Positions 1 through 50,118 of a stretch of 50,118 nucleotides of DNA are shown here, piece by piece. Made by a program: the position numbers and the translations under genes. Source of the DNA: an uncultured Pelagibacteraceae bacterium (lineage in GTDB: Bacteria; Pseudomonadota; Alphaproteobacteria; Pelagibacterales; Pelagibacteraceae). Position 1 is the first letter of the stretch. Each line of letters begins with the position of its first letter. The stretch covers positions 1 to 50,118 of the forward strand of contig CABYFX010000003.1 in the NCBI GenBank assembly GCA_902518395.1, given 5' to 3'. Under the pieces are notes generated by a model. It did not search any database, had not been told where the DNA came from, and saw only the letters and a program-made list of their open reading frames with translations.

Positions 1-908
1 TTATGCATTGTGTCTTTATCTAGAGTTACAGACTCCATAGCTCTGTGTGCCACAAGCAATAATGTTCCTCCTGGAGTTTCATAAACTCCTCTCGATTTTA
101 TTCCAATGAATCTATTTTCAACTAAATCTACTCTCCCTATTCCATTTTTGCCGGCTAATTGATTAAGTTTATTCAAAACTTTCGCTGGAGATAATTTTTT
201 TCCATTCAGACCAACTGGATCGCCGTTCTTATAATTAATTGTTATTAAACTTGCATTATTTGGTGCTTTTTCAGGGGAAGTTGTTCTTTGAAATATAAAT
301 TCAGGTGCAGAATTTTTTGGATTTTCTAAAACTTTACCCTCTGTTGAGGTATGGAATAAATTATCATCTACTGAGAAAGGAGGTGCCCCTTTTTTATCCT
401 TAGGGATTGGTATTCCATTTTTTTTTGCGTAATTAATGAGATCTGTTCTTGATTTTAATTTCCATATTCTCCATGGAGCAATTATTTTAATTTTAGGACC
501 AAAGTAATGATATCCAAGTTCAAATCTTACTTGATCATTTCCTTTTCCGGTTGAACCATGTGAGACGGCATAAGCGTTAAATTTCTTTGCAACTCTAATT
601 TGATCTTTTGCAATAAGTGGTCTTGCAATTGATGTACCTAACAAATAAACACCTTCATAAAGAGCATGACCTCTTATCATTGGGTAGACATAATCTTTAA
701 CAAAAATATTTTTTAGATCTTGGATGATAATTTTTTTTACACCTAATTTTTTTGCATTCTTAATAATTTTTTTTTTATCCATCTCTTGTCCAACATCAGC
801 TGTGTAGGCTATTACTTCAGCATCATAATTTTCTTGAAGCCATTTAAGAATGATAGACGTATCTAAACCACCTGAATAGGCGAGTACAATCTTCTTTTGT
901 TTTTTCAT
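1..908 (-). CDS. argG: Argininosuccinate synthase, 3'-truncated by window edge
   Basis: Reverse complement from 908 reads [42 protein letters not shown], the ArgG N-terminal SGGLDTS motif; open to window start. Confidence 0.93.
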
Positions 909-1421
909 TTAAGTGCAGCTTTTTTTTGCAGCGTTATAAGCTTTTGTAAATCCCATTAAAGAATAGTCATCAGTAGTTTGAGTGCCACTTTGTTTATAAG
1001 CAGTTATCATTAGTCTAGATGCCTTTTTCATTCTTTTAATTATTTTTTGTTCCGTTTTTCCACTAGAAATCCAAGCAAATTTATTTTGTGGTAAATCAAA
1101 TTCAAATTTAGATTTACCTGAGGTAGCTAAAATTGCATTTTGTGGATTAAAATCGTAACCAGATGTTATGCTCACTTCATCTGTAATTTTGTCTTCAGGT
1201 CTAAATGATACAAATAATCTAGCTTCTCTATTACTCGCTTTAGGAGATTGTCTAACTGGAACCGAATAAGCAAAACAGATTTTTCCAGTTTCATTAAAAA
1301 CTGCAACAGCATTCCAATCTTTAAATGTACCTAATTTTGTTAAATCTTCAGACTGAGCCAAGGTTATTGAAAATACTGATAATAATAGTGTTTTTAAAAT
1401 TATTTTTTTAATTATGGACAT
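909..1421 (-). CDS. Secreted IalB-family (invasion-associated locus B) protein
   Basis: 170 aa with signal peptide; FKDWNAVAV..KICFAYSVPV and C-terminal DDYSLMGFTKAYNAAKKSC pattern typical of IalB family. Confidence 0.7.
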   Translation of the reverse strand: MSIIKKIILKTLLLSVFSITLAQSEDLTKLGTFKDWNAVAVFNETGKICFAYSVPVRQSPKASNREARLFVSFRPEDKITDEVSITSGYDFNPQNAILATSGKSKFEFDLPQNKFAWISSGKTEQKIIKRMKKASRLMITAYKQSGTQTTDDYSLMGFTKAYNAAKKSCT

Positions 1422-2446
1422 GGATTAGGATATTTTTTTTGTACATTATTTATTTCTTTTATTACTTCACTATCAAGATTCACTTTTACACTTTCTAGGT
1501 TAGTTTTCAACTGCTCCATAGTTGTTGCTCCAATAATTACACTAGTCATAAAGTCTTGTACTTCACAGAATTTTATAGACATTTGACTCATATCTAAATC
1601 AAATTTTTGACTAATTTTATAATATTCCTCTACAGCTTCGAAAGTATTTGGTTTTCTATACCTCGTCCAAAAATCAAAATCTCTTTCCATTCTTGATCCT
1701 TTTGGAAATTGTTTGTTTCTATATTTGCCTGTTAAATAACCACTAGCTAATGGGGAGTAAGCTAAACACCCGATACTTTCTCTAATAGAAACTTCAGATA
1801 ATCCAATTTCATAAACTCTATTTAACAAACTGTATGGATTTTGAATTGACATCATTCTTGGTAAATCTTTATCTTTAGCAAGTTGAAGATAATTCATAAC
1901 ACCCCATGGGGTTTCATTCGACAAACCTACATACCTAATTTTGCCCTCCTCAATAAATTTTTTTAAATTTTCTAAAACATCCTCAAATTTATTCCAGTCG
2001 TTTTCTTTGTGTTCATAGCCCAATCTTCCAAAGTTATTTACGTTTCTTTCAGGCCAATGTAATTGATAAAGATCAATATAATCAGTTTTCAATCTCTTTA
2101 GACTTCCATGAAGTGCATCCTCTAAGTTTTTGCCTATAAAACTATTTTCTCCATTTCTCATGTATTTTCTACTAGGACCACCTACTTTGGACGCAAGAAT
2201 TACGTCTTTTCTTTTTTTTGTTTTTTCAAACCAATTTCCAATAATATTTTCAGTATAACCATATGTTTCTGCTTTAGGAGGTACAGCATACAATTCAGCT
2301 GTATCCCAAAAATTTACTCCATTATCCAGAGAATAATTCATTTGTTCAAATGCCTCATTTTGGGTATTTTGTTCACCCCAAGTCATTGTCCCAAGACAAA
2401 TTGTGCTCACATTTAGGTCTGTATTTCCTAGTTTTTTATAATTCAT
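1412..2446 (-). CDS. Aldo/keto reductase (Tas-like)
   Basis: MNYKKLGNTDLNVSTICLGTMTWGEQN, DTAELYAVPP, YIDLYQLHWPERN motifs. Confidence 0.9.
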   Translation of the reverse strand: MNYKKLGNTDLNVSTICLGTMTWGEQNTQNEAFEQMNYSLDNGVNFWDTAELYAVPPKAETYGYTENIIGNWFEKTKKRKDVILASKVGGPSRKYMRNGENSFIGKNLEDALHGSLKRLKTDYIDLYQLHWPERNVNNFGRLGYEHKENDWNKFEDVLENLKKFIEEGKIRYVGLSNETPWGVMNYLQLAKDKDLPRMMSIQNPYSLLNRVYEIGLSEVSIRESIGCLAYSPLASGYLTGKYRNKQFPKGSRMERDFDFWTRYRKPNTFEAVEEYYKISQKFDLDMSQMSIKFCEVQDFMTSVIIGATTMEQLKTNLESVKVNLDSEVIKEINNVQKKYPNPCP

Positions 2447-2482
2447 AATTTATGTGGTATTTGTTACATTTATTTTGACGAC

Positions 2483-2511
2483 TTGAAAATCTTAAAAAAA
2501 AATCTTATATA
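2483..2511 (+). promoter_or_regulatory. Putative sigma70-type promoter of the Bax inhibitor-1 gene
   Basis: TTGAAA (2483-2488), 17-nt spacer, TATATA (2506-2511); ATG at 2518. Confidence 0.45.
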
Positions 2512-2517
2512 AATAAT

Positions 2518-3276
2518 ATGGAATTCAATAAAAATAATATTTTAAATAAAGCAACAACTGCTAAACAAACAGTTGTTATGGATGAAGGCTTAAGAGCCTA
2601 CATGCTTAAAGTTTATAACTATATGGCAACTGGTGTCTTGCTTACCGGAATAATCGCACTTTTATCATTTAAAATGTCTGTTGTAACCGATCCAAACGGG
2701 GCAATTGTGGGATTAACTGAATTTGGAAATGCAATTTATTTATCAGGTTTAAAATGGATTGTAATGTTAGCTCCATTAGGAATAGTGTTTTATATGAGTT
2801 TTGGAATTAACAAAATGAGTGCTTCAAGAGCTCAGACAACTTTCTGGGTATTTGCTGCATTAATGGGATTATCACTATCTTCAATTCTATTAATTTATAC
2901 TGGTTTAAGTGTAACGAGAGTATTCTTTATTTCTTCAGCAACATTTGGTGCTATGAGTATATATGGTTACACAACAAAAAGAGATTTAACCAAAATGGGA
3001 TCTTTTTTAATGATGGGTTTAATAGGGATCATAATCGCATCAGTAGTAAATATATTCTTAAAATCATCAATGATGTATTTTGCAATATCAATAATTGGTG
3101 TTTTAGTATTTGTAGGTTTAACTGCATACGATACACAAAAAATTAAGAATATGTATGCTGCATCTGACAGTGGTGAGTTAATGGGTAAAAAAGCTGTAAT
3201 GGGTGCTTTAACATTATACCTTGATTTTATAAATTTATTTATAATGCTTCTTAGATTATTTGGTCAAAGAAGATAA
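2518..3276 (+). CDS. Bax inhibitor-1/YccA family membrane protein
   Basis: 252 aa, 7 hydrophobic segments, GLTAYDTQKIKNMY and LYLDFINLFIMLLRLFG signature. Confidence 0.9.
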   Translation: MEFNKNNILNKATTAKQTVVMDEGLRAYMLKVYNYMATGVLLTGIIALLSFKMSVVTDPNGAIVGLTEFGNAIYLSGLKWIVMLAPLGIVFYMSFGINKMSASRAQTTFWVFAALMGLSLSSILLIYTGLSVTRVFFISSATFGAMSIYGYTTKRDLTKMGSFLMMGLIGIIIASVVNIFLKSSMMYFAISIIGVLVFVGLTAYDTQKIKNMYAASDSGELMGKKAVMGALTLYLDFINLFIMLLRLFGQRR

Positions 3277-3460
3277 AAAAAATACTCTTAAATATTTAAA
3301 AAAATATCAAATTGGAATATACTTATTGTAATATATTTTTTACATGAAGGTCCAAATTTTCACTCCAAATTTTGAAATCATTTATGATAACAGTATTTTA
3401 TTTATAAGTTATTGCTACATGGAGTTAATCAATTTGGCTGCCTACATAAATTTATAATTT

Positions 3461-4237
3461 TTGATTATTTATTATTCACTCTTAGCTTTTATAATAGGTT
3501 GTATATTAGGAAGTTTCTCAAATGTATGTATTTATAGATTACCTTTAAATAAGCAATTTATAACTGGAAGATCTTATTGTCCAAAATGTAAAAAAAAAAT
3601 TATTTGGTATGATAATTTACCTTTAATTTCATATATAAACTTAAATGGAAAATGTAGAAACTGTAAAAAAAAAATTTCATTTAATTATTTTTTAGTTGAG
3701 CTTATCTCTGGATTTTGTGCGTTATATATTTTCTTAAATTATAATAATTTTTATGAAATAATTTTTTTACAATTATTAGTAGTTATTTTTTTAATAATTT
3801 ACTTTATAGATTTAAAACATTTTATTATTCCAGATATTCTAAATTTAAGTTTTATAGCTTTGGCATTTTTTAAAAACTTTATTCCTGACTTCGAAAGTAG
3901 TTTTACTTATGATCTAAATAATTCGATTATTGGAGGAGTTATTGGATACTTAATTATATGGTCTATTATTTTTTCTTACAAAAAACTTAAGAATATTGAA
4001 GCAATGGGACTAGGTGATGCAAAACTTATGGCTGGTGTTGGACTTCTTTTTGGTTGGTACTCTGTTTTTGTAGTTTTGTTTATATCAGCCATACTAGGTT
4101 TAATTTTTTCTTTACCTGATCTAATTAAAAATACAAAAAACTTAAAAACTAAAATACCTTTTGGTCCTTTTATTATTATATCAACTATTATTTATTATTT
4201 TTATGGAAGTTTTATTATTAAGTTAATATTACTTTGA
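3461..4237 (+). CDS. pilD: Prepilin peptidase/N-methylase (A24)
   Basis: GSFSNVCIYRLP, paired CxxC (CPKC/CRNC), GLGDAKLMAGVG aspartyl motif; TTG start predicted. Confidence 0.92.
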   Translation: MIIYYSLLAFIIGCILGSFSNVCIYRLPLNKQFITGRSYCPKCKKKIIWYDNLPLISYINLNGKCRNCKKKISFNYFLVELISGFCALYIFLNYNNFYEIIFLQLLVVIFLIIYFIDLKHFIIPDILNLSFIALAFFKNFIPDFESSFTYDLNNSIIGGVIGYLIIWSIIFSYKKLKNIEAMGLGDAKLMAGVGLLFGWYSVFVVLFISAILGLIFSLPDLIKNTKNLKTKIPFGPFIIISTIIYYFYGSFIIKLILL

Positions 4238-4264
4238 AGTTAATTTACTATATAATATTTTCAA

Positions 4265-5275
4265 ATGTTGGAAAAAATCACTGAATTAGCAAACAAAGAA
4301 AAAAAAATCTCTGATTTTCATTTAAGAGGTGGATCAAACATAGCATATAGAATTCTAGGTGATATTGTAATTGAGCCAGAGAGTAAAATTGAAGAAAAAG
4401 ATCTTGAAGAATTGCTTAAAAAAAATTGTGGTGAAAATGAAATTAAAGCTTTCAACGAAAAAAAAGAACTCGATGCTGCAGTTATGCTTGGTGACTTAAG
4501 ATTTAGGGCAAACTTCTATAAAACTTTAAATGGAACAGGTGCAGTTCTAAGGAGAGTTGAAACAAAAGCACCTTTAATGGAGGATTTAAATTTACCTCCA
4601 GTTTTATATGAATTGCTAGATACGCATAAAGGCTTAGTGCTAGTTACTGGCCCAACTGGATCTGGAAAATCAACCACATTAGCTGCAATAATAAACCAAA
4701 TTAATGAGTCTAGGAAATCAAACATCATTACAATTGAAGATCCAGTAGAGTTTGTCCATCAAGACAAAATGAGTATTGTTTCACAAAGAGAGGTAGGAAA
4801 ACAAACAAAAAGTTTTGCCAATGCATTGAAAGCTGCTCTTAGAGAGGATCCAGATGTTATTTTAGTTGGAGAGATGAGAGATTTAGAAACAATTGGTTTA
4901 GCATTAACTGCTGCTGAAACTGGGCATTTGGTTTTTGGAACATTGCATACTAGTGGTGCACCAAATACTATAAATAGAATAATTGATGTTTTTCCTCCCG
5001 AACAACAAAATCAGATAAGAGCTCAAATATCTGAATCATTAAAAATGGTTGTAACTCAAAAATTATTTAAAAAAAAGGATGGCTCAGGTAGGGTTGGGGC
5101 TTTTGAAATTATGATGTGTAATGCTCCAATTAAAAATTTAATCAGAGAAGCTAAAATTCATCAAATTCCTAGTGTTATGCAAACTGCTCAAAGAGAAGGA
5201 ATGATCACTATGGATAAATCGATTGAGGATTTAATTGGCACAGGAGTTATCTCAAATGCCGAAAAAAATAGTTAA
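4265..5275 (+). CDS. pilT: Type IV pilus retraction ATPase PilT
   Basis: Walker A GPTGSGKST, EDPVEFVH, VGEMRDLETI, C-terminal APIKNLIRE motif of PilT. Confidence 0.93.
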   Translation: MLEKITELANKEKKISDFHLRGGSNIAYRILGDIVIEPESKIEEKDLEELLKKNCGENEIKAFNEKKELDAAVMLGDLRFRANFYKTLNGTGAVLRRVETKAPLMEDLNLPPVLYELLDTHKGLVLVTGPTGSGKSTTLAAIINQINESRKSNIITIEDPVEFVHQDKMSIVSQREVGKQTKSFANALKAALREDPDVILVGEMRDLETIGLALTAAETGHLVFGTLHTSGAPNTINRIIDVFPPEQQNQIRAQISESLKMVVTQKLFKKKDGSGRVGAFEIMMCNAPIKNLIREAKIHQIPSVMQTAQREGMITMDKSIEDLIGTGVISNAEKNS

Positions 5276-5939
5276 AGGATTTACTATATTAGAATTATTA
5301 GTTGTATTAGCAATTATTGGAGTCTTTGCTGTAGTTGCTTTTCCAAATATTATAAAATGGATTGGTGATAGAGAAGTAAGGAAAGAAGTTTACAAAACGG
5401 TAGAGTTTATAAAAGAGAGAAAATCTGAAGTTGAAAGTGGTAAGTATGGAATGACTCAGATTATATTAAACAGGCAATTACAAGTTGCAACAATGACACC
5501 TGAACGTTTTTTCAATATCTACAAAGGTTTTAATTCCCCATATCAGACACATAAAAATAATCAAACCTGCGGATTTATGAGCACTGCTGGTTTTACAAGA
5601 CAAAATCAATATGACCCTGAGGATTTTGGGCCCTATGCATCAGATAGTAGTGTCCATATTTACCCAAGTGCATGGCATAATCCAATGAGAACAGTCATCT
5701 GTATTTCAAAAGATAATTCTATTAGATATGATAAACCCAACCAAAACGCTAGAAAAAGGGATGATGAAACGGGCAATTGGGTTGATATTTTTGTATTTTG
5801 TCCAAAGTCTAATTCTACGCAACTTACTTGCAAATATAATTCAACAATTGATAATAGATATATGATTGAAATTGATCGTTTTCAAAATATTAAAGTTTTT
5901 AAATATAATAAAAATCAAAACAAATGGAAAAAAATATAA
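5256..5939 (+). CDS. Minor pilin, FimT/GspH-like
   Basis: MPKKIVKGFTILELLVVLAIIGVFAVVAFPNI prepilin N-terminus; start chosen at 5256 within the ORF-track call 5235. Confidence 0.8.
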   Translation: MPKKIVKGFTILELLVVLAIIGVFAVVAFPNIIKWIGDREVRKEVYKTVEFIKERKSEVESGKYGMTQIILNRQLQVATMTPERFFNIYKGFNSPYQTHKNNQTCGFMSTAGFTRQNQYDPEDFGPYASDSSVHIYPSAWHNPMRTVICISKDNSIRYDKPNQNARKRDDETGNWVDIFVFCPKSNSTQLTCKYNSTIDNRYMIEIDRFQNIKVFKYNKNQNKWKKI

Positions 5940-6388
5940 AGGGATTATCAATATTAGAGTCTTTAGTTTGTCTAATTATAATTGGCATAGGTTTTGTTGC
6001 TATGCTTCAACTTTCATCTTTTTCAATCAACGCTATGGATAGATCTATAGAAAAAAATAAACTTAACTTTTTATCTGAAATGGTTCTGGAGGATATGATT
6101 GGTGATCCAGACAATTCCTCAAATTATAACGGTTTTAATCAGACAAGTTGTAATTATTCTGTACAAGGTGGATCTGAACTTCATAAAAAAAATAAAGATA
6201 AATGGAGAAATAAGCTAGAAGAAAAAAATCATATCAAGTTTGAAAAAGGTACAGGTTTTAAAGATAAAAAACCTAAATGCGTAAGTGGGGATTCAAAGAA
6301 AACTTATGTAAGCAATGGTATTGGTAGGGTAAATTTCTTTACAGGTAAAGGTAAAAGAAAAAAATACTTAGGGGTAATTGTAAAGTGA
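5924..6388 (+). CDS. pilV: Minor pilin, PilV-like
   Basis: IKGLSILESLVCLIIIGIGFVAMLQL, PilV-type N-terminus; position between FimT and PilW. Confidence 0.75.
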   Translation: MEKNIKGLSILESLVCLIIIGIGFVAMLQLSSFSINAMDRSIEKNKLNFLSEMVLEDMIGDPDNSSNYNGFNQTSCNYSVQGGSELHKKNKDKWRNKLEEKNHIKFEKGTGFKDKKPKCVSGDSKKTYVSNGIGRVNFFTGKGKRKKYLGVIVK

Positions 6389-7275
6389 AAAATAAAATTT
6401 CTGGTTTTACATTAACTGAGACTTTAATCGCAACTGTAATAGGGTTAATATCAATAGTAGCTGCATTCTCAGCTTACAATTACTTTAATAAGTCTTATGC
6501 TTCTGTTACTCAAAAAGCAGACATAAGCAAATCAGCAAGACTTGCACTTACAGCAATTGCAAGAGATTTAAGAAATGCAGGCTATATTGATCCAAATTAT
6601 GTTGCACATTCTCCTGAGTCAAATAGGACCGAGCGAACAGTAAGAATGAATATGTTAAGCGTTTCGCAAAAAAGATTTGGTGGAAAATATGGAGAGTCTG
6701 ACTATCTCCAACTTTGGTATGCTAATGCCTCCCAACAAAGCAGATACATAACTTACTATTTAAGAAAATATCAAGGTAGCAATAACAATTATTATTTATC
6801 TAGGAGTGTTTTGTTAAATCGTCATCACCCTCAAGGAGGAAATCAATTGATTGATAATGAACTGTTTGTACCTTATGTAGAGGATTTTCAAGTTATTTTT
6901 AAAGATAAAGATGGAAAAGTTTTAGTTCCAGTATGTAGCAGTGGATGTGGTTCTGTTGAAGATAGTCAGGGAAGAGGAAATCTTACCACAACAGCATTTG
7001 GTCAAATGACTTTAGGTCAAGCTAATGCAATGAAAGTCCATACTGCTGAGGTTTATTTAACAGTAAGGTCACCCAAAGAAGTTTATTCAAAAGCAAGAAG
7101 AGTAAAAATCCAAAATGGTGAAAGTCCTCATGGGAGTAATTTTACAATACCTGCTGACAAGTACCATAGAGAAACATTTTTTGTAAGTGTTCACACAAGA
7201 AATTTAGCAACTCCACAGGTAAAAATTGCTTCATCAGGCACAAGTATAGGAGTTGGAACAGGATATAACAAATGA
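6385..7275 (+). CDS. pilW: Minor pilin, PilW-like
   Basis: ISGFTLTETLIATVIGLISI..ARDLRNAGYID, PilW signature; GTG start. Confidence 0.8.
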   Translation: MKNKISGFTLTETLIATVIGLISIVAAFSAYNYFNKSYASVTQKADISKSARLALTAIARDLRNAGYIDPNYVAHSPESNRTERTVRMNMLSVSQKRFGGKYGESDYLQLWYANASQQSRYITYYLRKYQGSNNNYYLSRSVLLNRHHPQGGNQLIDNELFVPYVEDFQVIFKDKDGKVLVPVCSSGCGSVEDSQGRGNLTTTAFGQMTLGQANAMKVHTAEVYLTVRSPKEVYSKARRVKIQNGESPHGSNFTIPADKYHRETFFVSVHTRNLATPQVKIASSGTSIGVGTGYNK

Positions 7276-7829
7276 AAAGTAACAAAAAAGCATTTGCCTT
7301 ACCGGTCGCCCTACTCCTTTTAGTTGTCATGACACTTATGGGTGCAACTTTAGTTTCTATTTCAGCTGGAGATATAAGAGCAAATAATGACAAAGATCAA
7401 AGCCAACAAGCATTTTATGCAGCTGAAAGTGGAATAACTCACGCAAAAAAATGGATTAAAACTAATACAAATAATTTAACTGGATCTTCCCAGAAAGATT
7501 TAAATAATGATTTAAAATTTTGTAAAACATCTTTTTTTCCTAACCTAAATGGAACAAATGGCTTCCATTATGATAAAAAATCATTAAACGAAGTCATACC
7601 AACTTCTGGCGATGAACAAAAAAGATTATCTAATTTTAGTTTTGAATACTTCATAGGTTACAGTCCAAATCAAAATGGTAATAATTCTTCAGCACAAAAA
7701 AAACCTGGTACCAATAAAACTTATTATACAATTTTTTCTTGTGGATGTGATGGATCCAAAAGTACTTGTAGAAGTCAAAGTAATAAAATTGTAGCATTAG
7801 AAGCCGTGGTAACATTATCAATACAATGA
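7272..7829 (+). CDS. pilX: Minor pilin, PilX-like
   Basis: KKAFALPVALLLLVVMTLMG...QQAFYAAESGITHA, PilX N-terminal signature. Confidence 0.8.
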   Translation: MKSNKKAFALPVALLLLVVMTLMGATLVSISAGDIRANNDKDQSQQAFYAAESGITHAKKWIKTNTNNLTGSSQKDLNNDLKFCKTSFFPNLNGTNGFHYDKKSLNEVIPTSGDEQKRLSNFSFEYFIGYSPNQNGNNSSAQKKPGTNKTYYTIFSCGCDGSKSTCRSQSNKIVALEAVVTLSIQ

Positions 7830-8350
7830 GAAAAAAATTTTTACTTATAATCTGTTTTTTATTTACCTTTAATTCAATTTCATCAGCATGTAATTTTAAA
7901 ATTTCAGATTTTGGAGATCCTAAAGAAAAATTAAAACTTGAAGGTCCAGAACCAATATTAATGCCAGACCAATTTGGAGGTGAGAACTTTCTTTTTCCTA
8001 TTATAGATGTTTGTAAAAATGATAAATCATTTGAAGGAACAATGTTAATTTACCTTTATATCGACAATAAGCTATCACGAGTACAACTTTATAGAGCTAA
8101 TAAACAGGATACAAATCTAATGGATTTCGCAATGAGCAAATATGGTAAATTTAATTTACCCGAAGGTTTACCAAAATTAATGTGGCGTGGAAGTTATCAA
8201 TGGGAAAAAGGTAATGATAGAATCGAATATATATTTACCAATATTCATGATGGACATGCTGAAATTATTGACATCACAAGTAAACTTTATGCCCTCGGTA
8301 TGGAAGAATACAATGAGAAAGTAGGAGAATGGCTAGATTCACAAAAATAA
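7826..8350 (+). CDS. Secreted protein of unknown function in the minor pilin operon
   Basis: 174 aa, signal peptide; overlaps pilX stop and pilY1 start, so probably co-translated; family not recognised. Confidence 0.65.
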   Translation: MRKKFLLIICFLFTFNSISSACNFKISDFGDPKEKLKLEGPEPILMPDQFGGENFLFPIIDVCKNDKSFEGTMLIYLYIDNKLSRVQLYRANKQDTNLMDFAMSKYGKFNLPEGLPKLMWRGSYQWEKGNDRIEYIFTNIHDGHAEIIDITSKLYALGMEEYNEKVGEWLDSQK

Positions 8351-11300
8351 TTTCTATTTTTCTTCTTCTTATTACTACTTTTCAAGCTCAGGCAAAAAAT
8401 CCCCCTCCCGGAACAGGAACATCAGATATTCCTGCAAATATTTTAATTATGCTTGATAACTCAGGTAGTATGAGCGCCAGATTGTATAATTCTGTTCAAG
8501 TTTATTATCCGTTAGATGTAGCAACAGACAGTGCGGGCAATGTTTACGTATTAGAATATCATAACAGTAGAATAAAAGTATTTGATAGCTCAGGAAATTA
8601 CAAAAGGAGTTTTGGTAGTAATGGATATGGATGTAATCAATGGAGATATGCTAGACAATTTGATATTTATAACGATGAGATATATATTGCTGATACTTAC
8701 AATCATCACATTATACGTTTAAGTTTAACAGGAAAGTGCATCTCAAAGGAGAGAACTGGATCAAATTATCCTCATGCAATAGCAGCAGATAGTGCCTATG
8801 TGTATGTTGGGTTTACTAGTTGGAGTGGTCAAGGCAGATACATTGAAGCTCATTATAGAACTAGACTCAATTATTATAGAAATATAGACACCGGAAATGC
8901 TGGTTTAAGATATTCTTGGGGTATGTCATTAAATAGCGGAGGTAACAGATTAATAGTTGCAGATTATGTAAGAAACCAACTTTATGAGTTTGCAGTAAGT
9001 AATTATCAAAGTACAAGTTCAAACGTAAGTTTATCTTTGAGACAAAGGTCAAATTCGAGTTACTCATCTTCAAATGGATATTTTAGAAGACCCACCGATG
9101 CAGCTTATGATAGTAGTGGCAATATATATGCTCTGGATCTTTATGGACATAGATTACAAAAATTTAATTCTAGTCTAGTTTACCAAGCTAAAGTTGGCTC
9201 TTATTCCACATCTTCAGGATTTAGATATCCTTACGGAATGCATGTTGATGGAAACAATAATATCTATGTAACAGATTATTATAATTATGCAGTTAGAAAA
9301 TATGACACGAGTTTAACAGAGACTGCTACTTATGGAGGAGGTGGAGGCACACGTCTTGATGCTGCAAAAAAAGTAATTAAAAAAATAGTTTCAAATACAG
9401 ATCTAACTTCAGGTGCAAATTTTGGTCTTATGGAATGGGGCAGCGGATATTCTGGAAGAACAAGAATAAGGGTAAAAATCAGTGATACAGGCGCAAAAAG
9501 TATTTATAGTAACGTTGACGGGGTGTATGCAAGTGGAGGAACTGATTTAAGATATGCAATGAATACTGCTAGAAATTATTTTACTAGTGGTCAAGTTGCT
9601 AATTGGAATTTAACTTGTTCAATGAACTTTTTAATAGTTATAAGTGATGGCTATTGGAGCGGACATAATCAAGTTATTAGTATCGCAAATCAAATCAGAA
9701 ATTCTTATAATATAAAAACATTTGCAGTAGGTTTTGCACTAGGAGGTGCAAATTCAAACTATAGTTCTCTTGCTACAGCTGGAGGAACAGTAAAACCATT
9801 GTATGCATCTAATGAAACTGAGTTGTTAGCAAAACTTACTGATGCAATTAAACAGGCAATTTCTGGTCGATTAACATTTACAACCCCAGCAGTTATGTCA
9901 GACGTCACAAAAGGAAATTTTGTTTATCAGTCAACATTTGAGTATGCAAAGAATATGCAATGGAAAGGAAGTTTAAAAAAATATAAATTAAATTCAAATG
10001 GAACTTTTGGAGCAGTTCAGTGGGACGCTGGTGATAAACTAAATAGTAAGAATGCTTCCTCTAGAAATATTTGGACTCCAGAAATTGACACAAGCCTAAA
10101 TAATTTTACCACATCTAATAGAGATGCGCTTAAATCTAGATTATTTCCAAGTCAGTCCCCAACTGATACTGAAGTAGAAAATTTAATTAACTTTATAAGA
10201 GGGGTTGATGTTTATGATCAAGATTCTGATAATAATAAAACAGAGTCTATCCACAAACTTGCTGATATATATCACTCAGAGCTAATTGTAGTTGGAAAAC
10301 CAGATGCACCGGCATTAGATGATGGTTCAATCAATTCAAAAGAGAAAGATTCATACTACAGATCACAAAATAACTATAACAATTTTAAAAATGGCTCCAG
10401 CTGTGGTGGCCCATGTGCTAACAGAAAAGAAATAGTTTATGCAGGAGCCAACAACGGAATATTACATGCATTTGATGCTTCAAGCGGAGAAGAATTATGG
10501 GGGTATATACCGCCAAATGTTCTTGGTAACCTCGAAAAAATCCCATCATCAAAGGCTAATTCAACAAATGCTATTTACGGTATAGATGGCTCTCCTGTAG
10601 TTAAAGATATTTTCTTTGATGACACTCCAAATGATAACATTAACAATCCAAGATGGAGAACGATACTTTTAGGTTCCCTTGGTGCAGGTGGAAAAGGTTT
10701 ATATGCACTTGATGTAACAAATCCAAATAGCCCAACACATCTTTTTGCAATTAATAATAATGAGTCTGATAAATTCATTCAGCATTGGGGAGTAGATAGA
10801 ATGAAAAATGAGTTTGGATATGCTGGAGGTAGTAGTATAGATGCAAAATACGATTACAGAAAATTAGGAGAGACTTGGTCAACGCCAAGAATTATAAGAA
10901 TTAAAGTAAGTGGCAAAGATAAATGGGTTGCAGTGTTTGGTGGAGGATATAATGGTGCAGTTAATCCCAATGTTGGCTCTGCTGTATTTGTTATGGATTT
11001 AGAGGACGAAGGAAGATTACTAAAAGTGATCGACATAGAAGATAAATCAAAACAGACTTATACCTGGAGTGGTACTTTCGGAAGTAGAGTTGGTGGTATC
11101 TTAACTACTAACAATACAATTTTTGAAGTTGCAAAATGGAGTCCTGGAATAAGTTATGATTCATCAAAAGGCGAGTCTATTATTGCTGAATTTAGTCCTC
11201 CAGTTGGTCATACAATAACATTTTCAAATAGTGGAAGTGTATCAACCGTAACAAAAGTAACTTTTGATTCTGCCTGGCCTTGTGAAACAAGTCAAAATTG

Positions 11301-12117
11301 TTCTGGAACTGTAAAATTTAAAAGACATTCTAATGACATAGTAAATTCTTTACCAGCAGATTTAAGTGTAATTACAGCTGATGGAACAGATAAAGCAAAT
11401 TATAATGGAGCATTAATTTATGCTACAGACCTGGAAGGAAAACTGACCAAAATTAATTTAACGGACAAAGGAACACTCTACGATACAACAACTTTATTCA
11501 CGGCAGAGTCGACATCTGCAAATGGAAGGTACATTTATACCAGACCAGAGGTAACGATTAACAATGACAATAACCTGTGGTTGTATTTTGGAACTGGAAA
11601 CACTCAAAAGCTTCAATCTCAATCTTCTCAAGTAAAAAATAGACTTTATGGTATAAAAGACAAAAATTTCCCTAATTTTGTTAAAGTTAACCCTGCTGGA
11701 GACATTTCTAAGTGTAAAACGGCTCCAACTTGCCCAAAGGATACAGATCTAGGATGGTATGTGGATCTTAAAAAGTCGCAAAAATTGACTGCAGAACCTA
11801 CAGTAGATAAGGACAGAGTTTATTACCCAATTTATGAACCAACTGCTGCGAATAATAAGTGTGGTACAGGAGTAGCAATTTTAATGGCATATGATACAAA
11901 ATGTGGAAATTCCTTGTTAAATGTAACCTTAGGGAAAGGTGTTCTATCAAAAGTTGTAAAACAAGGTGATAATCTTTATATCGGTATTGCTGGAGAGGTT
12001 GATAAAAACATTGGAAATTCTGGATTTACATCAAAAGATAACCTAATTACTGGAAAATCAAAGGCAAAAGATAGTGGAAATGAAGTTCAAATAGAAAAAT
12101 GGATTCAAAATTACTAA
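8329..12117 (+). CDS. pilY1: PilY1-like pilus tip adhesin with vWA, NHL-repeat and PilY1 C-terminal propeller regions
   Basis: MLDNSGSMS MIDAS motif; NHL-type repeats at aa ~59-335; GVDVYDQDSDNNKTES..LADIYHSELIVVGKP and LLGSLGAGGKGLYALDVTNP typical of the PilY1 C-terminal domain. Confidence 0.88.
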   Translation: MARFTKIISIFLLLITTFQAQAKNPPPGTGTSDIPANILIMLDNSGSMSARLYNSVQVYYPLDVATDSAGNVYVLEYHNSRIKVFDSSGNYKRSFGSNGYGCNQWRYARQFDIYNDEIYIADTYNHHIIRLSLTGKCISKERTGSNYPHAIAADSAYVYVGFTSWSGQGRYIEAHYRTRLNYYRNIDTGNAGLRYSWGMSLNSGGNRLIVADYVRNQLYEFAVSNYQSTSSNVSLSLRQRSNSSYSSSNGYFRRPTDAAYDSSGNIYALDLYGHRLQKFNSSLVYQAKVGSYSTSSGFRYPYGMHVDGNNNIYVTDYYNYAVRKYDTSLTETATYGGGGGTRLDAAKKVIKKIVSNTDLTSGANFGLMEWGSGYSGRTRIRVKISDTGAKSIYSNVDGVYASGGTDLRYAMNTARNYFTSGQVANWNLTCSMNFLIVISDGYWSGHNQVISIANQIRNSYNIKTFAVGFALGGANSNYSSLATAGGTVKPLYASNETELLAKLTDAIKQAISGRLTFTTPAVMSDVTKGNFVYQSTFEYAKNMQWKGSLKKYKLNSNGTFGAVQWDAGDKLNSKNASSRNIWTPEIDTSLNNFTTSNRDALKSRLFPSQSPTDTEVENLINFIRGVDVYDQDSDNNKTESIHKLADIYHSELIVVGKPDAPALDDGSINSKEKDSYYRSQNNYNNFKNGSSCGGPCANRKEIVYAGANNGILHAFDASSGEELWGYIPPNVLGNLEKIPSSKANSTNAIYGIDGSPVVKDIFFDDTPNDNINNPRWRTILLGSLGAGGKGLYALDVTNPNSPTHLFAINNNESDKFIQHWGVDRMKNEFGYAGGSSIDAKYDYRKLGETWSTPRIIRIKVSGKDKWVAVFGGGYNGAVNPNVGSAVFVMDLEDEGRLLKVIDIEDKSKQTYTWSGTFGSRVGGILTTNNTIFEVAKWSPGISYDSSKGESIIAEFSPPVGHTITFSNSGSVSTVTKVTFDSAWPCETSQNCSGTVKFKRHSNDIVNSLPADLSVITADGTDKANYNGALIYATDLEGKLTKINLTDKGTLYDTTTLFTAESTSANGRYIYTRPEVTINNDNNLWLYFGTGNTQKLQSQSSQVKNRLYGIKDKNFPNFVKVNPAGDISKCKTAPTCPKDTDLGWYVDLKKSQKLTAEPTVDKDRVYYPIYEPTAANNKCGTGVAILMAYDTKCGNSLLNVTLGKGVLSKVVKQGDNLYIGIAGEVDKNIGNSGFTSKDNLITGKSKAKDSGNEVQIEKWIQNY

Positions 12118-12130
12118 CTTAATTCCACTC

Positions 12131-12215
12131 TAACACAATAAAATATAATTCTAACACAAATAAAAAATTATTATATTTATTAAAATTGTGTTATAAATTT
12201 ATACTTATTGTGTTA
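12131..12215. promoter_or_regulatory. Four 9-bp boxes (TAACACAAT, TAACACAAA, ATTGTGTTA, ATTGTGTTA), putative operator array of the pilMN operon
   Basis: Boxes at 12131-12139, 12152-12160, 12185-12193, 12207-12215; in-pair spacing 21 and 22 bp; candidate -10 TATACT at 12200-12205. Confidence 0.6.
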
Positions 12216-14422
12216 TGAATGATGAAACAAAGTTTTTTTCAGATAATCAAGACAATCAAAAATCTGAGGATGGAAAAAAAAGTGATATTAATGACACTAA
12301 TTTAAATCTTAAGGATCAATCTAATGACAATCACAAGGTTATTCATCGAAAAGATGGCAGGTTGCACGTATATGTCCGGCAAGACAAGTACAAAGGGGAG
12401 CTTAAGTCAAGAAATTGGGTGGGAAGAGCTTATATCCATGGAAAACAGTTGGTCTACTCGTCTGGCACCCCGGAACTAGATGATGCCATACCAGTTTTGG
12501 ACAAATGGTACGATGATAAAATAAGAGAAATCAGGGAAAAAGAGGAAAATATTAAAAAAACAACCGAAAATCTTAAAAAAATTGAAAATGATGAAGGAGT
12601 TAAGCTTTTTTCTGATCAAGTGGAAAAAAACCAGCAAATTTCTCAACCTAAATTAGAAAGTGACAATCAAATTCAAAAAGGATTAACATCCAGCATGTTA
12701 GAAAAACTTAAAAGTTTTAAATTTAGTAAGAAAAAAAACAATTCTAACGAAGAAAATATAAATCCTAATAATCAAAATAAAACTAAGAAAAAAAGTTTTT
12801 CTTTAAAAAATATTTTTAAATCCAGAGTATCAAAATTAAGTATAGCAGGAGAGGAAATTGCTGGATTAGATATAACAAAAGACTCAATCAAAGTTTCACA
12901 AGTATCACAAGATAAAGATGAAAAATGGATACTAGATAAATTTTCATACAGACTTCTTGATCAAGAAAAAATTTCAGATAATGTTTTAGAAAACAAAGAT
13001 TATATTGCAGAAGAGATATCACTCGCTCTTGCAAATGCAAAAATAACTTCCAAAAATATTGCGATGTCAATTCCTGTTACAAGTGCAATTATAAAAGTTG
13101 TAACTAGCCCATTAATGCAAGATGAAGAATTGCAAAAGGCTATTGATACAGATTCCTTATGGGAAAATCTTGTTCAACTGACAGATAATCTTAATGATTA
13201 TTCAGTATTTCACCAAGTTATTAATAGAAATTCAAAAACTAACACAATGGAAATTTTGTTTGTTGCATCAAAGTTATCAGATGTAAATGAGTATTCTAAT
13301 ATTGTTAAAAAGGCAGGATTAAATCCAGTTATTATTGATGTAAGATGTTTTACATTAAAAAATGCTCACGATAATACAGAATTTAAATCTATTGTAGAAA
13401 AAACAAGTTCAGCAATTCTAGAACTTGGCCCAGAAGAAAATTACTTAATGATTATACATAATAATATTCCAGTAATAACAGATGTTTTTTTACGCCAGCC
13501 AGAAAAAGAAATACTTAGCGCAATGGGTGAACAATCAAATCCAGAGGCAGAGGCCGTTATAAGAAGATATTCAATGCAAATTAAGCAAGCATTAGCTGAC
13601 TATGAGGCAAAATACGAAAATAAAATAAGTAATATTCAAGTTGTTAGTTCAATGAAAAACATTTCAAGTGTATTGAATGCGTTTAAAAAAAATCTTCCGA
13701 CAATTGGATTTCATTTATTTGATCCTTTGCAAGGTGTACAAATACCTTCATATAATTCTGAAAAAACTAATATAGATAATCGTTCAACTTTTGCATCTGT
13801 AATTGGTCTAGCCTACAGAAAGCTTGATGTTTTTGGATATTATAAATTTGTTACTGCGGTTAAAAATATAAATCTTTTACCTAATAGAGAAACAGTAAGG
13901 CAAAAAGGAAGATTAAAATTTTTAACAGGTTTTGCCTTTAAAGGTATTGCGGGTTTGGTAGCAGGAATTTATCTGATACTTATTGTTACTTCTTATTTTC
14001 AAATTAAAACAAACAGTGAAATTTTAAATGAGTATGATCAAGTTCAAGTTGAGTACGATCAGTTAAATATAAAATTTTCAAAATTAATTAAAAGAAAGAG
14101 AGAAATAGATAAATCTTTAGAGCTAGGAAAGTTAGTAAATTCCAATCAAGTTCAATCTTACAGAGCTCTTGCACAAATCGCAAGGAGTGTCCCATTACGA
14201 GTTAATTTTACAAATTTAAAATTTGATGGAAAAAATAATATTATAATCACTGGATTAGCATTCGCTGACCAAGATATTCTCAATTTTATTTCAAATTTAA
14301 ATTCAAAATCTCTTATCGCTCAAGCTTCACTAACGAACATGAAAGAAGAAACGCAAGATCAAAACTCAAATAGCAAAAACATGAAAAGATTTACAATAAA
14401 CTGTATATTAAAGGATAATTAA
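12215..14422 (+). CDS. PilM-PilN fusion with additional N-terminal domain
   Basis: PilM-like IAGLDITKDSIKVSQV..IAMSIPVTSAIIKVV; C-terminal PilN-like VKNINLLPNRE + TM + coiled coil; extra HRKDGRLHVYVRQDKYKGELKSRNWVGRAYIHGKQLVYSSGTPELDDAIPVLDKWYDD at N-terminus. Confidence 0.82.
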   Translation: MNDETKFFSDNQDNQKSEDGKKSDINDTNLNLKDQSNDNHKVIHRKDGRLHVYVRQDKYKGELKSRNWVGRAYIHGKQLVYSSGTPELDDAIPVLDKWYDDKIREIREKEENIKKTTENLKKIENDEGVKLFSDQVEKNQQISQPKLESDNQIQKGLTSSMLEKLKSFKFSKKKNNSNEENINPNNQNKTKKKSFSLKNIFKSRVSKLSIAGEEIAGLDITKDSIKVSQVSQDKDEKWILDKFSYRLLDQEKISDNVLENKDYIAEEISLALANAKITSKNIAMSIPVTSAIIKVVTSPLMQDEELQKAIDTDSLWENLVQLTDNLNDYSVFHQVINRNSKTNTMEILFVASKLSDVNEYSNIVKKAGLNPVIIDVRCFTLKNAHDNTEFKSIVEKTSSAILELGPEENYLMIIHNNIPVITDVFLRQPEKEILSAMGEQSNPEAEAVIRRYSMQIKQALADYEAKYENKISNIQVVSSMKNISSVLNAFKKNLPTIGFHLFDPLQGVQIPSYNSEKTNIDNRSTFASVIGLAYRKLDVFGYYKFVTAVKNINLLPNRETVRQKGRLKFLTGFAFKGIAGLVAGIYLILIVTSYFQIKTNSEILNEYDQVQVEYDQLNIKFSKLIKRKREIDKSLELGKLVNSNQVQSYRALAQIARSVPLRVNFTNLKFDGKNNIIITGLAFADQDILNFISNLNSKSLIAQASLTNMKEETQDQNSNSKNMKRFTINCILKDN

Positions 14423-15072
14423 TGGATTTATCGAATTTAAAAAATATGAATGTGAGTGACCTTGTATCTAGTATAAAAGGGTCGGAGCTTTTGAGAGATA
14501 AAAAATTTCTCATAAAATTTGGTATCGCTTCTGTAGCAATATTAATCTTCTTAATTGGTTATTATTTTTTCGTCAGCCCAATTATTAAAGATCAGAAACA
14601 AAAAATTTTACTTATGAATGATAATAAAATTAAAATTGAGGAATTTAAAAGCAATATTGTTACAGTTTCAAAATCAATTAAAAAACTGGAACCAGAATTT
14701 AAAAAAAATAGCAGGTTATTTCATTCAAAAAAAGAGGTTGAAGATTTGTATCAAAATATAAGCAATTTTGCTTTAAGTAATGGATTGAATATAATAAATT
14801 TAAAAGTAGTAGATCCAGTTGGAGTTAGTGCAAACCAAAACCAAGATCAAAACAACACAGAAAATCCTCAATTTCTTTATTATAAAATACCTGTAGATTT
14901 TGAAATTAAGGGTAATTATTTAGGTTATCTTAAGTTTAGAAGGGCTTTAGCATCATCGACTAAAGTGATTAACTTTGATAAAGAAGAGATAGATGTAATT
15001 AAAGATGCACAAGGACAAGTTATAGCAAAAGGTACAATTTCAATTGTAGGATTACCAGATGAATACAAATAA
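14422..15072 (+). CDS. pilO: Type IV pilus inner membrane protein PilO
   Basis: Single TM, coiled coil, ferredoxin-like C-terminus, position after PilN. Confidence 0.78.
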   Translation: MDLSNLKNMNVSDLVSSIKGSELLRDKKFLIKFGIASVAILIFLIGYYFFVSPIIKDQKQKILLMNDNKIKIEEFKSNIVTVSKSIKKLEPEFKKNSRLFHSKKEVEDLYQNISNFALSNGLNIINLKVVDPVGVSANQNQDQNNTENPQFLYYKIPVDFEIKGNYLGYLKFRRALASSTKVINFDKEEIDVIKDAQGQVIAKGTISIVGLPDEYK

Positions 15073-15505
15073 AAATCTCATATATCTCTTGCTAATAATA
15101 TTTACTTTTAATATAAACTTTATGAATTTAAATGCTGAGGAAAAAGTTAATCTTGAAGAAGAAGAATTGCCAGCAATAGACCCTTTTCTGGGCACATCTG
15201 CATCAATGAATACTGGTCAAAACCAACCAACAAATTCAACTGAAATTATAGAAACTAAGTCATTTATTAATGATTTAAGATTAATAGGTACAATTTTTGG
15301 AAAAAAAAAGAAATTTGCAGTTTTAAGTTCGCCAGACGGATCTTTATTTCAATTTAAAGAGGATGAACAAATAACAGAAAATGAAAGATTAGTTTTTATA
15401 TCAGAGGATTATATTTTAGTTACAGTATTTGATGATGAGGAAAAATTATATGAAGTTTATATGAATTATGTAGTTAAAGAAAGTAAAGAAACGAAAAAAA
15501 ATTAG
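15059..15505 (+). CDS. pilP: PilP-like periplasmic protein
   Basis: Signal peptide, IDPFLG, LRLIGTIFGKKKKFAVLSSPDGSLFQFKEDEQI; position between PilO and secretin. Confidence 0.7.
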   Translation: MNTNKNLIYLLLIIFTFNINFMNLNAEEKVNLEEEELPAIDPFLGTSASMNTGQNQPTNSTEIIETKSFINDLRLIGTIFGKKKKFAVLSSPDGSLFQFKEDEQITENERLVFISEDYILVTVFDDEEKLYEVYMNYVVKESKETKKN

Positions 15506-17056
15506 ATGAAAAAATTACTTAAACTATTTCCAATTTTCTTTTTAATTTTTTTGTATTCTTGTCAAAATGCAAACAAAATAACAACACTTCCTAAAAGAGA
15601 TAAGCCACTGATAGATACAAAAGCAGTGATTAAAGAAGGCCTAAAAGATATGAATAAAAAAATAGAAGATGGGCCTAAACCAAAAAAAATTGAAATTACT
15701 AAGGAAAAAAGAAAAACAATAACTACTCAAAAATATAAAAACTATGTCACTTTTCCAGCAGGATACAGAAATCTTAAACAAAAAATTAGTATTAATTTTC
15801 AAAACCTAGATTTCAAATATGCAATGGGATTAATGGCTGAGATGGGAAATATAAATATTTTGGTTGGAGATGAAGTAAGCGGAACAATAAATGCAAAAAT
15901 TAAAAATGTAGCTTGGGATGTTACATTTCAAACTTTACTTAATATGAAAAATTTAGGGTCTGATATAGATGTTGAAAATGGTATTATTAGAGTTCACAGC
16001 CCAGAAAATATAACAAGTCAAGAATCATTTAATTCATCTCGAGCAGAAGCATTAAAGAAAAAAGTTGAACTTGAAGAAACGTTTAAACCTATGTTGGCTG
16101 AAATATTTAATCTTTATTACATTAGTCCTGTACAAGCGAAAACTACCCTTGAAGATTTATTTGCATCTCAAGGAACCGAAGGTCAAAATGTCATGACGAA
16201 TCTAAAGATTACAGTAGAAGATACTACTCGATCAATAATTGTAAGAGGATATAGAGAAGATTTAGATGTTATTGACAAAGTTATCAAAGAAATCGACGTA
16301 AAAACTAAACAAGTTTTAATCGAGGCATTTGTAGTAGATGTCACATCGACCTTTGCAGCAGCTTTAGGTTCTAGAATTGGTGCTATGACTAAGCAAGGAA
16401 CTGGAGATACTTCAAATACAACAGTATCAGGAACTATTGGAGGTGCAGCAACAACCTCTACAGGAGTTGCTTTAAGTGCTGCAGCTGGAACAGTTAGTAA
16501 CAACACAATTGTTGGAGCAACAAGTGGTATTGGAATAATAAAAACTATGGGTGCATCAGTTCTCAAAGTTGAATTAGAAGCTCTACAATCGATGGGACTG
16601 AATGAAATTCTCTCATCTCCAAGTGTATTCACTTTAAATAACCAAGAAGCAACAATTACTCAAGGAACTCAGGTTCCATATCAGACAACATCTGATGGAA
16701 CAACAACTACAGCATTTAAAGAAGCTGCTCTTTCTTTAACTGTTACTCCTAGTATTATCGGTGACGGTAATGTTTTAATGGATATCAAGGTAAATGATGA
16801 CTCACCAGACACATCTTTTGGAACAGACGAGCCTGCAATTAAAACAAATGAAATTAAAACAAAGTTATTGGTTAGCGATGGAGACATAGTTGTAATCGGA
16901 GGTATTAAAAAGAACACAAAAAGTGACACTAAAACTAAAACACCAGGTTTAGCAGACCAGAAAAATAAAGCACTAGGAAATTTATTTAAGAGCCGAAATA
17001 ATACAGATACCTTAACAGAATTATTAATTTTTATAGCTCCCAAAGTAATAGAGTAG
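15506..17056 (+). CDS. pilQ: Type IV pilus secretin (PilQ/MshL-like), predicted lipoprotein
   Basis: FLYSCQN lipobox; STN/N-domain; LSSPSVFTLNNQEATITQGTQVPYQT and LLVSDGDIVVIGGIKK secretin motifs. Confidence 0.9.
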   Translation: MKKLLKLFPIFFLIFLYSCQNANKITTLPKRDKPLIDTKAVIKEGLKDMNKKIEDGPKPKKIEITKEKRKTITTQKYKNYVTFPAGYRNLKQKISINFQNLDFKYAMGLMAEMGNINILVGDEVSGTINAKIKNVAWDVTFQTLLNMKNLGSDIDVENGIIRVHSPENITSQESFNSSRAEALKKKVELEETFKPMLAEIFNLYYISPVQAKTTLEDLFASQGTEGQNVMTNLKITVEDTTRSIIVRGYREDLDVIDKVIKEIDVKTKQVLIEAFVVDVTSTFAAALGSRIGAMTKQGTGDTSNTTVSGTIGGAATTSTGVALSAAAGTVSNNTIVGATSGIGIIKTMGASVLKVELEALQSMGLNEILSSPSVFTLNNQEATITQGTQVPYQTTSDGTTTTAFKEAALSLTVTPSIIGDGNVLMDIKVNDDSPDTSFGTDEPAIKTNEIKTKLLVSDGDIVVIGGIKKNTKSDTKTKTPGLADQKNKALGNLFKSRNNTDTLTELLIFIAPKVIE

Positions 17057-17062
17057 CATGAT

Positions 17063-18767
17063 ATGAGTAAGATTAAACTGGACATTACAAGTGAACAAAA
17101 CATTTTAAATATGTTACTGGATCACTCGGTAATCAATGATAACCAACTATCAAAAATAAATTCAACTAGCAATGAAGTGGGAAAAACTAAGCTTGAAACT
17201 GCTATGGAATTAAATCTTACAAATGAAGAAAAGATTGTAAATGTTTTAGCAGCTTCGTATTCTTTAGAAATTGTTAATTTAAAAGAAAAAAAAATTGACC
17301 AAAAAATAAAACAAGTATTAGATTTAAGATTTATTGAAGAAAATTTTATTGTTCCTTTTGAAATTTCAGGTCAAACAATAAAAATTGCCATACCAGATGC
17401 CTCTAAGTTAAGTTTAATGAAGAACCTTAAAACAATGACGCAAATGGAACCTGAACTTTATGCTGCATCTATTTCTAACATAAAAGATTTTGTTGGCAGG
17501 TTAAAAGATTTAGAATCAAAAAAAATAAATCCATCAGATGTAAAAATAGAGAAAATAAAACCAAAAGATGAGGATGAAATTGTAGAAGTAGGATCTGAGG
17601 TAATTGTTTTTGGAAATAAAATTATTACTGAAGCAATAAATCTTGGAGCAAGTGATATTCATATTGAATGTTTCAGAAATAGTGCACAAGCGAGATTTAG
17701 GGTGGATGGAATTTTAAGAGTAATGTCAAATTATTCTAAGTTCTTGTTTGACAACTACAATGCTGTTGTAACCAGAATAAAAATTATAAGCAAACTTGAT
17801 ATTGCTGAGAGAAGAATTCCTCAAGATGGTGCAAGTACTTTTAGTACAGGAAGTAAAGAAGTAGATTTAAGGGTTTCTATTTTACCCACCAAAAACAATG
17901 AAAGAATTGTAATGAGGATCTTAAATAAAGAAGCTGGAGAAAAAAAACTAAACGAATTAGGTTTCGATCCTAAAGACTTAGAAAAATTAACAAAGGCAAT
18001 TAGCTCTCCCCAAGGTATGGTGCTAGTAACTGGACCGACAGGAAGTGGAAAAACTACTACTTTATATAGTGTATTAAAACATATTAACAAACCTGGTATG
18101 AATATTTTGACTGCAGAGGATCCCGTAGAGTATGAACTTGAAGGAGTTGGTCAGGTACAAATTAAAGAAGCTATAGATTTTACTTTTGAGATGGCATTAA
18201 GATCTTTTCTAAGGCAGGACCCGGAGGTAATTTTAGTTGGAGAGATAAGAGATAAAGCTACAGTGGATATAGCTTTAAAAGCATCATTGACTGGACACTT
18301 AGTCTTTAGCACTTTGCACACCAATGATGCACCAAGCTCAATTACAAGATTACAAAATATGGGTACGCCAAATTATTTAATTTCTGCTGCACTATCTTTA
18401 ATTATGGCACAAAGATTAGCTAGACGAAACTGTCCAGAATGTTCAATTATTGACGAGAACGTTACCCCTAAATTATTAAATTCTATAGGTTTTCTTCCAG
18501 AACAATCAGCAAGAGCAAAGATTTACAAAGGCAAAGGATGTGATCATTGTGGCAATTCTGGATTTAAAGGGAGAATGGGTATTTACGAAATTTTGGAAAT
18601 TGATAAAGAATTAAAGCAAGGAATTTTATCTGATTTAGGTCAAAACGAACTCAATGCAATTGCAAAAAAAAAATGGTTTTAGAACCATGCAAAATATGGG
18701 GCATGATTTGCTTTTAAGTGGAGATCTGTGTTTTTCTGAATTCGAAAGAGTCTTGCAATCTGACTAA
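17063..18767 (+). CDS. pilB: Type IV pilus assembly ATPase PilB; 0-frame ORF ends at 18682, C-terminal ~31 aa displaced into +1 frame at an A10 run
   Basis: Walker A GPTGSGKTT, tetracysteine CPEC..CDHC, GRMGIYEIL; after A10 the +1 frame reads NGFRTMQNMGHDLLLSGDLCFSEFERVLQSD*, ending in TAATG overlapping pilC. Confidence 0.9.
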
Positions 18768-19999
18768 TGCTTAATTTCGAATATAAGGGAATATCCCATG
18801 GAAAATATGTAGAAGGTCAAATAGAGGCTTTAAATAATTCAGAAGCCGCTCATAAACTAAAAGAAAAAAAAGTAATAATAACAAAATTAACCCAAGCAAA
18901 AAAACAAAAACCTGTTGTTAAAAAAGAAAAAACGTCATTAACATTTGGAACTGGTGTTAAAGCGAAAGATATTCTGGTATTTTGTAAACAATTTTCTACT
19001 ATGCTTAGAGCTGGGTTACCCGTTTTAAATACTTTAGAGATGTTAGAAAATCAGACCACAGCAAAAGGTATGAAAAAAATAATTGGGACTATAAAAAAAG
19101 ATCTTGAATCAGGAAATGCATTATCAAAATGTTTCGAAAAACATTCCAAAGTTTTTGATACGGTTGTAGTGAATTTAATTAAGGCTGGTGAAGCGAGTGG
19201 TAAATTAGATATTTTTTTAAATAGGATAGTTACCAATTTGGAAAAAAAAGAGAAAATTAAATCTCAAATAAAAAGTGCTTTTTTTTATCCTGGGGTTCTC
19301 TTAACAGTAGCTGTTGGTGTTACAGTATTTATGCTTATGAATGTTGTTCCAACATTTGTAGAAATGTATGAAGGTATGGGAATGGGAGATGATCTTCCAA
19401 CTCCCACGGCAGTAATTATGGCCATGAGTGAATTTTTAAGATCAAGTGGTGGTTTAATTTTATTTATATCAATAATAGCTTCCATTATTATTTTTAAAAT
19501 TTTAGTTTCAAAAAGTTATGGTATTAGAAAAGCCTGGCATGCAACAATTCTTAAACTCCCAATCTTTGGAAATTTAATGCAAAAATCAATATTAGCAAAG
19601 GTATCAATCGTATTAGGAAATTTAAATCAAGCAGGAGTAGATTTGATTGAAAGCATAGATATTGCAAAATCTACAACTACTAATACCATTGTAGTTGAGG
19701 CTTTAGAAAATATTAAAAAGGGAGTTTTTTCAGGAGAAACTCTCACTGATTTATTTACCAAGGAAAAAGTTTTTCCTTCTACATTTAGTCAATTAATCTC
19801 AGTAGGAGAACAGACTGGAAGTTTAGATGACATGTTTGGATCTGTTGCAACATACTACGAAGAGGAATTTGATGTAGCTGTTGCAAATTTATCTAGTTTA
19901 ATCGAGCCAATAATGATTGTGTTTATGGGAATTACTATCGGTGGTCTAATGTTAGCTATGTATGCGCCTATATTTAACGTCGGAGCCGTTATAAATTAA
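18767..19999 (+). CDS. pilC: Type IV pilus inner membrane platform protein PilC
   Basis: GspF/PilC family: VFCKQFSTMLRAGLPVL, three TM segments, FPSTFSQLISVGEQTGSLDDM. Confidence 0.92.
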   Translation: MLNFEYKGISHGKYVEGQIEALNNSEAAHKLKEKKVIITKLTQAKKQKPVVKKEKTSLTFGTGVKAKDILVFCKQFSTMLRAGLPVLNTLEMLENQTTAKGMKKIIGTIKKDLESGNALSKCFEKHSKVFDTVVVNLIKAGEASGKLDIFLNRIVTNLEKKEKIKSQIKSAFFYPGVLLTVAVGVTVFMLMNVVPTFVEMYEGMGMGDDLPTPTAVIMAMSEFLRSSGGLILFISIIASIIIFKILVSKSYGIRKAWHATILKLPIFGNLMQKSILAKVSIVLGNLNQAGVDLIESIDIAKSTTTNTIVVEALENIKKGVFSGETLTDLFTKEKVFPSTFSQLISVGEQTGSLDDMFGSVATYYEEEFDVAVANLSSLIEPIMIVFMGITIGGLMLAMYAPIFNVGAVIN

Positions 20000-20033
20000 C
20001 AAATAATTAATATCTTATTTAAGGGGTTTGTTA

Positions 20034-20062
20034 TTGACCTTCTTTTCTAATTTAGATATCTT
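20034..20062 (+). promoter_or_regulatory. Putative sigma70-type promoter of the pilin array
   Basis: TTGACC (20034-20039), 17-nt spacer, TATCTT (20057-20062), 26 bp upstream of first pilin ATG; purine-rich CGGGGG upstream of ATG. Confidence 0.55.
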
Positions 20063-20088
20063 TAACTTTCAAGCTCGGGGGTTGAATT

Positions 20089-20529
20089 ATGAACAATAAA
20101 AATAAAGGATTTACGCTAATTGAATTGTTAGTAGTTGTAGCCATCATTGGTATATTAGCTGCAGTCGGAGTTGTAGCATACAATGGTTATACATCTTCTG
20201 CAAAAACTAATGCAACAAAGACAATGCATTCTCAAGCAGTTAAATATATATCAGCTGAAATACAGAAATGTTCTTTAGGCGAAAGTAAATTTATGGGAAC
20301 CAATCAGGATTGTCCTGCAACAGCAGCAAAAGCTGTAACAGGAGCAGTTAATACTATGACTGATAAAAATCCATTTTCGACAGCGAATAATGCTGTTGTT
20401 TCGAGTGGTTCTTTTGTAGCTGGACAGGTAAGTGTAAGTTCTAGTGGTACTACAATAACAGTTAAAACATGTACAAAATCTGGATGTGGAAGTTCAGATC
20501 AGTTAACTGCAACTATTGCAGTAGATTAA
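20089..20529 (+). CDS. pilA: Type IV pilin 1 (probable major pilin)
   Basis: KGFTLIELLVVVAIIGILAAVGVVAYNGYTSSAK; first gene behind the predicted promoter; TCTKSGC near C-terminus. Confidence 0.88.
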   Translation: MNNKNKGFTLIELLVVVAIIGILAAVGVVAYNGYTSSAKTNATKTMHSQAVKYISAEIQKCSLGESKFMGTNQDCPATAAKAVTGAVNTMTDKNPFSTANNAVVSSGSFVAGQVSVSSSGTTITVKTCTKSGCGSSDQLTATIAVD

Positions 20530-20535
20530 ATTTTC

Positions 20536-20922
20536 ATGAGGCACTACAGCCGAGGGTTCACTCTAATTGAACTTTTGGTTGTAGTTGCCCTTATTGGAAT
20601 ACTTTCAGCAATTGGAATAGTTTCTTATACTAAATACAAAACTTCAGCAGAAAGAAAGCAAGCTGAAATAAGTTTAAACTCAATTTATCTCGCTCAACAA
20701 GAATATAGATCTAATAATTCAGAATATTGCACTACAAATTGTAGTTCGCAAAGCAAAATTATAACTGAATTATTTGATGGAGTAGATGATCTATCTGATC
20801 AGAATTTTACATTTAAAATTAATAATAGGACAGACGGATTTGAAGGCGAAGCAAAGCACAAAACATCCAACTGCACTTTAAAACTAAGTGAAAAAAACCA
20901 ACTAACCAGTAGTAACTGCTAG
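20536..20922 (+). CDS. Type IV pilin 2, divergent (PilE-like)
   Basis: RGFTLIELLVVVALIGILSAIGIVSYTKYKTSAERKQAEISLNSIYLAQQEYRSNN; lacks the VVAYNGYT motif of the others. Confidence 0.85.
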   Translation: MRHYSRGFTLIELLVVVALIGILSAIGIVSYTKYKTSAERKQAEISLNSIYLAQQEYRSNNSEYCTTNCSSQSKIITELFDGVDDLSDQNFTFKINNRTDGFEGEAKHKTSNCTLKLSEKNQLTSSNC

Positions 20923-20925
20923 TTA

Positions 20926-21129
20926 ATGAAAGAGTTCTTATTTTTTAATATTATAATTTCATTTTTAAATATTTTCTTAATTATTTACGCTTACTCATTA
21001 AATTTCTTTCCCAAAAATTGGAGAAGAAAAGTTAATCAAGATACCCTAGTTGGATTAGTATTAATTTTTTCAACAATGTTTACTGGATTAATTTGGGTAA
21101 TTTATTTTTATTATAAAATATTTTTTTAA
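20926..21129 (+). CDS. Small two-TM membrane protein embedded in pilin array
   Basis: 67 aa, two hydrophobic segments; tightly packed between pilin genes. Confidence 0.6.
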   Translation: MKEFLFFNIIISFLNIFLIIYAYSLNFFPKNWRRKVNQDTLVGLVLIFSTMFTGLIWVIYFYYKIFF

Positions 21130-21131
21130 AA

Positions 21132-21695
21132 ATGTATCAAAAAGGATTTACTCTCATAGAACTTTTAGTAGTAGTAGCCATCATTGGTATTCTCTCTGCA
21201 GTTGGAGTAGTTGCTTATGGAAAATACACTGATAGTGCTAAAAATACAATTATTAAGTCTAACCATCATAAAATTAAAGAATTGATAAAAGCAGAAATTG
21301 CAGATTGTCATTTATCAGGCGGAAGAGATTATAAAGTTATAAGATATGAGAGATCTGGAGGAAAAACTTTTAGGGAAAGAGAATATAGATGTCGTTCAGC
21401 TTTTAGTAATCAACTACAGGTGCATTTTTTGGCTTTGGGTTTAAGAGATCCTATAATTCAAGAGTTTAGTTTTTATAAGACTTGGACATATAACGGCACA
21501 GTTTTACCCAATGATGCAGGGGCTGCTTGGTGGGGAACTCCTAGAAAAGAGGCTAAATATCATCCTGCTTATTGGGTTGGAAAAACCTGGATTGAGGAAA
21601 AATGGATAGATGGATCAAGAAATTTAAAGCTAACAAGTTATTTAATGGATGAAACAACCAATATTACCGATACAATTCAGATTCCATTTAAATGA
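21132..21695 (+). CDS. Type IV pilin 3
   Basis: MYQKGFTLIELLVVVAIIGILSAVGVVAYGKYTDSAK. Confidence 0.85.
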   Translation: MYQKGFTLIELLVVVAIIGILSAVGVVAYGKYTDSAKNTIIKSNHHKIKELIKAEIADCHLSGGRDYKVIRYERSGGKTFREREYRCRSAFSNQLQVHFLALGLRDPIIQEFSFYKTWTYNGTVLPNDAGAAWWGTPRKEAKYHPAYWVGKTWIEEKWIDGSRNLKLTSYLMDETTNITDTIQIPFK

Positions 21696-22171
21696 TTAAA
21701 ATTAAAGCATTCACCCTAATAGAACTCCTAGTCGTAGTAGCAATCATCGGTATTCTTGCTGCAGTAGATGTTGTTGCTTATAATGGTCATACAGCTAGTG
21801 CAAAAGAAAAAGATTGTTTAAATCATTATGCAACTTTAAAAAGACTAATTAATCAGCATTGGACTTTGTGAGATATAGATGGAAAAGTGTCTTTGAAAGG
21901 TCAATATACAAATAATAAAGAAGGTACTGCAAGAGATGTATCTTGTTCAAATTTTGGAACCATAGCTGGAGAAACTGTCAAACATTTTACCAACTATGCG
22001 AAGAGTCCATATGAGGACTTAGATTATAATTTAGGAATATTAGGTTATATTGGTGATCCACCTAAAGATGGGCAATTTGCCTATTATCCAGAGTCTGCAG
22101 GATTTAAATTAAGAGTAAGATGTAGAGGAAAAGTTACCTCTCATCAGTGGCCAAAATCTCAGTATCCATAA
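21692..22171 (+). pseudogene. Type IV pilin 4, interrupted by in-frame TGA
   Basis: MIKIKAFTLIELLVVVAIIGILAAVDVVAYNGHTASAK..HWTL*DIDGKVSLKGQYTNN; TGA at 21869-21871 is in frame with 21692 and with the downstream ORF 21887-22171. Confidence 0.8.
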
Positions 22172-22175
22172 TATT

Positions 22176-22730
22176 ATGGAACAAAAAGGTTTTACATTAA
22201 TAGAACTCTTAGTCGTTGTAGCAATCATTGGAATTTTATCTGCAGTTGGTGTAGTTGCCTATAATGGTTACACAAATTCTGCTAAAGAAAAAACAACAGA
22301 ATTAAACTATAAAAATATAAACAAATCATTAATGTTTGAATTTATGAAGTGTGAAATAGATAGTACAAACATAGTTTTTAATAATTATAGTTGTGGAAAT
22401 TCTAATCCACCCCCAACGTCAATGATAAGTACTTATATTAATAAAAGTATGAATATAAAAAACCCCTACTCATCAAACACATCAGGAATAAGCTCAAATC
22501 CTTGCACATTAGGTACAGTATCAATTACAATGCCATCTAAGGGTAATTATTCTGTTAATGTTTATTCTCCTAAAACTCAAAAAATTTCTTCAGCAAATTT
22601 TGGAACTATTTGGACACCAGTAAAAACAAATGCTAAAAATACATGGTCTCAAGTAAATACTGGATGCAAAAACACATGGACACAAATAAAAACTAATGCA
22701 AAAAATACATGGAAAAAAGCTGGACCATAA
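22176..22730 (+). CDS. Type IV pilin 5 with C-terminal 11-aa tandem repeat
   Basis: MEQKGFTLIELLVVVAIIGILSAVGVVAYNGYTNSAK; C-terminus PVKTNAKNTWS/QVNTGCKNTWT/QIKTNAKNTWK. Confidence 0.83.
   Translation: MEQKGFTLIELLVVVAIIGILSAVGVVAYNGYTNSAKEKTTELNYKNINKSLMFEFMKCEIDSTNIVFNNYSCGNSNPPPTSMISTYINKSMNIKNPYSSNTSGISSNPCTLGTVSITMPSKGNYSVNVYSPKTQKISSANFGTIWTPVKTNAKNTWSQVNTGCKNTWTQIKTNAKNTWKKAGP
22617..22715 (+). repeat. 3 x 33-bp imperfect tandem repeat in pilin 5
   Basis: Encodes (P/Q)(V/I)(K/N)T(N/G)(A/C)KNTW(S/T/K) three times. Confidence 0.75.
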
Positions 22731-23190
22731 AGCCTTCACTTTAATAGAACTCTTAGTCGTTGTCGCCATCATCGGTATTCTTGCTGCCGTAGGAGTAGTT
22801 GCTTATAATGGGTATACAAGTAGTGCTAAAAAAAAAGTAGTCTTAACGCAATATGATCAAACAATAAAATATGTAAAAGCTGAAGTAATAAAATGTGACA
22901 TTGGATCAGACACAGTAATGGATGGTCACTTAAAGTGTTCAGAAAAACTAGATAATGATAAGATAGCAAATGGTGTACGTAATGCTTTTGACCAAAAATT
23001 TAATAACCCATATAAATCATGGAGAGAAAATGCTGTAGCAGTAGCATCCCCACCAGTCAATTTAAAATGTGGAGAAAACCATGGAAAAATTGACATCAGC
23101 AATAGAAAATCAGGTTCGAAAACTTTAGTTCGTATTGCCGCTTGTACAGGAGATCCGACTGCACTCTTAACAGAGTTTTTAATTGAATAA
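22696..23190 (+). CDS. Type IV pilin 6
   Basis: MQKIHGKKLDHKAFTLIELLVVVAIIGILAAVGVVAYNGYTSSAK; overlaps end of pilin 5. Confidence 0.8.
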   Translation: MQKIHGKKLDHKAFTLIELLVVVAIIGILAAVGVVAYNGYTSSAKKKVVLTQYDQTIKYVKAEVIKCDIGSDTVMDGHLKCSEKLDNDKIANGVRNAFDQKFNNPYKSWRENAVAVASPPVNLKCGENHGKIDISNRKSGSKTLVRIAACTGDPTALLTEFLIE

Positions 23191-23250
23191 AAAAGCATTC
23201 TCACTAATTACTGCAAGTGATAAAGTAATAATATAAATTTAAGTTGATTA

Positions 23251-23772
23251 ATGAATAAAGCCTTCACCCTAATAGAACTCCTAGTCGTTGTCGCCATCAT
23301 CGGTATTTTAGCTGCAGTAGGAGTAGTTGCTTATAATGGGTATACAAAAAGCGCAAAAGTTAATGCCTCAAAAACTAATCATAGTAATGTTGTAAAATTT
23401 ATTATGACTGAAGTAAAAAAGTGTGACCTGGGACAAGAATTAATTTTAAAATATAGTTTTAGCAAAGCTACCGGAAAGCTTAAATATTCAAATGATGTAT
23501 GTCCTGATATTGTTGCAAACAAAGTATCTAATGTTGCTAGTGCCTTTCATAACCACTTTAATGCACCACACACATGTAACCCTCATGGTCTACTAGATGG
23601 AAGTGGAAACTGTAAACAAGCAGTCGCTGCTGGAGGTAATATTCAAAATGGATCTTTAGGAGAAACTCAAATACATACTTCAGGAAGCAATATTGTAATT
23701 GTCACAAAGGTTTCTGGTACATATAATGTAAATGATGGTGAGGTACTAAAAAATACTATTCAAATTCAATGA
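23251..23772 (+). CDS. Type IV pilin 7
   Basis: MNKAFTLIELLVVVAIIGILAAVGVVAYNGYTKSAK. Confidence 0.87.
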   Translation: MNKAFTLIELLVVVAIIGILAAVGVVAYNGYTKSAKVNASKTNHSNVVKFIMTEVKKCDLGQELILKYSFSKATGKLKYSNDVCPDIVANKVSNVASAFHNHFNAPHTCNPHGLLDGSGNCKQAVAAGGNIQNGSLGETQIHTSGSNIVIVTKVSGTYNVNDGEVLKNTIQIQ

Positions 23773-24299
23773 AGCAAAAAGCCTTCACCCTAATAGAACT
23801 CCTAGTCGTAGTAGCCATCATTGGAATTCTTGCTGCAGTCGGCATGGTTGCTTATAATGGGTATACAGCAAGTGCAAAAAAAAATGCAATTAAACATAAC
23901 TTTAATGAAATTGTTAACTTCATAAGTTTAAATTATACAAAATGTGATTTAGGTGAACCTATAAAGATGAATGATCAATCAGGAAATTCAAAAGATGTAA
24001 CTAGTGGATATTGTAATAATAGCCCTTTGGGTGCTTGTCACATTTTAACAGCTCATTTTAAATCTTTGAAATGGAAAAATCCTTACACAGATCATTATAT
24101 AAAAAACAACGTAGATAGTGAATATGTTCTTCACTGTTCAAATTCTGGGTATCCTTCTTCAAAACTTATGAACAGTCAAGCTGCAGGCTATGTCTTTATA
24201 ACTAATGTATCAGGCTCACCAAAAATTATGAGACTGGAAATGAGATGGGATAATAATTTTAGTGGTGATATGTCGAAGAAAGATATTACAGTACCATAA
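23769..24299 (+). CDS. Type IV pilin 8
   Basis: MKQKAFTLIELLVVVAIIGILAAVGMVAYNGYTASAK. Confidence 0.87.
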   Translation: MKQKAFTLIELLVVVAIIGILAAVGMVAYNGYTASAKKNAIKHNFNEIVNFISLNYTKCDLGEPIKMNDQSGNSKDVTSGYCNNSPLGACHILTAHFKSLKWKNPYTDHYIKNNVDSEYVLHCSNSGYPSSKLMNSQAAGYVFITNVSGSPKIMRLEMRWDNNFSGDMSKKDITVP

Positions 24300-24772
24300 T
24301 GAAGCAAAAAGGATTTACACTTATAGAACTCTTAGTTGTAGTAGCTATCATCGGTATCCTCGCTGCAGTAGGAGTGGTTGCTTATAGTGGTTATACTAAG
24401 AGTGCTAAAGAATCTGCTGTCAAAACACAACATAGTCAAGTTGTTAAATATGTTGCTGCAGAACTTGCTAAATGTAATATTGAGTCGACAGTAATGGAGG
24501 GCAATTTATCCTGTTCAGGCAAAACTTATCAAAATGTTGTTGATGCAATTGTAAAAACTTTTTCAAATTTAGATCACATATATGAACCTGGTAAAACTGT
24601 TGTAACAGATGGTGGAAGCTATAGTAACAATAGTGGATCCACTGGTTTTATTCGATTGCAAAGTCCATACAATCCTAAAACTCATATATTAATTGGAACA
24701 TGTTATGGTGATCCTTGTTTGCTTAACAGAGTTGAGAAATATATCGAAACCATCATACCAATTGACTATTAG
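24299..24772 (+). CDS. Type IV pilin 9
   Basis: MKQKGFTLIELLVVVAIIGILAAVGVVAYSGYTKSAK. Confidence 0.87.
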   Translation: MKQKGFTLIELLVVVAIIGILAAVGVVAYSGYTKSAKESAVKTQHSQVVKYVAAELAKCNIESTVMEGNLSCSGKTYQNVVDAIVKTFSNLDHIYEPGKTVVTDGGSYSNNSGSTGFIRLQSPYNPKTHILIGTCYGDPCLLNRVEKYIETIIPIDY

Positions 24773-24779
24773 ACTATTT

Positions 24780-25304
24780 ATGAAACAAAAAGCGTTCACA
24801 CTGATAGAACTCTTAGTCGTTGTAGCCATCATCGGTATTCTAGCTGCAGTCGGTGTCGTTGCTTATAATGGATATACTAATAGCGCTAATGTCTCAGTAT
24901 CTAAATCTAATCACAATACAGCAGTCAAAAAACTGAATTTATTAATTCAAAAATGCAACATTAGTTCTAATGGCAAAGTAAAACTGATGATGAAAGCTAA
25001 CGATAAGACAGAATATGAAAAAGGTTGTTGGTATGATGTAAACACATATTTGTTATTTAGACAGTATTTTACAAATGATTTAAATAATTCAATTGAATGG
25101 AAAAATAATCATACAAAAGAACCTTGGGGTAGAAATTACGTTGCAATGGAAGGAAATAGTTGGGCATGTACTCAGGAAAAATATATTGGATATGTAAATA
25201 TGGATTATAAAACATCATCAAAGACTATTGAAATTTGTACTTGTATTGATAGCCCGTGCAGTGATAATTCAAACATTAAGAAATATGAAACACAGTGGAA
25301 ATAA
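24780..25304 (+). CDS. Type IV pilin 10 (start corrected from 24693)
   Basis: ATG at 24780 gives MKQKAFTLIELLVVVAIIGILAAVGVVAYNGYTNSAN. Confidence 0.85.
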   Translation: MKQKAFTLIELLVVVAIIGILAAVGVVAYNGYTNSANVSVSKSNHNTAVKKLNLLIQKCNISSNGKVKLMMKANDKTEYEKGCWYDVNTYLLFRQYFTNDLNNSIEWKNNHTKEPWGRNYVAMEGNSWACTQEKYIGYVNMDYKTSSKTIEICTCIDSPCSDNSNIKKYETQWK

Positions 25305-25824
25305 AAATTTTAGAGCCTTTACTCTAATAGAACTATTAGTCGTTGTAGCCATTATAGGTATTTTATCTGCTGTAGGAGTGGTGGCTTATAATGGTTACAC
25401 CTCAAGCGCCAATGCTTCAGTAACAAAGTCAAATCATAAAATAGTCGTTAAAGAAGTAAAATTGGTAATTACGAATTGTGAAATTGGTGGCACTGTTCAA
25501 TTAATGAGTACGTTAAATAGTAAAAATTATAGCTCGCATACTTGCTATGGAAATGTCCAAGCTTTTTTTCCAGAATATTTTAAAAATCATATAAATAACA
25601 TGATGGATTGGAGTAATTCGTCTAGTATAAGCAACTGGAATGGAAAAAACATGTACGTTTTACAAGAAGGGAATATGTCAAACACACATGCAGGTTTTGT
25701 CTTTTTACAAGTACCGTCAAACTCAAATAGAGAAGTATGGGTAAATATGTTTACATGTTTTAAATCACCATGCAACAAAGCTGAAAACAGAATCGAAGAT
25801 CAAGTATCTTTTTATCAATGGTAA
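25285..25824 (+). CDS. Type IV pilin 11 (start corrected from 25228)
   Basis: ATG at 25285 gives MKHSGNKNFRAFTLIELLVVVAIIGILSAVGVVAYNGYTSSAN. Confidence 0.82.
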   Translation: MKHSGNKNFRAFTLIELLVVVAIIGILSAVGVVAYNGYTSSANASVTKSNHKIVVKEVKLVITNCEIGGTVQLMSTLNSKNYSSHTCYGNVQAFFPEYFKNHINNMMDWSNSSSISNWNGKNMYVLQEGNMSNTHAGFVFLQVPSNSNREVWVNMFTCFKSPCNKAENRIEDQVSFYQW

Positions 25825-26336
25825 AGGACGCCATAAACAGAGATGGTTTCACATTAATTGAGCTTTTAGTCGTCGTAGCCATCATCGGTATTCTAGCTGC
25901 TGTAGGTGTTGTAGCTTATAATGGTTATACACAAAGTGCAAAAAGAAATGCCACTCTTCAACAACATGCTCAAGCGGTAAAATTTATAAATAACACACTA
26001 AAATTATGTGATGTTCAAGGTGGTGGGATGTTAACGCTAAGTGATACGAGATCAATAAATTGCGATGTTAACAATAACCCTGGTGGTATTAATGGCTTGA
26101 ATAATATTTTTATTAATTATTTCTTAGACCAAGGGTATACAAATCCCTATGATAATTCAGTAATTGTTGTTTATACTGGCAGAAATAGTTCAAATGACAC
26201 AAATGGGAGAATGAGGTTTGATGAAACAGATTGCCCAAATAATTCTTCAAAAAAAAGAATTGCATTATGGGTAAAAACACATGTTGCAAGTGATTATCAA
26301 CCTGCGTTAATTCAAAAAGACGGATGGTGTAATTAG
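25818..26336 (+). CDS. Type IV pilin 12
   Basis: MVKDAINRDGFTLIELLVVVAIIGILAAVGVVAYNGYTQSAK. Confidence 0.85.
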   Translation: MVKDAINRDGFTLIELLVVVAIIGILAAVGVVAYNGYTQSAKRNATLQQHAQAVKFINNTLKLCDVQGGGMLTLSDTRSINCDVNNNPGGINGLNNIFINYFLDQGYTNPYDNSVIVVYTGRNSSNDTNGRMRFDETDCPNNSSKKRIALWVKTHVASDYQPALIQKDGWCN

Positions 26337-26668
26337 TTAAGATGATTTAAATTTATCATTAAAGAATTTAAATCATATGAATTCTTTAAAATAAGACCAT
26401 TTGTATCAGTAATCAAATATTTAAGATTTTTATTCTTTGGTTTAAAGTTTTTGCAAATCTTAAAACATGCATTCTCAGATGCATTTCTAAAAACATTAAA
26501 AGTGACTTGTTGATTTGAATTACTTAAACCATAATCTTTCCACGAACCCTTAGAGACCATTTTAGCATATAAATTTAAAATTATTTTTAATTCTTTTTTT
26601 TCGAAAAAATATTTTTGTTTTTCCTCTTTTTTATTATTATCAATTACTAATCTTAGGTTTCTATTCAT
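26333..26668 (-). CDS. DUF2794-like protein
   Basis: FEKKELKIILNLYAKMVSKGSWKDYGLSNSNQQVTFNVFRNASENACFKICK resembles alphaproteobacterial DUF2794. Confidence 0.65.
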   Translation of the reverse strand: MNRNLRLVIDNNKKEEKQKYFFEKKELKIILNLYAKMVSKGSWKDYGLSNSNQQVTFNVFRNASENACFKICKNFKPKNKNLKYLITDTNGLILKNSYDLNSLMINLNHLN

Positions 26669-27317
26669 TAATTTTATACTTATTTATCAATCCTATTTGA
26701 AAAGCGGTAAAAATAAAGGTTATTGGCAACATTCCCCAAACTTTAAAGTTTACCCAAAATTCTTCCGTTTGAGTTCTCCAGATTATTTCATTTAAAATTG
26801 CTAGAGCAAAAAAGAAATACATCCATCTCTTATTTAAAATTTCCCAACCCTCGTCATTTAAGGGCATAGATTTGCCAAGTAATTTCTTTAAAATTGGCTC
26901 TTTTGTAAAGTATTTGCCAAACATTAATGCAAGACCAAATAAAATATTTATAATTGTGGGCTTCATGTAAATAAATATAGGATCATCAAAATAAATTGTT
27001 AGACCACCAAATAGCGTTATCAATACTCCACTAATTAATGGAACTTTTGGAATTTTTTTCTCGCTAACCCAAACAACTAATACAGCAATAATTGTTGCAA
27101 CTATAAGTGGAGGAATTGCAATAATTAAGTTTTTATCATTGTTATAATAAAAATAAAAAAATATTACTAAAGGCCCTAAATCAGTTACAAATTTTAAAAA
27201 AGATTTATTCACTGCTACATAATAGCAGAATAATAAAACATTCACATTTTTTTTATTGATTTTTAATCTTAAATATCCATATTTAATGTGTGAGCATTCA
27301 AAAAGGTAAATTTTCAA
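26661..27317 (-). CDS. Inner membrane septation protein A family (YciB/IspZ)
   Basis: LGPLVIFFYFYY..., NEIIWRTQTEEFWVNFKVWGMLPITFIFTAFQIGLI. Confidence 0.85.
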   Translation of the reverse strand: MKIYLFECSHIKYGYLRLKINKKNVNVLLFCYYVAVNKSFLKFVTDLGPLVIFFYFYYNNDKNLIIAIPPLIVATIIAVLVVWVSEKKIPKVPLISGVLITLFGGLTIYFDDPIFIYMKPTIINILFGLALMFGKYFTKEPILKKLLGKSMPLNDEGWEILNKRWMYFFFALAILNEIIWRTQTEEFWVNFKVWGMLPITFIFTAFQIGLINKYKINE

Positions 27318-27610
27318 TTGGTGATGTAGTAAAACATAAGCACTTTGATTTTAGAGGTGTAATATATGACGTTGATTTTGAATTTAATAATTCAGAGGAG
27401 TGGTATCAATCAATTCCAAAAAATGTAAGACCAAGAAAAGATCAACCATTTTATCATTTGTTAGCTGAAAATGACGAAATCACGTATGAAGCATATGTTT
27501 CTGAACAAAATTTATTGGTGGATGACTCAGATGAACCGATTAAGCACCCTCTAATTAACGAAATATTTTCAGGCAAAAAGGGTTCAGGCTATTTTAAACC
27601 TTCTAACTAG
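27290..27610 (+). CDS. hspQ: Heat shock protein HspQ / hemimethylated-DNA-binding family
   Basis: FSIGDVVKHKHFDFRGVIYDVDFEF..IPKNVRPRKDQPFYHLLAEND..YEAYVSEQNL. Confidence 0.88.
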   Translation: MSIQKGKFSIGDVVKHKHFDFRGVIYDVDFEFNNSEEWYQSIPKNVRPRKDQPFYHLLAENDEITYEAYVSEQNLLVDDSDEPIKHPLINEIFSGKKGSGYFKPSN

Positions 27611-27682
27611 ATATATTTACATTTTTTAAACACATTTCGTGCAAATCTTCGTCACAGATTATGACTAAAATAAATAATATTT

Positions 27683-27736
27683 TGACCAAGGATGCTTTAA
27701 TCCCATTTATTTTATCTCCCTCAGTGTTCTTGGTCA
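27683..27736. repeat. Inverted repeat upstream of ccmC
   Basis: TGACCAAG (27683-27690) and CTTGGTCA (27729-27736), 38-nt loop. Confidence 0.5.
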
Positions 27737-27792
27737 GAATAACCCACCAGAAAAATTTTCATAATTTAAATTTGTGTTATAGATAACAGAGA

Positions 27793-28500
27793 ATGTTTAA
27801 GTATTTAAAACCGAACAATTTATTAAAAATAATAAATAAAACACAAAAGTTTGTATTTATTGTTTTTTTAGTAATTATAAGCATTGGTCTTGTTGAGGCA
27901 TTAATACTTTCTCCTGAAGACTATAAACAAAGCGACTCAGTGAGAATTATGTATGTCCATGTTCCGGCAGCTTGGATTTCTCTTGGAATTTTTTCTTTAA
28001 TTGCTGTTTTGTCATTTGGTATTTTAGTTTTTAAAAATAAGAATCTTTCTTTAATAACAAAAAGCTTAGCACCATCTGGTTTTGTCTTTAATCTAATTGC
28101 TTTAGTTACAGGATCCATCTGGGGTAAACCTACTTGGGGAACCTGGTGGGCATGGGATGCAAGAATAACATCAATGTTATTACTTGCTTTTTTTTATTTG
28201 ATGTTTCTTCTAAGTTGGAGGGTAACAGATAATGAGGAAAAAGCTGTAAAGATTAGTTCGTACATAGCAATAATAGGTTTAATAAATGTCCCAATAATCA
28301 AATTTTCTGTTGAATGGTGGTCAACATTGCACCAACCTTCTTCAGTAAATATTTTTACAGAAACTTCTATTCATGTTTCTATGTTGTTACCTTTAGGTAT
28401 AATGACTGCGGCATTTGCACTTTTTTCGCTTTTGATATTTTTGATGAAATATAATACAGAACTGATAAAAATAAAAAACAAAGGATTAGATAGATTATGA
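27793..28500 (+). CDS. ccmC: Heme exporter protein CcmC
   Basis: MYVHVPAAWIS, GKPTWGTWWAWDARITSMLLL, WWSTLHQP tryptophan-rich motif. Confidence 0.93.
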   Translation: MFKYLKPNNLLKIINKTQKFVFIVFLVIISIGLVEALILSPEDYKQSDSVRIMYVHVPAAWISLGIFSLIAVLSFGILVFKNKNLSLITKSLAPSGFVFNLIALVTGSIWGKPTWGTWWAWDARITSMLLLAFFYLMFLLSWRVTDNEEKAVKISSYIAIIGLINVPIIKFSVEWWSTLHQPSSVNIFTETSIHVSMLLPLGIMTAAFALFSLLIFLMKYNTELIKIKNKGLDRL

Positions 28501-28730
28501 TTAACGAAGTTTTATACATGAACGGATATGGTCTCTATGTATGGTCTTCTTTTGCATTTACTCTTTCTTGTTTTTGTATTTTATATTCAGTAATCAAACT
28601 TCAATTAGTTAAGGAGCAAAAGAAATTTAGGGCTCGTTTTGAAAGTTTAGAGACTAATAAAATTGAAATAGCAAAAAAACAAGAAACATACAAAGAAATA
28701 CTAGCTACTTCATCTACATCTAAAATTTAA
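28497..28730 (+). CDS. ccmD: CcmD-like heme exporter subunit
   Basis: Small single-TM protein [14 protein letters not shown] between ccmC and ccmE. Confidence 0.75.
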
Positions 28731-28741
28731 TTTTTATATTC

Positions 28742-29164
28742 ATGTATGGTAAAAAAGTTAAATTAAGAGCCATCTTTATATTATCTATATTCTTTTCATC
28801 AGTCTTAATTGTTTTTTTAGTTTTTAAATCCCTTGAGGAAAACGTTGTTTATTTTAAATCACCTACAGAAATAAAAAATTTAACAGAGTTGACACCAAAA
28901 AAAATAAGGGTTGGTGGTATGGTTAAAGAAAAATCAATTAATGTTAATCAGTCAGAAGTTAACTTTGTAATCACTGACTTTAAAAATGAATTAATCGTTA
29001 ATTATAGTGGCTCTGTTCCAAATTTATTTGAGGAGGGAAAAGGAGTTGTGGCTGAAGGTTTTTTAAAAGATCGTAATTTTTTAACTGCTGTTAAAATTTT
29101 AGCAAAACACGACGAAAATTATATGCCACCTGAAGTGAAAGAGTCAATTAAAGAGGATAATTAA
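28742..29164 (+). CDS. ccmE: Cytochrome c maturation heme chaperone CcmE
   Basis: [34 protein letters not shown] with heme-binding His. Confidence 0.93.
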
Positions 29165-31035
29165 TGCTAAACCAAATTGGAAATTATTCACTTTATATTG
29201 CTTTACTATCGTCTATTTTAATAATCATTCAATCTCCAATATTATTAAATAGGAATAATATAAATGTTAGTGGAAAAATTTTTTCACTAATTTCTATTCA
29301 ATCATTAATGATTATAATAAGTTTCATTGCTCTTATAATAGCTTTTATAATCTCAGATTTTAGTAATGAGACAGTCTATAATAATTCTCATACCTCTAAA
29401 CCTTTGTTCTATAAAATTTCAGGAACATGGGGAAACCATGAGGGAAGTTTACTTCTTTGGTTACTCGTATTATCAATTTTCTTATTAATTTTTACAATTA
29501 CTTCAAAAAATATTTCAAATAAATATAGGATTTTAACTTTATTTTTTCAGGAAATAATAATTTTGGGATTTTTGTTGTTTATTCTTTTTACCTCAAATCC
29601 TTTTATGAGTTTATTTCCAATTCCTAACGAGGGAACTGGTTTAAATCCAATACTTCAAGACCCTGCATTAGCAATTCATCCACCAATATTATATTTAGGA
29701 TATGTTGGAACATCTATTATTTTTTCTTCTTCACTCGCAGCCTTAATTTCAGGTTCTGTAAATAAAACTTGGGCTAAGCATATAAAGAATTGGGTACTAG
29801 TTTCATGGATTTTTTTATCAATTGGAATTTTATTAGGATCTATATGGGCTTATTATGAACTAGGATGGGGAGGATTTTGGTTTTGGGATCCAGTTGAAAA
29901 TGTATCCCTTATGCCATGGTTTTGTTTAACAGCTTTATTTCACACTATTTTAATTTTAGAAAAAAGAGAAATGTTTCATTCCTGGGCAGTAATTTTATCA
30001 ATTACAACTTTCTCATTAAGTATGAGTGGAACATTTCTCGTTAGATCTGGTATTTTAAATTCAATCCATACTTTTGCAAATGATCCTTCAAGGGGTGTCT
30101 TTATTCTTAGTTTTTTATTTATATTAATTACGCTGTCTATTTTTATTTATTTTTTTTATCAAAACAAAATCAATAACAATTTCACAAAAACTTATATTAT
30201 TAGTAAAGAAACAGCTATTCTAGTTAATAACTTGTTCATGATGTTTTTTTTATCAGTTGTCTTAATTGGTACAGTTTATCCAATATTTCTAGAAGTAGTA
30301 AATAATGATAAAATTTCAGTTGGCCCCACCTTTTATCATAAATTAATTGTGCCTTTTTTGATTCCTTTTTTAATTTTTATGGCAATTGGATCAAATCTTA
30401 ATTGGATAAAAGATAAAATAAATAAAATTAATCTACAGCAACTTTTATTTTTCATTTTATCAATAATTGTCTCGTTTATTTTTTTAAAAAGAGTTGGAAT
30501 TTCCTATTTATTTTCACTTCCACTTTTTATAGCAAGCTTTTTTCTTTTTTTTATTACTATTAAAGACTTTTCTGTTAAAAAAACAAATTTATCTCAAAAA
30601 ATATCTCATTTTGGTTTTAGTTTGTTTATTTTAAGTGTTTTAGTAAATGGTGTTCTTGCTAAAGAATATTCATCTAATATGAAAGTTGGTGATGAGAGAA
30701 AATTTTTAAATAAAACAATCAAATTTGAAAGTCTTAAAATTAATGAAAATAAAAATTATCAATCTTTAGAAGCAAACTTTAATATTACAGATAAAAATAA
30801 TTCGATTAATTTAAAACCAGAAGTTAGAGTTTATGATCAGCCACAGACTATTACTAGTGAGGCTGATATTGAAACAACAATATATTCAGATAATTTTTTA
30901 GTATTTAATATATTGAAAAATGATGGATTTTATAATGTAAGATATCAAATAAAACCGTTTATGATATGGATTTGGATATCAATAATATTAATCACCTTTG
31001 GAGGGATATTAAGCATTGTAAAAAAAAATGGTTAA
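29164..31035 (+). CDS. ccmF: Cytochrome c-type biogenesis protein CcmF
   Basis: WGNHEGSLLLW, WGGFWFWDPVENVSLMPWF, HSWAV. Confidence 0.94.
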   Translation: MLNQIGNYSLYIALLSSILIIIQSPILLNRNNINVSGKIFSLISIQSLMIIISFIALIIAFIISDFSNETVYNNSHTSKPLFYKISGTWGNHEGSLLLWLLVLSIFLLIFTITSKNISNKYRILTLFFQEIIILGFLLFILFTSNPFMSLFPIPNEGTGLNPILQDPALAIHPPILYLGYVGTSIIFSSSLAALISGSVNKTWAKHIKNWVLVSWIFLSIGILLGSIWAYYELGWGGFWFWDPVENVSLMPWFCLTALFHTILILEKREMFHSWAVILSITTFSLSMSGTFLVRSGILNSIHTFANDPSRGVFILSFLFILITLSIFIYFFYQNKINNNFTKTYIISKETAILVNNLFMMFFLSVVLIGTVYPIFLEVVNNDKISVGPTFYHKLIVPFLIPFLIFMAIGSNLNWIKDKINKINLQQLLFFILSIIVSFIFLKRVGISYLFSLPLFIASFFLFFITIKDFSVKKTNLSQKISHFGFSLFILSVLVNGVLAKEYSSNMKVGDERKFLNKTIKFESLKINENKNYQSLEANFNITDKNNSINLKPEVRVYDQPQTITSEADIETTIYSDNFLVFNILKNDGFYNVRYQIKPFMIWIWISIILITFGGILSIVKKNG

Positions 31036-31561
31036 AAATATTAAGCTAATAGCAGTAGTTTTTTTAGTTATTGTAAGTTTTTTCATTCTTCTTAAAGGAC
31101 TGAATAAAACAAATAATTATTCCCCTAATTTAAACTCAAGTAAAATTGATTTTAACTTTAAGGCAAAGTTTCTTTACTCTGATGAAGAGTCAACATTATA
31201 TGAATTGATAAATGATAAAGATTTTTCAATAATCAATATTTGGGCTTCGTGGTGTCTGCCTTGTAGAGATGAGCATTCTTTTCTATTAAACCTCAAATCA
31301 TTGGATAAATTAAATATAATAGGAATTAATTATAAAGATAATGAGATTAATGCAAAAAAATTTATTAAAGAACTGGGTAACCCTTATTCTAAAATTGTAG
31401 TTGACCCTTCTGGGGTTAATTCAATTGAGCTAGGTGCATATGGTGTACCCGAAACAATTCTTATAAATAATAAATCTAAAACTATTTTAAAAAAATATAT
31501 AGGTCCACTAGATGATAAAAAACTTGCTGAACTTAAAATGATAATAAAAAATGAAAATTAA
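31028..31561 (+). CDS. ccmG: Thiol:disulfide interchange protein CcmG/DsbE
   Basis: NIWASWCLPCRDEH thioredoxin motif, YGVPETILI. Confidence 0.9.
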   Translation: MVKNIKLIAVVFLVIVSFFILLKGLNKTNNYSPNLNSSKIDFNFKAKFLYSDEESTLYELINDKDFSIINIWASWCLPCRDEHSFLLNLKSLDKLNIIGINYKDNEINAKKFIKELGNPYSKIVVDPSGVNSIELGAYGVPETILINNKSKTILKKYIGPLDDKKLAELKMIIKNEN

Positions 31562-31913
31562 AATTTTAGTACTTACAATATTTTACTTAATAGGTTCTTT
31601 TAATCTATCATATGCAGCGAATTCTGAAAAGGTTAACAAAATTTCAAAAAATTTGAGATGTTTAATTTGTCAAGGACAATCAGTTTATGACTCTCAATCT
31701 GATTTTGCTTTAAGTATGAAAATTTTAATTCAAAATAAAATAGATGAAGGTAAAAATGATGAACAGATTTATGATTTCCTTAAGAGCAAATATGGAGAGT
31801 GGATTGTGTATGATCCAGAAATTACTAAAAATACACTTTTACTTTGGATATTACCTTTGATTTTGTTTGTTTTTGGAGCTATTTTAATTATTAGAAAACT
31901 ATCTATAAAGTAG
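31551..31913 (+). CDS. ccmH: Cytochrome c-type biogenesis protein CcmH
   Basis: LRCLICQGQSVYDSQSDFA LRCxxCQ motif, C-terminal TM. Confidence 0.92.
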   Translation: MKIKILVLTIFYLIGSFNLSYAANSEKVNKISKNLRCLICQGQSVYDSQSDFALSMKILIQNKIDEGKNDEQIYDFLKSKYGEWIVYDPEITKNTLLLWILPLILFVFGAILIIRKLSIK

Positions 31914-31927
31914 TTATAACTTTTCTT

Positions 31928-32428
31928 ATGAGAGCCATTACAAAAATTCTGTTAATATATATTTTGGTATCATTTAACGTAGTAAAAGCTGACGATAAAA
32001 GTTCTAACGAAAATTGGAGCTTTTATACAGGAATGTTTGATTTTAGTGATGATGGAAAAAAAGCTAATTTATTCGGTATTCAGCATATTAATACTGGAAA
32101 AAATAAAGAAAGTTTTTTAGGTATTCTTCAACCTGTAACAGGACTTATGGTGACTGGCGATAATGCTGCGTATATTTATACAGGATTTCAAATTTATAAT
32201 GAAGGTGCTTTAAAATTTACTCCAAGTTTTACTCCAGGCTTGTATTCTAAGGGTGACGGAAAAGACTTAGGACATGTTATTGAGTTTAAAACAGAGATAC
32301 AAATTTCATATGAGTTCTCGTCAAATAGTGAAATAGCAGTATCATATAATCATATATCTAATGCAAGCATTGGAGATAAAAATCCTGGGGCAAATAGTTA
32401 TATGTTTAATTATATAAAAAAATTTTAA
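31928..32428 (+). CDS. PagL-like acyloxyacyl hydrolase (lipid A 3-O-deacylase family)
   Basis: Signal peptide, beta-barrel-like, SYNHISNASIGDKNPGANS (His-Ser motif of PagL). Confidence 0.7.
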   Translation: MRAITKILLIYILVSFNVVKADDKSSNENWSFYTGMFDFSDDGKKANLFGIQHINTGKNKESFLGILQPVTGLMVTGDNAAYIYTGFQIYNEGALKFTPSFTPGLYSKGDGKDLGHVIEFKTEIQISYEFSSNSEIAVSYNHISNASIGDKNPGANSYMFNYIKKF

Positions 32429-32437
32429 ACTCTAAAT

Positions 32438-33589
32438 ATGAATTTAAAAGATTGTCACAATTTTGGTGATTTTAGAAAATTAGCAAAAAAAAAATTACCT
32501 TCTCCAATTTTTCACTACATTGACGGTGCAGCAGACGATGAGATAACTTATGCAAGAAATACAAGTGCTTTTGATGATGTTGATTTAGTTCCAAATGTTC
32601 TAAGAGGAGTTGAAAATGTTGATCTTTCAACAACAATATTTGGAAAAAAATTGGATTTACCATTTTACCTAGCACCAACTGCATTACAAAGACTTTTTCA
32701 TTATGATGGAGAAAGAGCAGTTGGAAAGGCAGCAAAAAAATTTAATACAATGTTTGGTGTTTCAGCTTTGGCTACAGTCAGTGTAGAGGAAATTTCTGCT
32801 ATGATTGATACTCCAAAGATGTTTCAATTTTATTTTCACAAAGATAGAGGCTTGAATGACTCTTGTTTAGAGAGAGCTAAAGCAGCTAAATTTGATGTAA
32901 TGGCTTTAACTGTAGATACTATTACAGGCGGAAACCGAGAGAGAGATTTAAGAACTGGTTTTACATCTCCACCTAAGTTGACCTTATCAAGTTTGTTTAG
33001 TTTTGCTACTAAGCCTATGTGGGGGATAAACTATCTGACTAAAGGTAAATTTGAATTACCGCACCTTCAAGATTTTGTAAAAGAAGGTACAAGCACTAAC
33101 TCTTCAATTGGGAGTTATTTTTCTACTATGTTAGACCAATCTATGAATTGGAAAGATGCTGAAAAACTTTGTTCTCAATGGGGTGGCCATTTTGCTCTCA
33201 AAGGTATTATGAGTGTTGAAGATGCAAAAAAAGCTGTAGATATAGGTTGTACTGGAATTATGGTTTCAAATCATGGAGGAAGACAACTTGATGGTTCCAG
33301 ATCTCCTTTTGATCAACTTGCAGAAATTGTGGATGCTGTTGGTGATAAACTTGATGTTATATGTGAAGGTGGAATTCACAGGGGAACTCATATGTTAAAA
33401 GCATTATCTTTAGGTGCTAAAGCTTGTTCAGGTGGAAGACTTTATCTTTATGCTTTAGCTGCAGCAGGTCAAGCAGGAGTGGAAAGAGCACTAAATCAAT
33501 ATAAAACTGAACTGCAAAGAGATATGAAACTAATGGGTTGCACAAAAATCAGTGACCTAAATAGAAGTAATTTAAGATTCAGAGGATAA
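32438..33589 (+). CDS. FMN-dependent alpha-hydroxyacid dehydrogenase, paralog A
   Basis: HYIDGAADDE, ALTVDTITGGNRERDLR, SNHGGRQLDGSRSP. Confidence 0.9.
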   Translation: MNLKDCHNFGDFRKLAKKKLPSPIFHYIDGAADDEITYARNTSAFDDVDLVPNVLRGVENVDLSTTIFGKKLDLPFYLAPTALQRLFHYDGERAVGKAAKKFNTMFGVSALATVSVEEISAMIDTPKMFQFYFHKDRGLNDSCLERAKAAKFDVMALTVDTITGGNRERDLRTGFTSPPKLTLSSLFSFATKPMWGINYLTKGKFELPHLQDFVKEGTSTNSSIGSYFSTMLDQSMNWKDAEKLCSQWGGHFALKGIMSVEDAKKAVDIGCTGIMVSNHGGRQLDGSRSPFDQLAEIVDAVGDKLDVICEGGIHRGTHMLKALSLGAKACSGGRLYLYALAAAGQAGVERALNQYKTELQRDMKLMGCTKISDLNRSNLRFRG

Positions 33590-34740
33590 TGAGTTTAAGC
33601 AATTGCTATAACTTTGATGACTTTAGAAAGTTAGCAAAAAAAAAACTCCCTGCACCTATTTTTCATTATATAGATGGAGGAGCAGACGATGAAGTTACAA
33701 TGAATAGGAACACAGATTCATTTAATGACTGTGATCTAATTCCAAATATTTTAAATAGTGTTGGTGAACCTGATTTAAAGACAGAGGTTTTTGGAACAAA
33801 GATGGATATGCCAATTTTTTTATCTCCTACGGCTATGCAAAGTTTATATCATCCAGATGGAGATAAAGCTTCTGCTCGTGCTGCTGAAAACTTTGGTACT
33901 ATATACAGTATGTCTACTATGGCATCTTTTTCGATTGAAGAAATTGCAAATCTTTCAAGTGGTCCGAAAATATTCCAGTTATATATTCATAAGGACCAAT
34001 CTATAACTAATGATTTAATAGATAGATGTAAAAGAGCAAACTTCAATGGAATGTGTATTACAGTTGATACCATTGTTGCTGGAAACAGAGAAAGAGATCA
34101 TAGAACAGGTTTTACAACACCACCAAAATTTACTTTAGATAGTTTAATGAGTTTTGCCATGAGACCTCAGTGGGTCTTTAACTATTTTACGCATAAGAAA
34201 TTTGAATTAGCAAATCTTAAAGATAAAGTTGATAAGGGTACAAATATTGCCCAATCTGTTATGGGATATATAAATGAGCAATATGATCCTGCTATGAATT
34301 GGAAAGATGCAGAGTATTGTATAAAAAAATGGGATGGTCCAATTGCACTTAAAGGAGTTATGTCAGTTGATGACGCTAAAAGAGCAATAGATATAGGATG
34401 TACAGCTATAATGATATCAAACCATGGTGGAAGACAACTTGATGGGTCTAGATCTCCTTTTGATCAAGTAAAAGCTATCAGAGATGCTGTAGGAGATAAA
34501 TTAGAGGTAATTTTAGATGGTGGAGTTCGAAGAGGGACACATGTTCTTAAGGCATTAGCAGCAGGTGCGACAGCTTGTAGTTTTGGTAAAGCTTTTTTGT
34601 TTAGTTTAGGGGCTGGTGGTCAACAAGGAGTAGAAAGATTACTACAAAATATGCATGATGAAATCAGACGTAACATGATATTGATGGGATGCAAAAGTAT
34701 AAAGGATCTGGATGAGTCCAAAATCATTTATAGAAGATAA
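33589..34740 (+). CDS. FMN-dependent alpha-hydroxyacid dehydrogenase, paralog B
   Basis: Same family and same length (383 aa); canonical LDGGVRRGTHVLKALAAGA. Confidence 0.91.
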   Translation: MSLSNCYNFDDFRKLAKKKLPAPIFHYIDGGADDEVTMNRNTDSFNDCDLIPNILNSVGEPDLKTEVFGTKMDMPIFLSPTAMQSLYHPDGDKASARAAENFGTIYSMSTMASFSIEEIANLSSGPKIFQLYIHKDQSITNDLIDRCKRANFNGMCITVDTIVAGNRERDHRTGFTTPPKFTLDSLMSFAMRPQWVFNYFTHKKFELANLKDKVDKGTNIAQSVMGYINEQYDPAMNWKDAEYCIKKWDGPIALKGVMSVDDAKRAIDIGCTAIMISNHGGRQLDGSRSPFDQVKAIRDAVGDKLEVILDGGVRRGTHVLKALAAGATACSFGKAFLFSLGAGGQQGVERLLQNMHDEIRRNMILMGCKSIKDLDESKIIYRR

Positions 34741-34804
34741 AAAATTTTAATTAATAGACATATTAAATCTTTTCAGTTAGTTTTCCTTTTTTAAAAATAA
34801 AATT

Positions 34805-35971
34805 ATGATACTTGCAAAAAATTTAGAAAATTTAGGAACAGAGTCTGCATTCAGTGTACTAGCAGAAGCTAAAGCATTAGAAGCAAAAGGACACCCAATG
34901 ATTCATTTGGGATTAGGTCAACCAGATTTTAAAACACCAAAGCATGTAGTTGAAGCTGCTAAAAAAGCTTTAGACGACGGTCATCATGGATATGTCATGT
35001 CTAATGGAATTCCAGAATGTAGAGAAGCAGTAACAAGATGGATCAAAAAACGTTATAACGCAACTATAGATGCCGAAAGAATTTTGATTATGCCAGGAGG
35101 AAAGCCGACAATGAGTTATGCAATCCAATGTTTTGGCGAACCAGGAGCAGAAATAATTCATCCCACACCTGCTTTCCCTATTTATGAATCAATGATAAAT
35201 TATACTGGTTCTACTCCAGTGCCCTATGATCTTACTGAAGATAAAGATCTTAAATTTGATCCGGATAAAATATTATCTTTGATTACTGATAAAACTAGAT
35301 TGTTAATTTTAATTAATCCAAATAATCCTACGGGTAGTTTTGTCGAAAAATCAGTAATAGATTATTTTGCAAAAGAATTAGAAAAACATCCGCATGTTAC
35401 GATCTTAAGTGATGAAATTTATAGTAGACAAATTTTTGACTATAAAGAAATGCCATCATTTTTTCATTACGAAGCATTAAAGGATAGATTAATTGTTTTA
35501 GAAGGTTGGAGTAAAGCTTATTCAATGACAGGTTGGAGATTAGGGTGGAGTTATTGGCCCAAAGAAATGGTTGCCCATGTAAATAAATTACTAATCAATA
35601 GTGTATCTTGTGTAAACGCAGCAGCACAATTTGCTGGTATAGCAGCATTAGATGGTCCAGATGATTCAATTAATGATATGTTAGATAAATTCACTTTAAG
35701 AAGAAATTTAATTCATAAAGGTTTGAATGATTTACCTGGAATAGAATGTAGTCTACCAGGAGGAGCTTTTTATGCTTTTCCAAATGTTAAAGGAACTGGA
35801 ATGTCTGGTGCAGAATTTTGCAAAAAAGCGATGCATGAAGCAGGCGTAGCAATTGTACCAGGAACAGCGTTTGGTCAAACTTGCCAAGACTACGTAAGGT
35901 TTAGCTTTGCCGCATCTAGAGATAATATACAGCAGGCTTTAGAAAATATAGGCAAGATGCTTTCTAAATAG
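34805..35971 (+). CDS. PLP-dependent class I/II aminotransferase (aspartate aminotransferase fold)
   Basis: HLGLGQPDFKTP, NPNNPTG, SKAYSMTGWRLGW (PLP-lysine motif). Confidence 0.9.
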   Translation: MILAKNLENLGTESAFSVLAEAKALEAKGHPMIHLGLGQPDFKTPKHVVEAAKKALDDGHHGYVMSNGIPECREAVTRWIKKRYNATIDAERILIMPGGKPTMSYAIQCFGEPGAEIIHPTPAFPIYESMINYTGSTPVPYDLTEDKDLKFDPDKILSLITDKTRLLILINPNNPTGSFVEKSVIDYFAKELEKHPHVTILSDEIYSRQIFDYKEMPSFFHYEALKDRLIVLEGWSKAYSMTGWRLGWSYWPKEMVAHVNKLLINSVSCVNAAAQFAGIAALDGPDDSINDMLDKFTLRRNLIHKGLNDLPGIECSLPGGAFYAFPNVKGTGMSGAEFCKKAMHEAGVAIVPGTAFGQTCQDYVRFSFAASRDNIQQALENIGKMLSK

Positions 35972-36008
35972 GCTATATTTTTAAGCAAAATTTCTGTAAT
36001 ATTTAATT

Positions 36009-37382
36009 ATGAATGAGATTGTTCAGACAGAATTAAAAAAAATTTTCGATGGTAGATTTTCAACTTCAGAATCTACTCGTTCAAACTACGCTAGAGGTGA
36101 GGATACATACGATCCAGTACTATCAAAAGCTGTAGTTTTTCCAGAAACTAACGAAGAAGTTTCTCAATTATTAAAATTATGTAACGAACACAAAATACCA
36201 GTCGTTCCTTTTGGCACTGGAACTTCATTAGAAGGCCATGTTGTTGGAAATCAAAACGGAATAACAATTTCTTTAGAAAAAATGAATAAGGTTTTAAGTG
36301 TAAATGCGGAAGACTTTGATTGTAGAGTTCAAGCAAATGTTACAAGAAAACAATTAAATGAATATTTAAGAGAGGACGGAGTTTTCTTTCCAATTGATCC
36401 AGGTGCAGATGCTGCTCTTGGTGGAATGGCAGCTACGTCAGCCTCAGGAACAATGGCTGTTAAATATGGAACCATGAGAACTGTAATTTCAGGTCTAACA
36501 GTCGTACTTCCAAATGGAGATATTATTAAAACAGGTGCTAGAACAAAAAAAACCTCTGCTGGATATAATCTCACAAATTTATTTATAGGTTCGGAGGGAA
36601 CGCTTGGGATAATTACTGAAGTACAATTAAGATTGTCACCAATACCTGAAAGCATAATGAGTGCGGTTTGTTATTTTCCAGATTTAGACTCAGCAGTAAA
36701 AGCTTCTCAAGAAGTTATTCAATATGGTGTTCCAATTGCAAGAATTGAAATGCTCAATAAAGATCAAATGGAAATTAGTATTAAATATTCAAAATTAGAA
36801 AATATTAAAGCGTCACCTACTCTATTTTTTGAATTTCATGGAAGCGAAGCATCAAATAACGAAAATATAGGAATTGTAGAAGAAATTTCAAAAAGTAATG
36901 GTGGAAGTGATTTTCAATGGGCATCTTCTCCTGAAGAGCAAAAAAAATTATGGAAAGCACGACATGACGTTTACTATTCTGTAAAAGCTTTGGGACATGA
37001 CATGAAAGTTTATTCTACAGATGTTTGTGTACCAATTTCTAGATTAGTTGAATGTATTTCTTGGGCAGAAAAAGAAGTGCAAAAGTTGGGCCTAACTGCT
37101 CCAATGGTAGGTCATGTTGGTGATGGAAATTTTCATTCTATAGTTCTATATGATCCAGACGATGAGGATAAACAAAAAAGAATAAGACAATATAGTGATG
37201 ATTTAATTAATAAAGCACTTGAGCTTGAAGGTACTATAACTGGAGAACATGGTATAGGACTTCAAAAAAAACATTACTTACTTAGAGAACATCCAGATAA
37301 TGTACCCGTTATGAAATCTATTAAACGATCAATAGATGTAAATAATATAATGAATCCTGGTAAAATTTTCGATTTAAATTAA
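36009..37382 (+). CDS. FAD-binding oxidase, GlcD / D-lactate dehydrogenase family
   Basis: PVVPFGTGTSLEGHV, GADAALGGMAATSASGT, MVGHVGDGNFHSIV, GTITGEHGIG. Confidence 0.9.
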   Translation: MNEIVQTELKKIFDGRFSTSESTRSNYARGEDTYDPVLSKAVVFPETNEEVSQLLKLCNEHKIPVVPFGTGTSLEGHVVGNQNGITISLEKMNKVLSVNAEDFDCRVQANVTRKQLNEYLREDGVFFPIDPGADAALGGMAATSASGTMAVKYGTMRTVISGLTVVLPNGDIIKTGARTKKTSAGYNLTNLFIGSEGTLGIITEVQLRLSPIPESIMSAVCYFPDLDSAVKASQEVIQYGVPIARIEMLNKDQMEISIKYSKLENIKASPTLFFEFHGSEASNNENIGIVEEISKSNGGSDFQWASSPEEQKKLWKARHDVYYSVKALGHDMKVYSTDVCVPISRLVECISWAEKEVQKLGLTAPMVGHVGDGNFHSIVLYDPDDEDKQKRIRQYSDDLINKALELEGTITGEHGIGLQKKHYLLREHPDNVPVMKSIKRSIDVNNIMNPGKIFDLN

Positions 37383-37391
37383 TCTACTTTA

Positions 37392-38345
37392 ATGAAAAAA
37401 ATATTGGTCACCAGAAGATTGTTAAGATCTTGTGAGGATAAAGCAAAAGAAATCTTTGATGCAAATTTAAACCTAAATGACGAACTTTATTCACAAAAAA
37501 AATTAATTGAAATGAGTGAAGGATGTGATGGTATACTATCAGCTTTAACTGATAAGCTAGATGCTGAAACAATTAATCAATTACCAGAATCAGTAAAAAT
37601 ACTATCTAATTTTGCAGTTGGATTTGGAAATATAGATTTAGAAGCAGCAAAAAAAAGAGGAATAGCTGTAACCAATACTCCAGACGTTCTAACTGATGCA
37701 ACAGCAGAAATAGGAGTTCTTTTAATTCTTGGTGCGTGTAGAAGAGCCTCTGAGGGAATTGAAAGAGCTAGAGAAGGTGGATGGGTTTGGTCAGCAGATT
37801 TATTAATTGGAAAACAACTAACAGGCACAAGATTAGGAATTTTAGGAATGGGAAGAATTGGACAAAAAATTGCAAAAGTTGCTAAATCTCTTGGAATGAT
37901 AATTCATTATCATAACAGATCAAAACTTAGTGAGGAAAAAGAACAAGGTGCAATTTATCATGATAATTTAAAAGATCTTTTATCTGTATCAGATGTCCTA
38001 TCTGTTTGTTGTCCAGCATCAAAAGAGACAATTGATATGATTAATAAAGATACAATCGAATACTTACCTAAGGGCGCAGTAGTTACGAATGTAGCAAGAG
38101 GAGATATAATTGAAGATGAGGCAATGATTGATGCTCTTGATAGAAGAAAGGTTTATGCAGTAGGTTTAGATGTCTATAAAAATGAACCAAATTTAAACAA
38201 AGGTTATTACAAACATAAAAGTGCGTTTATACTTCCTCATTTAGGCAGTGCTACAAAGGAAACTAGAACAGCCATGGCAAATTTGGCTATTGATAACCTT
38301 GATGAGTACTTCAAAACAGGAAACTGTAAAAATAAAGTCAATTAA
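37392..38345 (+). CDS. D-isomer-specific 2-hydroxyacid dehydrogenase (glyoxylate/hydroxypyruvate reductase-like)
   Basis: GTRLGILGMGRIGQKIAK NAD motif; VTNVARGDIIEDEAMIDAL. Confidence 0.9.
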   Translation: MKKILVTRRLLRSCEDKAKEIFDANLNLNDELYSQKKLIEMSEGCDGILSALTDKLDAETINQLPESVKILSNFAVGFGNIDLEAAKKRGIAVTNTPDVLTDATAEIGVLLILGACRRASEGIERAREGGWVWSADLLIGKQLTGTRLGILGMGRIGQKIAKVAKSLGMIIHYHNRSKLSEEKEQGAIYHDNLKDLLSVSDVLSVCCPASKETIDMINKDTIEYLPKGAVVTNVARGDIIEDEAMIDALDRRKVYAVGLDVYKNEPNLNKGYYKHKSAFILPHLGSATKETRTAMANLAIDNLDEYFKTGNCKNKVN

Positions 38346-38450
38346 CAATCTCAAGTTGTATTAAGTCTTTTTATCCTCATTTTTAATAATGACTCTAAGT
38401 TACATTTGTGTTTAATTGTCGACAGTTAATTAACTATAGAGGAGAAATAA

Positions 38451-39581
38451 ATGATTAAAGACAAAAAGTTGAAAGGTAAAAAATTACCTTCAAGACGTAA
38501 GTTCTTTAAAGCTGCTGCTGCAACTGGTGTCGCTGCTGTTGCTGCATCATCTTTAGCTGCTCCAGCTGTTGCTGCTGAAAGAATAGAAGCATCAATGGTT
38601 GCTACTTGGGGAAGAGATTTTCCAGGTCTAGGAACAGGAGCACAAAGATTTGCACAAAGAATAACAGATATGAGTGACGGTAGAATACAAGTTACTTACT
38701 ATGCTGCTAACGAGAGAGTTAAAGCATTTGACTCATTTGATGAAGTAGCATCTGGTAACTCACAAATGTATCATGCCGCTGACTATTACTGGGTAAAGAA
38801 AAATCCTGCATGGGGTTACTTTACAGCAGTGCCTTTTGGTTTCACTTACACTGAAATGAATGCATGGATTAGATTTGCTGGTGGTCAAGAGTTATGGGAC
38901 GAACTAGCAGATGGTTTTGGTCTTAAAAACTTCATGTGTGGTGATACAGGAGTTCAAATGGGTGGATGGTTTAACAAAAAAATCAGAAGTCCAAATGACT
39001 TTAAAGGTTTAAAAATGCGTATGCCTGGTTTAGGTGGGCAAGTAATTGGTAAACTTGGAGGATCTCCAGTTTCACTTCCTGGTGGACAGATTTACGAAAA
39101 CTTAGTTTCTGGTGCAATTGATGCAACAGAGTGGGTTGGTCCATGGAATGATGAAGCTATGAAATTCCAAGAAGCTGCTAAATACTACTACTATCCTGGT
39201 ATGCACGAGCCTGGATCGATGTTAGCATGCGGAACTAATAAGTCTTGGTTCACAAGTTTATCTAAAGCTGATCAATTATTAATCGAAGCTGCTGCAGCAA
39301 TGGAAAATGACGTCATGATGTCAGAGTACAATGCTAAAAATGGTGCAGCACTTGCAAGATTGATTAATGATCATGGTGTTAAACTAGAGAAGTTTAGCGA
39401 CAAGGTTTATGATGGTTTTGGAAAAGCAGCAGAGGAAGTCTTTGAAGAGACAAGAGCGAGTAGTGGTCTTGCGGAAAGAATCCATACAAGTTTCTTAAAA
39501 GCTAGAAAAGAAATTGGTGCTTGGACAAACCTTTCAGACTCACCTTACATTCAGCAAAGAAACAGAGTGCTAGGAATGTAA
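38451..39581 (+). CDS. dctP: TRAP transporter solute-binding protein, DctP7/TakP-like, Tat signal
   Basis: SRRKFFKAA twin-arginine; GVQMGGWFNKKI and IDATEWVGPWNDE motifs shared with TakP-type binding proteins. Confidence 0.9.
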   Translation: MIKDKKLKGKKLPSRRKFFKAAAATGVAAVAASSLAAPAVAAERIEASMVATWGRDFPGLGTGAQRFAQRITDMSDGRIQVTYYAANERVKAFDSFDEVASGNSQMYHAADYYWVKKNPAWGYFTAVPFGFTYTEMNAWIRFAGGQELWDELADGFGLKNFMCGDTGVQMGGWFNKKIRSPNDFKGLKMRMPGLGGQVIGKLGGSPVSLPGGQIYENLVSGAIDATEWVGPWNDEAMKFQEAAKYYYYPGMHEPGSMLACGTNKSWFTSLSKADQLLIEAAAAMENDVMMSEYNAKNGAALARLINDHGVKLEKFSDKVYDGFGKAAEEVFEETRASSGLAERIHTSFLKARKEIGAWTNLSDSPYIQQRNRVLGM

Positions 39582-39600
39582 TTACGTCTTTTATGTAATT

Positions 39601-39630
39601 AAAAGGGCCCTTAATTGGGCCCTTTTTTTT
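39601..39630 (+). terminator. Rho-independent terminator/attenuator between dctP and dctQ
   Basis: AAAAGGGCCC-TTAATT-GGGCCCTTTTTTTT perfect stem plus T-tract. Confidence 0.88.
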
Positions 39631-39670
39631 ATATTTAATAAAAGTTAAAATTTAGTATTTAGAATAGTTA

Positions 39671-40720
39671 ATGGACGCGAAAAATAAAAGTATTCATCTT
39701 TATTTAAGAATTTTAAGCTATTCAGTGATAGCTTTTACACTGGCTTTTTTGTTAAATAACTTACTTACAGTTTGGGCTGAATGGCCTGGAGTGAGAAAAA
39801 TTTTTTCTCATCACGAATTATTTGGTCATAAACAAAAGCTCTTAGAAGGATCAGACTTAAATTATGGTTATATGCAAATTGGATTATATCTGATTTGTAT
39901 AGGACTTTTAATTTCTTATGTTTTTAAAACGTACACTCAAACATTAGAAACAGACTCAGAAATATTATCAAAATTTTCAGCTTATATAGTTAGGTCATCT
40001 TTCTGGGCGGTATTCTTAGTTGGTTTAGCTGATTTTATAATTTCTTTTATGGTTGTTGAAAGATTATGGGAAACAATCTTTAGTCCAGAGGTTAAAGCCT
40101 TTATGGTTAAGGCTCCTGAAAGAATAACATTCATACACTTTCCTATTATAGCAGTTTCTTTTGTGATTGGTTATTTTACTAAATCTGTTGGTTTTATCTG
40201 GTTAGCAGTTTTAGTTGTATTAAGTGAATTTTTTATAGTTTTATCGAGATTTATATTTTCATACGAGCAAGCTTTTCAAGGAGATCTTGTGAGATTTTGG
40301 TACGCAGCGTTATATTTATTTGCAAGCGCATATGCACTAATTCATGAGGGTCATGTTAGAGTTGATGTTCTTTATTCCACTTTTAGTGAAAGAAAAAAAG
40401 CATGGACTAATGCAATTGGTTCTGCCGTGCTTGGTGTACCACTTTGTTTAATTGTTATTTTTTTAGGTTTAAATGGTAAAGCAAGTATTATTAATGGGCC
40501 GGTAGTTGCATTTGAGGTAACCCAGCAAGGTTCTAATGGATTATATTTACTGTATTTAATGGCAGTGTATCTAGCAGTATTCGCAATTACGATGTTGTTA
40601 CAGTTTACAAGTTTTTTTATGAATAGTAGTTACAAACTTTTGATGAACGAAAATGAATCAAGTATTTCAAACATAAGTAATACTAATGAAGTTCAGACAA
40701 AAAATATGGAAAGCCAATAA
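39671..40720 (+). CDS. dctQ: TRAP transporter small membrane subunit (large variant)
   Basis: 349 aa, multiple TMs; LYLFASAYALIHEGHVRVDVLYSTFSERKKAW DctQ signature. Confidence 0.87.
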   Translation: MDAKNKSIHLYLRILSYSVIAFTLAFLLNNLLTVWAEWPGVRKIFSHHELFGHKQKLLEGSDLNYGYMQIGLYLICIGLLISYVFKTYTQTLETDSEILSKFSAYIVRSSFWAVFLVGLADFIISFMVVERLWETIFSPEVKAFMVKAPERITFIHFPIIAVSFVIGYFTKSVGFIWLAVLVVLSEFFIVLSRFIFSYEQAFQGDLVRFWYAALYLFASAYALIHEGHVRVDVLYSTFSERKKAWTNAIGSAVLGVPLCLIVIFLGLNGKASIINGPVVAFEVTQQGSNGLYLLYLMAVYLAVFAITMLLQFTSFFMNSSYKLLMNENESSISNISNTNEVQTKNMESQ

Positions 40721-43371
40721 TGGAATTATTTTTCTTAGCAATCTTAGTTTTAATTATGATTGTTGCTCTAGCATCAGGTTATCCCGTAGCATTTGCTCTT
40801 CCGGGTTCTGCTATCATATCCATTGGTTTAGCTGCATTTTTTGGGTATTTATTTGAAGGAGATGCAGATGCTTTTTTTGCAGTAGATGGACCTATAGAGT
40901 GGCTTGTTGCTGGTATAACTAACTTTAGAAGTAATTATTGGGATGTTGAAACCGACACTTTAATTGCAATTCCTTTATTCATTTTTATGGGAATTATGCT
41001 TCAAAAATCAAAAATTGCGGAAGACTTATTAATTACAATGGGTCAATTATTTGGCCCTATTCCAGGAGGTTTAGGTATCTCAGTTATATTTGTTGGAGCA
41101 TTACTAGCAGCAACTACGGGTATTGTTGGAGCAACAGTTATTGCAATGGGGTTAATTTCTTTACCCACAATGTTAAATAATAATTATGACAGAAAACTTG
41201 CAAGTGGAATTGTATGTTCGTCTGGAACACTTGGGCAAATTATCCCTCCATCTATTGTACTGATTATTATTGCAGACCAATTAGCCAGTGCATCAGATGT
41301 TGCTAATAATATGAGACAGAATGATTACAAAGCTTTAACGGGTGAGTTTAATATGCCAGGTGAGTTTAGAGTTGGATCATCAAGTGCTGGAGACATGTTC
41401 CTTGGCGCTCTTTTACCAGGATTAGTCTTGGTTGCTCTTTATATGATTTATGTGTTTTTTTATGCAAGATTTAAAAAAGGGGTTGCACCACCAGTGCCAT
41501 TTAAGGGAGAATTTAATTTTAAATTTTGGATGAGAGTAATTGTTATAATTATTCCACCACTTGCATTAATATTCGCAGTTTTAGGTTCGATACTAATGGG
41601 TATTGCAACTGTTAATCAAGCTGGTTCAATTGGAGCCATAGGTGCAACACTAATGGCAGGTTACAGATTATTTGAAGGAAAGAAAAGTGCCTTTTATCCT
41701 CTTTTACTTATCATAGGTTCGTTGATACCAATCACTTTTTTTGCTTCAAATTATGAACTCAACATAAAAAATTTAGAAGAAAGAGATATTGGAGCAATAT
41801 ACATAACTGCTTTCTTTGTTATCCTTCTTGTAATCGGAATATCATGGAGCTTTTGGAGAACTTACAAAACAGAGAATGTTTTAAAAGAGGTTGTTACTGA
41901 AACTTGTATAACTACTTCAATGGTATTTATTATTCTTTTAGGAGCTGCGATGCTTACTTCCGGATTTAGAGCGTTTGGTGGTGAAGAATTAGTTAGAGAT
42001 TTCTTACAGGATTTACCTGGTGGATTTTGGACTCAGTTTGTAGTTGTTATGATTGTAATATTTTTACTGGGTTTCTTTTTAGATTTTATTGAAATTGCTG
42101 TTGTTGTTGTTCCAATAATTGCACCAATATTGTTGGCTGAAACAGGAGCTAATGTAACGGCAGTTTGGTTAGGAGTTATGATTGGAGTGAACTTGCAAAC
42201 TTCTTTTCTGACCCCACCATTTGGATTTGCCTTATTTTATTTAAAAGGTGTAGCGCCAAAAGTAGTGCAAACACTAGATATTTGGAAAGGTGTAGTACCA
42301 TTTATAGCTTTGCAGCTTGTCGGTTTAGCAATAGTTGGCTCTTATCCATCACTTGTAAATTATCTGCCTAACAGGGTTTATCTAACTTCAAAGGTAGCGC
42401 CACCTCCAATGAATCCTAAACTACAGTATTGTCTACAAGAATATAAATTTGCAAATTATGCAAATAATGCGGATGCAATAAAGAATAGCATTGACGATTT
42501 TGACTCAATAATACTTGCAAATTTACCAGCTGATAAACTAAGTTATTTCCAACGACACGTAGATAATTCAAACTATACTTTCGAATTAGTTGACGAAGTC
42601 AAAAGTACAGAAGCTATTTATAATGACTATGCCGTTGATTATAGAGACTTACATTTTAAGACTAGAAAAAAACAGAAGAAAATTTCTAAACTCAATAAAA
42701 AAATTGATAAATATAAAGCTGAAATAAGAAATTTAGATGATGATGAGGTTTCAGAAAAAAATAAAATTGAACAAAGAATTGAAAATGTAAAACTTGAAAT
42801 TGAAGAAGTCGCTAATTCAATTTCAAAAGACTGGAAACCAAAGAATGATGAATTTAATAAGATTAATAAAGCTAAAAATTTAGCTGTTAAAAAATATCGT
42901 AAAACAGCAGATAATGCATACGATGATTTAATGCTTATTAAATTATTTATTTTAGATGGAGAAAAATTTGAAGAATTGAGTAATGATATTAAAATTCTTA
43001 AATCTAAAATTGATAATCGAGGTTATCTAGATGCTATAGATCATATTGATAATATGTTTGATAAAGTTGGAGAAATATCAGGTTCAGATGAATTTGCAGA
43101 TAAATTAGATTACTTGATAACTATTATGGATGAAGATGAAAAAGATCCTGAACAAATAGCAAAAATAGCTGATGAGACTTATGCACATTTTGATAAAGAG
43201 GTAAGTTGGAGAAATGAATTTCAGAAAAAATATATGGATAGAATAAATAATCACTTACAGGTACTAAGCGACAATATTGGGTTAAGGTTACAGCAAAAAC
43301 TCACTAAAGAACAAGCGATTTATGTTTCAAGATGTAATTCAGTGCACAGAGATATTTCTTTAAACTTTTAG
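40720..43371 (+). CDS. dctM: TRAP transporter large permease with ~300-aa charged coiled-coil C-terminal extension
   Basis: IPLFIFMGIMLQKSKIAEDLL, GQIIPPSIVLIIIADQ, LQTSFLTPPFGFALFYLKG; C-terminus rich in K/E/D/N heptad-like helices. Confidence 0.9.
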   Translation: MELFFLAILVLIMIVALASGYPVAFALPGSAIISIGLAAFFGYLFEGDADAFFAVDGPIEWLVAGITNFRSNYWDVETDTLIAIPLFIFMGIMLQKSKIAEDLLITMGQLFGPIPGGLGISVIFVGALLAATTGIVGATVIAMGLISLPTMLNNNYDRKLASGIVCSSGTLGQIIPPSIVLIIIADQLASASDVANNMRQNDYKALTGEFNMPGEFRVGSSSAGDMFLGALLPGLVLVALYMIYVFFYARFKKGVAPPVPFKGEFNFKFWMRVIVIIIPPLALIFAVLGSILMGIATVNQAGSIGAIGATLMAGYRLFEGKKSAFYPLLLIIGSLIPITFFASNYELNIKNLEERDIGAIYITAFFVILLVIGISWSFWRTYKTENVLKEVVTETCITTSMVFIILLGAAMLTSGFRAFGGEELVRDFLQDLPGGFWTQFVVVMIVIFLLGFFLDFIEIAVVVVPIIAPILLAETGANVTAVWLGVMIGVNLQTSFLTPPFGFALFYLKGVAPKVVQTLDIWKGVVPFIALQLVGLAIVGSYPSLVNYLPNRVYLTSKVAPPPMNPKLQYCLQEYKFANYANNADAIKNSIDDFDSIILANLPADKLSYFQRHVDNSNYTFELVDEVKSTEAIYNDYAVDYRDLHFKTRKKQKKISKLNKKIDKYKAEIRNLDDDEVSEKNKIEQRIENVKLEIEEVANSISKDWKPKNDEFNKINKAKNLAVKKYRKTADNAYDDLMLIKLFILDGEKFEELSNDIKILKSKIDNRGYLDAIDHIDNMFDKVGEISGSDEFADKLDYLITIMDEDEKDPEQIAKIADETYAHFDKEVSWRNEFQKKYMDRINNHLQVLSDNIGLRLQQKLTKEQAIYVSRCNSVHRDISLNF

Positions 43372-44388
43372 TTAATTTGTAATTTGATCAATTATTTTTG
43401 ATCTTTTATATAATCCCAAGCCTTCAGCTTTTTGTTTTAACTTATTATATTCAGACTTTAAGTTTTCAGTGTTTACGTTAATTTTATTTCCAATTTCAAT
43501 TATTGATCCAATGATTGGATCAATTTCTAGAGGACGTTTTGCATGTAAATCTTGAGTAGTAGATGGTTTATGGCTCTTTATTGAAATTGCTGCTTTAATT
43601 CTATGATCTATCGAAACATTAAATTTAACTCCAATTTTTTCTCCCACTGACTGACATTCCTCCATCAATTTTCTCACTGTTTTCAACAGTTCTGGGTCAT
43701 CTCCAATCTCATCCAAAGATTTATCGTGTAGTGCGCTCACAATATTAAATGAACAATTACCCCAGAGTTTTATCCATATTTCATCTCTTAGGTTGCTTTT
43801 TTGTGGTGCTTTTAAACCTCCTGCAATTAATAAGTCTGCAATAATTTTAAGTCTTTCTGATTTTGATCCATCAGGTTCGCCTAATGTAAATCTTTCACCA
43901 CCATTGTGTTTAATAACACCGGGTTCAGTAATTTCAGCTGCTGGATAAACCACACATCCAAGAGCTCTTGAAGGTTTTAAAGAATTCCAAATTTTACCGT
44001 CAGGATCAACGCTATCTATATGTTTCTCATCTAAGTTTGTCCCTGTGTTAGCTTTATGAAAATACCACCACGGTAAGCCATTTACAGCAGATATTATAGT
44101 TGTATTTTTTCCAATTAAGCTTTGAAGAGATTCTACTATATTAGTAATCGCGTGAGCTTTCACTGAAATAAAAATATAATCTTGAATCCCAAGTTCTTTA
44201 GGATCATCTGTTACTTTTAATTTAAAGTTTTCTGATTTATCATTTTTAATTAATGTTAAACCGTTTTCTTCTATAGCTTTTTTGTGTGGACCTCTGGCTA
44301 TAAGTGATAAATCAATATTATTTTTACTTAAACATGCAGCTAAATATCCACCAATTGATCCTGCACCAAATATACAAACTTTTTTCAT
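43372..44388 (-). CDS. Ketopantoate reductase (PanE/ApbA) family protein
   Basis: MKKVCIFGAGSIGGYLAACL, SVKAH, IWIKLWGNCSFN. Confidence 0.85.
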   Translation of the reverse strand: MKKVCIFGAGSIGGYLAACLSKNNIDLSLIARGPHKKAIEENGLTLIKNDKSENFKLKVTDDPKELGIQDYIFISVKAHAITNIVESLQSLIGKNTTIISAVNGLPWWYFHKANTGTNLDEKHIDSVDPDGKIWNSLKPSRALGCVVYPAAEITEPGVIKHNGGERFTLGEPDGSKSERLKIIADLLIAGGLKAPQKSNLRDEIWIKLWGNCSFNIVSALHDKSLDEIGDDPELLKTVRKLMEECQSVGEKIGVKFNVSIDHRIKAAISIKSHKPSTTQDLHAKRPLEIDPIIGSIIEIGNKINVNTENLKSEYNKLKQKAEGLGLYKRSKIIDQITN

Positions 44389-45896
44389 TAATTGTTTAAA
44401 CCAAATTTTTTTGCTAAAACATTTCTTTGTAATTTTCCTGTTGCTCCTTTTGGAATTTCTTCAACAAAAAAAATTTTTTTTGGTATTTTAAACTTAGCAA
44501 GTTTTTTTTGAGCATATTCTAAAACATCATTTTCTGAACATGTCTCACCACTTTTTATTATAATTGCGCTAGCAATATTTTCTCCAAGCATTTTATCATC
44601 ATAACCAAAACAAACTGCTTGATCTATAAATGGATGGTCCATTAATACGTTATCAACTTCTAATGGAGATATTTTTTCTCCACCTTTATTAATTATTTCT
44701 TTTAATCTTCCCGAAATCTTTAAGTAACCCTCTTTATCAAAATAACCTTGATCGCCGGTTCTAAACCAACCATTGGTAAAACTTGTTTTATTTGCTTCTT
44801 CATTATTATCGTAACCAATAGTTACATTTTCACCTTTTATACACACTTCTCCTTCATCACCTTGTTTTAGCACTTCCCCATTTTCATTCATAATACATAC
44901 CTCTGGGCCTGCTGGAAGGCCTACAAATCCAGCTTTTTGTTGCTTAGGTGGCAATGGATTAGAAGTCATTTGGTGAGTAGCTTCAGTCATACCGTATGCT
45001 TCAATTACTGGACAACTGAAAACATCATTTAAATCATTAAATACTGCTGGTGGTAAAGATGCAGATGATGACCTAATTAATCTTAGTTTTAGCCCCTTAG
45101 CAATTTCTAAGTTTCTGCGTGCTCTTAATAAAATAGTTTGATGCATTGTAGGTACTCCTGAGTACCAGGTTATTTTTTCTGATTTAGCTACATCTAAAAA
45201 CTTGATAGCATTAAAACCATTTGATGCAAATACAGATGCACCAGCTTTCATTGATGAAGCTAAAATAGCTATTAGACCGTGTATATGAAAAAGTGGCATA
45301 ATATTAAGACAATGGTCATTTTCTGAAAGATTTAAACTTTTAGAAATATTTTCTGCTGAAGAAAAAATATTTTTATTTGTTAAAGGAACAATCTTTGGTC
45401 TCGATGTGGTACCAGAAGTGTGTAGCACTAATGCTTCATCACTTTCATTGGGTAAAGAATATTCACTTTCTTTTTCGTAAATATTAAATATTCCTGAAGG
45501 TCCATCCTTTTCAGGATTAATTTCACATAATTCTATTTTTAATTTTTTTGCTACATCTACAACTGGATTTTCAGAATTTTTCTCAACCAAAACAATTTTT
45601 GGATTTAAATCTTTTAAATAAAATTCATACTCCTCAGATTTATATGATGGATTTAAAGGGGCAGCAGACATATAGCTTGAAATAGCCAAAAAACTTGAAG
45701 CCATGTACGGTCCATTTGGTAAAACTATCGCTGCTCTATCTTTGTTTGATAATCCATTTCCAGCCAGTTGTTTAGAAATTTTATTGATAAATAATTTTAA
45801 ATCTTTGTAACTTAGTTTTGTACTGATTTCGGAGGTTAGAGCAATATTTTCATCATTCACATTTTCAAAAATGTTTCTAACAATTCTTTTTGACAT
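44388..45896 (-). CDS. AMP-dependent acyl-CoA synthetase, oxalyl-CoA synthetase (AAE3/Pcs60)-like
   Basis: LHTSGTTSRPKIVPLT, WYSGVPTMHQTIL, RSSSASLPP, EAYGMTEATHQMTSNPLP, GGEKISPLEVD, GATGKLQRNVLA. Confidence 0.82.
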   Translation of the reverse strand: MSKRIVRNIFENVNDENIALTSEISTKLSYKDLKLFINKISKQLAGNGLSNKDRAAIVLPNGPYMASSFLAISSYMSAAPLNPSYKSEEYEFYLKDLNPKIVLVEKNSENPVVDVAKKLKIELCEINPEKDGPSGIFNIYEKESEYSLPNESDEALVLHTSGTTSRPKIVPLTNKNIFSSAENISKSLNLSENDHCLNIMPLFHIHGLIAILASSMKAGASVFASNGFNAIKFLDVAKSEKITWYSGVPTMHQTILLRARRNLEIAKGLKLRLIRSSSASLPPAVFNDLNDVFSCPVIEAYGMTEATHQMTSNPLPPKQQKAGFVGLPAGPEVCIMNENGEVLKQGDEGEVCIKGENVTIGYDNNEEANKTSFTNGWFRTGDQGYFDKEGYLKISGRLKEIINKGGEKISPLEVDNVLMDHPFIDQAVCFGYDDKMLGENIASAIIIKSGETCSENDVLEYAQKKLAKFKIPKKIFFVEEIPKGATGKLQRNVLAKKFGLNN

Positions 45897-45899
45897 TAT

Positions 45900-47483
45900 T
45901 TAGTACCCTTTTGCGTAACCGTCTTTTCTAGGATCAGATCCTCCTAAAAGGTCCCCTTCTGATCGATTTATTTTAATAGCTTGACCTCCACCATGAGTAC
46001 CATCAATATACTCAACATTATGACCGATTTCTTTCAATTCATTAAAAATTTGATTATCGACTGATTTTTCAAGCTTATAAATATTGTTAAAATGAAAGGC
46101 TCTTGGAAAACTTAAAGCTTCTTGAGGCCCCATGCCATAATCAATCATATTATTTAAAACATGCACCTGTCCTACTGGCTGATACTGCCCTCCCATAACT
46201 CCATAGCTTAAAGTTGCATTGTTATCTTTATCAATGACCATGCCTGGAATAATAGTATGTAATGGCCTTTTTAAGCCTTCTATACAGTTTGGGTGTCCAT
46301 GCTCTACTCTGAAATTTGTACCCCTGTTATGTAAAAGTATTCCACTTTTATTTGTAGTGATACCTGATCCAAATACGTAACAAACTGAATTAATGATGGA
46401 TACACTATTTAAGTCTTTATCTACAACTGTTAGATAAATAGTTTCTGGGTGAGCTGGAATATTTAAGTCACCAACATCACTGCATGAATTGAGCTTAATT
46501 TTATTAAAAATATCCTCAATATTTTTATCACTTAAAATTTCATCTAAATCAAAATTTACAAAATTTGGATCGCCTAAGCTTGTTTCTTTAACTTTATAAG
46601 CTTGTTTTGTAACTTCGGCTTCAAGATGAAATCTTTCTGTACTGTTGAATTTATAGTTATGAATATTTAGTTTTTCTAACAATTTCATCATAATCAAAAC
46701 AGTTACGCCAGGTCCATTTGGAGGACATTGATGAATAAAATCACCCTTATAACTAGATTTTATTGTTTCTGATCTTATTGTGTTCTGTTTAGAAAAATCC
46801 TCAAAAGTATGAACACCCCCTAATTCATTTAAACTTTCAATTATATCTTTTGCAGTTTCACCCTCATAAAATTCTTTACTTCCTTTTTTACTAATTGCCT
46901 CTAATGTTTTTCCTAATGGAATGTTTTTCATTAATTCACTTTCTTGATAAGTACGACCTTCTTTCAAAAAAATTTTTTTAGAATTTTCATTTCCATTAAT
47001 TTTATTTAAGCTATTATGCCAAGCATTTGACACTACTTTAGAAATCTTGTGACCATTTTTTGCAATCTCAATTGCACCTGCAAATAATTGTTCAAAATCT
47101 AATTTTCCAAATTCTTTATGAATAGTTTCCCAAGCATGAACTGCACCAGGAATTGTTACTGAATGAGGACTTGTTAATCCAATTTTATCTATATTTTTTT
47201 CCTTGAAGAAATCATAACTTAATTTCTCTGGTGCTAACCCAGATCCATTAAAAGATACTGCATCCTTATTATTCATTTTGACAATTGCAAAACAGTCTCC
47301 ACCAATACTTGTTGCATTAGGCTCAACTACAGATAAAACAATTGAAGCTGCTATAGAAGCATCTACTGCATTTCCACCCATTTTTAGTATTTTTAAGGCC
47401 TCTTCGGTCGCTAATGGATGAGAAGTAGCAGCCATAGCATTTGATGAGCGTGCATCTTTATCTTTTGTTGATTGATTATTCAT
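45900..47483 (-). CDS. Gamma-glutamyltransferase family protein
   Basis: GGNAVDASIAASIVLSVVEPNATSIGGDCFAIV, ETIYLTVVDKDLNSVSIINS, FGSGITTNKSGILLHNRG. Confidence 0.9.
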   Translation of the reverse strand: MNNQSTKDKDARSSNAMAATSHPLATEEALKILKMGGNAVDASIAASIVLSVVEPNATSIGGDCFAIVKMNNKDAVSFNGSGLAPEKLSYDFFKEKNIDKIGLTSPHSVTIPGAVHAWETIHKEFGKLDFEQLFAGAIEIAKNGHKISKVVSNAWHNSLNKINGNENSKKIFLKEGRTYQESELMKNIPLGKTLEAISKKGSKEFYEGETAKDIIESLNELGGVHTFEDFSKQNTIRSETIKSSYKGDFIHQCPPNGPGVTVLIMMKLLEKLNIHNYKFNSTERFHLEAEVTKQAYKVKETSLGDPNFVNFDLDEILSDKNIEDIFNKIKLNSCSDVGDLNIPAHPETIYLTVVDKDLNSVSIINSVCYVFGSGITTNKSGILLHNRGTNFRVEHGHPNCIEGLKRPLHTIIPGMVIDKDNNATLSYGVMGGQYQPVGQVHVLNNMIDYGMGPQEALSFPRAFHFNNIYKLEKSVDNQIFNELKEIGHNVEYIDGTHGGGQAIKINRSEGDLLGGSDPRKDGYAKGY

Positions 47484-47512
47484 AGTACAGATTAAATCTC
47501 AAAAATTTATAA

Positions 47513-48724
47513 ATGATTACTAAAGTAAATAAAAGCATTATCATATTCTGTATTTTTGCCTTTGGTTTTTTATTATCAAATCTTGTTAGATCTATTACTG
47601 CAACATTAACGCCGGTCCTGACATATGAATTCGATTTAACTGCAGGGAATTTAGGACTGTTAGCAGGAGGCTATTTTATTGGCTTTTCAATTATGCAAGT
47701 CCCAATAGGACTACTACTTGATAAATTCGGTCCAAAAAAGGTTGTTGGGTATTTTTTGATAATTGCATTGGTAGGAACCATATCATTTGCATTAGCAAAA
47801 AGTTTTTCTGGGTTACTTATTTCAAGAATATTTATTGGGATCGGAGTGAGTGCTTGTATGATGGGACCTCTAACAGGATACAGAGTTTGGTTTGCTGAAA
47901 AATATCAACAGCGCGCTAATTCATGGATGTTAATGGTAGCAAATATAGGTTTTGTATCATCTACTTTACCTGTACAGATTTTATTACCATACTTAGGATG
48001 GAGATGGATTTTCATTTTAATAGCTATACTTATTTTAATAAGTATTATTTTAATTTTCTTATTCACTCCTAATTGGGAACAGAAAGAAAACTTCACTGTT
48101 GATGAAGAAAAAAAAGGTTTAGCACAAATTTGGAAGAATAAATTTTTTATCAGTATGGTACCATTAGCATTTATTAATTATGGTGGTATACAGGCAATCC
48201 AAACGCTTTGGGCTGGTCCTTGGATGCTAAATATTACAGGGTATTCTCCATTTCAAAGTGCTACAGGCTTATTTTGGATCAATGTAACTATGTTAGCATC
48301 ATACTTTTTATGGGGATATATTCTCCCCAAACTCTCTGATTATGGAATAAGTAGTGTTAAACTTATTAAATTTGGACTCCCAATAAGTTACTTTGTTTTT
48401 TTTCTAATAATCTTTTTTGGTCCTAAAGCAGGAGCTTTTTTATTTACAATATACATTATGACTTCAATTGTAATTTCTCTAACTCAACCAGCAATAGCTT
48501 TAAACTTTTCACAAAATTTAGCAGGCAAGTCACTCACTTCATATAATGTATTTATTCATTCAGGAACATTCTTTATGCAATGGGGTATTGGATTATTTAT
48601 AGACTTATTTAATTCTAAAGGATTTGATATTGTAAGTAGTTATAGAATTTCTTTTTCAATTTTTTTAATTCTCTGTATATTAAGTTATATTTTTTTCATT
48701 TATCTAAATAGAAATAATGATTAA
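47513..48724 (+). CDS. MFS transporter
   Basis: 12-TM pattern; GLLLDKFGPKKVVGYFLI loop 2-3 motif. Confidence 0.88.
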   Translation: MITKVNKSIIIFCIFAFGFLLSNLVRSITATLTPVLTYEFDLTAGNLGLLAGGYFIGFSIMQVPIGLLLDKFGPKKVVGYFLIIALVGTISFALAKSFSGLLISRIFIGIGVSACMMGPLTGYRVWFAEKYQQRANSWMLMVANIGFVSSTLPVQILLPYLGWRWIFILIAILILISIILIFLFTPNWEQKENFTVDEEKKGLAQIWKNKFFISMVPLAFINYGGIQAIQTLWAGPWMLNITGYSPFQSATGLFWINVTMLASYFLWGYILPKLSDYGISSVKLIKFGLPISYFVFFLIIFFGPKAGAFLFTIYIMTSIVISLTQPAIALNFSQNLAGKSLTSYNVFIHSGTFFMQWGIGLFIDLFNSKGFDIVSSYRISFSIFLILCILSYIFFIYLNRNND

Positions 48725-49526
48725 TAAAAAAATGACACTAACAAATATATTATTGTTAATATTAATAATTTATATATTTATTTGCATTTTTATTTTTTTT
48801 TATCAAAGAAATCTTCTGTACCATCCAGGAGAAAATAATTATTTAGACGAAGGACCTTTAAATCACAAAATAGAAAAGGTATTTATTAACTCTGAAAGTA
48901 GTTTGGTCGGATGGCACTTTCAAAAGAAAGAAAATTATAAGACTATATTACTTTTTCATGGCAATGCTGGCAAACTTGATAATCGTATTTATAAGTTAAA
49001 TGAATTCTCAAAAATGAATGTTAACTATTTGATATTTGCTTATAGGGGATTTAGTGGAAATGATGGAAAACCTTCAGAAATAGGCCTTTATGAAGATGCT
49101 TTGGCAGCAAAGAAATGGCTAAATTCCGAGAAAATTGAAGATAAAAATATAATCTTGTACGGGGAGTCGTTGGGTACAGCAATTGCATTAAATCTAGCAC
49201 AAGATTATTCTTTTAGTGGTGTGATATTAGAGTCACCGTTCACATCTATGGAAACACTAGCAAAAAGTTATTATCCATATTTGCCAGTTAAATATTTGTT
49301 AAAAGATAAATACAATTCGATTAGCAAATTGAATAAAAATACATCTCCAATTCTTGTAATGCATGGTATGAAAGATAAAATTGTGCCATTTAAAATGGGA
49401 AAAGAAATTTATGATAAATTTAATGGAAAAAAATCAAGTTTTTTTGTTGAAAATGATGATCATATGATGGATTTTAACGAAAATCTCATAAACTCAATTG
49501 AGTTATTTATTACAGAATTAAATTAA
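48717..49526 (+). CDS. Alpha/beta hydrolase (BEM46-like)
   Basis: N-terminal TM; LLFHGNAGKLDNR, YRGFSGNDGKPSE, YGESLGTAIAL nucleophile elbow. Confidence 0.88.
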   Translation: MINKKMTLTNILLLILIIYIFICIFIFFYQRNLLYHPGENNYLDEGPLNHKIEKVFINSESSLVGWHFQKKENYKTILLFHGNAGKLDNRIYKLNEFSKMNVNYLIFAYRGFSGNDGKPSEIGLYEDALAAKKWLNSEKIEDKNIILYGESLGTAIALNLAQDYSFSGVILESPFTSMETLAKSYYPYLPVKYLLKDKYNSISKLNKNTSPILVMHGMKDKIVPFKMGKEIYDKFNGKKSSFFVENDDHMMDFNENLINSIELFITELN

Positions 49527-49575
49527 GACACAATTCAAACAAATATTAAGCAACTTTATATTTTTAAAGTCATAC

Positions 49576-50118
49576 ATGGCAAGAATTTTATCTATATTAA
49601 TTGTAATTTTTTTTTCAAATTTTTCTTACGCTGAAATTAGCAACGAAACTAGGAATAAATATTTTTATGTTGGTAAAATGAAATCATATAATAGTCAATT
49701 TACATTATATTTCAAAACAAGAGACAAAGCCATTTTGGCTAGAGGAGAAGATGCAAACTATATTAATGATTATCCACAAGATCTATATATTTATAATCAT
49801 AATTCAAAAGAGGATTTCCCTTTATTAACATATGAATGGTTTCCTAAAAAAGTTAAAAAACTTGTAAAAAATTATACCTATCCAGTTTTTCCTGAGGACT
49901 TTGCATATTATTTAATGAAAGATAATAATACTTTGATTTTAGTAAGTGGTAAAAAAAATTTTCATCAAAATCTAGAATATAATATTCAGTCTAAAAAATT
50001 AAAAAATTTCGAGAATGATGGGAAACTGAATTTCATTATTTCAAGTTATGCAAAAGTTTGTGGATATGAAACAAATAAGAATAATTTTGAATGTTCTATT
50101 GAAAAACCTTTAATTTCT
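49576..50118 (+). CDS. Secreted protein of unknown function, 3'-truncated by window edge
   Basis: ATG 49576; MARILSILIVIFFSNFSYAEISNETRNKYFYVGKMK..., open through window end. Confidence 0.6.
   Translation, partial: MARILSILIVIFFSNFSYAEISNETRNKYFYVGKMKSYNSQFTLYFKTRDKAILARGEDANYINDYPQDLYIYNHNSKEDFPLLTYEWFPKKVKKLVKNYTYPVFPEDFAYYLMKDNNTLILVSGKKNFHQNLEYNIQSKKLKNFENDGKLNFIISSYAKVCGYETNKNNFECSIEKPLIS

Follow-up and report, generated by a model that had tools for sequence, protein, structure and literature searches.

The window analysed here, a 50,118-nucleotide stretch from an uncultured Pelagibacteraceae bacterium whose genome is 74% complete and whose SAR11 identity was confirmed, carries a set of type IV pilus genes on the + strand. 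A PilT-type ATPase of the T2SSE family (4265..5275; Pfam T2SSE, 168.6 bits), named PilT from its size and context, is encoded at the upstream end of this gene set. It is followed by two pseudopilins or minor pilins with N_methyl matches (5235..5939 and 6385..7275), the first of which has a prepilin motif and differs in type from the array pilins described below. A PilY1-like protein with VWA and NHL domains (8329..12117; Pfam T4P_PilY1, VWA and NHL), a PilM-PilN fusion protein in which PilM_2 and PilN are found within a single ORF (12215..14422), the PilQ secretin (15506..17056; Secretin), the PilB ATPase (17063..18682; T2SSE and MshEN) and the platform protein PilC (18767..19999; T2SSF) were then predicted. 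The array is thus encoded alongside PilB, PilC, PilQ and PilM/N, the gene company of type IVa pilins.

Downstream of pilQ-pilB-pilC, and immediately 3' of pilC, 12 type IV pilin reading frames lie head to tail on the + strand (20089-26336). Eleven are intact and copy 4 is interrupted by a stop, so the reading frames confirm the original prediction of about 12 pilin genes at this position. The type IVa pilin signature, consisting of a short leader, [G/A] cleavage, Phe+1, Glu+5 and a hydrophobic helix, is present in all copies, and a Pfam search found N_methyl (PF07963) above the cut-off in all intact ones. Copy 1 (20089..20529) belongs to family F1. Copy 2 (20536..20922; family F0) resembles the minor pilin ComP, with a ComP_DUS score of 24.9 bits that is below the cut-off of 27.3. 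A 67-aa membrane protein (20926..21129, + strand) is encoded between these two genes and the rest of the array; this ORF also occurs in one of the related loci (L005). Then follow copy 3 (21132..21695; head family F4), copy 4 (21692..22171), copy 5 (22176..22730; F5), copy 6 (22696..23190), copy 7 (23251..23772; F29), copy 8 (23769..24299; F6), copy 9 (24299..24772; F18), copy 10 (24780..25304; F16), copy 11 (25285..25824; F20) and copy 12 (25818..26336; F2), the final gene. Copies 3–12 other than copy 4 are complete genes with start codons and leader peptides, and their spacing is tight or overlapping. A convergent DUF2794 gene (26333..26668, - strand) forms the right border. A sigma70-like promoter had been proposed before copy 1, but promoter-like sites in this region are not above background (49 observed, 55.8 expected from shuffled sequence).

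The array pilins combine a constant stem with variable heads. Mature residues 1–28 share 91% pairwise identity, while residues 56 onward share only 22.8%, compared with 20.0% for shuffled sequence; the contrast between stem and head is far above chance. Glu5 is kept in all 89 accessory pilins examined. The heads had been described as unrelated domains. The constant N-terminus holds, but the word unrelated does not: residues 31–55 and Cys54 are common to the array pilins, Cys54 being found in every intact array copy but copy 2, and 118 of 119 pilins are linked transitively from residue 31 on (E<1e-3). The heads thus appear to be strongly diverged versions of a single head kind. An even number of cysteines was found in 97% of the accessory pilins, and a disulfide-closed head (D-region) may be present. 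The structure model of copy 1 is fairly confident (AlphaFold2 pLDDT 84.9). A Foldseek search with this model returned no significant match, and the copy 1 sequence profile finds PilA/PilE pilins in the PDB, chiefly via the N-terminal helix. The model of the copy 3 head is poor (pLDDT 54).

A total of 50 loci were identified with PilC as the query and compared with the window. The copy 1 and copy 2 families occupy positions 1 and 2, respectively, in relatives, and the copy 1 head shares 74–100% identity with that in most array-bearing relatives, falling to 47% in L017 and 39% in L029. Copies 1 and 2 are core genes with retained positions. Copies 3–12 are accessory cassettes that differ between loci in how many there are, in their order and in their identity, even in comparison with SAG-MED17, whose PilC is identical to that in the window. 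Among the 13 accessory head types of the window and SAG-MED17, eight are common, two occur only in the window and three only in SAG-MED17. Clustering at 45% identity groups the accessory heads of the whole comparison into 64 families, of which 40 are known from one host only, with a Chao2 estimate of ~131. Head families occupy shuffled positions among loci; for example, the copy 3 family was found in eight loci at varying positions, and copy 9 has its counterpart at position 6 in SAG-MED17. Pilin copy number in relatives reaches 13. The locus is thus a hypervariable region, in which gene content varies between close strains and the flanks are conserved. The proposal of a diversified multi-pilin array is borne out, and the comparison of orthologous loci gave the opposite of the fixed copy number and strict one-to-one orthology that would have spoken against it.

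A second pilin array with seven pilins is located on another contig of the same genome (C11, 9491-17503), giving ~19–20 pilins in a 1.0 Mb genome. It adjoins a gene of the sarcosine dehydrogenase kind, comparable to hypervariable region 4 (HVR4) of strain HTCC1062. Derivation of a fusion ORF on C11 from a 91-aa membrane protein in SAG-MED17 is unsupported (score 41, shuffled maximum 53).

Comparison of individual copies indicates how heads move. Copy 6 matches SAG-MED17 copy 6 exactly as far as codon 8; the two sequences diverge at ~22760 and their heads differ. Copies 8 and 10 and the second-array pilin C11_4 show the reverse pattern, in which the head matches a SAG-MED17 copy and the leader and N-terminus differ. 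The head of copy 8 is near-identical to that of SAG-MED17 copy 8; copy 10 pairs a leader matching SAG-MED17 copy 7 with a head matching copy 11; and the C11_4 head is 100% DNA-identical to that of SAG-MED17 copy 10, which lies in the first array. Copy 11 has a conversion-like tract that does not extend outside nt 33-54 of its mature coding sequence. The moving unit comprises the globular head, the downstream spacer and the leader of the next gene, and the breakpoints map inside the constant N-terminal coding stretch. Such breakpoints and tracts support recombination between pilin copies. Heads also cross wider distances. The copy 7 head family is common to L024 (85% DNA identity for the head, 73% for pilC), and heads are up to 97.5% identical between strains whose pilC genes share 79% identity. 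In 48 of 115 accessory pairs, but in just 2 of 105 copy-1 pairs, the heads are more alike than the pilC genes by an identity margin above 0.05.

These observations make it very likely that heads are exchanged by N-terminal recombination. On the sequence evidence, heads are removed, inserted or replaced in frame when the constant ~90-bp stretches that encode the N-termini recombine, whether within an array, between the two arrays on the chromosome, or from one strain or species to another. No close donors for the changed N-terminal tracts were found in the same, incomplete genomes and the best matches are mostly in other strains, so exchange seems to occur mainly between cells. Homogenisation within one genome is not supported, as N-terminal silent differences are alike within and between arrays (0.445 and 0.470) and own-genome donors were not found. 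GC3 of codons 1–14 is raised relative to copy 1 (p 0.002) and rare codons occur in the N-terminal stretch, as expected of a much-recombining stretch. The raised GC3 may have other causes. Carriage of heads by viruses was rejected: viral contigs searched for the F4 head family and the N-terminal DNA pattern gave no match. It is conceivable, though we hold this tentatively, that the N-terminal stretch is kept alike in DNA as a recombination anchor, and that SAR11 populations draw on a common pool of head cassettes, which pass from cell to cell and across species at two docking sites in the chromosome.

Each head type is maintained by purifying selection. Median dN/dS over 70 head pairs is 0.12, and copy 9 differs from SAG-MED17 copy 6 by 19 silent and 0 amino acid changes. 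This selection suggests that the heads are working genes rather than a silent store. Copy 4 is broken by an in-frame TGA (21869-21871) and differs from its intact SAG-MED17 counterpart by six further substitutions, five of which change amino acids, including G20D and Y27H at sites near-invariant elsewhere. With one of the 12 copies a pseudogene, a single accessory gene seems dispensable.

We consider the locus likely to be a type IV pilus gene set with a modular pilin array at its end. Strain HTCC1062 offers a precedent for expression: its PilA protein (SAR11_0054) has been detected (PMC2864753), and in starved dark cells of this strain pili were seen and pilA was up-regulated (PMC3090418). 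Copy 1 is the likely major pilin subunit. The two core pilins are followed by accessory pilins that have the N-terminal helix and the signals for cleavage and assembly in common with them, and that differ in their heads. Since subunits pack into a filament through this common helix, the accessory pilins could be made, processed and incorporated into the same filament, and it is reasonably probable that this machine assembles them into a single mixed filament. The pilus is probably a constant core displaying exchangeable heads, and a cell would display a mixed or changing head set. Selection favouring rare or new heads, through phage evasion, or heads binding new surfaces would keep the pool open; phages or adhesion as the driver are a possibility that we put forward with caution.

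Other explanations were weighed against this modular pilus. Each accessory pilin might instead build a separate type of filament, with regulated switching and no co-assembly. The head types are indeed discrete and conserved, and Haloferax volcanii PilA1–6 share an N-terminal domain and can each form pili alone (PMC4371748). However, the genes are tightly spaced or overlap and the array contains no terminator-like site, which points to a single transcript, and such a pilus toolkit is unlikely. The pilins might also serve mainly in DNA uptake, the array diversifying DNA receptors. The below-cut-off likeness of copy 2 to ComP and the high recombination rates of SAR11, for which pili have been proposed as a cause (PMC3090418), fit this explanation, whereas searches for ComEC gave no hit in 39 high-quality genomes of the genus (0 of 40 in a second count of genus genomes) or in 12 array-bearing genomes, with controls positive in 10 of 14. 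DNA uptake, one of the suggested drivers, is weakened by this absence; uptake of the canonical kind is doubtful, and a mainly DNA-receptor role is very improbable.

A gonococcal-type arrangement, in which copy 1 is expressed and copies 3–12 donate head sequence as pilS does to pilE, had been offered as an alternative. The many tandem copies, the constant N-terminus with variable heads and the recombination tracts inside the N-terminal stretch are compatible with it. However, among relatives of this clade that bear an array, copy 1 retains its own head family and is not replaced by an accessory head, the accessory copies have starts, leaders and Glu5 and are under purifying selection, and searches of the same, incomplete genomes found no own-genome donors for the changed tracts. 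A silent reservoir was therefore rejected and is slightly more improbable still than the DNA-receptor role. An assembly artefact, with contigs mis-joined at similar N-terminal repeats, deserves mention, since most of the genomes were assembled from single cells or metagenomes and the window genome is incomplete. Exact repeats in the window array do not exceed 32 bases, the same core-plus-array order and heads recur across independent projects, swaps preserve reading frames, and common heads differ mainly by silent substitutions, which together leave this the least credible explanation of all.

SAR11 cells rank among the most abundant on Earth and serve as the textbook example of genome streamlining. 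A genome of ~1 Mb with about 20 paralogous pilin genes, which turn over between near-identical strains, runs contrary to that picture. The array is a concrete and testable candidate for how SAR11 cells meet phages, surfaces or one another, and a natural set of interchangeable heads on one stem makes the role of the pilin head directly testable. If true, a shared head pool would allow open-ended surface change in a bacterium that otherwise has few paralogs.

Pilins of HTCC1062 have been located in HVR1 (SAR11_0053/0054) and in HVR4 (SAR11_1216/1219, near sarcosine dehydrogenase 1221) (PMC2217521). The available portions of that study report a few pilins and describe neither a tandem arrangement nor families of heads, and no exchange or breakpoints. 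Neisseria pilE/pilS (PMC4877100) also has a constant N-terminal helix and a variable head that changes by homologous recombination. There, silent copies supply one expressed gene, the first copy varying by gene conversion from donors without a start or N-terminus; here, 11 of the 12 tandem copies are complete genes, the head family of copy 1 is constant, and heads cross strains and loci. Another close likeness is to the archaeal type IV pilins PilA1–PilA6 of Haloferax volcanii, whose N-terminal hydrophobic domain is near-fully conserved and whose heads differ (PMC4371748), as in the SAR11 array, where several pilins have near-identical N-terminal domains and different heads. In the accessible text of that work, the constant part of these adhesion pilins is required for pilus formation, the six genes are not co-regulated with the pilus-biosynthesis genes, and head exchange is not described. 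The SAR11 locus differs from the Haloferax set as a bacterial tandem array, 3' of pilC, with head swapping.

Sequence comparison establishes the locus after pilC as an array of complete pilin genes carrying exchangeable heads (variable C-terminal domains). The window corresponds to contig C3 in a 1.0-Mb SAR11 (Pelagibacterales) genome that is 74% complete and whose closest named relative, SAG-MED17, has an identical PilC. Type IV pilus genes occupy positions 4265–19999 and encode a PilT-type ATPase, pseudopilins, a PilY1-like protein with NHL repeats and a VWA domain (8329–12117), a single 735-aa PilM-PilN fusion protein (12215–14422), PilQ, PilB and PilC. As in the original prediction, a tandem pilin array follows PilC, with 12 genes at 20089–26336, of which copy 4 is broken. 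On its right side the array is bounded by a convergent DUF2794 gene. Most neighboring pilin genes are spaced by -35 to +7 bases. This spacing is departed from at three places: a 209-base gap contains a membrane ORF of 67 aa, copy 4 survives only as remains, and 60 bases precede copy 7. No terminator-like sites were found within the window array.

The stem (mature residues 1–28) shows a mean identity of 91% across the window array, and residues from 56 onward share only 22.8% identity, versus 20.0% in shuffled sequence. Residues 31–55 and Cys54 remain common to the array pilins. Compared from residue 31 onward, almost all accessory heads (in the window, those of copies 3–12) connect transitively, so that they are extreme divergents of one head type. 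The constant N-termini of the original prediction thus held, and its unrelated domains did not. The prepilin motif is the sole Pfam match above cut-off in these pilins. Copy 5 (22176–22730) carries near-repeats at the end of its head (NTWSQVNTGCKNTWTQIKTNAKNTW).

Accessory heads have a median dN/dS of 0.12 (maximum 0.47; 70 pairs), and window copy 9 differs from SAG-MED17 copy 6 by 19 silent and 0 amino acid changes. These values argue that the heads are working proteins maintained as discrete types. Copy 4 is an exception: it has acquired a stop, and sites that hardly vary in other copies are altered, which indicates decay after the split from SAG-MED17.

Fifty loci were collected via PilC. 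In the window's clade, copy 1 (head family F1) and copy 2 (F0) hold fixed positions and are followed by 0 to eleven accessory pilins, and heads are shifted in position relative to SAG-MED17, in line with the anticipated variation in copy number and order. Most relatives with an array have a copy 1 head that shares 74–100% identity with that of the window; the values are 47% in L017 and 39% in L029. SAR11 loci that are more distantly related (about 60% PilC identity) carry two pilins only. Pilins with this N-terminal type occur in 91 of 201 sampled genus genomes, 15 of which have eight or more (maximum 20). Elsewhere in the class, outside the family, at most one or two pilins matched the N-terminal query, which is biased to SAR11. 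At a 45% identity threshold, the 119 accessory pilins from array-bearing genomes and second loci form 64 head families, of which 40 were encountered in a single host, and the Chao2 estimate is about 131 families. Some loci contain additional genes or spaces. In AG-910-O15 the 67-aa ORF is separated from accessory pilin 3 by a large autotransporter-like adhesin (L005:5901–7760), and SAR11 autotransporter adhesins adjoining pilus genes have been reported (PMC12636525). A trypsin-like protease gene separates core pilins 1 and 2 at L021:5789–6760, and L014, L015 and L048 have gaps of ~1 kb there.

From 15172 through copy 5, the window is 97.6–100% identical to SAG-MED17 (500-base steps). Copy 6 matches its counterpart through codon 8 and diverges from about 22760; the heads differ, and the SAG-MED17 head at position 6 is that of window copy 9. 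The heads of copies 8 and 10 share 98–100% DNA identity with SAG-MED17 copies 8 and 11 and have different leaders. The copy 10 leader is also found on SAG-MED17 copy 7, which has a different head. Over the 215 bases compared, copy 11 differs from its counterpart at one upstream base and otherwise only at nt 33–54 of the mature coding region. Breakpoints in these four copies indicate that the exchanged unit runs from one gene's N-terminal stretch to the next gene's, with both crossovers within the constant stretch. At 26776–29491, identity to SAG-MED17 (L004) falls to 84–98%, from 98–100% at the array end, a sign of a replaced flank.

Another contig of the same genome, C11, carries seven second-array pilins (9491–11391 and 15443–17503), one group on each side of a GCV_T/sarcosine-dehydrogenase-like gene. 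SAG-MED17 has the same neighborhood without the first group, and its contig stops before the place of the second. The C11 pilin 4 head is 100% identical in DNA to that of SAG-MED17 array copy 10, with a different leader and N-terminus. The SAG-MED17 copy 7 head shares 97.5% DNA and 100% protein identity with a second-locus pilin of AG-914-B14, a strain with 79% identity in pilC. Heads are more alike than pilC, by a margin above 0.05 in identity, in 48/115 accessory pairs versus 2/105 copy 1 pairs. C11 also encodes a 223-aa ORF (L054:12045–12716) combining a multi-pass membrane part with a copy 1-like head (56% identity). It lacks a prepilin motif, and its junction lies near mature residue 24–28, where the constant stem ends.

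Heads could be switched inside one genome or exchanged between cells. Changed N-terminal tracts mostly find their best matches in other strains rather than in other copies of the same, incomplete genome, so between-cell exchange looks more likely. Accessory N-termini use codons rare in the genome (ATC, GTC, CTC, GGG). Across 14 genomes, GC3 in accessory codons 1–14 is higher than in copy 1 (p 0.002) and in the heads (p 0.0001), which fits a heavily recombining stretch undergoing GC-biased conversion and falls short of proof.

Accessory pilins would join the same filament, because they have its core-packing helix in common. Under starvation in darkness, HTCC1062 forms pili and up-regulates pilA (PMC3090418). 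Its PilA has also been observed at the protein level (PMC2864753). DNA uptake had been proposed as a possible driver. Uptake of the usual type is doubtful, since ComEC (PF03772) was found in 0/51 genus genomes searched (controls 10/14 positive), type IV pilus genes being common in the genus. Phage evasion, adhesion and cell-cell contact are therefore the candidate drivers left. For the surface proteins of one SAR11 hypervariable region, including pilins, a role in phage defence has been suggested (PMC6811365). Searches of an open-access library for SAR11/Pelagibacter pilins and for tandem or cassette pilins found no title or abstract on an array of this kind. Haloferax volcanii pilins that have their N-terminal domain in common are each able to form pili, for which this domain is needed (PMC4371748). 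The setting of the C11 array resembles HVR4 of HTCC1062 (PMC2217521).
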